The notes under the pieces were generated by a model. That model was given only the letters and a program-made list of their open reading frames with translations. It was not told the origin of the DNA and searched no databases. The position numbers and the translations under genes were made by a program. From Branchiostoma floridae (lineage: Eukaryota > Chordata > Leptocardii > Amphioxiformes > Branchiostomatidae), in NCBI RefSeq assembly GCF_000003815.2, contig NC_049983.1, positions 11,852,283 through 11,916,282 of the forward strand: a DNA stretch of 64,000 bases, given 5' to 3'. Below are positions 1 through 64,000 of the stretch, one piece after another (the stretch's first letter is position 1; each line of letters opens with the position of its first letter).

Positions 1-197
1 TTAACCATGTTTGGAAACTACACTATGAAGTATCATGTCAACGCAGTTCTTCGTACATATTAATGGTACATTATGTGTGCACACTGTCGTCGTATCACAC
101 AATTGAACTGACAAAGGTAGACGAAGAACAAATATTGAAACAATAAAAAATATAAATAAAAAATGTGAGACATTTCCTTGTTTTCATTATTCTTCAG

Positions 198-412
198 TCC
201 GACGCTGAGGTGGAGTGGCGCTTCGCCCGTTCCCGTGAGATGTTGAAATACATCCCCAAAGGCCGCACGCTGCCGCCTCCCTTCAACCTCATCCCCAGTC
301 CCAAGTCGGGCTGGTACTTCCTGAAATGGCTCGTTCTGATTTGCCGCGGCCAAAAAACTCAAAAGGTAACCAATATAAATTTGATGCTGCATTTTAAATG
401 ATTTTCACACAA

Positions 413-489
<77 letters not shown>

Positions 490-860
490 GACCCCACCAC
501 CACCACCACCAAACACACCCAGCTGCATAATATATGTGTTCATTCATAATATTGTTCCTCGTAGGAAAACGAAATCGCCTTGAAGCTGGCAAAGGAGAAG
601 TATAAGGTGATTACTTCTATATTTCTTCAAGTTGTATTCCTGATCAATTCCCAACTATTATTATTTCTTGTGTTTGTTTAATCTAATCAGTTTCAACCAG
701 TAGCTGCCACTAACGCATGGCTTCTTAGCTTTGATGATACAGCAGTTTGTCATATCACCGACGATACAATCTTTTGTAAATACAGATGACCATCAAAATG
801 CTCAGCACACGATACCTGCTGGCGTACAGTCTTCGTCGGGATCAAACTGTGAAGAATTGA
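198..860 (+). CDS. TRPC-type cation channel, 3' end (last three coding exons)
   Basis: Three in-frame exons with good splice sites: 198-365 (56 codons), 565-606 (14 codons) and 786-860 (24 codons plus TGA). All junctions are phase 0. The first exon holds the TRP domain that follows transmembrane segment S6: TRP box 1 reads EWRFAR and TRP box 2 reads LPPPFNLIPSPKS, both hallmarks of TRPC channels, which are plasma-membrane calcium-permeable channels gated downstream of phospholipase C. The short last exon contains KMLSTRYLLAYSLRRD, which resembles the helical stretch after the TRP boxes in TRPC1/4/5. The protein then stops, so the cytosolic tail is much shorter than in vertebrate TRPCs. The pore and ankyrin parts lie left of the window. 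I am sure of the family from the TRP boxes and less sure of the final exon. Confidence 0.75.
415..486. repeat. (CA)n microsatellite in a TRPC intron
   Basis: About 36 uninterrupted CA units lie in the intron between the first and second TRPC exons. A short CCA run follows. Open frames reading Thr-His or Val-Cys here are artefacts of the repeat. Confidence 0.95.
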
Positions 861-1027
861 GCATCTGCCCTGGATCATTTGCAGGTCCTGGTATTCTTAT
901 AAAGACGTTTGTTTCTTATGAAATGTAGGAATATTAAAAGGCATATATTTTAGCAATGTGCATGCTTGTATGTCATGTGAATATTATCATTTCATGTTCA
1001 CAATCGCTAGGACCTAAGTAGACAAAA

Positions 1028-1033
1028 AATAAA
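1028..1033 (+). terminator. Possible polyadenylation signal of the TRPC-like gene
   Basis: AATAAA lies 168 bp after the TGA of the channel gene and before the convergent lectin gene. Position and motif fit, but this is only a hexamer match. Confidence 0.3.
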
Positions 1034-1574
1034 TGGTAACGAGAGCAGACAAGCTACCTGAAGTGATGTAATTATCAGACATGATAAGTACTTCCAACGT
1101 AACGTTGTAAGCAGATGTGTATTTTAAATGTTAGGTGATACTACAGACAGCCTTTAGGAAGACAGAATGGCATGGCAACACTTGACCAGACCTTAAAGGA
1201 GAAAACGTGCGAGTGTCACTGAAATACTTGGACGCTGGTGGTATCATATGAAATAATATCATAATAATATGTTTCAATTGTAATATAATCGACAGCACAA
1301 ATAACTGCAAATGCCGATGTCTGCCTTAGTTATCTTTGATATTCACTGAATATTTGAGGTTTCTTGTGAACTAAAGTGGCATTTTAATGCATGTGCAACG
1401 TTTAACTTGTAATTGAAATGAAATTCCGCCGCAAGGCTGGCAGGATTTACGTGAATAAACATTATTCATTCATTCGTAGAACGACAAAATAAATTCTATG
1501 AGACATGATCAAGACAAAGGTAATATGAGCCTTAAAGGTGAACAAAAGAATGGCTCATTCTCGCCACCATATCC

Positions 1575-4067
1575 CTAGTCTGGACCTTCAAAGTGTTTTG
1601 GTACTTGTTCTGAAATGGGGACATCTGAGGCAGCCGACACGGAGGCGTGAGACGTCGCGGACACAGGCCTGGTCCCTCCCTCCGTGATCTTCCAGGCGAA
1701 CAGCGTGCCCCACACCATCAAGATCAGCATGCCGGTTATCTGTAGGCCGGGCAGTAGTAGCCACAGGTTAACCGATGGTTTCTCCGCTCCCCCTGCCCTT
1801 GTTTCCGCCTGGAGAGCCGCGCCCTGTGGAGTGGGTGTCTCCCCGCTCTGTCTGGCGGGCAGCCCGTCGGTGACGTAGGTGAACAGGTCTCCGGTGGTGC
1901 CGACAGCATCCGATGTGCTGACCTCTGTTGTGAGACTGTTGCCCGTGCTTTCTCCGCCATTTTGACGAATTACCATTTCTGAAAACACACCAAATCACGG
2001 TTAAGTCTATACCCTCGTTTAAAGTGCATGCAATTGACTGCCTATTGTGAGCTAACAAAACAAAGATTTTACAGCACCCCCTAATTAATGGCTATAGCTT
2101 ACCTGATTGGCAGATGTAGCGAAGTGGATGGGAGCAGGTAAACCGTTTCCATCCCTGGTTGTTCATGATCCTCGCAGCCACGCAGTCCTTTCCGTCCTCG
2201 GCGTTAGGGCGAGGGGCCTGACCGTTTATCCATCGCCTGAACGTTCCCAAAGGGGAGCCGTCCGAGAAACGGAAGGGCCGGTCCGCTGTTCCCGAACCGT
2301 TCCTTCTCAGCCCGATCCACAAGAATCCAGGCGGGATTTTTTTTGACTAAAAATGGTACTGAATTAGAATATAGTTTACTGTCGTTTTCTAGCTATAGTT
2401 ACACTTTTTGCTAACTATAGTAACACTTTTTCCAAGCTATAATAACACTTTTGAAAAGCACGAGAAGTACTTCGGGAGCGATCCATGTTATGGTGTAGAT
2501 TATCGAACACATCCATGTTGAAAAAAATCTAGATATTCAAGAATATATACAACACAATCCCAGCAGCCTATATCCACATTCTCTCAGTATCCATTCGTCT
2601 ATCCATCCATCCATTCATTCATTCTAGTATTGAGTGGTAAGACTATCGTGAACGACTTCAAGTCTACAAATTTCTGATGAAGAAAGAGAAAAGTGGGGCG
2701 TGAGCGTGTCAGATGGTTCTAGGAAGGTGGAAGACTCAAGGGAAGACCTTAGGGTTACGTTGGCGTCCTTTGCAGCGTTTTGGTGGTGGGCGCCCACGGT
2801 TGCGCACCTTTTTCCCAGCCTTACCAAAGGCGACGCCTAGCGGAAATCGGCAGTCCTTCGGGTGGTCCCCGATTGAGTAAGGAGTTGAAGAGGTTGGAAG
2901 TAGGAGAGTAGTGAGCAAAAGAACACTATACTAACTACATAGACATAGATGGGAATACAAAGACATTACGTATCATCAGAAGGGATCAAGCTAATAAAAT
3001 AACATTGCTACATTGTTATTTGGGAGAAAGTGTATTGCACAAATTCTTTCAAAAGGTTGTTATGTACCACGCTTTCGTCGTGTCTGTTTACAACCTTAAC
3101 TTAGCATAATTTTGTAACTGAACAATAATAGAAAGAAAATAGATAACATTTTAAGTCTCACATTACTAGTAAACTGCAAATATAGCGATTGAAACAAATG
3201 ATTTTATCCTCTGAAAGAAAACTGAAGTTGTACACCGATCCTACAATAAATTCTAGTCACAGTATCAAAAAAAAGTCCAACAATAATCAAAACTCACAGA
3301 AAAGATGTGGGCGAGTCCATCCATAATCTTAGCGGTCTTGAACGTGACGAGTTTCCCCCCGTTCTGACCCGAGCACCGCTCTACGGCAGTGTCGTAATCC
3401 ACCCTTTCCTTGCTCACGTCATAGCAACGGTTGCCATAGTGATGAGTCCCTTGACGACAGGACCCCAACGCTTTGGGAACGTGGAAATACTAATTTGGTT
3501 AAAGTTCCCTTTTTTTAAGAAACTCACTTGGATATGTGGATGTGTCATCAGTCTACTTTCACCCTTTTCACCCTTAATGATAACAAAAGTATGCAGTATA
3601 TAGCACCAACAAGAGCGCACCGAATATAAAAAGAGTAGACACTTACTATTCAACATGCAGTACTCCAATAGACTATGACAGAAAAGTATTCCATATGTTC
3701 TTGAACTAGTTTAACTGTTAATATCCAACACAAAAATTGGACTCAATGGCTCAACAATTTTCTGACTGAACAGCACCAGTCTTTGTCAATTTTTGTGTCG
3801 GATATTACAGTTAAATTAGTTCAAGAATGACTTCTACCAACACAGATGAACTTTCAAGTTATTCCATATGTTATCGTTCACCATGTACTAGTTTTTTTAC
3901 GTCTTCTTACCTAGAGCGCCTCCTTCCCTGTGTGGGGGCGGGGTGACAGTGTCGAGATGGGGAGGACGGGGTCCATCACGATCCCGCCTCTGATTCGCGA
4001 GGATGGGGGCCAGCAGCACCCCGCTGACGAGTGCTATCAGCCCGAAACATCTGCCAGATCCCGCCAT
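1575..4067 (-). CDS. Single-pass membrane C-type lectin-like protein, complete four-exon gene
   Basis: Exons on the minus strand are 4067-3911, 3470-3298, 2346-2103 and 1978-1575; together 978 bp, 325 codons plus stop. Exon 1 gives a signal peptide (hydrophobic core FGLIALVSGVLLAPILA) and a Pro-rich linker. Exons 2 and 3 form a C-type lectin domain: Cys pairs in GSCRQGTHHYGNRCYD, then ERC, WIGL, KDCV and RYICQ. Exon 4 encodes a Thr/Ser-rich stalk, a transmembrane helix (LWLLLPGLQITGMLILMVW) and a short cytosolic tail. The usual calcium/sugar motif (EPN or QPD, then WND) is not met: the site reads PRPN and GWKRF, so calcium-dependent sugar binding is doubtful. The exon 2 acceptor was chosen to keep phase with exon 1; an acceptor 20 nt upstream would break the frame. 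Likely a cell-surface recognition protein; ligand unknown. Confidence 0.75.
3698..3827. mobile_element. Palindromic MITE-like element in the lectin gene
   Basis: A 130-bp element with two roughly 41-bp inverted arms (3698-3739 and 3787-3827; ends TTCTTGAACTA and its complement) with few mismatches, in the first intron of the lectin gene. A 13-bp direct copy TATTCCATATGTT occurs at 3687-3699 and 3860-3872, possibly marking a larger insertion. No coding capacity. Confidence 0.55.
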
Positions 4068-4829
4068 GCTCTGTTTTCTCGTCTGCGTCACAGGAACACG
4101 CTTCTAAATCTCATAAGCTCCAGTCAAAACCTCCTCACCCCGGGTACCGACAGTCTTTACATCCCCGGGAGGGTAGCGCGGTTTGTGTGCGAATCTGCCT
4201 CCAACTGAGAGAAAAATGTTGAAATACAACATGCGGCGCTTAAATATAATCTCAACGAAGTTTGAGAATAACATCAGCAGTGGAGCAAAGGGAACTCTAT
4301 GAATGGTTAAGTACAAGTGACGTCAGAGCGTGGGAAACACTAATCCCCTTACCATAAACAATTGCGCCGACGCAAATTTGAAAATGTTTCGTTTATTGAC
4401 GTAAAGTTTTCATCAGAGCATACCCGAAAACAGTTGATGATTCAGTAGATTATCTTCCATCGGTTTCAGTAACATCTGATGAAAATAGATCTGATCACTT
4501 CGTCGCCACAGACGGAACTTTACAGTCAGGACTTTTTATGAAAAAAGTATGAGTTTGAAATGGCCCCCGAAGCCACTAAAATCTAGTTATCTACACGGGA
4601 AAAGAATGATAATGAAATTACATTGTCGTGTAGTTTGGAATCCATGTTAAGCTTGAAAGATCGCCCCCCCCTAGTACTGAGTAGAGGGACGCTTATTGGC
4701 CCAGCAATGGAAGAGCAATGCGGTAGCGCCTCCACTGGGTGAAGATTAGACACGCTCCAATACAGACCAAACATTTGTCACAGGTTCGGATACCTGTACG
4801 AAGAGCTCGAGATGCCCTCCGGAAAAATC
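4068..4829. other. Lectin gene 5' flank, nothing recognised
   Basis: This should hold the 5' UTR and promoter of the minus-strand lectin gene. I see no exon-like open frame and no clear TATA box or repeat. Confidence 0.3.
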
Positions 4830-5923
4830 ATTTTTGCTTCACAAAAATGAATTAATGAATTTATGCCTACCTTCTCGGCCGTTGTAGTTATCAACAAAAA
4901 AGAACCCATAATCACTCCACACTGAATATTTCTTGGTGGGAATACCAGCAACGTTTATTGACTGGCATAAAACATATTGAATACGAGAACGTTTACAAAC
5001 CAAAAATGGATATCATTCCACTAATTGTCGTGCCTGACATATACAATCATTACACTTATTCTGTATCTGAAAAATGTTTTACAAACCTTGCAATATTATA
5101 ACCAACAGTCAACTACGATTTTTCCACCCGCCTACCACAAATTACAATGCGTAACAATTTTAAATAACTCGAAATAAAATATGTGCTTTAACGAGTCTAC
5201 AGCAAATTATAGAAATCATAGCTTGGCACGTGGAGAGCTATGTGCCCAAGTTAGATACAGTATGCATGCCGCAATGTTAACATCAACAAATATCAAAAAC
5301 GAACGCTCTGGTAATACTACAATAGCAATAATACTCAGCAGAGTCACAAAGTATAACACAGTAATCATGGAACTTCACATACTAAGTGTTTAAAGTCGAC
5401 AAATGTACCTCGTGTACTAGGGTGTCTCAAAATCAAAGAGCTTGTGTCTAGGATACTCAGACTCAAAAATATCCAGACCTAAATAAGAAACATCAAAGCT
5501 AATATAAGTTGGCACTCGCCACACTAAGAACTTACCAGGTTATCTCCTTACCTTGAACGCAACTACCTAGGAGTTAACAACATGTGTCTAACCCTAAGTA
5601 TGAATATGTACAAATACTAGAGAACGTACTGAATGTACAACCAATAAGTAACAGTCTATGAGGCAGCAAAAGGTTTATATGTCACAGGCTCAGGGAATCT
5701 TATATACTCCGAGATGTCTGTAATGTGACAACGTGTTACTTAGATCTTCTTCCGTTCCCAGTTCCAGGCTATGTCACTGTATCTACATTACATGTAGCTA
5801 TCCATATAGCAAGAACATATGAATAATGACACGGTGTCAATTGTGATAAACAGCACATATGCAGATAATACAGGGCCGCTCACCACTGCACTATTACATG
5901 ATTAAGTGTACTGCAGCATCAAA

Positions 5924-6181
5924 CTAAACTAACTGTATCAGATCAACTCTTGCCGATGTTCCTTTATATAAAGTCATAATCCTATGTCTATGTTTATCAG
6001 AATTTCTCTGATATGCATTCGGATTTATGAGACGTCTTATAAAAGTACGACCAGGAGAAACAACCTGGCATACATGTTTCAGCAATCCTATCAATGATTG
6101 GATCTGTTTCAAGGCTGATGAAAGATATAGTAATTCTTGAAAGGTAACCCTACATTCCTGCAATTTGTCAAAAGGGGTCAT
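5924..6181 (-). pseudogene. DIRS-like reverse transcriptase/RNase H relic
   Basis: A short open frame on the minus strand contains QSLIGLLKHVCQVVSPGRTF and then IRRLI. From memory this matches the conserved segment after the RT catalytic core in DIRS/Ngaro-type tyrosine-recombinase retrotransposons (QSLiGlLnfackVvpPGRaFlRRLI). No catalytic RT motif or recombinase is visible nearby, so it is a decayed fragment. It lies inside unit 1 of the modular element, which is relevant because such elements carry split direct repeats. However, its strand is opposite to the A-to-B direction expected in a PAT-type layout, so it could be a nested or captured piece. Confidence 0.5.
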
Positions 6182-6461
6182 GCATCCATTTTTCTTCTGT
6201 TAGTGGTGACCCATATCACTACAAACAATAAGATCACGCTCATAGGATGCCTATGTGCTATTAGCGAACAGAAAAACCATCTGTACTAATATGAGTGGGA
6301 TAACATGTGTTCAACTTCCTTACTGCTATCCATTCGAGTACGATGCTAACTGTTTCGACGATGGCACGTGCACATGTGCACAAAACGTAGAACGTCCCAG
6401 GAGCAAACACCAATCATTTATAATCGTAACCATCTTTAAGCCAGAAACCTTCGTAACAGAT

Positions 6462-6715
6462 GCCTGCTGGTAATCCTCCTAGCAGGCTGGTCCTACATGC
6501 CCTTCACAAATCACCCCACTTGTAGAGTTGGACAGTAGGCCTGCTGGTAACCTACCTAGCAGGCTGGTCCTACATGTCCTTCACGAGTCACCCCAGTTGT
6601 AAAGCTGGGCAGTAGGCCTGCTGGTAACATACCTAGCAAGCTATTTCTACAAGTCCTTTACGAGTCACCCCACTTGTAGAGTTGAGCAGTAGGCCTGCTG
6701 GTAACCTACCAGTAG
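6462..6715. repeat. 77-bp minisatellite, three copies plus a partial
   Basis: Units start at 6462, 6539, 6616 and 6693, each with GCCTGCTGGTAA. Units 1 and 2 also contain CCTAGCAGG, so each can fold as a hairpin (CCTGCTGG with CCTAGCAGG). Copies differ by point changes. Located in X of unit 1. Confidence 0.85.
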
Positions 6716-8048
6716 ACTTTCACAACTCAAACTGTGAGACACCAAGGTTAACATTCCATGTCCAAGAACACACCATTGAGGGAGAATTGCATCCCTCAAA
6801 TCGACAGTACTAATAGTCCCCACGCCAAAGGTTACCCGATTAGAAAAATTCAGTATTCGACCAAATCAAGAGAACCTGTGAGTCATACATTCACATAGGT
6901 CATACGGTTGCGAAGCCAAAGTTTTCTCACACAGGAGTAGGCATGTACAAAAAACACCTGAGTCATACAATGAAACTTAATGCATCAAAAAACATTGGTG
7001 TTTTCTCCAAAAATGTTTACTCCTCTTTATTGAGATATTTTCAGATTGACGATATCATTCCATTTTCGATTCGATAAAGCACCTGTACTGATCAATTACT
7101 TATATAATTGATTTTCAAAGAATATCAAAGACAAGTTCCTAAATAATGCGTCTGGGCTCAATCTAGAAAATATGACTTTTCAATCGATTGCACACGCCTC
7201 CCGTTAGATATACCGGAATTTGACACACGTTTTCAAAAAATTCTACTCGGAATCCACTTAAAATCATCTAATGAGGCGTGCGAGGAGAATAAGGAACTTT
7301 TCCCATTTTAATTTCTGCTAGAATTCAGCTCATTTAGGATATTTTCTGTTACCACGGCCTTGGGCAAATATGGACGAAACCTGGGCCTTATAAAGCAGAT
7401 TATCTTGCCAACCGACTGCGCCTCCGGCTATACGATATAATATGTACATACAGGAGTGGTTCAGTTCTATTTAAACACTTAAAAAAAATGTCTTTCTTAG
7501 CAAATCAAAAGAAAACTTTCAATTTGAAAAGGAATAACCCGGTTTAGAATCAGTAGCCATAAAATTGATATTGGAACAGGCAGAATGCTACAATATAGCG
7601 CCTGACCAAAAGCTTTGTCCATCCTACCCAAAGCATATTGAAAATGAATTTATGATGGAATTTTCTATATACGCTAGTTTATGTAATGAATTATTCATAT
7701 TTCTCGAATCAAGTACAACAGATTTCTAGAGACTTGATGCTACAAACAGATTTGTATATATCTTTAGATGTCAGAACTCCCATAAAATAGACAAATATAT
7801 CAACGACTGTTCTGCTATTAGAAAGAATACCGTATTACTAACTAATAATTAGCCTACTCCATTGCAATACTATATCAAAAAATTATGTTAGCCATTCTTG
7901 TTATGTCAACTAGGTTGTTAAGCTTTATCCTATACCTTATTTTGTACTCTGTGTAATAAATGTTGCTTACATTGTATCAAGTACAATTGTCGTGCAATAA
8001 AGTTCTTCTGTATATTGGGTAAGTAGAATAAGAAAATGGTATGCAAAT

Positions 8049-8960
8049 CACACGACCACACAGCCAAAATTAACCTGTGGTAACCCTCCCAGCAGGTCGC
8101 ACAGGTAAATAAAATAGGAGAAAGGTCTGTGGGTCACACGACCACACAGCCAAAATTAACCTGTGGTAACCCTTCCAGCAGGTCGCACAGGTAAATAAAT
8201 TAAGAGAATGGTCTGTGGGTCACACGACCACACAGCCAAAATTAACCTGTGGTAACCCTCCCAGCAGGTCGCACAGGTAAATAAAATTAGAGAATGGTCT
8301 GTTAGTACTAGTTGTATTAGTTGGATCTCGATTATGTAGCTTTGTTACAACCAGCTTGATCATTCTGCGGGGTTTGATCATATAGTGTTTCCTTGAAAAC
8401 CAGTAGAGAAAAATATTTGAAAATTTTTTTTAACCAGTAACTTATGCTAATCTGTCCCTGCCTGTGTATATAGCCTGTAGACAGTCTGGGATTTTTATTG
8501 GTTTATGTATCTATAGGGATCAATTCGCCCCTCTAGCTGCTGGGATGGTTACAGTAGGGAGTATTTCCTTATAGCTTTATCCAGGGCACAAGAGATTTCC
8601 GTTTAAGAGAATGGTCTGTGGGTCACACGGCCACACAGCCAAAATAACCTGTGGTAACCCTCCTAGCAGGTCGCACAGGTAAATTAGGAAAATGGTCTGT
8701 GTGCCATATGGTCGCACAGCCAAATTTAACCTGTGAGTCATACTCACGCACAGGTAGATAGAGTAGGAGAATGGTCTGCGGGCCAGACGTTCACACAGCC
8801 AAGTATAACCTGTGAGTCATACTTTCGCACAGGTGAATAAAATAAGAAAATGGTCTGTGAGCCATACGGTCACACAGCCAAATATATAACCTGTGAGTCA
8901 TACTTTAGCACAGGTAAATAAAATAAGATAAAAATCTGCAAGTCCTACGGTCGCAGATCG
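8049..8960. repeat. 86-bp minisatellite of two alternating hairpins, interrupted
   Basis: Units start at 8049, 8135 and 8221, then the array is broken by about 300 bp of other sequence (8300-8600) and resumes to about 8960 in diverged form. Each unit has two hairpins: type 1 runs CTGTG...CACAG and type 2 runs ACCTGTG...CACAGGT. Stem arms persist while loops change. A decayed copy of the motif appears near 6876-6970, about 1 kb away. Confidence 0.85.
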
Positions 8961-9060
8961 GTCAAATTACCCGCGCAGTAGTGAGTCAACGATCAGCCGT
9001 GAACAAATACTAACTGTGAGCCATACGGTCAAACAACAAAATCATCTTCATGATATATAA

Positions 9061-9310
9061 ACCAGGCCTCATAACGGTGAGAGCATGAGTTGGTATTGAT
9101 CAGAAATTATTCCCGGTAAACGGTAACAACTACCCACATAAGAGTGGGTCAACATACAGATTCCTTCATTAAGTATTAAACCAGAGTTCATAACAGGCGA
9201 GAGCATGGCATGGTATTGATTAGAAATAATTTCCCGGTAAACAGTGACAACTACCCACATAAGGGTGGGTCAACATTCAGCTACTTTCATTGAGTATCAA
9301 ACCAGGGAGC
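9061..9310. repeat. 120-bp tandem repeat, two copies plus a partial
   Basis: Units begin at 9061, 9180 and 9301 with ACCAG and share CCCGGTAAAC and CTACCCACATAAG. The partial third copy ends in CCTGCTGGTATCAGCAAG, which echoes the CCTGCTGG hairpin of the 77-bp array, linking the arrays of unit 1. Confidence 0.8.
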
Positions 9311-9651
9311 ATAACCTGCTGGTATCAGCAAGAAATGATTATCCAATTAAAAGAAGAAGAAAAAATGAAAAAATAAATCCACAATAATCGCCTGTCGAAA
9401 CTACCTCAGGTATCCCTTGGGACTGGGTGGGAGGGCACAAAAACAAGCAATAAACTCCGCCAGTCTGTCAGGCGGGAGCTCGAAAGATTGTTTGTCCTTC
9501 TTCTTCTGTGATCTCTTCAAGAGTGAACAGTGTAATCCGTCTGAACGCTGATTGGTAGATTGGAAGGCGCTGATTGATTGTTAGAAAAGAACTTCGGTTT
9601 AGCTTGGGCCAAAACAAATTAGATCGGCCGTCACGTCCGGCCTAAATTTTT

Positions 9652-11378
9652 ATTTTTGCTTCACAAAAATGAATTTATGCCTACCTTCTCGGCCGTTGTA
9701 GTTATCAACAAAAAAGAACCCATAATCACTCCACACTGAATATTTCTTGGTGGGAATACCAGCAACGTTTATTGACTGGCATAAAACATATTGAATACGA
9801 GAACGTTTACAAACCAAAAATGGATATCATTCCACTAATTGTCGTGCCTGACATATACAATCATTACACTTATTCTGTATCTGAAAAATGTTTTACAAAC
9901 CTTGCAATATTATAACCAACAGTCAACTACGATTTTTCCACCCGCCAATGGAGCGATAGCGACGAAAAGCCCCCCCAAAGCGAGCCGATAGGCGATAAGA
10001 AAGGCCAGGAAGGTAGGCATGAACAAGAAAATGATCCTCTGGAAACGTGACCATCGGATACCCCTTTCCACGACACTGTGCTGTTTCTCTAATCATCGGA
10101 ACAAAATTTTCTAGTCTCTTCACGAAAGAATTCCATACACTAAGCACTCAATAACAACGAATACTGAATGTACTCCTGATTTACCCTAAGATTCAGTTAT
10201 GAACGATGTACAAAGTTTTGGAATTGACTCTGATGTACTTCTGTCTTCAATGTTAACACAGCTGCACAGAAGTCCTAGTAGGTTGAAAACAAAGATTCAA
10301 AATAACCATCTATGAAAAACTTGACTGCTATTCAGGTCCTGAATCCCATTCGGCTTGTCAGGATTATAACAAAATCTACACAAAGTTTTGGAACCGTGCA
10401 ATACATAATACATGTAACGCTAGTAACGTTACCTCTTTAACTGAGGGTCTGTATGCTCTTTTCCGTAATGCCTATGCAGCCTAATTATTATTTCCCATAA
10501 CTCGTAGAGAAACTATCTTTTCTAAACATCAGTAATTCGTGGCGAGGCGACCAAATTCATCGTAATTGTCTTCCTCGATTTAGCGTAATAAGTCGGGGGC
10601 CCTGCAGAATTCAACGTAGATCGTCATCCGTACACCCCATGCAGACCCTCTTAGAACGTTATGTAACAATGGTTGAATTTACCCATTTTGATTATGAGCG
10701 CCTGCATGTAGTTCCTCAATCCTGACTAGAAAACGGTCAGTTAAACACCGAATCACGGTTAAACTACCCTTGACTTGACAGTTTTCAGTCAAGTAAATCT
10801 GTAAAAAGTTTTGTGAAAGACGCCATGGCCTTTTAATTTTTGTCACCCCCACCGACGACAGTTCTTTGTGGTAACGTTACGTAACACAATCAATCCTGTT
10901 GTTAGTTTATCCTCTTGCTAACAATAGGCTAATGACTGAAACAAACTATGGATTATTGAACACTTGCCTCATACTCAAAGACTTATAAGGTTGGAAAAGA
11001 AAAACCCGAGGCATCAGTGTAACGTTACATGTGCCTGGGAAGTTTTCGAACTCAAATTGTGGTAGCGCCAGACTTACCGCAACAATGTTCAAATCCAGCG
11101 CTGAGAATCTCCCAAAATAAACAAATCACGAAGCAACAAAAATAAGATTTCCGTTACACACAAAAACAAGCAATAAACTCCGCCAGTCTGTCAGGCGGGA
11201 GCTCGAAAGATTGTTTGTCCTTCTTCTTCTGTGATCTCTTCAAGAGTGAACAGTGTAATCCGTCTGAACGCTGATTGGTAGATTGGAAGGCGCTGATTGA
11301 TTGTTAGAAAAGAACTTCGGTTTAGCTTGGGCCAAAACAAATTAGATCGGCCGTCACGTCCGGCCTAAATTTTTATTT
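9652..11378. mobile_element. Modular element, unit 2 (A2 - Y - B2)
   Basis: Module A2 (9652-9946) follows B1 directly. Module B2 (11159-11378) closes the unit. The 1.2-kb middle Y (9947-11158) shares nothing visible with X of unit 1. Y begins with a stretch open on the minus strand (about 10147-9947, containing AYLPGLSYRLSARFGGAFRR) with no ATG at its head that I can defend and no recognised family; it could be captured host sequence or chance. The tetramer ATTT occurs at the left edge of unit 1, the junction and the right edge of unit 2, so a short target duplication is possible but weak. Confidence 0.65.
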
Positions 11379-11689
11379 ATTTGGAAACAATGCCTTCGTG
11401 CCCAAAGTTCAGCAGGATTTGCGGCGTCCCCTGGTATTACCTCCGCCCGGCACGCCAGACTGTGATCCTGACACAAGAACATAAATCTGACCTGTACCTT
11501 GGTAAACAGGATCAGGGCATGAATCTGACCTATACAATGTATCTTGAAAAGCAGGATTAGAACATGAATCTGACCTGTATCTTGGGCAGAACTACTTACC
11601 TACTCAAAGTCTGTAATCTTACAGTACAGCATACAGAATATAACACATGTACAGCTAGATCAGTAACACCCCCAAATAGATAAGTAACC

Positions 11690-12072
11690 TCCCACCACCT
11701 TTGGGGGGATGCAGGGCAAAGAGGGGGAATCAGGGCGGGGGCGATTTACTCACATCGGGATGGTCCTCTACTCTTTTCAATAAGTGTGGTGGGTTCTTTA
11801 ACGTGCTCGAGGTGTGCCTCTTTCAAAACGCGGAACCTGAATTTAACGACCTATTCGAGGGACGGCCTTAACTGAAACTAGGTACTCCTTTCCACCTGAG
11901 TGAAGTGAAGAAAGTCGTGAAGCCGATGTTTCATTGCTTAAGTGTAAAGTTGTGTTAAGTACCAAAGGCCCAATTTTGGTGACATATCAGCGGATTTCGA
12001 CCTGGGACCTCTTAGTTCCGGGCTAATAACCTTGCCGCTAAGCCACACGACCCCCCCCCCCCCCCCCCCACT
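11690..12072 (-). mobile_element. tRNA-derived SINE
   Basis: Read on the minus strand, the head has a polymerase III A box (TGGCTTAGCGG, near 12049) and a B box (GGTCGAAATCC, near 12000) at tRNA spacing. The body continues through a conserved tail with CACGTTAAAGAACCCACCAC and AAAAGAGTAGAGGACCATCC. From memory this tail type is common in lancelet and echinoderm SINEs. The head is preceded by an 18-20 nt homopolymer (C on the plus strand, about 12051-12070). A short second fragment of the body (TTTCATCGCTTAAGTGTAAAG) is present near 12930-12950. Confidence 0.7.
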
Positions 12073-14769
12073 ATCAGCGGATCGGACTGAGAATGAGCTA
12101 CTAATCACCAGATCAAATAGTTTTATCTCTGTTCCCATAGTTTTAACAATGGATGAAGTTCGCTCCCAAAATTACGCATGAAAAGAATAGTTGTAATATC
12201 GTAGTCTCTGATCTACATGTACATCTACGAGTTTCTGGTGAGAGGGCAAAAGTAGATACCATCGTGCATTGTAAGGACAGCTGATCGTCAGAAAATTCCC
12301 TACTCATAACCATGCCCTTAAGTGCCTCACCGGGATAATCTTCGGGGCTTCACAACACAAACCTCATAAACTTGCAGAAACCGTCCCGCTTACCCATTGC
12401 TCTTCTAAACGTTTCCGCTGAGTCTCGTTTGACCTCCTTTGGTCGGCTAACCCCTCTGATGAATTATTTACACGATTTAGCCATTATTTTCAATTTTTCG
12501 GCCACCAAAGGAGCCTAATTGAGACTTAACCTAGCCGCCGAGGCCTGTTCTGCTACCTTTGCTCTATAATAAAGTAGGTGGAAAACACTGCTCCCTGAAC
12601 TTTGGTAAATGAAATTTTGCAATTATTTCATATTATCTTGACATCCACGAATTCCGATCACGTACACGCACTTCGCAAAGTCAGCTATATCTCTAAAAGC
12701 TCAAGTTTCAGGTTGGCGGAATTTCAAATTAACTTAGTTAAGTAACCATTGTAGCTCGGTGTATAGAGGGCCAGGACAAAAACTACAATGTAACTTACTG
12801 TTGTAAGTGAAGTTAAGTCTCTAGCCTACCGTAAAGCCGTGACCGCTACGCCAATCACTAACGCGGTAACGTAAACTTAAGACCAAGCTTTTTCTCCCCG
12901 TTTATAGATGAATGCGTCGTCAAAAAATCGATGTTTCATCGCTTAAGTGTAAAGCCCTGCATTATGAAGATGGAGATGTGATGAATTATGTAACGGAGAA
13001 GAAGACAAGGTGCAATGGCCTGTAGAGCGGAGATAAGGGGGGTTGGAACAAGACTGAGTCGCGTCGGGAGACGAAGGTCACCATCAGTTGGAATTGAGTT
13101 CGGTACAGCACAAAAATATACTCTTGTATATGTCAGCGACTGTCGGGTTGTGACAGCACTGGTAACTTGTGGGTATTCTATTAAGAATAGCAACATAGTT
13201 CTATGTAGGGCCACATTAATAATCAAGACACACACACACACGTGCACGCACACACACACACACACACACACACTTACACACACACAGACAGACACAGAGA
13301 GAGAGAGGGGGAGGGGGGAGACCATAGTCCTCCCAAGCGTACGCATTGCGTACATACGTGCTGTAAATACTAGCTGTAGCTGGGTTGAGCCTACAAAGTC
13401 CCCACATGTGCACAGAATACCAACTCGAGCCCTACAGAACGTTTATATAAGATAACATTGTCACTATCAGTCATCGCGGAGGTTTATAATTGGTGATTAT
13501 TCACCGTTTTCCGAAATGAGAAGAAGATGCATGTCATCCCTTTATAGGCAAGAAAAGACCAAAGGTAAAAGCAAAACTAAGTCTAGATAGACGTCACCAT
13601 AACGGATATATCACTTTAAGAAATGTAATTTTTTGACATCAGGTCACTTGCCTCAATCGGATGCCAAAAGGCAATTTGTATAAAATCAAGCTAGAATTTG
13701 TAACTTTCAGCGCAATGCGCCGAACTGTTTGCAGAAATACATAAGAAATAGTTAATGTAGTCGACAGTACGATGTCTGTAATCAGTATAGAAATCACATA
13801 AAACTACAACATGAAAATACCACTTTTAGCATAGTCATTTGTAGCATAGTTCTTAGTTAAGATGTTAAAGGTTTATCAAGACAGGGGGTGAGCCTGCGCC
13901 AACTTTGACGTCGTATAAATTTCGAATGATGTGTGCTAGGACTACCAAACTAAGTAACTTTACCTAAAGTTTTGTCTGCAACAATTTCACGAAAATAGTG
14001 TAAGTTTGTGATTTTTCGTGTTGCCATGGTAACGGGGTTCTGACAGGCATATTTGACAATTTTCACTAATTTCGGCATTTCTGCTGCTCTCCTATATGAT
14101 TAACATGTTTATGTTACATCCATGATTCAATAGTCATAATTGATGCTAATTTGATGACATCATCGGTCAAATCCAAGATGGTGGACCATATCGCAAATGA
14201 ATGTATTATTCACTATATCACTATAAAATTTCGTCATTATCGTGTATTTTTTCACATAAAACATTCATATAAACGTTGTAGTCCATTGGATTTTGGGGCT
14301 ATATATCGAAGAGAACGTATTCTATGAAATTCATGACGGCCAATCCAAGATGGCTGAGCCCAAATGATAGGTAAATTGCATATGACGTCATTTTCTGACG
14401 TCATTTTAATGTGAACGCGGTTGTGATTGACAACAGAGATCTTTGCAGCGTAAAATATCGACAAGACACCTTTTTTTAGCTAAGGAAAGTCGCACTTGTC
14501 CTTGTTTTGGTGCGTTTGTGTAAGAGACAAACTATATCTGCGGCATGACGTACAGCTCAACGGACAGACTGGTCCACAACATGCACTCTTATGTTAGTAT
14601 CGCGAAGCTCAGGTGTTGCGAGAGAGGGGGGATTTCCCCATGTTTTACCTGCAGAGCCGGTCTACAGAATCACTAGTCCCATATGCCTGGTCGGGGAGCT
14701 AACCCTTGACCATGCTATTGGATGTTGTAACAGATGAAGGGCATCCAATGTCATTTCTGTGTCCTTGAA
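12073..14769. other. Intergenic, microsatellite and AT-rich repeat-like DNA
   Basis: A (CA)n run with impurities followed by GA repeats occupies about 13228-13318. The stretch 13860-14480 contains phrases such as CCAAGATGGTGGACC and two perfect TGACGTCA sites at 14393 and 14406 and looks like part of a dispersed repeat. I see no exon with splice sites. Confidence 0.4.
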
Positions 14770-15342
14770 TCAACTTGGCAATTCCGGACGCAAGGGCAAA
14801 GCTTCGGGCCACTTGTTCATGCTGAGCGCGCGTTCCGGTGGGAGACTTAACACGAGATAGAAGTAGAAATGGGCCAAAAGTCGCTCATAGAAAATGGCTC
14901 TTAAGATTGTAGAAAGGTGAAGCGTGTCGACACGGTGGAGTGCACATGATTTCTGAATGCTTGAGGGAGTAAATCCTGGTTTGATCATCTTTGACAGAGC
15001 CTTCATACATTGTCGTGGTTCATGAGCAGGGTCGCTGGGGTCGCCAGCAATGGGACTCCATGGACCCGGTAGAATTGTGGGTAAGGGGCTCAGAAATATC
15101 ATCCAATCAGATAAGGGGATGACCTTTGAATCTCCTTTACCTTTGAGTACGTGCAAGTAAGTTGGGGAATCATCATATATCTTTAAGTTGAATTGTATTT
15201 TGCTTTCTTTCAGGAAGGCAAGACCTCCCCCAGCCTCGAAATCTTGAAAATTCTTGGAAAAATCTTCGGCCGAAGATTTATCAAGGCTAAATAATGGTCG
15301 AAAAAAATGGAAACGAAGGCAATTTCGACCTTTACCTAACAT
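14770..15342 (-). other. Unassigned open reading frame
   Basis: The frame is open for 190 codons from its first ATG at 15342 (the longer frame to 15429 begins with TTG). The product matches no family I know and lacks domain-like motifs, signal peptide or clear membrane segments apart from a weakly hydrophobic LLAHFYFYLVLSL near the end. It may be chance or an old repeat; I would not call it a gene without transcript support. Confidence 0.15.
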
Positions 15343-16077
15343 CAGAGTTTGCCCGGAGATGAAAAAAGTTTTCCCGTAAACCACTTCGGGGAAACCAGTC
15401 ACGTATGACGCGGTACTAACAGCCGTCAATCAGGATAATTTGATTATGACCCTGGTAAATGATAAAACCTATACTTTTAACCATGTTTGAGCCTAACACC
15501 CTCACACCGATATGACGCCATTCCAGCTAAACTGCATGCCGCGCGTGATAAATATACCGCCGGTTTATCGCCGGCATTAGATTAATATTGGCTGGCTCAT
15601 TGAATTACAGCGAATATGGAACGTAAGCACAGTTGTCAAATCGGTCCCAATAATGTAAAGCTTTTACGCGAGGACCAAGAAAAATGTTCTTCGTAGTTTG
15701 TCTACTTAAAGTATTTTGGTTTATCTACTTAAATATGGAGAAACATAACTATAGCCACTTTGTCTTTAAAAGCAACGAACGCCGAGGTATGGCGGTAGAT
15801 ATCCAATTGAGAAATACTCCGATAACTACATGGAGAAAAGTAACTCAATCCAAGTAACTTTATTGCTCGAGATTGGCAAATAGCAGTGGTATGATTGCGT
15901 CCACTTTGCACAATTTCGCAGTGCTATTACATTACCGCTGCTAGCTTCGAGTTAGAGTGCTCCTGTGGTATGGGACAAACCGCTGACTATCACATGAGAG
16001 TAAGATGTTCGAAAAGCGTGAGTACTAAAACTTAATGATTAAAGCAGAGTAAGCCATGATCTGGGTTAGGCTCAGTA

Positions 16078-16266
16078 GGTCCCATTTCCAAACCGGGGCC
16101 CGGCCGGGATGTTTTAAGGAACGAAAAATTAAAACTTATACCAAGAAATATACACAAATCATGTCCATGAATACTATTTTGACATTTTGTGAATTTTTAT
16201 GTCTTTTGTATCATTCTTTTCACTCCTGAAAGCTGCCCGACCGGGCCCCTGTTTGGAAATGGGACC
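16078..16266. mobile_element. MITE with GC-rich terminal inverted repeats, copy 1
   Basis: Inverted ends read GGTCCCATTTCCAAAC, then G/C-rich (GGGCCCGGCCGGG), on both sides of an AT-rich core. About 29 bp of each arm pair with few mismatches. No coding content. Confidence 0.65.
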
Positions 16267-16528
16267 ACGGGTCGGTCCCTGTACACTAATGCATGCCTCC
16301 AGACACCGATGTGATGAGAGCCGTGCGACATAGAGGTCACGCGTCACTGTGAAGTTGACGTTCGCACGTTCTCAGGAGAATCGCCCGGATCTTAAACCAC
16401 CACCTTCAAGGTGGCTCTGTCGGCACGTCTCGATCCGGCTCCTTAATTACGTATTTATAACTAAGTTTGAGCCTAACACTCCGGCACATGGAGCACTCTG
16501 TCTGCATCTAGCCTGACTAAGGCCAACG

Positions 16529-16780
16529 TCACATTTCCAAACCGGGACCCGACCGGGCAGCCTCGGGAACGAAAAGTATGATACAGTATAAAAGACACCA
16601 AACTACGCGCAAGACGTAAAGATAATAGTAGGCGATGCACACTTCCCTGGTTAAATAAATAAACTAAACTTCACTGCACTGAACTGAACTAAACTGAAAA
16701 GTCGTTATCTTTACTTGTACATTTCTATTTTTCGTTTCCACAAACAGCTCGGCCGGCTGGGCCCCTGTTTGGAAATGTGA
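16529..16780. mobile_element. MITE with GC-rich terminal inverted repeats, copy 2
   Basis: Same family as the element at 16.1 kb: arms start TCACATTTCCAAACCGGG on the left and end in the complementary GTTTGGAAATGTGA. The core is longer and different. No target duplication is evident for either copy. Confidence 0.6.
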
Positions 16781-18501
16781 TGCTAGCCTAACCTACGATT
16801 CTAGAAGTCTTTCCACTGGTCGGGGAGGTGTTTGTAGGGATATAACGTTAATCAGTCGACAGTGAGACATTGCTGTGTGACATAGGCTATTTTGCATCTG
16901 TCGCTAGGAAGACATTGGCGCCATGTGGCATCGCGCCAACAAAAGTCATTTTTGCACAGGGTATGATATTTATTTCATTCTCCAACCCACATCTCCAACC
17001 CAATTTCTTCCTTAGAGAATGGTCTTGTAAATTGTTTCTTCGGAAGGAATGATAGACTCATAGGGTCATACAAGGACAGAGTAAGTTCAGTATGCTATAC
17101 ATGTATCTGCGCCGTTGATGAATACGGTTTTGTATTACAGTCGATGCCAATAGTTCTAGAAATTGGTATAAGTTGTAACAGAATGCTAGAATCGAAAATT
17201 AGATACTGTGGGGATTAATTACGTCACTTCAGCAACGTTGTTGGGTTCCCTTTATGAGAGGTTAAGGTAACTTGTGAACACCCATGACAATTTACTCCAT
17301 TTTTATATACTGATCGATTTACTAGACGGCAATCCATGAGCGACCGTGCAGCGACCAACATAACGTGTGTGTGACCCTCGACCACATAATTGGAATATGG
17401 TGCAAGATGTAAAAGTACGATTTGAAAGACACAACAGAACGTTAAAATGTTTTCATCTATTAAATTCGAATTCGTTGAGCGATCTGTCAAGTCTTGGTCG
17501 CAATTTCTACCGGAGAGAAGAGTTTACAACCGCTGCTGCAGCCTAATCTTCAATTTGTGCCCCGCGGTTAAAATCTGTTGCCTCATAAACTGACAATAGT
17601 TGAAGCTAGGAGAATATTAACACCAAACACTCATTCTCTTAACGTCTTCCCCTCCAAAACGCTGTAAAGATAAAGGCATGTGTTTGATGTATATTATAGA
17701 ATAGCATCGTATGAAGTTTTCAAAATAGAATTTGAGGTTGAACGTTGTCTCGTCAAATAGCTCAAATTGTGTCTAACACGCTTCCGCCTTGCCCACTGAA
17801 CTTCACTAAGGATCGCATGTATGTCATACGACAGGTTTACAACAACCTCAAAACATTCTTGTGACAGTTGTTGGTGTGTCGCACAAAATTTACCTGTCCT
17901 GTGACAGAAACTCTTATCTTATACTAGTATCCTTGACCGTCGGTTCAGTCCTAGCCTCTTGAAAACCCTTCGACAAAAACTAGAACGACACATGGAACTG
18001 GAATAAGGATTGGGTAAACTTCCCACGTAGCGTGAAACTCCATCTAATCCCTCACGGGGAGGGTTTCTAATTTCACACCCAATATGTCGGCGCGCGGGGT
18101 AATAAACGGCGCGGTAGATAGTGATAAAAGAAAAATGACATCTTCCTGGGCGAACAGGCTCATTTTCTGGTTCTCTGCGTCTTCCAGAGGTGGAAACACG
18201 TGTCGGTGAAAAGTAGATTGCTCATTAGCTTTCTACAACTAGTCGTTAGGAAAAGAACAAAATGTGACAGGTTGTTATCTAGTAAGATGGGAGTTCCACC
18301 AAAACCACCTGTGCATGCAAACAAGGCAATATCCACTAATATGACGGAGAATTGACGCGTGCTAAGTGAAGCCAACAGATGGGCAAAAATGAGCTGCGAT
18401 AAAACAATGTAAAACGGGTCATTAACCGACATATGACGTCAGTTACCTGTTATGACACATCTGAGTCACCAAATCGCCCCATTTCTCAGGACTTGGGTTA
18501 A
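16781..18501. other. Intergenic, nothing recognised
   Basis: Open frames here are under 90 codons, none with a domain signature or paired splice sites. No tandem repeat stood out. Confidence 0.3.
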
Positions 18502-18892
18502 GGCCACAGCAAGTAAATTTTATGCATGACATCCTCTGCAGACTGGCATCACAACCAACAATGCATTCATTCCTGTATTTAAGACGTGCCCTAGCGTAGC
18601 AAAAGTGTCACTAGTGTGATACACTGACATCACTAACCACATTGGCAACTACACTCAAGGCTTCCATATCGGTGCCACTTTTACGACTATCCAGCAAGTT
18701 TAACTTCTGCATGTATACAGTCTAGGCTACCTAGTATCAATTCTACATATAATTATTAGGTTACAACACAACCCATTTACCCATTTTGGTCTATCTGACC
18801 ATCCCTGAAGAAGAAAAAAATAATTTTCTGAAAAATCAGGCGAAAATTAATGAGTGTGCAGATGTCATCCATAAAATGTACTTGCTATGGCC
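18502..18892. mobile_element. PIF/Harbinger-type MITE, copy 1
   Basis: A 391-bp element with 32-bp inverted ends (left starts GGCCACAGCAAGTAAATTTT, right complement starts GGCCATAGCAAGTACATTTT). It is flanked by TAA at 18499-18501 and 18893-18895. A TWA 3-bp duplication with GG-starting inverted ends is the PIF/Harbinger signature. A second member lies at 49980-50486. Confidence 0.8.
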
Positions 18893-19264
18893 TAACTACA
18901 TCTCTTGTTCACTAGTAAATAAAAGGAGGCGGCAGTGTTAAATTGGCTGGAGGAATCATTATTGTAGTCATTGTTGTTACAAACAAAGTCTTAAGCGTGA
19001 GCTGAAAGCCGCGTTAACAAGTACTTGCCGCGGAAAATGCAGGGTCGATAGCCACACACCCAGCTATCTGTGGTTCATTTCTACAATCTCTATGCGCACC
19101 ACTGGAACTCCCTTATCACTGCAGCTCCCGCCACCAGAAGATAACCCAGCTCGGCGATCCGTCTTCGGACACATCAAATAAATGTCGTGCTTATCTCGAT
19201 AGGCATCCATACTTTCGCGTGGTTTCAAGGTGGCTTGAAGTTAACGAGCTCACCATCAACTTTT

Positions 19265-19810
19265 ATATGTGTGTGCACATTTAACCTTTCAGCAAGATCG
19301 CATGCATATGTGAGTAGGTTTTGAGCGACTCTTGATACATAGAGGACTGACTAGCAGATACACATGCCGCACACAGTGGTTACATGTGTGTACACAGAGC
19401 TTACATGTCTGTACACATTTAACTTGCAGCAAGGATTGCATGCATTTGTGAGTAGGTTTTGAAGACTCTTGATACATAGAGGACTGTGTTTATACCAGAC
19501 TATACGGTACAAAATGCCACACACATTGGCCTCAAAACGAGCTTACGTGTGTGTACACATTTAACTTTCTGCAAGATGACATGCATATGTGAGTTGGTTT
19601 TGAAGACTCTTGATACATAGAGGACTATGCTGACTAAACAAGCAGGTACACATGCCACACACATTGGCCTCAAAACGAGCTTACATGTGTGTACACATCA
19701 TTCAACTTTCAGCAACGATTGCATGCATATGTGTGGGTTTTGAACGACTCTTGACTGTGCTCACCAGACTGAGACTAGCAGCACACATTAGCCTCAAGAC
19801 GAGCTTTCGT
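19265..19810. repeat. Tandem repeat, four diverged units of roughly 130-150 bp
   Basis: Each unit carries GTGTACACATTTAAC, then GCATGCAT, GGTTTTGAAGACTCTTGATA and CATAGAGGACTG, with CACACATTGGCCTCAAAACG in later units. Unit length varies by insertion. Short open frames over it are repeat artefacts. Confidence 0.8.
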
Positions 19811-21215
19811 CCCGCTGTCGTGGGCGTTATGAATCCGGGCGGTACCATTTACAATTTTGGTTGAATATACGATGTGTAGCTACACGAAAATCCTGCCATA
19901 TATCAAAAGCATATACTTATATCCTTTGAAAAAAAAAGGAAAATCGCTTCTCCAATAGCAGCTACATAATAGTACATAACTATAGTGTAACGCGAGCTTG
20001 TTTGGGGGGGGGGGTGCATATACTTACTGAGGACTAAGAGAAAATGACAGAGCTTTTCTGTGACGCTTTGCGCATAATCCTTCAGTGGTTAGTTTCACAG
20101 ATGACTGATCAGCCTTGTCTGAAATATAAACAACTTAATGCAACAGCTTGCAGGAGCACGGTTTGACTGAATAGGTGACATAACCTACTAGACAAGTACC
20201 GATGTATCTTATTTCAGGCTTGCAGGGGAATGTGGACGAACTTTGGGTTCAGAAACATGTCAATATTTCTGGAAACCTGTGAGTTGAATTAACTGATAGT
20301 ATACTCTGACTCTGGCCTACTTTAGATTGGCGGATGCTCTTACAACTGATTCTCTACAATTTGAAAAGTTACCATACAATTAGTGGGATTTAAATAACAG
20401 GCCGCAAGAAAAGAGAATTTTGCAATAGATACTAGTAGTTTGTTATGTAACCACATGTGCTACGGCTGCAAAAAACACATTATGTTCATGGAAATGGTAT
20501 GTTCGATGTTTCTAGGCGACTTGCATGAAGCGAAACGACCACAGTATTCAAGAAAAGACATGTTTTCTGCATAAACTACTTTATCTTGTTAACACAGCTC
20601 CCGGGTAGTCACACTGAGTCTGAGTTCTGTATTCATCGGTAGTAGCAGTGACAGTAAACCTTGGTTCTGCATTCACCCAGGCCAGTGTTGTGAACTTGTG
20701 AGATAGTATTTCAATGGGCCATGATCGCATGGTTTGCAGTCCACCTCTATCGAACCATTATCTCCCCAATAGTTTCTGGCAACAATCAGATCCAAAAAGC
20801 ATGTTCACGCTTAATGCCCCAGCACAAAAGACGAGCGGCGAGGAGAATATCAAGGCCGTGAGATGTAATAACCAGTCCGTCGGACCTGTCTTGAATTTAC
20901 GTGCTGCAGAGCGGACCAATTACACGGATATGCACTATGGCTGATTTGACCGCAACACGCCCCAATATCGATTCCGAAATGATCGCGTTAAGATTGGCCC
21001 CAGAAATCTTGAATAACCGGCATCAAGCCGACAGTAGCATAGATTAGTCGCCATACAATGCCCGCATTCTCGGCTACTGACGTTACATGACTTGTAGTCC
21101 AATGGGACCTGTATGTATTTAGCTACAGGCGTAGTTACTAGTGGCTGTAGACCCAAATTAAGTCATGATAGATTAGCATGCATTTCCTTCACTGACAAAA
21201 ACATTGGTAAAAAAA
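19811..21215. other. Intergenic, nothing recognised
   Basis: Contains a G10 run near 20005-20014. No exon-like frame. This could be the 3' flank or an intron of the TRIM-type gene that follows on the minus strand. Confidence 0.3.
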
Positions 21216-21989
21216 TTAGACTACATCTCTCCTCATAGAAGTCAAATGTATAACACTGTGCATTTCCTCTAACTTTATATCCAGGTTGCTGCTCTCCCCG
21301 GAGCTTCCGTTTCGCCTAAGCGCGTACCCAGGGTAGCAGTCCCGCCGGGGAGCGAGCCTTCTCTCCCGCTGAATTGCCTCGCGGATCTCCACGTAGGCGT
21401 GACCCCTGTGAGACGTCACTACGCAATGCAGGCATACCAGTAACTCGCACGGCCCGCACAGGAACAGGTGTACCTGCCGTTTGTTCTCAGACCGAGACGT
21501 CGGTGGTGTTGCGTCGGTAGCCTTGCAGTTCTGCCCCGTAAGCTCGGACACCTGCAGCAGCTCGTGTTCGCTCGCCGCGTCAGATATGACCCTGTGCGTG
21601 TGGGAGCAGTCCTTGCAGAGGTAATGTTCGCAGCCCTTACAGTACGCAGTGGCCGTGGCCTCCTTACATTGACACAGTCCACAGCAGGCCCTGTCCGCGT
21701 CCCCAAGCATAGCTGTTCGAGTCGACACCACTTTCTGAAGTTTCCTCAGAAAGTGACTATCCTCGAAGTCCCGAACACCCCTCCCCGGTAGCCTGGCCTC
21801 CTGTCGACACGAAGGACAGGACAGACGCGTACGCCTCCGACCCTCCTTGGCAGAATCCAAGACGTTCTCCAGACACTTCCGACAGAAGCAGTGTGTGCAC
21901 GGAAGCTTCTTCGGCTCGTCGTACTCCTCAAGACACACGCTACACACCAGGAAACGTTCCGTGATCTCTTCTAGCAGTTCCTTCGCCAT
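21216..21989 (-). CDS. TRIM-type protein: RING finger plus two B-boxes (probable E3 ubiquitin ligase, truncated)
   Basis: Start chosen at the ATG giving MAKELLEEITERFLVCSVC, the usual TRIM opening; a longer frame begins 19 codons earlier but has no RING-related sequence. RING C3HC4 residues are C16, C19, C31, H33, C36, C39, C58 and C61. A B-box 1-like Cys cluster (CCGLCQCKE...YCKGC...CKDC) and a B-box 2 (FLCGPCELLVCLHC...HRGH) follow. The frame ends after 257 codons, before the coiled coil and C-terminal domain normally present. Either the true gene splices out of this exon near its end and continues left, or the gene is a short or decayed single-exon copy. TRIM genes are much expanded in lancelets, which fits. 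Confidence 0.75.
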   Translation of the reverse strand: MAKELLEEITERFLVCSVCLEEYDEPKKLPCTHCFCRKCLENVLDSAKEGRRRTRLSCPSCRQEARLPGRGVRDFEDSHFLRKLQKVVSTRTAMLGDADRACCGLCQCKEATATAYCKGCEHYLCKDCSHTHRVISDAASEHELLQVSELTGQNCKATDATPPTSRSENKRQVHLFLCGPCELLVCLHCVVTSHRGHAYVEIREAIQRERRLAPRRDCYPGYALRRNGSSGESSNLDIKLEEMHSVIHLTSMRRDVV

Positions 21990-23819
21990 GTTGCCGGTGA
22001 CATGTCCCGCACCTCTCTGTACACACAGGCACTCACTCACACGCATTTGGGAGACTGGTCACGTGGTGCTACCCAAATTATCCACGATTGCCCCCGCGGC
22101 TATTGGTTTCCCCAGAACTATTATTAGTGCTTCTTCCTAGTGTCATCTGCTGCTTTCACGCTTCAATAGCATCACGTCACCCGGTATCCTTCAAGAGACC
22201 CATTTGCAGTAATTTACTCCCGGCCGGAAAATACGACGTTGCCCCTTGGAATAATGTGGGGCACCGGAGATGATTTCTTTTTATATCCGCCGTGTCCCCA
22301 AATTTCATGTGGTGTTCAATGATTCATAACATAGCATGCACACTCTGCTAGTCGTCGACTGTACTGGAACCAGACGACACATTTCAATCTTATAATGTTT
22401 ATTTTGTGGCCTCCTTCGCAGACCACTGAGTAGGTTGCGCAGACTTTTCGGAGCGCCGACGTTATTGTTCGGAGGGGAAGCGCTGACTCGTGATTATTTT
22501 CATCATGGGCTAGGTTCTCTAATGCCAGGAGAGGGAGTTTCCGCGCGCTAATTATCTCCAAAGCGCTCCCTCCAAGAATAAGCGCTGTAACTCCAAGAAG
22601 TCTGCGAAGGAGGTTATATTTGTTCAGTACTTCTCCGCCAAGATACATATGCATGGGGTCATGCAGGCCACCTTCCAGCAATTGGGATTACATTTTAGCA
22701 TTCCGAGTGCCCAGCTTTTCCGTTTCAGTGTTTGCAGAACAAACGCAGGAGTACAGGCTGAGAGAGAGCTCTGTGTTCTGACAGCTGACTTTCTTCAGGC
22801 CGGATTTCACCGTTAACCAAACAGCACTGCGGCAGCTTTCTTGATCGATTCGATTTAAATTCCAATTTCGCCCTTCCGTACCCAACCGTCACGACGTACG
22901 GTCGGATATCCTGATAAACATTGATCTTTGCAATTTGAGGAGGGAAAATTGTATTCCTTTGAGCTAAATGAAAAGAAATAAAATCATTTGATACTTCTTT
23001 ATTGATTTTCTTTACTTTACGATGGAATTGAAGCTGCTGTTATGTATCTCAATTTGGCCAGTTCACGTCAAATCATAAGTTACACGCTATGTTCTATGCA
23101 TGCAATTTCGACCATTCGATTGCTTTGTAAACGATTTATAAGTTTTAGACTTGATTAACGATTTATGTGCGACAGGCACGAAGAAGCAATGTGATGGCGC
23201 CATGAGTCTGTCTCCAGCACAATCTCTGCGCCAAGGGAATATTCATCGTATTTATCTAGATTCTTATTTCATCTAAAAACGTCTAATGAAAATCATATCA
23301 ATGAGTTTTGATCCAGCTTGATCTATTAACCCCCAATGCCCTTAATTTACGAGACAGCGATTGCGCTGCGACCTCACTACAACCTAAATTCGATTTGTCT
23401 TACCCTTTATTTCAAATTACATCATACTGTAAACCTTTTACTGAAAATACAACTAAACACACAAAGCATACAAATCTTTATTTTTGAAATTCATAGATTG
23501 ATCTGTCAATTCTGCAACGCAGCGAGGTCAACTCCCTAGTGGAATGTAAGGGTGTGAGGATGGGTACTTCATATCAATATTTATGTAAAGTATAGTGCTG
23601 TTCATCTCAGTCAAGGACAAATCAACATCCACATTTGTGTAGGATAGCGTGAAATAACAGCGGTGTCAGAAAACGTACCACCTTCTAAAAATTGCACTGG
23701 GGTCTCATTAACTCATGATCATTCAGCCCACATTGTTCCTGTATGCGCTACGCGGAAACGGATAGTAGAACTCTGCAGAAGAAAAGGGTGAGGAATTGTC
23801 CAGGAGAGTCAGTCCGGGT
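21990..23819. other. TRIM gene 5' flank and intergenic DNA
   Basis: 22316-22681 is open on the minus strand without a convincing start or domain. Nothing else is recognised. Confidence 0.3.
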
Positions 23820-23858
23820 TGGTGGAGGTTATGTATAAGGGTTACATAACCTCCACCA
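23820..23858. repeat. Perfect 16-bp-arm hairpin
   Basis: Arms TGGTGGAGGTTATGTA and TACATAACCTCCACCA pair perfectly around a 7-nt loop. The right flank (GGCCTTCCTCCGGG...GGGGATC) recurs in inverted orientation near 26440-26490, so this belongs to a dispersed repeat. Confidence 0.7.
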
Positions 23859-24059
23859 GGCCTTCCTCCGGGGGTGCGGGGATCGTCAGTCCACGCTTTA
23901 AGAGGAAGATGTTACCCTAGGCCTATGATTTCCAAACTGCCCTGGAATATAATGCTCTCCATGTGGCCAGAGTAGTTAGCCTGGTAAAGGCTACAACTGG
24001 GGTATTGGTAGATCAACTTTGGAGGCTGGCGTAGGGAACACTGAACGAAGATTTACTAC

Positions 24060-24345
24060 AAAATGCCAGTTTCTAGGCGTCTTATTGATCAAAGCAACGG
24101 CAATCAGATATTCCTGGTCCTTCGTGAAGCTGCAGTGCCGGTGGTTTTACGGTCTATAAGGCCTCCTTTGCATGCAATATGGAGTTCTGGCAGTTATGCA
24201 GACTTCAGATTGATGATGATGAATAGTCACGAAATTCCAGTCACGGGTTGCTCGAGTATAAAACTGTTCGTCCGTCGGAAAACTACTAGTACTCCAAACT
24301 TGAGATGGGTCACCGCGAATGGGCAAAACAGCTCAACGTGAAGTC
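24060..24345 (+). pseudogene. Degenerate retrotransposon pol fragment (integrase zinc-binding region)
   Basis: The frame reads RRLIDQSNGNQIFLVLREAA, then VVLRSI, and later CSSIKLFVRRKT. From memory this follows the layout of the H2C2 zinc-binding region before the integrase core of Ty3/gypsy-like elements (L-V-P-x-x-x-R, H...H, C..C.RRKT), but the histidines and one cysteine are eroded. No protease, RT or LTR was found nearby. Treat as a relic. Confidence 0.4.
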
Positions 24346-27300
24346 ATGCTCCGTGGCTTCGGCATGTAGGCATGGCAAAATAGATAGGTTCGTTAAACCC
24401 CGGGTCAGCAGAAATTCTCAATCACAGGGAAACTAATCAATAGTATAATGCAAGCTATGTCAGCGAACATTGATTTTGCAAAAGTGAGTGGAGACATATG
24501 TTCAAACTATCCGTCTTCAAATGTTTTCTTGGAAGTGTGCGGTGTTACCATGAAAAATCAGACAATAACTTTAAACTTCGAAGCAGACAAATGGTTATCA
24601 CCATATAGTAAGACGCAGTCTTATATAACGCACGCTGTTCCCACTTTCTGATAATATACTGCAGATAACTATACTGTACATACTATGTTCTACATCGCCT
24701 TAGTGATCACAGGAACAAGAAATTGCCCAACTCTATGTCATTAAGTGTGATTACTACATACATCGTTCCTAGAACACGGGCAACGGGCCAAAGAGAGAAA
24801 TAGAGAGAGGAAGATCATTACATCTTCATTACGCCAAATAAAATAGGCTTTCAGTGTACATTAACTTGACGCAGGCCTAGGGGTACTTACTTACCGGAAT
24901 AAGACATTCCGGCATCATTCAATGATAGCGCACTTCATTAATCGACATAAGGAATTCGATGAGTCCTTTTAAGAGATTCTACCGAAGACGACAATAAAAG
25001 AGATGCGTATTTCTTTCACATTATTTACCGATGGATCTATTATACTCTTATACAGAATCTACATGATATATGGAGGAAGATAATACCTTCACCTTCAATA
25101 TTCTTTTTGATATAAATAATTGCACAGGCGGGGGTAAAAAAATCACAATGGTACCTAAGAGGAGACCACGTGCCATAAATATGGATTGCAATACCTGCAA
25201 GCCTTAATAAAATAAGGTACTAACCATAAACAACAATGAGGTTGGGGGGATCTGTGTTCGTCAAACGTGATGCTATTTCATTGGTAGTCTTCTGGTATAT
25301 TTCCTGCTCTACTTATGAGACTATAGACATTTCTCAGACATATATATATCATTGACTGCGATGCGCTAGGTGTGTTCTGTATAGTTATTTTTATCATCCA
25401 TCAAACTGGCCTACTTTAAGGACATGTTTCATTTCAAGAGAGGTTATGGTTCATATTTCCCACTCGCAAAAGCTACAGACCAAGCAAATTACAGACGCAC
25501 CTTTCCTTTCCCGCCACCACAAAGCGGACAGGAAACCAGACATGACAAAGATAATAAATACGAACAGCGATGACTCGGCGTGAACTTTTTACCTTGAGAG
25601 GTAGACAGTATATAACTAGGAGATTAGTATTCGGTTCCTGTAACTAGCTGTAACATTTTCCTTTTGGTGATCTCATTACTGGGAATACTTGTAGCCCGTA
25701 AGAGGTGATAAGTGGTTCAGTGCCTCTCACATTGTCGTCTCATCTGTACCCATAGCGTTCTCCACAGAGGACGCGTTGTCAATGAAAATACATGGAAGTT
25801 TTTGTTTTTCATTTGCTTTAAAACGTATGGGTTTATAGCATGGAGGTTTACCTGTGTTAACAAAAACTGTATTTCTGCTAGCATCACCCAATGTATATAT
25901 CTCCCAAATTGTCGGCAATTTCATCTTTCACTGCAAACAGAAAAGAAATCAGACCCAATCGTTCAGTAGCAACACTAGATGACGACTTTCATTTTGCTTT
26001 ACGTTTATTTCATTACTACATTTTATACCTTATATCAATTGTTATCATTATTGTATTCCCGTGTATAGTTGCAATTAGCATTCAGGCGCGAATTTGCAAT
26101 AATGTTATTATCTACCAATTATAAACAGTAGGTAAACATTAAGTAAACAATGTTATTATTGGAGTCTGGGTTCAAGTTTAAATCATTCTTGTTTGTTTGG
26201 TAAAATTAAGTCCTTTGTTCATACGTACAAGTTTTGTTTTCAATGGTTCAGAACCCACCGTGCACTCAGAAACAGCTGTGAGACATGGACTGCTTGAGTT
26301 CCATATAGTCTCTACCAGACTGGCTATGTTGGCCATAATAGGGTGAATAATTTGCCAGGGGAGTTTTGCTACCAGAGAAGTTGGTCTTCGGAGGGGAAAC
26401 ATGTGAATCTAAGCGTGGACTGACTCCCCTGGCCAATTTCCCGACTTATTTGGAGATCCCCGCACCACCGTAGGAAGGCCTGGTGGAGGCTAGGTTCCAT
26501 GACTCATGATCAGTCGTACTACTGGCAGATTATGTATATCACTGCACGATTGAACTACACACAGTCAAAGTAATTTTCCAAGCAGATGCTTGGCACAAAT
26601 CGTTGCATCTTTCTGCCGTGTGTATTTTTGTTGAGAGGCCCTGCCGCCGCTTTCTCTGTGTTTTCCAGACCCTCCAACATTTGCGGTGAAATTATGGAGA
26701 TAAGGGCTGGTTTAAGTAGCATGCTTGAAAAGTCATTCACGTTAAGGTCGTTAACAGCTGTGTACACATGGGCCCTGGGCAAGGGTTGGCCACTTCTTGA
26801 CTTACATGTAGTGTCATCACATGAGGTAGATCTTACATTTTTCAAATCTTTTTAGGCGTTCAAAAATGTGAAAAATAAATCACATTTGGGCAGCATGTGG
26901 AAAATAGTTTATCAACCGTTAGCCCTTCCTATATTTACCGCAAAATAAGTTGCAATGTAATAAAAAAGTGCACCTAGGTTGTAAAAAATCCAATCCGAAA
27001 ACCCTTATTTTTCAAACCCTTGCACCAAGTCTGGGACTCTGGAGGATGCCAAGAATGCCTTTAAGTGGCTTTTGTTGGTGCACACAATTTACGATGGGAA
27101 ACTTCTTGTGGTGATCAAATGGGGTAACGTAGTTCCAAGGGATCAACTGGGATTCCGCGCCATCTGGAGTGTATATCCTAGCTACGCCGGCAGTCTTACA
27201 TGTACATGTACGCGTACTTTAGATGTGAAGGAAATGTCCCATAATTTACAAGTAGCAGAACCCTCTGCAACACATGATACTTGATAGTGAAGCTCTCAGA

Positions 27301-27700
27301 GAGTCGTGAGTGCACAAATATATCAATGTGAGTACTTGCTCGGCATAGCAATTTGGTAGCGTTTTACTAACTATTGAATGTGCGACCATAAATATACATA
27401 TACTTTATTCGTACGTGAAAAATATTCCGAAAGAGTTCAAAGAGTTGCAGATTGTAAGTATATACACGAAACGTAACGTTACGTATTCGGCCATTGCGTT
27501 GTACAGTAATTGACTTTCAGAGTCAGATCACGCGTACATATCTGAAGGAGAACCCGGTGGGATGTCTTTATTGATTGACTCTTAATTCTACTGCGTCTCG
27601 AGAGGGCCAGGACACTTTCTTTAAGATGCCTCCTGCGCCAGGAGGATAAAGACAGAACACTCCGAGCAATTGCCTTAAAACAAGTGTGGTATGGCAGCTG
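24346..27700. other. Intergenic, repeat debris
   Basis: Around 26440-26490 an inverted relative of the 23.86-23.92 kb sequence occurs. No exon-like frame or RNA gene was recognised in the rest. Confidence 0.3.
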
Positions 27701-27825
27701 GGGTAAATACCCTTATATTGCGTCCTGATACAAAAATGTCAGTACTTCTTCTTGATCTTGATCTTGATTGGGTACTGGACAACGCCCCTCAGTTGGGGCA
27801 AAGCGTCCAGGGGGAGTGCTGCGCC

Positions 27826-30816
27826 TTAATGTTCCCTGAGGCGTTGGAGAACTGCCTCCTTGAACTTTGGAGCGTCTGTGATCTCCGTGACCTCGTACGG
27901 TAGAGAGTTCCAATCTCTCACGGTTTGTGGGAAGAAGGAATGTTTGTAGCAGTCTTTGTGAAAAGGTAGAGCCTTGTAAGAATTTGGGTTTGAGTGTCGC
28001 GATTGGCGCGGTACAGGCTTTAGATGAGTTTCGACCGGTAGGGCTACTTTGTGGTGTCTTGCTTTCTGTAGAATTGTTAGTCTATTTGCTGTCCTTCTGT
28101 TGCGTAAAGTGTCCCACCCCAAATCAGAGACAAGTTTGGTGACACTATCATGACTATGATACGAATTTGTGACAAATCTAGCCGCTCTTTTTTGAACGGA
28201 CTCTAACTTAGCAATGTGCTCTTTGTGGTATGGATCCCAGGCAGCGCTGGAATACTCTAAATGCGGTCTAACAAGGGATGTATATGCATTTGTTTTGACT
28301 GATTTGGGGCAGTTATAAAGATTGCGTCTCACAAAGCCTAACGTCTTGTTAGCCTTGGAAGCACTGTACTGTATGTGTTGTGACCAAGAGAGCTGGTTGT
28401 TGAGTGTGACTCCTAAGTATTTGTGGTTGTTAGTCTCGGCTAGAACATGACTTCCTAATTTGTAGTCGTAGAGTTTAGGTTTACGTTTGTGGGTATAACG
28501 CATAACAAAACATTTGTCCGGGTGTAATTTCATCTGCCATGTGTTTTGCCATGTATCTAATGTATTGATGTCCTCTTGTAAGAGGGTGTGATCTCTGTCA
28601 CTGTTTATCTCCCTGTAAATGACGCAGTCATCCGCAAAGAGACGGATGTTAGAGTTGAGGTTGTCGGCTAAGTCGTTAATGTACACTAAGAACAGTAGTG
28701 GTCCGAGCACAGTGCCCTGGGGCACTCCAGAGACTACCTCTGCCCACTCTGAGTGCTCTCCCCCAACTACCACTCTTTGTTTACGATTTTTGAGGAAATT
28801 AGAAATCCAGTGGAGAACCTTACCCCTAATACCATAATTTTGGAGTTTTAGGAGTAAGCGATCATGAGGTACTTTGTCAAAAGCTTTTGCGAAGTCGGTT
28901 ATAATCATATCTGTTTGCGACCTGGTATCTAAAGAATGGGCTAAGTCAGTTGTAGTTAAAATAAGTTGGGTTTCACATGAACGCTTTTTCCTAAACCCAT
29001 GCTGCTTGTCAGATAATATAGAGTATTTGTCAAAATGATCCATCATCTGTGATTGCACTATGTGCTCCATAACCTTACTACAAACACATGTAAGAGAAAC
29101 AGGACGATAATTTGCAGGATCAGTCCTGTCCCCCTTTTTAAAGATGGGAGAGATATTGGCATGTAGCCATGGGGAAGGGATTTGGCCAGTTTCAAGTGAT
29201 TTCTGACAAATAATAGTCAGAGCAGGGGCTAACTCAGCAGCTGCTAGTTTGAGGATCCTTGTTGGTAGGCCGTCTGGTCCACTTGCTTTGTGTGGATTCA
29301 GATCTTTTAGGAGTTTGGTGACTCCGTTTACATTGATGGAAAAGTCAGGCATAGTGGGGATAGAACTACGGGGGAGGCGGGGCATGTGTTCATCCTCTCG
29401 TGTAAAGACAGAGCTGAATTGGTTGTTAAGGATGTTAGCTTTGTTTCTGTTATCTGTTTCTAGCTTTCCTTTCTGCTTAAGACTAGGGATCCCAGTTGTA
29501 TCCTGTTTTAAGTGTTTGATGTGCGACCAAAACTTCTTGGGGGAATCAGAACATATAGAATTGACATATTTACGGTAGTTTTGTCTGGTAGTCTTTTTTG
29601 CTCGTTTGCGAATAGTGCGGAATTTAGTCAAGTTCTCGGTTGTTGGGTTTTTACGATAAGAGTTGTAGGCTCGCTGTTTTTTCTTATGTATTTTCCTAAC
29701 CTTGTTGTTAATCCAAGGTGAAAAATTATTATTGTTAATAGTTTTGGATGGGACATATTTGTCCATCACTATCTTGATTTTGTCCACAAATTCATTATAA
29801 AGCTCTTCTGTTGTGCAATTGTCAATGTTCCGTTTAGCTAAATTATTACTGTAATCCTGTAGCTCAGTTCTTATGGCGGTTTCATCAGCTTTTTTCCAAA
29901 GTGAAACACGCCTGGGGCTTTGTTTGATTTTCTTAGGTTTAACATTAACAGTAATAACTGGGATGCCATCATGGTCCCCTATACCTGGGATCAGAGAACA
30001 AGTTTCAACAAGTGATGAATTATTAGTTAAGAAAAGATCAAGGGTGTTATTGAGACGGGTTGGTTGATCCACAACCTGTTCGAGCCCAAAGTCATGTGTT
30101 AACTCTAAAAAATGTTTAGAAAGTGCACTATAGGGAGCGCTTGGGCTCACACTTAAGTTGTTCCAGTCTATACCAGGGAAATTGAGATCCCCCCCTAGCC
30201 ATACTTGGCCACCTTGTGGTTTAATCTTGTTTAATGAGGCTCTCAGTTTATCTACAAAGTCAATGTCTTTTGCATAAGTATGCGATCTGTAACAAGAACC
30301 AATTGTAATCGGTTTGGCTCCTTGGATCTCCAAGGTTGCCCATACCGTTTCACACTCAGTGTCTAGATCTAATCTATGTGTAACTATCAAGTCGTTCTTG
30401 TAGGCAAGGAGAACACCCCCTCCCTTTCTCCCCAGTTCTCTGTCTTTCCTTATGACGGTATAGTCTGGGGGGAAAAGTTCACTACTGCCAACTGAGTCAT
30501 TTAGATGTGTTTCTGAGCCTAGTATAATATCTGGAGAATGCTGGTCTAAGCATGCTGCTAGATCAGCAGTTTTGTTGCGTATGCCCTGGAAATTTATAAC
30601 ACATGTTTTTAATTTCTGTTTGGGGGGGCCCTTTGCGTCTACTTGGCTTGGCTTTAGCCTTAAGAGGCGATGAAGCGGCCAAGGGTGACTTGGCAATTCC
30701 CGGGTTTGACGGGTTGTTATGATTCCCAGAAGAGTTGGTTTGTGAATGTATCGAAGACAAACTTTCGAAACTGTTAGACAGCTCGAAGTCACTATTATTA
30801 AAGAGTGAACTTTCAC
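27826..30816 (-). CDS. LINE ORF2: AP endonuclease and reverse transcriptase
   Basis: The frame spans 996 codons. An APE-type endonuclease runs from about residue 70 to 290 (VINFQGIRNK, catalytic Glu in GSETHL at 102, GGDLNFPGIDW near 209, GDHDG at 280-284). The reverse transcriptase covers about 500-790: catalytic aspartates in IITDFAKAFDKVPHDR and the box LFADDC at 727-730, with SGVPQGTVLGPLLFLVYIND before it. Residues 1 to about 65 are not native: they come from the inverted segment and a linker read out of frame. The native linker frame (ending HTQQNC) is shifted relative to the endonuclease at a C7 run (30622-30628). The protein would nick target DNA and copy the LINE RNA by target-primed reverse transcription. 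Family certain; clade within CR1/L2/Jockey not certain. Confidence 0.9.
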   Translation of the reverse strand: MKVHSLIIVTSSCLTVSKVCLRYIHKPTLLGIITTRQTRELPSHPWPLHRLLRLKPSQVDAKGPPKQKLKTCVINFQGIRNKTADLAACLDQHSPDIILGSETHLNDSVGSSELFPPDYTVIRKDRELGRKGGGVLLAYKNDLIVTHRLDLDTECETVWATLEIQGAKPITIGSCYRSHTYAKDIDFVDKLRASLNKIKPQGGQVWLGGDLNFPGIDWNNLSVSPSAPYSALSKHFLELTHDFGLEQVVDQPTRLNNTLDLFLTNNSSLVETCSLIPGIGDHDGIPVITVNVKPKKIKQSPRRVSLWKKADETAIRTELQDYSNNLAKRNIDNCTTEELYNEFVDKIKIVMDKYVPSKTINNNNFSPWINNKVRKIHKKKQRAYNSYRKNPTTENLTKFRTIRKRAKKTTRQNYRKYVNSICSDSPKKFWSHIKHLKQDTTGIPSLKQKGKLETDNRNKANILNNQFSSVFTREDEHMPRLPRSSIPTMPDFSINVNGVTKLLKDLNPHKASGPDGLPTRILKLAAAELAPALTIICQKSLETGQIPSPWLHANISPIFKKGDRTDPANYRPVSLTCVCSKVMEHIVQSQMMDHFDKYSILSDKQHGFRKKRSCETQLILTTTDLAHSLDTRSQTDMIITDFAKAFDKVPHDRLLLKLQNYGIRGKVLHWISNFLKNRKQRVVVGGEHSEWAEVVSGVPQGTVLGPLLFLVYINDLADNLNSNIRLFADDCVIYREINSDRDHTLLQEDINTLDTWQNTWQMKLHPDKCFVMRYTHKRKPKLYDYKLGSHVLAETNNHKYLGVTLNNQLSWSQHIQYSASKANKTLGFVRRNLYNCPKSVKTNAYTSLVRPHLEYSSAAWDPYHKEHIAKLESVQKRAARFVTNSYHSHDSVTKLVSDLGWDTLRNRRTANRLTILQKARHHKVALPVETHLKPVPRQSRHSNPNSYKALPFHKDCYKHSFFPQTVRDWNSLPYEVTEITDAPKFKEAVLQRLREH

Positions 30817-30850
30817 TCTTTAATAATAGTGACTTCGAGCTGTCTAACAG
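30771..30850. repeat. 39-bp-arm inverted repeat at the LINE inversion centre
   Basis: Arms 30771-30809 and 30812-30850 are perfect complements around a 2-nt spacer. Beyond the arms the similarity continues with interruptions to about 30690 and 30960: both sides encode relatives of FNNSDFELSNS and NHNNPSNPGIAKS in opposite directions. A 22-bp block and a 17-bp gap differ, so the two sides come from slightly different copies or have diverged. Confidence 0.9.
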
Positions 30851-30916
30851 TAGCTATTGTGTTCCGCCAGAACATTCACAAACCAACTCTTCTTGCAATT
30901 CCTGCCCTGATGGGAA

Positions 30917-31291
30917 TCATAACAACCCGTCAAACCCGGGAATTGCCAAGTCCCACTTGGCAGCTTTGCCACACAAGAGACAAGGAAATTTGGGTTTGTA
31001 GGGGCCTGGATTTGGATGAACGTCCCCTGACTGTGTTAACATAACAAGGAGGGCTATAGATACAGAAATTGACTTGAGTGGGTTTCTAGGTGAGTTGGGT
31101 CTGTCTTTCTGGTGTTTGTGGAAACTCAGTAAGTTTAGTATGCCAGGAGTAAACTTAAAGTCAGAGTTTGGGGCCATGAGCAAGTTGGGGTTTGCTGGAC
31201 CCTCCCTGTTTACATGGACTAACAGTTGGTTTGAGAGGGAGTAGAGTCCCACTATTATTACTAACAAGTTTAATACATTTGACCACATCAT
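30917..31291 (-). CDS. LINE N-terminal frame with 2A-like peptide and broken PHD-type finger
   Basis: From the first ATG (31291) the product has a hydrophobic start (VLNLLVIIVGLYSLS) and then LLVMLTQSGDVHPNPGP, ending near 31001. GDVHPNPGP fits the 2A ribosome-skipping core D-V-x-x-N-P-G-P with His in place of the common Glu. After it comes PKFPCLLCGKAAKW, which looks like the start of the PHD-type zinc finger found in such LINE proteins. The finger is cut after its first Cys pair by the inverted segment, and the frame ends there. 2A motifs at this position are known in CR1-like elements of sea urchin and lancelet. Confidence 0.7.
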   Translation of the reverse strand: MMWSNVLNLLVIIVGLYSLSNQLLVHVNREGPANPNLLMAPNSDFKFTPGILNLLSFHKHQKDRPNSPRNPLKSISVSIALLVMLTQSGDVHPNPGPYKPKFPCLLCGKAAKWDLAIPGFDGLL

Positions 31292-31329
31292 TGTTGCTTG
31301 TTCACGAAATATAATACTTGTTCCCAAAA

Positions 31330-33345
31330 TACAATACTGTCTTAGATTATTTACTACTTGGCGGTGTGGTCAGGAGTTTGCTGGAAGTATGTCGCTAGTG
31401 CATGTGCGCACTTGTACCTATCGTGACGGTATAAGTGAAAAAACGGATTTGTAATATCTTAACAACCTGAAATTTACTAATTCTACAATTCAATTTTGTC
31501 CCTACCGGTCTACCGCTGCAGTCTTACCTTTGCCGCTCGCGACACATACAAATTACAGGCTCATATTTTAGCCGTAGCGGGTACGACTGGAGAAAACAAG
31601 ATGGCTACCGCTAGGGGAGGTGGTCACGCGACCGTGGTCGCCCTCCCCCTTAGGTACTTGCGTGACTTTCGGTGCTTGTTGCTTCAAAACTGGGTTCCTG
31701 AGAGTGGAATTTTCGCTCAAATTCCGTTCCTGGGTGTTCTTGGGATCCTCCGGTGATGGTGTAGAGGACTTGCTCCTTGTAGTTTTGCCCGCGGCGAGAG
31801 TTTTAGGTGGTAAAGAACCCCCGTATCGCGGAAAGGTGTTCACACACCGCGCATGCGCACTCCCAATTACTTACATTTCGTGTCGTGAAACCACTAAGTA
31901 TTAATTATGAACGTTATCGAAAGACTTCTGTTTGTATTGTCACCATTGAGCAGAACGGTGGTGGAAAGGGGACGTTTCCAGTTGTTACCTCTATATTTTG
32001 ATATCTGTGATGTAGCCTGTGGATTTCCAACATTTTTGTATACAAGTAGCGTGTTTCTTCAGATGACCTCTGACCTCCGAAATTGTTCACAAAGTATTCT
32101 GGTGTATAATAGTGCAATTATAATGAATTCTTGTAACACAACCCAAATAGATTGTAGTCTGATTTTAAATTATCTTGTTAGATATGTTGTAGAGTTTTGA
32201 TAAATGCTAGTGATAACGTTGTACTGCCATTCCTGTGTATTTGTCTGGCCTAACTTGTAAACTCCGATGTCAGCAACGCTGCCTGAGAGTCTGACAGGCG
32301 TAATGTACTTTGTCACATTTGCTATTAAATCGTTTCCACGTTGTATTTCGCGTCCTATCATTCAGATAGGCTTCCACAAAGTGCAAAACGCACTTTGTTG
32401 GTAGGTTTTGTTGAGTTCACAATAAGTGACCGCCTTGACGAGACTGGGTTTGCTCATTTTTGTCAGGAGACGAGCTGCTAAAATGCTCCTCTGTGTGAGC
32501 TTGATATCTTCCCCTTGTGTGTTATTACAAAACATGTCCAGAGACACCTGATGACGTCACAACAAGGGGCCGCCGTAACTACTCAGGTTTTCCGTCAAAC
32601 CGCTCTTCTAAAGAAGCTTGGTATCCTTCCGTTGTGTAAATATGCTGCTGTCTTAATGAAATAAGCCATACTCTGATAACTGTGTTAAGTTCAAGTTCGA
32701 CGAATGAGACATAAATCTACAACAGCATAATACACAATGAAGTACTTGCTATCTCACAACGCAGAACTGGATCCTTAAGCACGGTCTTGGGCCTTGGGTT
32801 TAGTCGAACGGGAAAGTATGTACAGAAAATCAATGAGCACGTAAGTTTAAGATGAAACCCTTAAAAATATAGCGGATGAGAGTGAGCTGTAAAACGCTAG
32901 AGGGGCTGAGTGATTAGAAGCTTGAGACACTTTAGATGTACCAGGCCCATAACTTCAAACATTTCTATCTTTATAACTGTGTCTACCCACAGAAACACGT
33001 TTAAAAGTTCAAAGTAGTGGGCAGGTCCTCAGATGGCGTGGCTTGTTAATGCACACCAATAAACTTTTGATCGTAAAATACACTTAAGCTAAGGCATCGA
33101 ACGCAGCCAAGGTTTCTCCCTTTGAACACTTCACCGTCGATCGAAAGTGCGCCCTTGGACGAAAATAGGGGCATGTAATCCGCATGAAGGGACACCACAC
33201 ACCGATCGTAACCCTTGTAGTAGCGCCCATTTACTGATCTCTGTGGAAAGCCAAGGCCTCGTACTATCGTAACATTAGTAGTTTGTTGTAAATGTTTCAT
33301 CGTTACAAATGGACTCTCTATATAATGTCCTTGTCCTTGATTAAG
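31330..33345. other. LINE 5' flank and intergenic DNA
   Basis: 31568-31843 is open on the minus strand without ATG (Ser/Thr/Pro-rich product) and might be LINE 5' sequence or an unrelated exon remnant. 33058-33340 is open on the minus strand (contains RGLGFPQRSVNGRYYKGYDR) but I recognise no family. Confidence 0.3.
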
Positions 33346-33379
33346 GTCTTGGTCGACTGACTGTTTGGCTGGGTTGTTA

Positions 33380-33615
33380 GGCCAGCTGAGACTAAATCGA
33401 GAAATCACAGGTTCGTTTCCTGACATCGCTGGCTAGACGTTCTAACTGTGTCCTTGAGAAAGGCACTTGACCCTTTTGTCCTCACTCAACCCAGGTCTAC
33501 AAATAGGTACCTCAGTAACCTGACTTCAGTTGGAAAGGTAAAAGGCGTTGGAAAGGAAATGAATGGTCTCCGCCTTCCAATATCGTGCCTTACACACAAT
33601 AGATGAACGAACAAG
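33380..33615 (+). mobile_element. tRNA-derived SINE fragment
   Basis: Contains a B box-like GGTTCGTTTCC (near 33410) followed by a SINE body: GTGTCCTTGAGAAAGGCACTT, CTCACTCAACCCAGG, GACTTCAGTTGG, GTAAAAGGCG and CTCCGCCTTCC. Same general type as the tail region of marine deuterostome SINEs. The A box is unclear. Confidence 0.55.
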
Positions 33616-36023
33616 TCGCTGCCCCGGCGACCTTAAAAAGCCTATCGGGCAACCTTTACTCAAGGAAAGCGCCTTGCTTTACCTTTACCATTGCCTGTCA
33701 GTTTTGGGTGCAGCGGTAGTAGATCTGCAAAATATAAGAGACAAACTTTCTCTTGGGGGACTAAAATAGCCCTATGACTACATGTAATGAACCCTCGGTC
33801 CCTGACGTGAGCCATCTCCGCTGCGTCACCAGTGCGCCCCCGCACACAATCAGAAGTGATCATTACGACAGGATTCCGACCATCTGAGGACCATGTAATA
33901 GCCTTCATTAGCGCGGCTATACCTGCTGGTGGAGACATGTGATCGCCCACACATTGCAAAAGATCACTTAATTAGCGTGGCACATAGAAACATGACTAAA
34001 ACCGAGAACGACACGAAACATGACGGATCTGTATCTGTATAGCCCGACGTAACACCAACTTCGAAGGCACGCGGCGAGGCAGCAGGTGGCTATATCACAC
34101 CAAAGAGGTTACTAGTATATCACACTAGCTGACACACCTAACCTTTGCACATCTAGCTGCAAGCGTTGTTAATAGCTATCTACCAAACACCTGGCGGCCT
34201 ATGTGAAACGAAGATGAGACAACCACGCGGGAGAAGGTAAGACAGAGGGGGGTAGAAAAAAATCTTCCAGCAACCTGCCCCCCTCCAACGGTATCATCCA
34301 CAATCCATCATAAATCCAAGCTCGGCGATTCTGTGAATAGCCCTGCACTTTAAAGATCTATTGAGATTGATTTTTAGAGTGGAGAGGGATTACAAACACT
34401 GCAGCCGTCAGCGCTACCATAATTCCTCTGGTTCCATACACGGTTCGGTGACATTCAATCCAATATTGGGTACGTTCGACATATTGCAATTTATTTCCAA
34501 AGATTCACATGAGGGTAAAAGAGTGCAAAGTTGCATCTAACGGTAGTAATACAAATTTTACAATATCATCTATACAGTTATAAACTAATATTTGAAAAAA
34601 GTTCAGATGAGAGCATAAGTGGTAATCTATAGCAGATATAGGCAGCAACGATTATATATGTAGTTTCTAAGGCTAGGCATGTATATGTACCTAATATAAA
34701 GATGTAATAATCTTCTAAATAGTCCCTTCGAATGCTATCCAGCAGCAAGACCCAATAGGAGAAATGAAATTTAGCATCAATTTCATTAATATTGATTGAT
34801 TAGGAAATTCGATTAAATAGATTATAAATTTGTAGAAGGTTCATTATACAATTGGAATTGTTCAGATTATGTTGTTCTTATAAGAACAAAATCTACCTTT
34901 GAGAAATGGTGACAATAACTATCAGACATAAAAATGGGTGAGCATGATGCAGTTTAATGCATGGTACAAAGGGCAATCTGTAAGGTAATTGATCATCAAA
35001 CATTTAGAGTTTACTACTACAAAATATCAAATGTCACCCGAGCTCCCAGACATACATTCTCTGACCATAGATCAGTCAGCACCAGTTTACATGTCATTGA
35101 ACAACATATTGCACTTTGGAGCTATAAACTTCAAATCAAACTGACATTCTAGAAACAAGTTCATTCTATAGTCTGTGTTGTGAATACATTTCAACATGGT
35201 AGCAACAGATAAATATGTAACATTTTTATCAATACATATCCCCCAGAGTCTGAAATCTGAGGCGAATCATTATTCACTGACGTTGAAGTTGGTGGGACTG
35301 ACAATAGCACATACAAACCCAGGCTGGCGGAATCAATCTGGTTTCACACCACTGCTCAAGGGTTTCCTTTCACTTTCTGAGAAACCACCTGATGAATACT
35401 AATGAGGTTGGCAATCACCTGACTGCACACAGACAATACAGGTGCAGCGTAATGATTAATCTTGCACAGCTATTGAACTGATCGATGTGAACAACAAAAC
35501 ACTGTGGAGTGCAACAATCCCATCTGGGTTACTGAAACTACTAATTTGTTTACATGGATAATGATGAGGGTCTGATGACTTATTTTACATGTATCTGGAG
35601 AACAAAATGCACTATTCATTATAACAGATTACCAGGAAAGTCAGCAGCATCAAGGATCTAAATGGTAGCAGCTTTTTCTGGGAGATAGAAAAACTTCCAA
35701 TGGTTTGTAAGAGGGGTAAGAATAATATAGGATTTTGAGAAGGAAATGGTCTAGATGAGTCATAATGCTAACAGAAGCAAGGAATCATTGAAAAACTGTA
35801 TCAATAAGTGCACTTGGGCAATGTTGTTTAAAAATATATATAGACGTATAAAATAGAAAAATAAATGATACATAACGTTACATGTATTTTCTTTACCATG
35901 GATAACCCTAAAGCCTCTGAAAACAGGGTAAGAGACAGATGGGTACAATCACTACTCTTTGCCTGCACAGCTACCACCTTAGCCTGTTTCAGAATTCCCA
36001 GGGGTACATACAATGCATCATAC
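33616..36023. other. 3' flank / probable 3' UTR side of DCLRE1C
   Basis: AT-rich with no exon-like frame. The polyadenylation signal of DCLRE1C should lie here on the minus strand; the nearest clear AATAAA (complement at about 34489) is 1.5 kb from the stop, so I cannot assign it. Confidence 0.3.
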
Positions 36024-39000
36024 TTAGAATTCTATAGACTTCTTAGCAGTCTTAAGTGTGGGTGTAACCCCTTCAGCAAGCTGCCTGTGTAGAGTCACCA
36101 GATCAGAGGCACACGGCTTATGGGTCCCCGGCGTGGAGTCTATGTCAAAGTCAGATGACCCCTGGGAGTCTGATAGTGTAGGGGTGAGTGGACAGGACAC
36201 CACACTGCGAGAACTACCTTGTGACAGGGGTAACTCCTGGTTGTCTGTGTGATGTGAGCTATTGGAGCATAGGATAACACTTGGGGTGCTTTCTACACTC
36301 TGCTGTGATAAAGACGTGCCCTGGTGTCCATCATCATGTTCTGTCAGGTCAATACAGGGCACCAGGGCATCACCTTGTCCAATATTGGAATGTGAGGTTT
36401 CTTTTGGCTCTTTTGTGAGGGAATGTGAGGGCTCTTTTGTACCATTTACTTCAAATGCTTCATTTTCTAATTGCATATCTCCTACTTCATCTTTCCCAAA
36501 TTGAGACTTCTTGAGATCAGTGTAAGCAAGGCCTGTTTGGCTCAGGATATGCTCATGGTTTTCTTCCAAAGCTGCATTCTTGTCTTTGCTGATTTGCTCC
36601 CCTTCCCCCATCTCTTCCTCCTCCTCCTCTCCCTCACTGATGTAGGATGGCTGACTGCCTGTTTTAGGTCCATAGTCCTCTTCCTCTTCATCGTCTGACT
36701 GTTTTGGATCTGATTTTTCACATCTGTTATCTACTCCATTATCAGGCTTTGCAATATTGCCCTCCATCCCTTGTGTAGGATTTAAGCTCTTCTCCCCTTT
36801 CTTCCCAGTCTTTGATGCAACAAACACAGCTGTGTCTTTCTGAGCTTCAGTGGTTATTTCGTCTTTACCATTGGTAACTGAGATTGGATCAGCACCATTA
36901 GTGCTGGTGTTGGCTTCGACAGGGATTTGTGGTTTGGTGGAGATGAAGATTTTCCTCTTTTGCAGCGGAGGTGTGTCATCATCATCACTGAACAAGTTTT
37001 CATCATCCTTGTGGACAACTTCTGTTGGAATAAGAGAACATTTTGTAATGTTGAGCTATTTCTAGAGACTGTGGATTGACAAGTTCCATGGCCTTACACT
37101 TCGCTCTAACCCTATCCCAAATTTCTGTAGCCATGGAACACATCACGCACGTCAATTCCATGGCACTAGTACAAGTCCTCCACGTATGTACATAGAGTTC
37201 ATTGCTAAATCAATGAATTCCATGGCCCCAAACAACTGCAAGTCATGGAGTTCATCACTAAGTAAATGAATTCCATGCCCCAAACTTGTACAAGTCATTG
37301 CCCCCAAACTAGTACAAGTTATTGCTGTGGAATTCATCACTAAAATGATGAATTCCATGCCCCCAAACTAGTGCAAGTCCCTGAGACTATTGCTGTGGAA
37401 TTCGTCACAAAAAATGATGAATTCTATGTCCTCAAGCTAGTATAAGTCCCTGCAAGCCTTCCACCGAAATGGATGAATTCTACAGACTCATCAATCCACA
37501 GTCTAGGGATATACCTGCTATGTTCAAATCACAACAAAGCACCTAGTATAAAAAATAAGCCTGTGCCAAAGACAGACAAGAAAGCCTGTGGATGACAAAT
37601 AATTTGGCAGTTTCCCAGCCTTAATTACCTTGCTGTTTTCTCTTGAGAGCTGCCCTCTGTAACCTGAGGGACCCGAGTGGCTGGTAAGAAACTAGCGTTG
37701 ACTCTGGCTGGACACTTCTCGTCAAGTCTCGTAACCTTTAGGTAGAGAAATACATTGTGTCATTTCTTTCTTTTCCTTAACAAAGCAAAACAATTTGAAG
37801 CAATTCTTACATCAAAGAAGAAGACAACGAACAAACAAGCAAGATCTATCTACAACACACATTATACATTTATCACTAAAAACAGGGGAGACAGAAGTAA
37901 CAGAAAGAAATGTATCCTCTACAGGCATGTCTATGTTGAAACCAATACATGTACATTATTTAAAGCATGCTTTTCACATCAAAGTAAAGAAAATATATCT
38001 CCATACATCACATCCATGCTAATAACTAATATCTATCATCATAAGGAGACAACAGAATAAACTATATTTTCCTGTTTTCCCATTTTACTGTCCATATCTC
38101 CAAGGAGAACCCTGTCTATGTGAAAGAGGGCAGTGTTAAGTATCAAATAAAAGCCATTTTACCTGTCCTCTGCCTCCTCTAAGGTTGTTCCCACAGGTGC
38201 TACATTAGCATGGACTGTCTTTGGTCGGATATACCCCACAAAGTCTCGGATCTACAGGCAGAAATTCCCTTTAAGATGCCATCAATCATCAACAGCCCAC
38301 ATCATAAATTGCCTTGAGGTAAGCTGAAGGTGAACACCAGCAATCATTCAAACAAGGGTGAGGTGACCTCACAGTTGAGTTATGCCATCCATGGTGTAAT
38401 ATGCTGTTAATCATATATACCTGGCTTCTGCGTGCGTGCGTGCAGTAAAGGCTTAACGTTTCTTTTGCATATCAGCAGCACTGCACCAGAAGCAAATGTT
38501 CCCTGGTATTTATGTTGAGAAAAATATAGCTTTATAACAAATTTGTGCTTTGTAGTAGTTTTATGTATAAATCATAATGTTACCATTACAAACAGGAGAA
38601 AAACTCCAACAATGACTCCCTACAATTTCACTAACATTTGAATTACAATGTACCTGCACTAGGTATTTAAGTTTTTTTACATTCTAGGCAATTGTGCAAT
38701 GTAGCAAATCAAACTTTATCCAAAATAAAGTTATGAGTACATAAAATTTTATGAGTACATACAATTATATTCTATGAGAATAAATATAATTCAGCCTGGT
38801 TCTCACCTCTGTATAAGAAGAATGGAAAGAAAAACAGACTCTGTGATGATGTCTGGAGCCTTTCCTGGGGGGGGGGGGGCAAAGAAATTGTTGCATTTCT
38901 TAAGAGAACATACATGTACAGGCACAAAGCTAAAAATCACATGTTGATATTGTAACATAAACAAGAACTGTCTAGTATAATGTAGCAATAATGCTTGCAT

Positions 39001-42000
39001 AACTTATCAACTTATTTTTTTCACCAAGTCTAGACACTTTTCAGATAGAATTGCACATTATGTAGATTCATCTAATATGCATACATTCGCTACATTTGTA
39101 TCTGTTGTTGTGTGCCAGTAGACTCAATCATAACAGCATCCAACACTGTTCAAATACCTGACAATAATGTCAACATAATATCCTGCAGCACCATTTCACA
39201 TATTCGTCCTGTTATCTACCATCCCCAGAGTGATGATTAGGAAATCTGGGAAATTACTTTCTCATTTCAATCCAACTTGTTTCCATCGACTTTCAAAAAT
39301 ACATTATTTTCTCATTTGCTGATGTACCACAACACATAGCTTTAGTCAAAACCAATTTCCTTTTGGCGGCCTAATTCACAGGATAATCGTCAATAAATTA
39401 CCAAAGTGTGATAGCAGTCAGTAAATTGATCGGTAATGGCTGATTGCCATCGAGGAAACCTGCAAGTTTCACCGAGGCAGACTGTTTAAGTTCATTCCTA
39501 TAGCATCATCCATCAATATTCTTTATAGAGAAACTGAACCGTTTTCCAGCTAGACAATTTGAGTGGCATCTGGATAATATCCTCTTCCACTAGTTTTGGC
39601 AATGGATCAGGACACAAGATTTTATACATGATCTAGACACATATTAGACTTTGTGCAATTTTCTTAAGTTGGCAAACATGCATGACGTAATTTTCCAACT
39701 CAGAACTCCAAATTTTCCTGCTGTCAATGTTCATTGTTTGAAATGAGCTTAGATTTGCAATGATTATACAGATGTTGTGGCAGGGCTCTGGCCAGCTTGA
39801 AATCTTTTTCCGTCAGCCAATTCCCATTGTCGTGAAAATTAAGTTAGAAAGACGGAACTGAGACCTTGAAAAACGTTTTTTTAATGAGATTATCGTATGC
39901 GAAAGGGCGCTGACACACATTGTCAACAATCATAACAATAGCAAGACAAACAGTGTGTGGCTTTTACGGCCGTGGACAGCGTCCCCAAACCGCCTGTTGC
40001 TTCCACCAAGAATTTTTGTCTATCGAGGTTGACGGATTGGTTAAAAAAATTTTCTGTCACATGCAGCAAATTTCCGTCAATTGACGGAAAAACGGACGCT
40101 GGCTAGAGCCTTGTGTTGTGGTGAAGTTTGCTTTACCTGATGACGTCCCCTGGACCTGCATAAGCTGTGAACCACATGGTGGAGGGTGTGACACTCATGA
40201 CCTCCAGCTCATGTGGGGGAGGGGGGCGGTACTTACAGGGCAGCGGGTGCCGACCCTTCTGGTACCTCTCCTGTCAAGAAACATTTATAGTCACCATCTC
40301 CAGGGAAAATTCCCTCAGGCCTTCTTTCTGCTACTGCTGAGCAACATACTGGAACCAAAATTTGATTTGTGTATCCTAATTGATTTTACAAAAGGAATGC
40401 AGTGCAAGATCTAGAAGTATGAATTAAAAGACAACAAAGCATTAGAAAATGTGTTCTTTAAATCTATCTATAAAATTTGTTGAGCCATCTTTCAAATCTT
40501 TGCTTGCTCAGTGGTCACAGCTTCCAATGATAAGAGGGTGTAATGAACAAGGAACAGATCATTTTGTCCCAAGCTAATCTTGACCATGGGAGGGGGCTAT
40601 CTATCATTGTATTACATACATTCATAATTAACGGTTGAAACTGTTACTACTACATATTTAAAAGAATTTGGACAATGTTTCACAAGACCAAGGGAGACTT
40701 TTCACTTTGTCCTCTTTCATACAGTGATATAGTTTTGACTAATATACAAACATACAATAAATGTCTATTAATTGTATGCATCAGGATATGATTATATAAC
40801 AATGAAATGATTTATAATGACGGTTCGACCAATGCATGAAAAGATGAAGGATCAACTGATATGTACAGGGTACAATGTATGTCATTCGTAATTCTTGTAA
40901 CAATCCTCATCATGTTACCAAAACTCATGGCTGAAACCAAGTTGGTGCTGGAAGGCAAAAGGTTAAATCACTAACCAGCCATCTGCAGGCATGGATCTGT
41001 GTCTCTGACGGATCAGAGGTCAAACACTGGAAGATTTCTGGAATGGCCTGATAGATACTGGGGTTGTTTACATGTACCTGGAAAAGCACACAATACTTGT
41101 GATACATATAAGTCGTATGTGCAGTAAACAGCAACAAGTAATATACACAATGTACATGTAAAACACACTTAACTTAGATTCTTGCATCATCTCAATCTCA
41201 TTCTAATGATGGTAACATAATTCCTTAATAAATAAATTATTGAGGAAGATGTCAAGCCTACGAGTGTAATATGTTTTGGATTGATGTCTATGTAGCTGAT
41301 TGCATATAATACAAAATGTATATGAATGTACCCCCACAAAAACTAATAACATAAGCAGACTTTAACTAACTGATGGACTGACACTTTTGAGTGATAACCT
41401 TAATCTAGAAAAACTCATTTTGTTCAAAATGCAGACTGATAGCCTTCCTTAAGCAGACTCTATGAGTCAGGTTTCTATTGAAAGCTTGCAACATGCTTTT
41501 TTTAAAAATGAAATATCAGTTATAATTGCCTCCAGATTCTTGCGGGCAGTCTCTGTAGAGGAAATCGAGGACAATTTGAACTCATGAGAATGAGAATGAA
41601 TTATTTGTAAAACATCACAGCCTATTAGGCTGAATCGTGTAATGCATTACAAGGGAGAGTGCTCACATATCATTCATGTTGTCCTTTCAAATTACAAAAT
41701 TCTATTGGAAAATAATCACATTCATAATTCCCCCAAAAATCTAGACTGATACAGCCTTACAGTCTTATTATTGAGCAACTGTTGGCAGTTGGACAAAAGC
41801 AGAACAATGTTCAGGGCTTTCGCTAGTGCATTTTAGGATAGTGGGCCACTACGCTAAAATTTGTGACCACTACGCTAAAATAAGGGCCACTACGCTAATT
41901 TTTAACTAGTGTAGTGGTGCTTTGCTGTCATTTGCTTGTTCAACAATGTCTGAACAATGAAAAATGATGATATGCCATTCATATGTGATGTGACAGATTG

Positions 42001-45000
42001 CCAACTTTTATCTCTACATCGTCAAAATCTCACCGTGGAGGGGCCAAGACCCCCCTTCCACACTTCCAAACCAATCTCCTGATTGGTCGCTTCGCTATCA
42101 TGCCATTCCCACTAGTACTATGCTAAAATGAAATCCTGGCTAGAACCCTGAATGTTGGATGATAGGGTACCAAGTGATGAGTGGTAGATCACCTTCATGT
42201 CAAATCTCCTGCAGAGTTCTATGAAGAGGTACTCGTAGCCGTACTTGGCCTTACAGTTCAGCCTCACCACATAGTGGGCACCTCTGCTGATCCAGCTGGA
42301 GACAAGACAATATTACACACAATGAGAACATCTGGTGATCTTCTCTTGATTTCTTATTTTTAAAGTACTACATATGAAATATCAACTAAGATACTAACGC
42401 TAGTTCACCTTTATCCGCTGGGTAACCTTTATCCGATGTTTAAGAAAACTGCGTATTTAGGGATGTCAATGCGCAGACTGTGGTTTTAAGTCGGTAAACA
42501 AGCTGTATGTTAAAAATATTGCACTTTCAAACCACTGTCCATCCACCTGATATCCCTAAACATCCCCTGGTTTTAAAACAATGAATATAGGTTACCCACG
42601 GATAAAGGTGAACTAGCCTTATATAATACATATAGTATATCGACCTTGACCTTTGTCTTACCAACACCTACCCACACCAAATTTCATAATTGTAATCCAT
42701 CAAGAGGTTCTTGAGTTATGCTGTCTACCAAAATCCGGAAACACAAAGACACACAGACACACCCAAAATAATTACTCCATTTATCTCCATTTTTCATGGC
42801 GATGATAAATTATAGAATAAAACCACACATAAAGATAATGAGTCATAAAAACCAACACCATCAATCACACAAATGAAGACCAGTTCATCTCACCTTTGCA
42901 CCACATTGATCAGTGCTGTGCAGCAGTCCTCCTGAAATAGTGGAGAACTTCATGAATAAATAATTTTCAATTTCACTGAGTATCTTGCCATAGCTACTGG
43001 ATAAAAATAAACCATAGATGACCCCATGCCCTTTCATCTACAGATGCAGCTGGTATCAAGGTCAAGGAAGTACCAGCACAATTACATAGATGAAGGCTAG
43101 TCATACAGGACATAATATAGTAATTTACAAAATATGTCGTAAACATGGATATCAGGTAATTTCCCACTGTTTGATTTATCATGATTATACAGCATGTACA
43201 CAACATTTTGGTTTGGTTTGGCCTGACAGAATTCAACTTCTGAATAATTGAATCAGTACTAGTGGGGGGTTTAAGAAGAGGATTTCATACTATATTGCCT
43301 CTTATCCAAACTGTATGATATCACATGATAAGAAAGATAACCAGATCATCATCATACTCTATCATCAGAACCAACAAAATTTTTAACTAATTAAGTAACA
43401 AAACTTCAATAATTAAAGATTTCACACCAAAAACACATTTTAATGCCCAATACCCAATGAACACCATCCCAGTGAGGTATAATTGATAAGGATGATGTAG
43501 TTACCCTGCAGGGGATGTACTTACCCTGGAGGGAATGTACTTACCCTGGAGGGGATGTACTTTGCCTCTGGGACCAGGAATGTGGTATCAACATACAGGC
43601 TCTGGATATTCTTAAGTCTGAAATCAATAAATAAGAGATGAGATATGATCAGGCCAGGTCACATGGAAGGACCTCTTCCACTAGGCAAAGATACTTATAA
43701 GGGTACAGACGAGTTGTTTCAGGCCTAGACAAACACACTAACATTAAGATATATCATTCATCGTAAGCCATTTATATCAACATAATATTTCATAGTATGA
43801 ATATCACTAATGACTTGATTTGGAGTTTTACTAGGAATGATACATGACACAAAATGAAATGTAATCAAATAATAAATCAGTTGATTGACTGCTCTACAAT
43901 TTTAAAACTATAGTTTATTTGTTTTCTTCATATCTTACCCTGTAATTAAAATGATTCATATTGTGATTGGTAGCTTCATATACTTGCAGGCTAAAGGAAC
44001 ATCTGAAGGAACTCACTAACTCACACTCACTCACACACACTAACTCACTATCCGGTGAACACATGAAAATAAGCCTGTATTTTGAATGATTTGTACTGCG
44101 ATTGATATAAATTCATTTGTATGTTATGAACGTCAGCAAGATTTTACGTAATTCAGCCTTTTGGCTGCTGTATATTTTTGTTTTCAATAAACCAATCAAC
44201 ATCATCTACGGACCTGTCCCCCTGATGTAGATGTTGAAACTGTGCTGCGCCCCCCACAGGCAGTCTGAAGTCTCCTGTGTACAGTACTGTACCCTCCGAT
44301 CCCTCGAACAGAAACCTGCAGAGGGGGTGAAACACATGACACAGACTGCCAGGCTTGTGTACTTTGTACTTAGTACATTAACCTGATAATGAGACATCCA
44401 TATCCTGTTCTGGCTCTGTTTGTTCCTTTGATCTGGACCACATTGAATATGTTGGCACACATTTGTAGAGTTTCAAACAACTGGTCTTTGAAAATTAGCA
44501 AGTCAAGAGATCTAATTGGCATCGAGTCACACGCTACCGGACAATAAGGGCATGGTGACAGGGTTTTAATAGGCTTTGAAAGTTTGAATGCCATTACACT
44601 ACTGCTTCTTAGACAGGGCTCAAAAATCACTTGGGGTAATAGGAGCACTGGTGCATCTGATTTTGAAAATAAGGTGAACAAAAAATTCTGTGCACACAGT
44701 ATACAATGATTAAAGTAGAATGTCTACCATTCACAATTACAAACCTTACTGCTCCTCTCCTGTCATCCTCCTACGCACGGTCCCAACGGCTATCTGACTG
44801 CTCAGCCTATTGGGCCCTGCTATCCCAGGCCCTACCCGCACGTATTGGGCTTTTTGTTGTCTAATCTGTCTCGCAAAGGCCGCTGGGAAGCTATCAGCCA
44901 ATCATGTTACGTCTTACATAGCACCATCCTCCTACGCCCGATTCCCAACGGCTGACTGCCCATATAAGGGTAAGCTCATTAATATCCCAACGGCTGACTG

Positions 45001-47686
45001 CCCATATAAGGGTAAGCTTATTAATATTTATAAGCAGGGCGGCGAGTTTGTGGCGACAATCATAATACCTGGGGGTAGGGCCTGGGATAGCAGGGCCCAA
45101 TAGGCTGAGCAGTCAGCTAGCCGTTGGGACCGTGCGTAGGAGGATGTTCTCCTGTTTGACATTTTTCAACCCCATTGACTTTTTTCCTTCCTACTCTCCA
45201 CAAGCTACATAGTTACCACATCAGCTTCTTCTTATAGTGCTTAATTGAAGTTAGTGTTGTTTGCAGCTGCAGTTACTCAGGAATCTTGATAGTTGCATGC
45301 AAAACCTTCACCTTACTTAGACTCATCATCCCGTATTATCCTGGACCATCTAGTTCATCCAGATTTGTTTCAAAAATGGGATGATCCGAAAATCCAACTT
45401 TAAAATCTTATACAACTACTACAACAGAGATTTCATTATTTATGCTGACATTTGAATGTCAAGTACATTTGTATAAGCTACTAGTATATGCTTGAGTGCC
45501 ATGGGTAGTACATTTACAATATATAACACTACAAAGATATTTTGGATGCAGCCGCTGGGTGCGGGGATGCATAATTGAGGGCACAAAAGTGCACATGCAC
45601 CCAATATTTTGAGCCCTGTGAGAAATGTTCAATTACTGAGGTCTAAAAATAATGAGGAACGTGAGGACCAGGGCTGTCTCCAGCTTCAAATTTGTTTCTG
45701 TCCCACTCACTGTTTTGGGGCCCACGTTGTTCATCTAATCTTACAAAAGTACATCTGCAACATTTTCATCTTATTTCTGGGACGTAAGGGGTAAAAGAAT
45801 TTTCCATCCCAGGAACAAGCAAATTTCAGGATGGAAGGACAGGTCCTGGAAACAGTCCTTGCGAGGGGATGGGGGCCAAATTATTCTATTGCAAGCAGAA
45901 CAGAAGATAATGGATTCCAGGCTCTAAAAGCAGTACACTCACTCCTCTTCTTCATAATACTGTAGAAATGGGTGCATCACTCGACTTTTCTGGATATAAA
46001 GAGAAAACAAGGGTCCGTCTGTGTTGGAAGGACTTACATGACAGACCCAGGACAGTGGCCTGCCTGTAGAAGGGTCACCAGCAGACTGTGTTCCTGTAAT
46101 AGCAAACAGATGGGGAACAGCAAAAAACAAATTGGTTTGCACAGTTCTACAAAGAATCATCACTCAAATGACCTTACTGTACAGCACACATAATTCATTT
46201 GTTTGCCTTGCATAGCCAGTAAACCACTGTTAGGCATAATAACACCAAGGAGGTTTCAACCTCCTTGATAACACACGTACGGTACATTGTAGGTGCAAGA
46301 TGCGTAAGACAGGACTGACCCTACTTCTTTTGATATGTAAGTGTGGTTGGATCTTAAACATGTTCAAGGTGTGGCTCTTCTCATACACGTGTCTTAACCA
46401 ATATTCAATATAAACAAGATGTGTGTAAGGCACATTTCTGTATGTATAACTAAATTATACACAACTTACCTTCCCAGTAATTTCATCTGTGACTGTTAAA
46501 CTTGTGGGTGTATCAACTGTTACAGTTTCCTATAACAAAAAACTTACAGGTCAAAAGTAAGAACTCATATGCAATAAGGCAAACCCCTTCTCAATAAATA
46601 TGAATCTTAATCATATTCCAAATAAGCTACAAAGCTTAAAGCATGCGAAAATGAATTTTAGATATTTTAGTTAATTGCTATTGCATCTTAATGGATTTTC
46701 CATTACAAAAAGGAGAAATTAAAGGTCATCAATTGATATATACTCTGCATACTTACAATATACGGTTCCAGCGGTTTAAACTGTTTCTCTGTCAGCAGTA
46801 AGGCCTTGGTGATGTCTGAGCAGTAAAGTCGAGTTTTCAAGCTGAAAGCAAGAAAATGATTGTGAATGGGATCAGTTAGGCATAGTGCTACGTTGAAAAA
46901 GGTCTTGTTTTGGGCTACTTTGGGGAAACCAGAGATCGTGAATGGCTCGGCGCAGTAGGCAAGACTCTAGGGAAACCAGGGATGTGCAGAAACCAGGAGG
47001 AAAAATGGATCTTCATGCGGCAGATACGCAAAAACTGTTATCGCTTATGTGTGTTTCCCCAATGTTGCAGGGAAGCAATGCTGTAACGTTACATTACCTT
47101 TTTCCTTGTGATCATTCCCCCAGCTAGTTTCATTGTTCATGACAGAATCTATAGAATGTCACACCTGGTCCACTATCAATCATCATAAGTATGGCACATT
47201 TACTATAGATTGAAGCTTAATGGTTTTATTGATTTCAAAGATGTCATTATAACATCTATATGGGAATTGTGAATAGTGACGTTACCTTATCTAACAACAA
47301 CATTATTGGTAACTTATATGGGAAGGTAACCTAACGTTGCAAGTACAGTAAAACTTTGCTAAGGTCAAAGGTGTGGAATAATTGAAGATTATCTTCTCAC
47401 CTGGCCTTTAATCTTGACAGGAAGCCGGGATTATCCAACCCAACCATGTGATCTGGAAATGAGGATTACAGTAATCATAATTTTAAGTGTCGTTCTCCAA
47501 TATTATAACGTTATAGCAAAATCTGTTCTGATATAATTTCAGCACTTGGGAGTTCGGTGGGAGGGTGGATTTCTTACCTCTGTGTGCATGCGAAAGAAAG
47601 AAAGCCCAGGACTCCAGATTCTCTCCATCAAATCTATCGATTGACAAATAGCGATACTCAGACATGCGGCCTCCAAAACAACTCAT
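36024..47686 (-). CDS. DCLRE1C: Artemis nuclease (DNA cross-link repair 1C), complete 15-exon gene
   Basis: Exons on the minus strand: 47686-47578, 47452-47401, 46841-46757, 46529-46470, 46093-46038, 44315-44214, 43617-43545, 42931-42894, 42295-42193, 41077-40976, 40270-40137, 38864-38807, 38251-38163, 37735-37629, 37021-36024. They sum to 2166 bp (721 codons plus stop; human 692). The start matches human Artemis ([11 protein letters not shown]...SIDRFD). Metallo-beta-lactamase/beta-CASP residues sit at human positions: H33, H35, D37, H38 (LSHAHRDH), H115 (AGHCPGS), D136 (YTGDF), H228 (VHVN) and H319 (CFSFHSSY); the TQIHACR histidine is 255, one later than human. The last exon is an acidic, Ser-rich, disordered tail ending with [11 protein letters not shown], like the human C-terminal SSDFEVPSTP. 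Artemis, activated by DNA-PKcs, opens hairpins and trims ends in non-homologous end joining. An exon 6 donor of GTCCGT is weak but needed for phase. Confidence 0.95.
37140..37485. repeat. Diverged short tandem repeat in the last DCLRE1C intron
   Basis: Irregular units of about 55-70 bp built from GAATTCCATG, CCCCAAACTAGTACAAGTC and TGGAATTCATCACTAA. Copies differ by indels. Located between exons 14 and 15. Confidence 0.7.
39781..40113. mobile_element. hAT-type MITE in DCLRE1C intron 11
   Basis: A 333-bp element with inverted ends CAGGGCTCTGGCCAGC / CAAGGCTCTAGCCAGC and a perfect 8-bp target duplication TGTTGTGG (39773-39780 and 40114-40121). CAGGG ends and 8-bp duplications define hAT elements. 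It contains several TTTTTCCGTCA-type segments in both orientations. It sits 15 nt inside the intron from the exon 11 donor. Confidence 0.85.
41812..42150. mobile_element. hAT-like MITE in DCLRE1C intron 9
   Basis: Inverted ends CAGGGCTTTCGCTAG and CAGGGTTCTAGCCAG with a 6-bp flanking repeat AATGTT. The left part has three copies of CCACTACGCTAAAAT-like sequence. It ends 42 bp from exon 9. Confidence 0.65.
42400..42616. mobile_element. MITE in DCLRE1C intron 8
   Basis: Inverted ends share CTAGTTCACCTTTATCCG, continuing with GGGTAACCT and further imperfect pairing. 217 bp, no coding content, no clear target duplication. Confidence 0.7.
43501..43560 (-). repeat. Three 20-bp tandem copies of the exon 7 splice donor
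   Basis: Three 20-bp units each carry GGGTAA at the exon edge (donors at 43544, 43524 and 43504; the third is GTAACT rather than GTAAGT). The first keeps the reading frame into exon 8. The others would add 20 or 40 nt: the first shifts the frame, the second also meets an in-frame TAA. Confidence 0.9.
44764..45146. mobile_element. Mutator-like MITE (long inverted repeats) in DCLRE1C intron 5
   Basis: Inverted ends of 74 bp with one mismatch (start CATCCTCCTACGCACGGTCC). Flanked by CTCTCCTGT and TTCTCCTGT (8 of 9 identical), fitting a 9-bp target duplication of Mutator-type elements. Inside, a CAACGGCTGACTGCCCATAT-type unit occurs twice in tandem. Confidence 0.8.
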
Positions 47687-47775
47687 TTTAGGAGAAAAAC
47701 AGTATTAAAATTTAAGGAAACGAGTTAGTTTCTGTTTGGCGGGCAAGTTTTGACATGAAAAGGTCAGAGGTCACC
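47687..47775 (-). promoter_or_regulatory. Putative DCLRE1C proximal promoter with E2F-like and DR1 sites
   Basis: Upstream of the ATG lie TTTGGCGGGC (47735-47744), an E2F-like site, and AGGTCAGAGGTCA (47761-47773), a perfect nuclear-receptor direct repeat with 1-bp spacing. E2F control is known for many DNA repair genes. The transcription start is unknown, so these could be in the 5' UTR. Confidence 0.4.
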
Positions 47776-48169
47776 AACATAAAACACGCTCACCGCTTCT
47801 GCGCGCCATCTAGCAGTGTTAAAAGGAAGTGCATAGGAAAGCCAGGGATTTCTGAACAATGTCTAAATCGTCTGTTACTTGAGGTCTCATTGATGTATTA
47901 CTCCGCGAGTGGACACCCTAAAAGAGATCCGAGCCAAAAAATAAACGGCTGCACGGACGCATGTTTTCAGCTGCGAGAAATTCCTTTTTGGCCAGCGGAT
48001 CTGATCTCAAAAGTTAGATTGGTAAAGGCTTGTTTGTAACTGTAGAAATTAGCAGGTAAAGGTTTGCAGCCGCGCGCTAGGTCGGAGGTACACAGTCGTG
48101 GGTTCTGAGTGGTGCGGTTGTACAGTAGGAGCGAAAAGTGCCTTTTGTGGGGATTGACTAATCGTAGTT
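47776..48169. other. DCLRE1C upstream flank
   Basis: An open frame from 47755 to 48039 on the plus strand has an ATG but no recognisable domain; it is probably chance. Confidence 0.25.
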
Positions 48170-48360
48170 ACCTCCATGAAATGTCATGGAGGTTATATTT
48201 TACCCTGCGTTTGTCTGTGTGTCTGTGTGTAAACAAGATAACTCAAGAACGGCTGGGTGGATTGGTTTCATACTTGGCATGTTGGTGGGGTGTGGTGAAA
48301 GCTGGAAATGATTAGATTCTGGGCCCCCTAGCGGCTCCCCTTGGAACTGCAGTGGGCCAT
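48170..48360 (+). repeat. Dispersed repeat preceding the satellite
   Basis: Opens with the hairpin ACCTCCATGAAATGTCATGG (10-bp arms, completed by AGGT) and continues with TCTGTGTGTCTGTGTGTAAA and AACAAGATAACTCAAGAACG before a CCCCCTAGCGGC stretch. From memory this is a common lancelet/marine invertebrate repeat. The satellite follows without a gap. Confidence 0.5.
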
Positions 48361-49735
48361 TGGGCCATCTCGGTCATTTTTGGACCCCGAAAACTTTCCG
48401 CAGGTCCGCGCCTTTGCAAAAATGCCATTTTGGGCCCAAAACGGGCCATCTCGGCCGGTGTGGGGAAATTTCATTTTTGGACCCCGAAAACTTTCCGCAG
48501 GTCCGCGCCTTTGCAAAAATGCCATTTTGGGCCCAAAACGGGCCATCTCGGCCGGTGTGGGGAAATTTCATTTTTGGACCCCGAAAACTTTCCGCAGGTC
48601 CGCGCCTTTGCAAAAATGCCATTTTGGGCCCAAAACGGGCCATCTCGGCCGGTGTGGGGAAATTTCATTTTTGGACCCCGAAAACTTTCCGCAGGTCCGC
48701 GCCTTTGCAAAAATGCCATTTTGGGCCCAAAACGGGCCATCTCGGCCGGTGTGGGGAAATTTCATTTTTGGACCCCGAAAACTTTCCGCAGGTCCGCGCC
48801 TTTGCAAAAATGCCATTTTGGGCCCAAAACGGGCCATCTCGGCCGGTGTGGGGAAATTTCATTTTTGGACCCCGAAAACTTTCCGCAGGTCCGCGCCTTT
48901 GCAAAAATGCCATTTTGGGCCCAAAACGGGCCATCTCGGCCGGTGTGGGGAAATTTCATTTTTGGACCCCGAAAACTTTCCGCAGGTCCGCGCCTTTGCA
49001 AAAATGCCATTTTGGGCCCAAAACGGGCCATCTCGGCCGGTGTGGGGAAATTTCATTTTTGGACCCCGAAAACTTTCCGCAGGTCCGCGACCTTTGCAAA
49101 AATGCCATTTTGGGCCCAAAACGGGCCATCTCGGCCGGTGTGGGGAAATTTCATTTTTGGACCCCGAAAACTTTCCGCAGGTCCGCGCCTTTGCAAAAAT
49201 GCCATTTTGGGCCCAAAACGGGCCATCTCGGCCGGTGTGGGGAAATTTCATTTTTGGACCCCGAAAACTTTCCGCAGGTCCGCGCCTTTGCAAAAATGCC
49301 ATTTTGGGCCCAAAACGGGCCATCTCGGCCGGTGTGGGGAAATTTCATTTTTGGACCCCGAAAACTTTCCGCAGGTCCGCGCCTTTGCAAAAATGCCATT
49401 TTGGGCCCAAAACGGGCCATCTCGGCCGGTGTGGGGAAATTTCATTTTTGGACCCCGAAAACTTTCCGCAGGTCCGCGCCTTTGCAAAAATGCCATTTTG
49501 GGCCCAAAACGGGCCATCTCGGCCGGTGTGGGGAAATTTCATTTTTGGACCCCGAAAACTTTCCGCAGGTCCGCGCCTTTGCAAAAATGCCATTTTGGGC
49601 CCAAAACGGGCCATCTCGGCCGGTGTGGGGAAATTTCATTTTTGGACCCCGAAAACTTTCCGCAGGTCCGCGCCTTTGCAAAAATGCCATTTTGGGCCCA
49701 AAACGGGCCATCTCGGCCGGTGTGGGGAAATTTCA
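48361..49735. repeat. 97-bp satellite, 14 near-identical copies
   Basis: Unit landmarks are GGACCCCGAAAACTTTCCGC, AGGTCCGCGCC, AAAAATGCCATTTTGGGCCC and GGCCGGTGTGGGGAAATTTC. Starts occur every 97 bp from about 48376; one unit near 49090 has an extra A (CCGCGACC) and is 98 bp, and the first is short by about 20 bp on its left. Because 97 is not a multiple of 3 and the unit has no stop in any forward frame, all three plus frames stay open for over 460 codons. These frames share one cyclic 97-codon sequence and are not evidence of a gene. Confidence 0.95.
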
Positions 49736-49860
49736 TTTTGACAGACGGATTTCTGCTTACCGGCCGGATTCCTGCCGGTATTAGACGGATTTCTGCCCGC
49801 TGGCTGGATTCCTGCTGTTCGGACTGATTCCTGCCGGACAGACGGATTCCTTCTTGATGA
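49736..49860. repeat. Short tandem repeat after the satellite
   Basis: Degenerate units of ACGGATTTCTGC and CCGGATTCCTGCCGG alternate about six times, then the sequence leaves the repeat near 49855. Confidence 0.65.
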
Positions 49861-49979
49861 ATGTATCCTTGCCAGCTTATTGTGAGAGAAAATAAATTGC
49901 TAGATAAATTGCTAGCATGCCGTTGCCTTGGAGACAACGTTAGCGGCAACAGCCTGTGTATTTGAATAGGTAAAACTTA

Positions 49980-50486
49980 GGCCACAGCAAGTAAATTTTA
50001 TGGATGACATCAGCGCGCTCATTAATTTTCGCCTGATTTCAGAAAAGAGAACTAGAATTTTTTTCTTCTTCTAAGGAAGGCTGGATAGACAAAAATGGGT
50101 AAAGGTTGTGTTGTAACCTAATCATTGAATGTAGAATTGACACTAGAGACTCTGTAAGCATTGACTGTAGTTGCAGAGGTGCAACTTGATAGATAGTTGT
50201 AAAAGTGGCACAACTATGGAAGCTACGAGTGTAGTTGCCAACATGGTTAATGATACCAGTCTACCACACTTGTGTCACTCTAACTACACTGCTGCACTTC
50301 TTAAATACAGGAATGAATGTCTTGTTGGCTGTGATGCCATATTTTGTCACTTCAAGTCTTGTTACAACGTCTATTTTGAAAATTTACCATCTTGTTTTTT
50401 TACCCATCTTGTTTTTTTTTTCGCCCTATCTCATTATTTTTGCAGTCTTCAGAGGATGTCATCCATGAAATTTACTTAATGTGGCC
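49980..50486. mobile_element. PIF/Harbinger-type MITE, copy 2
   Basis: A 507-bp element with 32-bp inverted ends (GGCCACAGCAAGTAAATTTT) flanked by TTA (49977-49979 and 50487-50489). Same family as 18502-18892. The duplicated segment at 52.4 kb holds the uninterrupted site GTAAAACTTATGATTATT, which proves the insertion and its 3-bp duplication. Confidence 0.9.
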
Positions 50487-50509
50487 TTATGATTATTTAC
50501 TTGACAGAA

Positions 50510-51179
50510 GGTGCCGGGTCGGGGCTCAAATCTGACCGGAGGACGGAAGGGTGGTGTAATAGGCCGAAAGTGCGCTGTTGTCTCCCTAACTTTTGCTCCC
50601 TATTGCTTGGTGATCGTTATAGCTGAGCATAGATTTGTCGTATTTCCTGAAAAGCCCGTGGGTTGTATTATTTTTGTGCGAGGAGTAGTTTGTCGGGCGT
50701 TGGTCGGCCAGCGAAACCATTTTTGTATTAGTCCGCTGCAACGGTGATGCGGTTTTTTCGCCTGATGACCCAAATAGCATCGTTTTTCATGCGATTTCGA
50801 AGAAATTACGTCATCGGAGATTGCAAAAAAGTTATCACAGGGAATTTTTCATTTTCATTTTACACAAACATGAAGACGTTAGCTTCTCTACCACGTAGGC
50901 CGTTATCCTGGAAAAATTAGTTTTTTCCAAGCAACTTCGATCAAAAAAGTGTTAAAAAATGATAGTTTTCGGGTCCAAAATTAAAATTTTACTACATATT
51001 CTACCCAAAATAAAGAGGCAACAGACGATACCAATAGGTTTGTCGGAAAGAGGCATTAAACGGCTTTTCACCATATTGATTAAGTTTCGCGTCCTACGTT
51101 TACTAGCAGAACAGTAGCCCTTCGGCCTGAGGCTGACCACCAACCTCCGAAATCGTAAAAGAAACTCCGGTCCGAGACC
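50510..51179. mobile_element. 670-bp insert in duplication copy 1
   Basis: Absent from copy 2, where the flanks join as GACAGAATGATG. Ends are weakly inverted (GGTGCCGGGTCGGGGC and GGTCTCGGACCGGAGT, 10 of 16 matching). No coding content was recognised. Target duplication is ambiguous among A residues. Confidence 0.6.
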
Positions 51180-51876
51180 AAAATGATGAAATCACCTAAA
51201 CCTCCAGAGATTTAGTCTAATAATACATGTCTACACAAAAGGGAACATAACCATAACGTCAGTTTGGCAACTGTTGCTCAGCTAACTCTATGCATCACCT
51301 TGAGACTTTACTAAGCAGGCCCGTGGAAACGATTTGTTTGAAGAAGGATCTGTAAAAATACGCGCGGCAGCTTTAAAGCTATAAACAATATTCTATACAG
51401 CTTCAGACGCTCCTGACCCGTACAGATGAATTCGACTGCATGGCGGCTGCCTCTGTTTGCATTGACGTAGGTTTGAAGCTGTCATGAATCTCACGCATTT
51501 CCTGGCAAGCGGCTGTCAGAATCATCAAATTGCTTTCCTTTTGTTCAAATTTGCTTTGTCAAGTGCTACTTTTGCAGCCTCATCTAATTGCAATAACATC
51601 TTATACGTGCCATGTGCACAAGAATTTAAAACTAACCTTCTGAAAGACACTCCGAACATTGTAAGGATTTGCATTCACTTTCCATGTTGTCCCAAGATAA
51701 AAGATCTCCAACATTCTAATGATATGCAACGAGGCTCCTTGAAGTGACATATGATGGAAAAAATGAAACCCTTCACCTTTCTGGGCGAAAATCAATGTAC
51801 GTTCCCGTCTGCAAGCGTTACCTGTAGACTAAATCATGTATGTAACGGCCATTATATCCATGAAAACACTACCTTC

Positions 51877-51921
51877 GTGCGTGCGTGCGTACGTGCGTGT
51901 GTGTGCGTGTGCGTGCGTACG

Positions 51922-51957
<36 letters not shown>

Positions 51958-51980
51958 TGTGCGTGTGTGCGTGTGTGTGC
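51877..51980. repeat. (GTGC)n / GT microsatellite
   Basis: GTGCGTGC tetramers with some GTAC and GTGT variants. The Cys/Arg/Ala-rich frame across it is an artefact. Confidence 0.9.
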
Positions 51981-52385
51981 TGTATGGACAGCTTATATAG
52001 GGGGAATCTGGCGATGGCTCATTAGGATATGTGGTAGGTGGGCAGAGGTTGAGAAGACAATCAGCAACTACTATACAACTACTACGGCACTACAGCGTAT
52101 AGTACAGAGAGTACGGTTTCGGACGGATTTGTAAAAAAAAATGAAAGGCAATAGCTCAAGAAGGATCCCGCAGGTCGCTTTTCAGTACTATTGTAATACT
52201 AATAGTAATAGTAATAGCATACTTCTGGTGCTGCAACGAAAAATAACGGCCATATTCCAAACCCCACATACTAGGGGGTACATGTATGTGCGCTTGCTGA
52301 TAACTTAGGCTGAGAAGTCCACCATGAGGAACTGTACGCCATGACTTAGCATTCTTCCATTGGAAACAGCTATGTTTTTACAGAG

Positions 52386-53535
52386 CTTATTGTGACAGAA
52401 AATAAATTGCTAGCATGCTGTTGGAGACAACGTTAGCGGCAACAGCCTGTGTATTCAAAGAGGTAAAACTTATGATTATTTACTCGACAGAATGATGAAA
52501 TCACCTAAACCTCCAGAGATCTAGTCTGAATAACTTGCATTTGCAGACGACTCCTTGCATTTCGTGTCGAATTGAATTTCAAATGGGATGCTTTGGATAT
52601 TTTATTCAACCCGTTAGCTAACATACTAGTACAATGTACATTAATTTGTAGGTAGCTAATCTTTCTTGACTTCAAGACGTTAAAACTGGACGTACAAACT
52701 ACATAGTTCACAGCTGGTAGTTACAGACTAAATTACTAATTTGCATACATTGGAAGCTCCTGTCTAAACTTGCACTTGCTAGCTGAGTGTATGTTCAGGG
52801 GCAAATTTATATCCTACATATACTGGGGCGTGCCCCATTAAGTCATTAATCGTCGATATAATACCAACGTGTACGCGTTACCGTACTATTCAGGTTACAA
52901 CCGTGTGTAGAGGCTGGGCGCTGCAAGACTTTATTGGCCAATATCCCAATCGAATGTTTGAATCACCTAGGAACGCAGGAATGCCGGGCTTCATACTTGC
53001 CCACGATCCAATGCATCTTGTAAGTTACCGTTTCCCATTACATTTTTTTTTCTTATTACGAGCCCTTAACAAGACAAATTTGCAATTCAAAACGGCAATA
53101 GTTCATTAGAAAACAGCCGAAGAGAGTCTGTAGTGGAGACTAATACCTACGTGTGCTGCCTTGTTTACGTACTTGTGTGTGTTAAAAAAAATCTCTTTCA
53201 GTGTATTTTGATCGTTGTTATTTATCTTTAATCCAGTTGTGGCGTTATGCTATCAGTTAGATTCTATCTTTATATCTTTTTATTTTCCAAACCTATATAG
53301 GAAAATGCACAGTGTTGCCGAACTCCTCTTATATTTGCGGCACCACAGGACAGAATGTACAGCATAAATGCTAGAATATAATATACATGTATACAAAAAG
53401 GAACATAACATCAGGCTGGCAATTGTTGCTACTCTATGCACCACCTTGAGATTTTACGAAGAAGGCCCGTGGAAACGAATTGTTTGAAGAAGGATCTGGA
53501 ACAATACGTGCGACAGCTTTAAAGGTACCGATATT
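52386..53535. repeat. Segmental duplication, copy 2 (split by about 850 bp)
   Basis: The left part 52386-52532 and right part 53379-53535 match contiguous sequence of copy 1 once its inserts are removed. The intervening 52533-53378 is absent from copy 1 at the corresponding point (TAGTCTAATAATACATG) and includes a possible exon at 52911-53019. Confidence 0.7.
52911..53019 (+). CDS. Candidate coding exon, unknown gene
   Basis: Acceptor CGTGTGTAG and donor GTAAGT bracket 109 nt reading GWALQDFIGQYPNRMFESPR and on to FILAHDPMHL, ending in phase 0. The composition looks coding but I recognise no family. It could join the phase 0 exon at 54926. It lies in DNA that separates the two halves of duplication copy 2, so it might be part of a captured or mobile segment. 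Confidence 0.25.
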
Positions 53536-54925
53536 TAGTTAGTTTTTATCGTACGAGTCAGGACCGGGTACTATTAGTATAACTGGAAAATCCTAGGTGC
53601 TTGAGAAAAATTCTGAAATACTAGTACGCCATCCCTGCCGTGCCACCCTTGCATTCTTCCACCAATACCCATATAAGGGCCATTGTTCATACAACTTACA
53701 GGCAATGTAGCCAACATAAGAAATATCTTTTCACCTTTGTCTATGCTAATCAAGAGTTTGCTTAGCCCCGTTTAATACCCACGCACAGCCATCAGCTAAG
53801 CCGCCTGGCACATTGTTAAGAGCAATTGGAGCTGGTTAATCATTAGGAATATACCATTGTCAGCCAAGACGTCCTGTTGCAACAGTCCTGTTAACTGGCA
53901 GTTTATCCCCGCTTTTTAGTTTGCCGATCTGTCCAGGCAAGCTGTTTACATCCTGTGGCAACGGCCCGCAAACAGGCTGGGTACACCTGGAGAAGATGGC
54001 TGGCTGCGCGGGGTTCTGAGTGTGTGGTTAGCAAACTCCTGACTCCGGTACTTGAAACTCGCCTGATAACACGAGACATCCGACACCTTTCGGTTCGTGA
54101 GCTCCTGACAACCTGACTGACACGTCAAGGTACGATAGTAACAACCGAAGGCCCATTTAGTCTCGATTTTGTTAGAGTTGCCACTTGCAACCACGTTACC
54201 ACCACCTCCTCACAAACGCAAACGTTATTCCCCGTGTTAGTTTTCGGACCCGTGTGCCACAACGGTCACAGATCTAATGCTCTACTAGTTTCTTCTCGTT
54301 TTGTAACTCACGGTAAGGATAATATAATCCGTTTGACTTGTAGTAAAGTGGACACTTCTCCTCAAACCACAAGACAAGTGTGTCCCGGTATGCAGTTCGC
54401 AAACATTTCTTCTGATATCCGACAGGAAATAGATTTATTGTGGACATCTGCACACAGTCATGGCACCTGTGACCCTTCTGGAAGTTCACCTGGTCTGTAG
54501 TAACGGTTTGCTGTCCTTTGAGGGCTTGACAAGTCCTTAACGGTGTTTTCTTGACACATGGGATTACATGTCGCCTGTTTTGTACCGTAATCAGGTGTGC
54601 ACAACAGATTTTAGATTGTATCGCGCGTTGTGTGTCTATTGTCAGACAATACACGAGATTATGGGGGTGTCAATCACTTCAGACCGCCAACTTCGAATAC
54701 GAGTAGGCTTCCATCTTGGGTTCTCTCTAAAACTTTTCGCCATAAATGTATAGTGCAACTTTCTAATTTCGAATCTGGTAAAAAGCAATCAATCAAGAGA
54801 TTTTTAGTTCGGGCATTTTGTTACATCGAAATGCTGGCAGCAGTACAAAACTATCGTAACCGTTTGTAATATTGAATTTCTATCCTAGATTCTCTGTGAT
54901 TTTACTCCGTTTCATTTCCATATAG
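53536..54925. other. Intron or intergenic, nothing recognised
   Basis: Several frames of 60-125 codons on both strands overlap each other and none has a domain, a good start or paired splice sites. Confidence 0.3.
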
Positions 54926-55117
54926 GTGTCTGTCTCAGCCAAACTGAAATGTGCGGATCAAGAAGGATCAGATGCTATCTACATTCCGAGTGAGGGAGAA
55001 AAGAAGCCAATCTTCTTGTTTACCAAACAAACATCCCCGCGTCAGGTGCCACAGGAAACTTACAACATTGCTAACGCCATTCTGTCAACATCTGACCACA
55101 ATAACAATAGCAAGTGA
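54926..55117 (+). CDS. Candidate terminal coding exon, unknown gene
   Basis: Begins after a pyrimidine-rich acceptor (TTTCATTTCCATATAG) and runs 63 codons to TGA. The product reads VSVSAKLKCADQEGSDAIYI, continuing with PSEGEKKPIFLF and ending in an Asn/Ser-rich tail. It looks like a real last exon by codon texture, but matches no family I know. Upstream partner exons are uncertain; 52911-53019 is phase-compatible. Confidence 0.4.
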   Translation: MSVSAKLKCADQEGSDAIYIPSEGEKKPIFLFTKQTSPRQVPQETYNIANAILSTSDHNNNSK

Positions 55118-55696
55118 CGCAGGGAAAACTACGACCCCGCTTTGACAGCTGAAGAATTTTCATGACGTCATAATCAGGCGAACTTTATTTCCTACATCTA
55201 ATGGTAAAACTAAGGTGTGCGTCGCCATGGCTACCAGCCTTTGATGTAGCATAACAAGTGATTAACTTTTCTTTTTCTCGCGTCATCTGGTTTTATACAA
55301 GCAACAGCTGTTCACCTTTAAATAGAGCCTGGTACCCCTGAGGTAAGTTTTTGTAAATCGGGGTGAAGCTTTGACACGCACCGTGGTCTGCAACATCGAC
55401 CCGTTAGTACAAAACGTTCGCCCAGTGAGGACAACAGAGCCGCCTGCTTTGTGTGGAAAGCGCGTCCAATAGCAACAAGTGTTTGTTCAACTCTTATACG
55501 CCACAGCGCTCTCAAGTCTTACCTACAGGTGAACTACGACTCTCGAGGTTCGTAACGGTCTCCCAGTGCGTTACCCGTGTTAAATACCCATTCAGGCAGA
55601 CGAGAAACGGTTTAAAGGGATTTAAGACCCGGGAATCGGGCTTATTTCGTGACTTAGGATTTGACAACGGAGCGGTGAACAAGGTAATTAGCGGAC

Positions 55697-56017
55697 ATGG
55701 CCACGTTCTACGTCACAGGTGTACGTCGGCCGCCTATACTGGCTCCGTACCGCACAAGGAGTGTGGAGAGCATACATGCGCAGTTTTCCGCACAGAATGC
55801 TGGCTGGAAGGGAGGGTCTGGACGGGGGTTGGACAAGAGCGCGAGATGTATGTCGTCTCCAAGACTTAACGGCGATATTAAGAGAGATAATTCCCTTTTA
55901 AGCCCTTGGAAATTGGGCTGGGAGGAGCTGAACAGACGATCGCCATCTTCATCGCCAGGAGGGAGTAGAGAGAGACTTAACTTACCTTCTACACCTCGGA
56001 TGGGGGTCAGGATTAAG
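55697..56017 (+). CDS. Possible first exon (form A) of the PET-LIM-like gene
   Basis: ATG in good context (GACATGGCC), 107 open codons, then AAG|GTAAGG in phase 0. The C-terminal half is Ser/Pro/Arg-rich (RRSPSSSPGGSRERLNLPST), typical of a disordered N-terminus. Phase 0 would join directly to the Cys-rich exon at 61855. The link is inferred from order, strand and phase only. Confidence 0.3.
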
Positions 56018-56146
56018 GTAAGGAGTCATTCTGCAATTGTTGTCTAGCCTTTTAACTACATGACATTCAATTTGACATTGTACAACTCTGTGATACGGTC
56101 ATTCTTCAGGCAGCTCGGTAAAGCTTCCATGGACAGTTGAGATGTT

Positions 56147-56328
56147 TTACTCTCCAAATAGAGGTTAGGCTCTGGCTGTTTTTAGGCGTTTTTATCGGGC
56201 TTTCTACTAAAGTTTGTACCGTTTTGTTGACGTTTCGCGGCTAAAGAAACATCAATGAAACAGTACAAAATAAAAACGTCTAAAAAAAATTCAAATACAG
56301 CCGCAGCATAATCTCTGCTTGGAGAGTA
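56147..56328. mobile_element. MITE with 8-bp target duplication
   Basis: Imperfect inverted ends (TACTCTCCAA...AGAG) flanked by GAGATGTT at 56139-56146 and 56329-56336. The inside has GCGTTTTTATCGGGCTTTCT; a related fragment (TTTTTATCGGGCTTTCTATT) occurs near 58698-58720. hAT-like by duplication length. Confidence 0.7.
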
Positions 56329-59300
56329 GAGATGTTCAGCAATATGCTGGTAACTTTAAAAATGATGCTGCAGATACCGGGTACTTCCTCTCTTGACGTG
56401 AGCAAAGTTAACGTTTGCTCGCAGGGTCCTTCACATGTTTGTTTCTAAATGTTGACGTACCTTAGGGAAACAAAGCCCAACCGGCGTCACTTTTTATCAC
56501 CTTTTCCCCTTTCATCATACACACATATAATCACGCTGCTATTTGAGTGGTGCCATCATCTGTGAAGATGGAAGGATGTCTACTTTTTGAAAAGTTACCA
56601 ATTTCCAAGTCATTATGAATCACTCCCTAATCGAACAAAAATGTGGGTCCTGCTGAAAGCTAATTTCCTAGTTTTATGAGAGTCTGTCTGACTTCCCAGC
56701 AATGATTGACAAAGGGACCACACGTCGGGGTCGTGACGAGGTCAAACGGCATCGTTACTTTCTAGGAAGTCACGGCCTCCTCAAGGACAATGACTGATGA
56801 CGTCATGTCCATTGTTTACCTGATGTCGATGGGGTCCTGGGAGACCAAAGCTCCAACAAGCACCACTTTCCTACAATGTACGTGTCCGGTGATTTAGGTC
56901 GTTTTTCATTAATTCGAAGCAGGATTTCCGCTCATTTTCTTTGACCTTTCTAAAGTGTTTGCGCCATTTCAGCATTATTTGGCTCTTTACTACAATTACA
57001 GAGAAACTTGCATGCTCAAGAAGCCAGGCCTGTGTTTTCCATCTTATCAGTAACATTATCTGCTATACATGAATAATCCGTCGCGTGGCGCCTCTTCTAC
57101 TTAGCCATGCCCACTCCATTGACTCTGGGTTGACGTTATCTCAAACGGTTATCTGTGAAGTCCCCGCTAAGTACAAATAAACACAGCCACTGCCATGGCT
57201 GCCTTCCTTCAGGTTTAGACTTCTGATCTCACGTTACATGAACCTTCCCCTCGACTTTGGTGCTATTTGTTCTCACCCAACCACCGCTAGCGCCTTGGAC
57301 ATGATCTATTTATTTCCTGCCTCAAGTTGTTGAAGTTATCTCCAGTGGAAGTTTGTTCTCCAACTGGTTCTTTGTTTGATTTCTAACTGCTTTTTTAAGG
57401 TCAGGGTGTAGGGTGACGTTACAAATGGTGCCATCGCACTTGTCACGAATGTCCTCTAAACAATAAAGGATGTGACTCTCAGGAAAAGCTATGCCGGAGC
57501 ATCAAATATCATGTTTATTATGTATTACTCTTGGATTAAACATTGACTCCGTTCTAGCATGAACCAACTTGGAGCGCACACTTCAACTGAACAAGCAGCA
57601 GCCAGTGCTGAACACACTCAAAAACAAATACAAACAATCCCGCCAGGACGTAATTGCTATGCATGTAAGAAGTACAGCCACCCATTATGTTCATTGCTTG
57701 AATGTCATGTGCAACTCTCCAGTTTCCTCTCGGATTTCGCTATACAGATTCCGAAGTACGGAGTTCATCTCATTTATCAGTCTTTATTGAATACATCAAG
57801 GAGCTTTTATCAGATAAAAGCTCCTTGAATACATCAAGGAGAAACTCATTGAATGCATATGGTCCTTTAGACCGTGAACAACACTGGACTTCTGTGAGCT
57901 CTGGTTAAAATGTTCCACCTACATGGGAAAACCCCTTAACATCAATTTGTAACCGTTTTAACTGTACTTCCAGTGGTGGTGGCGTGATATCACAAATGTA
58001 ACTTACTGAATTTGTTCGCAACTTTGCGCCGAATTCTACACGCTTCCCCAAAAAATGCCAAGTTGATGTCACTGTCGTGAAGGTAGTTTATCATCTTCCT
58101 TCCTTTTTTTTCTCATTCGAAACACCATTGTCGGAGTTTAAAATACAAGGTTATGATCACAACCTCGTTGGTGTAGAAAATCAAATTTTCAAGTTACTCA
58201 AAGGCTATGAGCGGATATATAGTATCAATCGGAAGAGAGTAAAATATGCCTTGAATTGAAAAATCGACAATTCGGACAAACCATTTGGTGCACATAAACC
58301 ATTTTTAGAATTGTTTTCAGACATTTTGTCACCCAAATTGACACGGTGCAATTGGTCTCTTCTGTTCAGACTGTTGTATGAAGTTAACGTTCGTGTAACT
58401 TCCACGTTGCTTGCAAACACGTGTTCATTCAGCATGAAAAGATCGGTAAACATTAAAGACTTGTTACGCAGTAAATGAGGATTTCACTGAGTACACCTCG
58501 TAAAGAAAGTAGATATCGCACATGGTTGAAGATCAAAAGATCAAAGACTTTGAAGCTTTATGATTGGGCATTCCTATTGGGGGTGTTGTATAACTCCTGT
58601 CAACGCGTGTAGGGGAGGAGCATCTTTGCATATTGGTCGTTCACCTTTCTAAATTCTATTTGCATGTTTGCGACTCTTTGTGTTTTCAACGTTAGACATT
58701 TTTATCGGGCTTTCTATTTTGTGCTGTTTTCTCTATGTCTCGCTGTTTGTCAACCTAAAAAAAATCTGCTTGGAAAGTACATGTTTGCATTCAAGTTGTA
58801 CAAATGTATTGCAAGTTTGTCTTTGGATGGGTATTTGAAGTAAAGCAATTTTGGTCAAGTCCACCTCATTTTGTCTACAAGACATGTTGTTTTACGTCCA
58901 AGTGTAACGTTGGGTTAGATCAAATCTCTGAAAGAAAATAATCATTATATCTTTAATTATTATTATAGTACCGTATTTAGCACTGTTAGTAGTACTCTAC
59001 ACGGTGAAGTTACCCCAAGAAATGGTACGGTCCGCCTGTTTTCAGGGTGTGGCCTAGTGATTGACAGCAGCGTTCCGCCCCGAAAACAGAAGGACCTGTC
59101 AATCATTCTTGCGCTCGGGCTGGCCCGCTCACTCCTGGCTGGCATAGTTTGAATTGCTGGAGCAAAAGCGTTGGAAAACTCGCGTGCCGAGCAGGGATAC
59201 AGCAGAAAAGCCGAGCTTTAAACCCATGTGCAGGTAATAATTATTGTATTTTTCCAAAGTAGGACGATCCGAAATGACATTTCTTTTAAAGAGACAGGTT

Positions 59301-59445
59301 TTGTTATGGTAAAGTCTAAGGTATCATTCCGATCAAAGGGAGGGTGAAAAGGTGACCGTTCCGGCTCTGACACTTGGCTTGAATAGGGGGACGCCCGTGA
59401 TTATAAGTGCGAAAATTATTTCGGCCCAACGGTTTTCGCCATGCA
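56329..59445. other. Intronic or intergenic, with a hairpin at 57.8 kb
   Basis: Apart from the hairpin at 57796-57828 and a MITE fragment near 58.7 kb, I see no gene. 59040-59240 is GC-richer and includes a donor-like AG|GTAATA at about 59232, so an untranslated first exon is possible there. Confidence 0.3.
57796..57828. repeat. 16-bp-arm perfect palindrome
   Basis: TCAAGGAGCTTTTATC and GATAAAAGCTCCTTGA flank a single A. GAATACATCAAGGAG is repeated directly on both sides, so the hairpin may have arisen by local template switching. Confidence 0.8.
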
Positions 59446-59493
59446 ATGGAGTCATTTCTGAGGCGATTTTCCTCTTTTCGACGCAGTTACAGG
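59446..59493 (+). CDS. Possible first exon (form B) of the PET-LIM-like gene
   Basis: A 16-codon ATG exon, MESFLRRFSSFRRSYR, ends at AGG|GTAAGA in phase 0 and would join the Cys-rich exon at 61855. The short Arg/Phe/Ser-rich start and upstream GC-richer DNA fit an alternative promoter. The donor is strong; the linkage is inferred. No other evidence supports it. Confidence 0.35.
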
Positions 59494-61854
59494 GTAAGAT
59501 TGTTGTCCATGTGTTGGGTTAGACCTCCGTGTGTGCACAAGGCAAGGCCTGACGCCCAACGCGAGAGATTTTCTCGGCCTGCGGCGCACACAATGCCGAA
59601 TGTTTACCCAGGGGGAAGCGCTGATGAAACCTCGGTTTGTACAGGCTTCCAGAGAGCACAAACGTGGTCCTTACTAATTTTACAACTCAAATAAGTTGTC
59701 CTGGTATTTCAGTTTGTTCTGTCTGTTATGTTAAGTGTTGTAGATGGTTCACTTTGTGTAGAAATGCCGTCGTTTTTGGCCAAGGGTGGGGAGGGGGGCT
59801 CTTCATTTACGACTGTTCTAGTCGGTCGCTAGCGTCGACGGACAGACACTGTTGGGATGTTTAAATCACTTCAATCCGAGAATTTCTACCCTTACATACC
59901 ATTTAACATGTTAGCAGGGACTTACAAATGCTGAATGATATACAAGAAGGCTGTGTACGTCTTTATTTTTGTCTTAACACAGCCCCTTTGATTTAATTCA
60001 AGGTAACGAGTCGAAATGTGAACAATTTTTACACGTCATTACAGTGTCGAGAACCATCAAAATCATACTGTCTGCAGGTTTACCTATTCTGTAGGTCCTG
60101 GTCTTGAGCTTTACACACTAGAAGACCGTTAAAACTTTCCATTTGGGAGGGTCAAATTTTTATAACATATAGACCATAGTATTTTTGTATATACCTTATC
60201 AGTTTGGTGTGTTTACCTGTGGTACGCTTTCCTACATTGTGTCCAGGTGTGGGATTTGGCTGAGTGCCAGTTTGAAAATAGGTTGAGTCAACTCCACAAC
60301 GTTACCTGTTTAGTTTGAATGATTGTCTCTGGTGTAGGAATAAATACATATCCATATGTTACCAAGCCAAGTCATTAATCTGCAGATACACATGGAGTTT
60401 ACCTCCTGCTAGTTCGCTACTCTGGGGGACAGGTGTCCATATTTCAGGTCGCAAGGCCTACATATTGTATGGTATGTGTATCATCTCTGGCTTTTGGTTT
60501 GATGTATTTCACAATCAAAGATACATATATGGAAAGCTCTCTGACAGTGTCTGTTGTGAATTTTACCAGAACTACTACATTGTATAAAAAAGTGTGTACC
60601 AGCCACCTGGTTGGCTATGTCTGGCTTGTACAAGTTGAAGCCCCTGAGAGAAGATGTAAAACTAAAAGGCCACCTGGGGACCAAACATCCATACCTGGCC
60701 ACAAAGTACTTAACGTTGAAACTTAATCTCATTGCACGTTAAGGATAATGATATTCCCAATTTGATGGTTGGCATTATATAAAAGCATATTTGGCCCAAT
60801 GTGTATAAATTTGCTGGTGCTTATTGCCGGTGCATGTGTATCATTGGTTTGTTTGTACTGCATGAAGTTGTCTGAAACATTAGCATTTGCATCTGAATCA
60901 GTGCCTCAATTTGGCAAAAGTGATACACAGTTGACAAGTATCTACCTGGCCATCGTTCACAGTTTTTGACATTTTTATGTCTCCCCAGAGTCTAGGAAAC
61001 TCAAAGGAGGAAAGTGAATAGCTCTGTTGGCTTTTCCTTGTTTGTCAATTGCACTGTATTTTTACATGACAAAACCTGCCAATATGGAAAGTTTCAGATG
61101 GATTGATCTTTTCTTATATCCATTAGGTGAGCTTTGAGTAAAATTTAACTAAAGGCAAAGGCATCTGAATGACATCCATTGTCATTTCTGGTCATTTACA
61201 TGTATCTCACCGTGTCTAGTTCCTATATCTTATGGCAGGTAGCCAGGCCAAGGGCCCAGAGATGGGTCCAGTTGGGATTCTTGAAGCCCAACTTGTGGCC
61301 TAGTAAAAGCATGTTATGGTGTCAGGTCAAGTGGTGCTGTGCAGTTTTCCATCCCTCCAAGGTTTCCAAATGGTCTCATGGCTGTCCATATGGAATAGGC
61401 AACATTTGTCTAACACAGATGCCATGGATGCCAGGCCTTTCAAAACTTGACTTCCTCAGGAAAGAGTGGTGTTGAATGTTAGTAATTGTTCCTGGTTCTG
61501 GACCACAGCATGACTCATAGATGAAAGCACTGCTCCTGTGATAGTGTGAATTGTGTACATGTACATGTATATCCTGTGGAAGTGTCACTCTGCAAACATT
61601 ACCATAAATATCAAAGTCAATGGGTTCAGTATTTCTTTATTTACCATAACAGAAAATGGAATAAATAACAATCCCCTCTGGCAATTGGTAACAAAAGTCA
61701 CAAACAAAACCCTATACAAGTAGTGCATGGATACCTCAGAGCTTTGACCTAACCTGATGTACAGTTATGAATATTGCATAAACTCTTCCTAGTTTTGTGT
61801 TGGCCGTATTTATTTTCGTGTCATTTTGCTCATGTTTCTTGTCTTGATTTGCAG
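59494..61854. other. Probable intron of the PET-LIM-like gene
   Basis: No repeat or exon recognised. Frames up to 98 codons lack splice sites or domains. Confidence 0.35.
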
Positions 61855-61973
61855 GGTTTTGTGAAGGGTAACTCAGAAGAGAAGAGAGACCAGGTCATGT
61901 CTGCTGTTCAGGCCTGCTCAGCGTGTGTGAAATGTGGGGACCGGTGTCCCGGCTACCAGCCCCACTACTGGAG
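61855..61973 (+). CDS. Cys-rich exon, Testin/Limpet-type PET-LIM protein (partial)
   Basis: A 119-nt exon between TTGATTTGCAG and GTAAGC encodes GFVKGNSEEKRDQ... then CSACVKCGDRCPGYQPHYWR, ending in phase 2. The C-x2-C-x3-C...H-x-WR pattern matches the Cys-rich N-terminus of Testin and Limpet proteins (human Testin has CLKCKEKCEGFELHFWR), where it precedes the PET domain and LIM repeats. Such proteins act at focal adhesions and actin structures. The PET and LIM exons would lie to the right of the window; none is visible before 64000. A different PET-LIM relative (for example LMCD1-like) is possible. Confidence 0.55.
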
Positions 61974-64000
61974 GTAAGCCATACACTCCTCTCCTCTCGT
62001 CCTAGACACAAAAACTCCAATCCAGCAAGATGGCCAATAACTGCTCTGCCGGCTACATTCTTTCCCATTTGCCACAGCAAGATCTGCTTGGAGATTACAA
62101 GATAGAAACTGCTGACCATTAGTTCAGAAAACCAGTGTTGAACAGTAGCTTGTGTTCCACATCCATTTATCTCACCATGAAAAAATCTGTTTGCTTTTGG
62201 GAAGCCATGTTGTGAGCTAGAATTTCCCCCATCCATGATGTAGCCCATCAGTTTCTACTTGATGGTAACCTTATATGGTATTAGGTGTGCAGAGATTCTG
62301 GCTTGTGCTTATCCCAAGGCTGTTCCTTGCTGAATTCCCTTTCAATATTTCAGAAACTAATGGAATGGTTTTTGCAATGTTGAACTTGAAATTTTTTTAT
62401 ATCATGTAATACGATGTATGCTTCCAAGTCAGTAGTAGGATACTAGTGCTAGAGTAGATCATTAGAATTTAGAGCCAGGTAGGAGCCTACAGTTGGCAAT
62501 TAACCTAACACTGACTTCTCAAAGTAAACATGTATTCACATATTCAAATGTATTACTTTTAGCAATCACAACTCCATGTCCTTGGTTGATGCCTAAGTAT
62601 CATCATCTATCATTCTCTGTATTTTTGTATGTTGTTTGTCAAACAGAGGAACAATAACTATCCGCAATTTGCTAATGTTAAACCATTGATAATGCCTCCA
62701 GTTGTTTGCCCATTAGATATGTTTCCTTTGATTGTTATACCAGGAGTAACAATTACGCTGCACTGTTTTACAACCATCCATAGCCACCATTTTAATTTCA
62801 CATATAATGTGATTTATGATTGCTGCCTTTCCGATAAATCGGCTAAATTGCTAGTCTCTGCAGCTGTTGGGGGGAAAAGGGAAGCTTTCTCTGTCTAATG
62901 GGTTTTCTACTTTTGTGCTAATTTTGACGAATGTTCAGCCGGACAAGTTGTGATTGCAATAAATGATGTTGAATGGAGTCATAATGGGTGGTGTAACAGA
63001 TGTGAACAGATGCAAAATGTAGGCATTACCGAAATGGATGCAGTTCTGTGCCTTTAGTTTCAGCAGGAATACATGTTGAGGTTGTCAGAGTTTCTGATAA
63101 CTCACAATTTCTTGGCATACAATTAACATTTTGTACTTTCTTATCAGTTATTAGTCATGCTGGGGGATTGGCTATGTCATATTGTTGCTAAAGACTTTGC
63201 CTGAATTTTGTGAAATAAGTGGACTGAACTGGAAAAATAAGGAATTGATACCATGGTACCATGACAGTAATGATATTGTGCAAGTGTGTTTGTGAAGCCT
63301 TTTTTGGATAAGATTTATTTCTTATTTGGATGCATGACTGTTGAAAGATGTCATGCTCAAGACATTCCTCCAATTGACAATTTCACCTTCTTTTCTACAC
63401 CCTTTGTTTATGCTTATTGGTTAAAAAAATTACCTTCTTGTTGTCCAATTTGAAAATAAGTCTCTGCTTAATTAGGGTTGCAGTTGTATTGTTTCAGTTT
63501 TCACTTGGCTTGTTTCATTGTTAGGCTAATTAAAAGAAGGATCAGTATTGCATTTATTGGGATAGAGTGCGATGAAACTGCCGGAAAGTTTGACCAGTCG
63601 TGCCATTGATATCATCTTTGCCAGCCCCTCAGCATATTGTGAGACCATCACAATATGGGGAAACGTAAGCTGGGTCTTAGCATCTAAGAAATATGTCCAG
63701 AAATTCGCTGAATAGATAAACCACAAGATACCATAGGAGTGGTGGAGTGGAAGGTTTTTACCTGAGGCCACCACAGACTGTTATTTTCTACCTATAATTT
63801 TCCTTGTGCACTGATTTGTAGTTTAAAAGCAGCACTTTTCTTTACGTTTGTCAGTACAGTTTATAGCCCTTCACAACATAGGAGAGCTTTGTTGATCATA
63901 CACATTTACATTTTGGTTTGTAACTGCCATTGCAATTATGCAAATGTGAGGGCATGTTTCAGCCAATTTTCTACCTCTGACTGGGTCAGGGCTGACCTTT
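61974..64000 (+). other. Intron of the PET-LIM-like gene to window end
   Basis: No further exon with paired splice sites was found. Open frames are short and without domains. Confidence 0.4.

What the first reader, a model, noticed from the sequence alone, without database searches (positions are those of the whole stretch)
4830..11378. A-X-B-A-Y-B element: shared ends, unrelated middles, directly abutting
Modules A (303 and 295 bp, differing mainly by one 8-bp stretch) and B (220 bp each, apparently identical) occur twice in the same orientation, and B1 abuts A2 exactly. X and Y share nothing visible. Near-identical ends show recent activity or homogenisation, while the middles differ fully. 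This resembles split direct repeats of PAT/Ngaro retrotransposons (A1-body-B1-A2-B2), but with an extra 1.2 kb between A2 and B2 and an RT relic in the wrong strand. A new non-autonomous family that carries varying cargo is the alternative.
Basis: partly seen in the sequence, partly recalled or inferred. Interest (0 to 1): 0.7.

Follow-up and report, generated by a model that had tools for sequence, protein, structure and literature searches.

The report
Defective jumping gene with split repeats
The odd A-X-B-A-Y-B arrangement is one copy of a gutted retrotransposon of the kind that inserts itself with a tyrosine recombinase, lying on the opposite strand from the one assumed; intact relatives in the same genome share its layout, in which the inner repeat pair sits in an unusual place.

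Summary
The repeat pattern is confirmed exactly. It is one element, not two with different cargo: in the window's own genome 14 of 15 loci with paired A copies, window included, read in the same order with homologous X and Y; the fifteenth has lost most of X. The coding strand is minus: a1(B2)-Y-b1a2(A2,B1)-X-b2(A1). X keeps a decayed reverse-transcriptase (RT) piece in 14 of 14 copies, none with gag or recombinase. Its long open relatives lie in intact elements; the one read in full carries hydrolase, gag-like, RT and tyrosine-recombinase ORFs and the same a-b-a-b repeats, with the first 28 bp of a identical to the window's. Five of five full intact copies place b1a2 between hydrolase and RT, unlike Ngaro as described. 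The varying-cargo and Helentron readings fail. Novelty is modest: an amphioxus Ngaro-like element with a distinct repeat arrangement is already in print (PMC2632668).

The parts
4830..11378 (-). Whole element, 6549 bp, coding strand minus: a1-Y-b1a2-X-b2
   Evidence: Same order at 14 paired loci; orientation from the RT remnant and the intact relative
9947..11158 (-). Y module; in intact relatives this place holds a GDSL/SGNH hydrolase ORF; only a weak trace here (E 0.09)
5133..9435 (-). X module; in the intact relative this place holds gag-like, RT/RNase H and recombinase ORFs; here no gag or recombinase found at E<=1
5996..6449 (-). RT remnant, collinear with residues 277-445 of the relative's 634-aa RT ORF; the 91-codon open stretch 5927-6199 overlaps it
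8018..8955 (.). Minisatellite arrays (86 and 79 bp units), homologous to the array behind a2 in the intact relative
6462..6710 (.). Minisatellite, 77 bp unit x 3.2
9059..9315 (.). Minisatellite, 121 bp unit x 2.1

Best explanation
One recently inserted, non-autonomous copy of a tyrosine-recombinase (YR) retrotransposon with split direct repeats, on the minus strand. Shown: constant layout a1-Y-b1a2-X-b2 across the genome, near-identical repeats within each copy, a retained RT fragment, no gag or YR match in the copies examined, and an intact relative with hydrolase, gag-like, RT and YR ORFs and the same repeat pattern. Inferred, following the published model for such elements: element RNA is copied by proteins supplied in trans by a relative; the inner b1a2 junction is the template that rejoins and completes the outer ends, so a1=a2 and b1=b2 at insertion; the circular DNA is inserted by the YR at a short shared core (AAAT here) without a target-site duplication. 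X and Y look unrelated because they are the two different bodies between the repeats.
For: Order a-Y-b-a-X-b at 14 of 15 paired loci, the fifteenth a deletion of it. RT remnant in the same place and sense in 14 of 14; gag and YR at E<=1 in 0 of 14. Intact relative on C11: a1/a2 99.7%, b1/b2 99.3% identical; PF00589 3.6e-11, PF00078 2.1e-11, PF13472 8e-8. First 28 bp of a identical, b about 70% identical to the window's. Five of five full intact copies show the same repeat order by coordinates. Repeat divergence within a copy averages 0.30% in 13 copies; 0 substitutions in 515 bp in the window. No abutting target duplication over 2 bp in 14 copies. One lone a-Y-b and three a-RT-b copies, as expected from recombination between like repeats.
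Against: No intact copy with closely matching ends was found: the best RT relatives in long frames are 66-70% identical and their b about 70%, so the helper of this subfamily is not identified. The hydrolase trace in Y is weak (E 0.001 in one copy, 0.08-0.09 in three). Within-copy repeat divergence is below that to the nearest other copy in only 8 of 13, tied at zero in 3, above in 2. The right end lacks the final T in 3 copies, so the core is not invariant. Ends were set by BLAST and may be off by a few bases, and two of the 14 have one end that is not a true element end. The requests that would have mapped the YR genome-wide did not complete.
Confidence: 0.93

Rival explanations
1. Right family, wrong history: the copies are relics that lost their genes after their last insertion, and the high identity of repeats reflects gene conversion within each copy.
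For: gag and YR absent in 14 of 14; no intact copy with closely matching ends found; conversion would also give low within-copy divergence.
Against: All 14 keep the same stretch of RT and lack the rest, so they multiplied after the loss. Three copies of the second subfamily on C3, C5 and C8 have zero substitutions between them in the repeats, which conversion inside a copy does not explain.
Confidence: 0.04
2. Two non-autonomous rolling-circle elements (Helentron/HINE type) with shared ends and different middles, inserted head to tail.
For: T-rich ends, imperfect inverted similarity of A start and B end (26 of 39 aligned positions, 7 of 1000 shuffles as good), short hairpin near the B end, minisatellites.
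Against: Order is constant at 14 of 15 paired loci, not a mix of AXB, AYB and both orders; no exact inverted match of 11 bp or more links A start and B end; the body derives from an RT/YR element.
Confidence: 0.02
3. Assembly artefact joining two haplotypes.
For: Lancelet genomes are reported as highly heterozygous (PMC12500494, abstract start in a search listing), if this is one.
Against: The same structure stands at 14 places on different contigs with different flanks.
Confidence: 0.01

Closest known systems
Ngaro-like retrotransposons (Xenopus DIRS-53_XT; PMC9210276, passages)
   Same: Split direct repeats of like size (236 and 152 bp, 100% identical there; 295 and 220 bp here), RT/RH and YR ORFs, an SGNH hydrolase ORF, no methyltransferase match.
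   Different: There A1 is at the 5' end and B1, A2, B2 at the 3' end, and the hydrolase follows the YR. Here the inner pair lies between the hydrolase and gag/RT, and the hydrolase comes first.
Amphioxus Ngaro-like element near VCBP2/5 (PMC2632668, passages)
   Same: Ngaro-like, gag, RT/RH and YR ORFs; its split-repeat arrangement is called distinct from others in that genome and in other invertebrates.
   Different: No hydrolase is mentioned in its text; its structure is in a supplementary file I could not open, so identity with the C11-type element is untested.
PAT / Kangaroo elements (PMC4157794, section 7 and passages)
   Same: Split direct repeats; placement of the inner pair varies, with nematode and echinoderm forms, so an inner pair away from the 3' end is not new in itself.
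   Different: They belong to the methyltransferase-encoding DIRS group; no methyltransferase match was seen here. A hydrolase module is not mentioned in the section read.
Helentron / HINE / DINE-1 (PMC4067079, passages)
   Same: T-rich ends, hairpin near one end, inner tandem repeats, non-autonomous copies.
   Different: No exact sub-terminal inverted repeat of 11 bp or more; the body derives from an RT/YR element.

Membership tests
YR retrotransposon with split direct repeats (Ngaro/PAT/VIPER type) | a1...b1a2...b2 direct repeats with b1 abutting a2 | tested here: met
YR retrotransposon with split direct repeats (Ngaro/PAT/VIPER type) | a1=a2 and b1=b2 at insertion | tested here: met
   mean 0.30% within 13 copies; 99.7% and 99.3% in the intact relative
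YR retrotransposon with split direct repeats (Ngaro/PAT/VIPER type) | RT/RNase H and tyrosine recombinase encoded | tested here: met
   Met in the intact C11 relative. The window copy has an RT remnant only, no YR
YR retrotransposon with split direct repeats (Ngaro/PAT/VIPER type) | No target-site duplication (recalled as a trait of the group) | tested here: met
   at most 2 bp in 14 copies; two of them have one end that is not a true end
Ngaro | Inner repeats at the 3' end, downstream of the YR | tested here: not met
   inner pair lies upstream of RT in 5 of 5 full intact copies (RT peptide not matched in the C17 copy)
Ngaro | No methyltransferase domain | tested here: met
   no methyltransferase family at E<=0.1 in four ORFs of the C11 element, the hydrolase ORF scanned in part
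Ngaro | RT/YR phylogeny inside Ngaro | not testable with these tools
   no labelled reference proteins at hand
PAT | Methyltransferase domain of the DIRS group | tested here: not met
Helentron / HINE | Sub-terminal inverted repeats of at least 11 identical bp | tested here: not met
   no exact inverted match of 11 bp or more between A start and B end
Helentron / HINE | Autonomous partner with Rep/helicase | not tested
   no search made; an RT/YR relative was found instead

The most novel reading that the evidence does not exclude
The inner b-a junction acts as a second attachment site, so the element is a two-cassette system: the a-hydrolase-b and a-gag-RT-YR-b modules can be cut out, inserted or stacked by the recombinase itself. 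The lone a-Y-b copy, the three a-RT-b copies and the doubled X module on C319 would be its products, and keeping the hydrolase in its own cassette would be why the inner junction sits ahead of gag. Against it: the order never appears permuted in the 14 full copies, and ordinary recombination between like repeats explains the single-module copies.
Probability: 0.12. Interest if true: 0.7.

Novelty: new variant of a known kind. Interest (0 to 1): 0.4.

Why it matters
It explains a puzzling repeat layout and corrects its polarity. It documents a multi-copy non-autonomous lineage of tyrosine-recombinase retrotransposons together with intact, more distant relatives in the same genome. The intact elements carry a hydrolase ORF in a separate a-b module ahead of gag, unlike Ngaro in the passages I read. 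The fixed order in 14 full copies also constrains the integration model: a circle with two alike b-a junctions, both usable, should give permuted copies, and none is among the A pairs listed.

Tried and rejected
Varying cargo and Helentron/HINE: rejected (constant order; no exact sub-terminal inverted repeats). MITE reading of A: the A2 start has a 12-bp inverted match inside Y at about 9993-10023 (1 of 1000 shuffles as good), but the X beside A1 has none (991 of 1000); left as a side note. Rfam at gathering thresholds and ARAGORN on the window: nothing. Pfam on nine ORFs of the region: no match above a curated cut-off. Viral-contig scans with the RT peptide and with a degenerate motif: no relatives. 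X against Y: end-to-end tests gave 90 of 300 and 245 of 300 shuffles as good; the long gapped whole-length alignments were not tested against shuffles. No chance test was run for the 17 hydrolase-RT pairs. The YR-protein search, the PF00589 search and two pattern searches for a census did not complete, so copy numbers are lower bounds; the genome search also scores only its best candidates (40 of 71 for A). Of 10 unpaired A places I examined three.

Literature seen: passages of PMC2632668, PMC4067079, PMC9210276, PMC8547959, PMC3783388 (32, one passage), PMC6681497; passages and section 7 of PMC4157794; other papers as search listings only. I make no claim that anything is absent from print.
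Full report
Observation. BLAST of the region against the window returns the described pairs exactly: A1 4830-5132 and A2 9652-9946, identical apart from one 8-bp gap; B1 9436-9655 and B2 11159-11378, 220 of 220. B1 and A2 share four bases (ATTT). X carries minisatellites of 77, 86, 79 and 121 bp.

The window lies in an unnamed 513-Mb genome. A (279 bp) gave 40 scored matches out of 71 candidates; 30 of the 40 form 15 same-strand pairs under 10 kb apart and 10 have no partner in the list (counted). I fetched the paired loci and three of the ten unpaired ones. On the strand opposite to A and B as named, 14 of the 15 paired loci (the window included) read a-Y-b-a-X-b; the fifteenth (C8:3.27 Mb) reads Y-b-a-b, with only remnants of X and no a1 found. 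In two of the 14 the ends are not complete: C11:8.04 Mb has a partial a1, and C319 runs on into a second X module. The three unpaired loci are a lone a-Y-b (C11:8.37 Mb), a lone b (C8:3.90 Mb) and a Y-b fragment (C164). On C319 the last 1268 bp of the two X modules are 99.8% identical.

Two subfamilies. Among 13 copies with four usable repeats (C11:8.04 Mb dropped for its partial a1), three (window, C7, C319) differ from each other by 1.6% on average in the repeats (minimum 1.0%), ten others by 1.2% (minimum 0), and the two groups by 9.7%. Within a copy the repeats differ by 0.30% on average (maximum 1.15%), 0 of 515 in the window. Within-copy divergence is below that to the nearest other copy in 8 of 13, tied at zero in 3, above it in 2. 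This fits repeats regenerated from one another at each transposition, as the published model implies (PMC6681497, passages), though recent copying weakens the test in the second group.

Strand and body. The 91-aa minus-strand open stretch at 5927-6199 matches 49 places in the genome: other copies of this family, where it is split or holds stops, and relatives elsewhere, mostly in stop-free frames (the longest listed is 1915 aa), at 36-70% identity. One of these, on C11, was fetched with its upstream part. On its coding strand it holds a1 (315 bp), a 258-aa ORF of which 159 aa were scanned and match a GDSL/SGNH hydrolase (PF13472, 8e-8, just above the cut-off), b1 (294 bp) overlapping a2 by 3 bp, a 429-aa ORF that I call gag-like from its place and Cys-rich tail (no Pfam match above cut-off; by recall), a 634-aa ORF with RT (PF00078, 2.1e-11) and weaker RNase H matches, a 333-aa recombinase ORF (PF00589, 3.6e-11), and b2. 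a1/a2 are 99.7% and b1/b2 99.3% identical; the element spans 8038 bp. The window's b is about 70% identical to its b, the first 28 bp of a are identical, and the last ~45 bp of b are strongly conserved. Minisatellites homologous to the window's follow a2 there as well. That the conserved ends are recombinase-binding sites is inference. In the non-autonomous copies, an RT piece stands in the same place and sense in 14 of 14, and no gag or YR match appears at E<=1. A hydrolase trace in Y is weak: E 0.001 in C319 and 0.08-0.09 in three copies.

Layout of the intact family. From coordinates, five copies (C11, C18, C17, C4, C2) have a1-hydrolase-b1a2-RT-b2, 5 of 5; in C17 the RT peptide was not matched, so its RT place is assumed. 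Only C11 was read in full. Three others (two on C6, one on C8) have one a, the RT and one b without a hydrolase match; of the C8 one I read the downstream part, 99.7% identical to C11 over 4689 bp and starting inside gag. Among wider relatives, 17 loci have a hydrolase match 3.6-5.5 kb upstream of an RT match on the same strand, and I found none downstream in the two lists (counted by hand, both lists limited by score). In Xenopus Ngaro the hydrolase follows the YR, with A1 at the 5' end and B1, A2, B2 at the 3' end (PMC9210276, passages). In PAT elements the place of the inner pair varies (PMC4157794, section 7). So the kind is known and the arrangement is a variant. An amphioxus Ngaro-like element with a 'distinct' repeat arrangement was reported in 2008 (PMC2632668, passages; its drawing is in a supplementary file not open to me), so priority for the arrangement may lie there.

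Insertion. No abutting target duplication longer than 2 bp is seen in the 14 copies; ends were placed by BLAST and may be off by a few bases, and two copies have one end that is not a true end. The window's left, right and inner junctions share AAAT; in three other copies the right end lacks the last T, so the core is not invariant. The permuted order a-X-b-a-Y-b, expected if integration could also use the inner junction, is absent from the 14 copies, and no A pair has the spacing of about 1.7 kb that it would give.

Verdict. A non-autonomous split-direct-repeat tyrosine-recombinase retrotransposon on the minus strand. It works like Ngaro/PAT. I do not file it as Ngaro, because the place of the inner repeats was tested and not met and no tree was run, nor as PAT, because no methyltransferase was found. 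The helper of the window's subfamily is not identified.

Noticed in passing
window 9652-9700 and about 9993-10023: The start of A2 recurs in inverse orientation inside Y (12 exact bases with partial extension; 1 of 1000 shuffles as good); nothing like it in the X beside A1.
   Followed up: partly
window 48374-49739: Near-perfect tandem array of a 97-bp unit (99.7-100% between shifted copies), open in several frames.
   Followed up: no
window 44764-45146: 83-bp inverted repeat, 96% identical, enclosing about 217 bp: MITE-like.
   Followed up: no
window 27829-31369, minus strand: Non-LTR retrotransposon: 997-aa ORF with endonuclease and RT matches; the 150-aa ORF upstream holds SGDVHPNPGP, which resembles a 2A-like ribosome-skipping motif (recalled).
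   Followed up: no
window 2095-3489, minus strand: Two exon-like ORFs with C-type-lectin-like matches beside the element (the second is below its curated cut-off).
   Followed up: no
window 21219-22058, minus strand: 280-aa RING ORF with a B-box match just below its cut-off, TRIM-like.
   Followed up: no
L032 (C319:7400-17399): Tandem X modules in one copy (X-b-a-X reading), last 1268 bp 99.8% identical.
   Followed up: partly
C10:231835-236100, C192:182028, C4:32729546 (own genome): Further a-like ends at 72-86% over parts of the repeat, perhaps a third subfamily.
   Followed up: no
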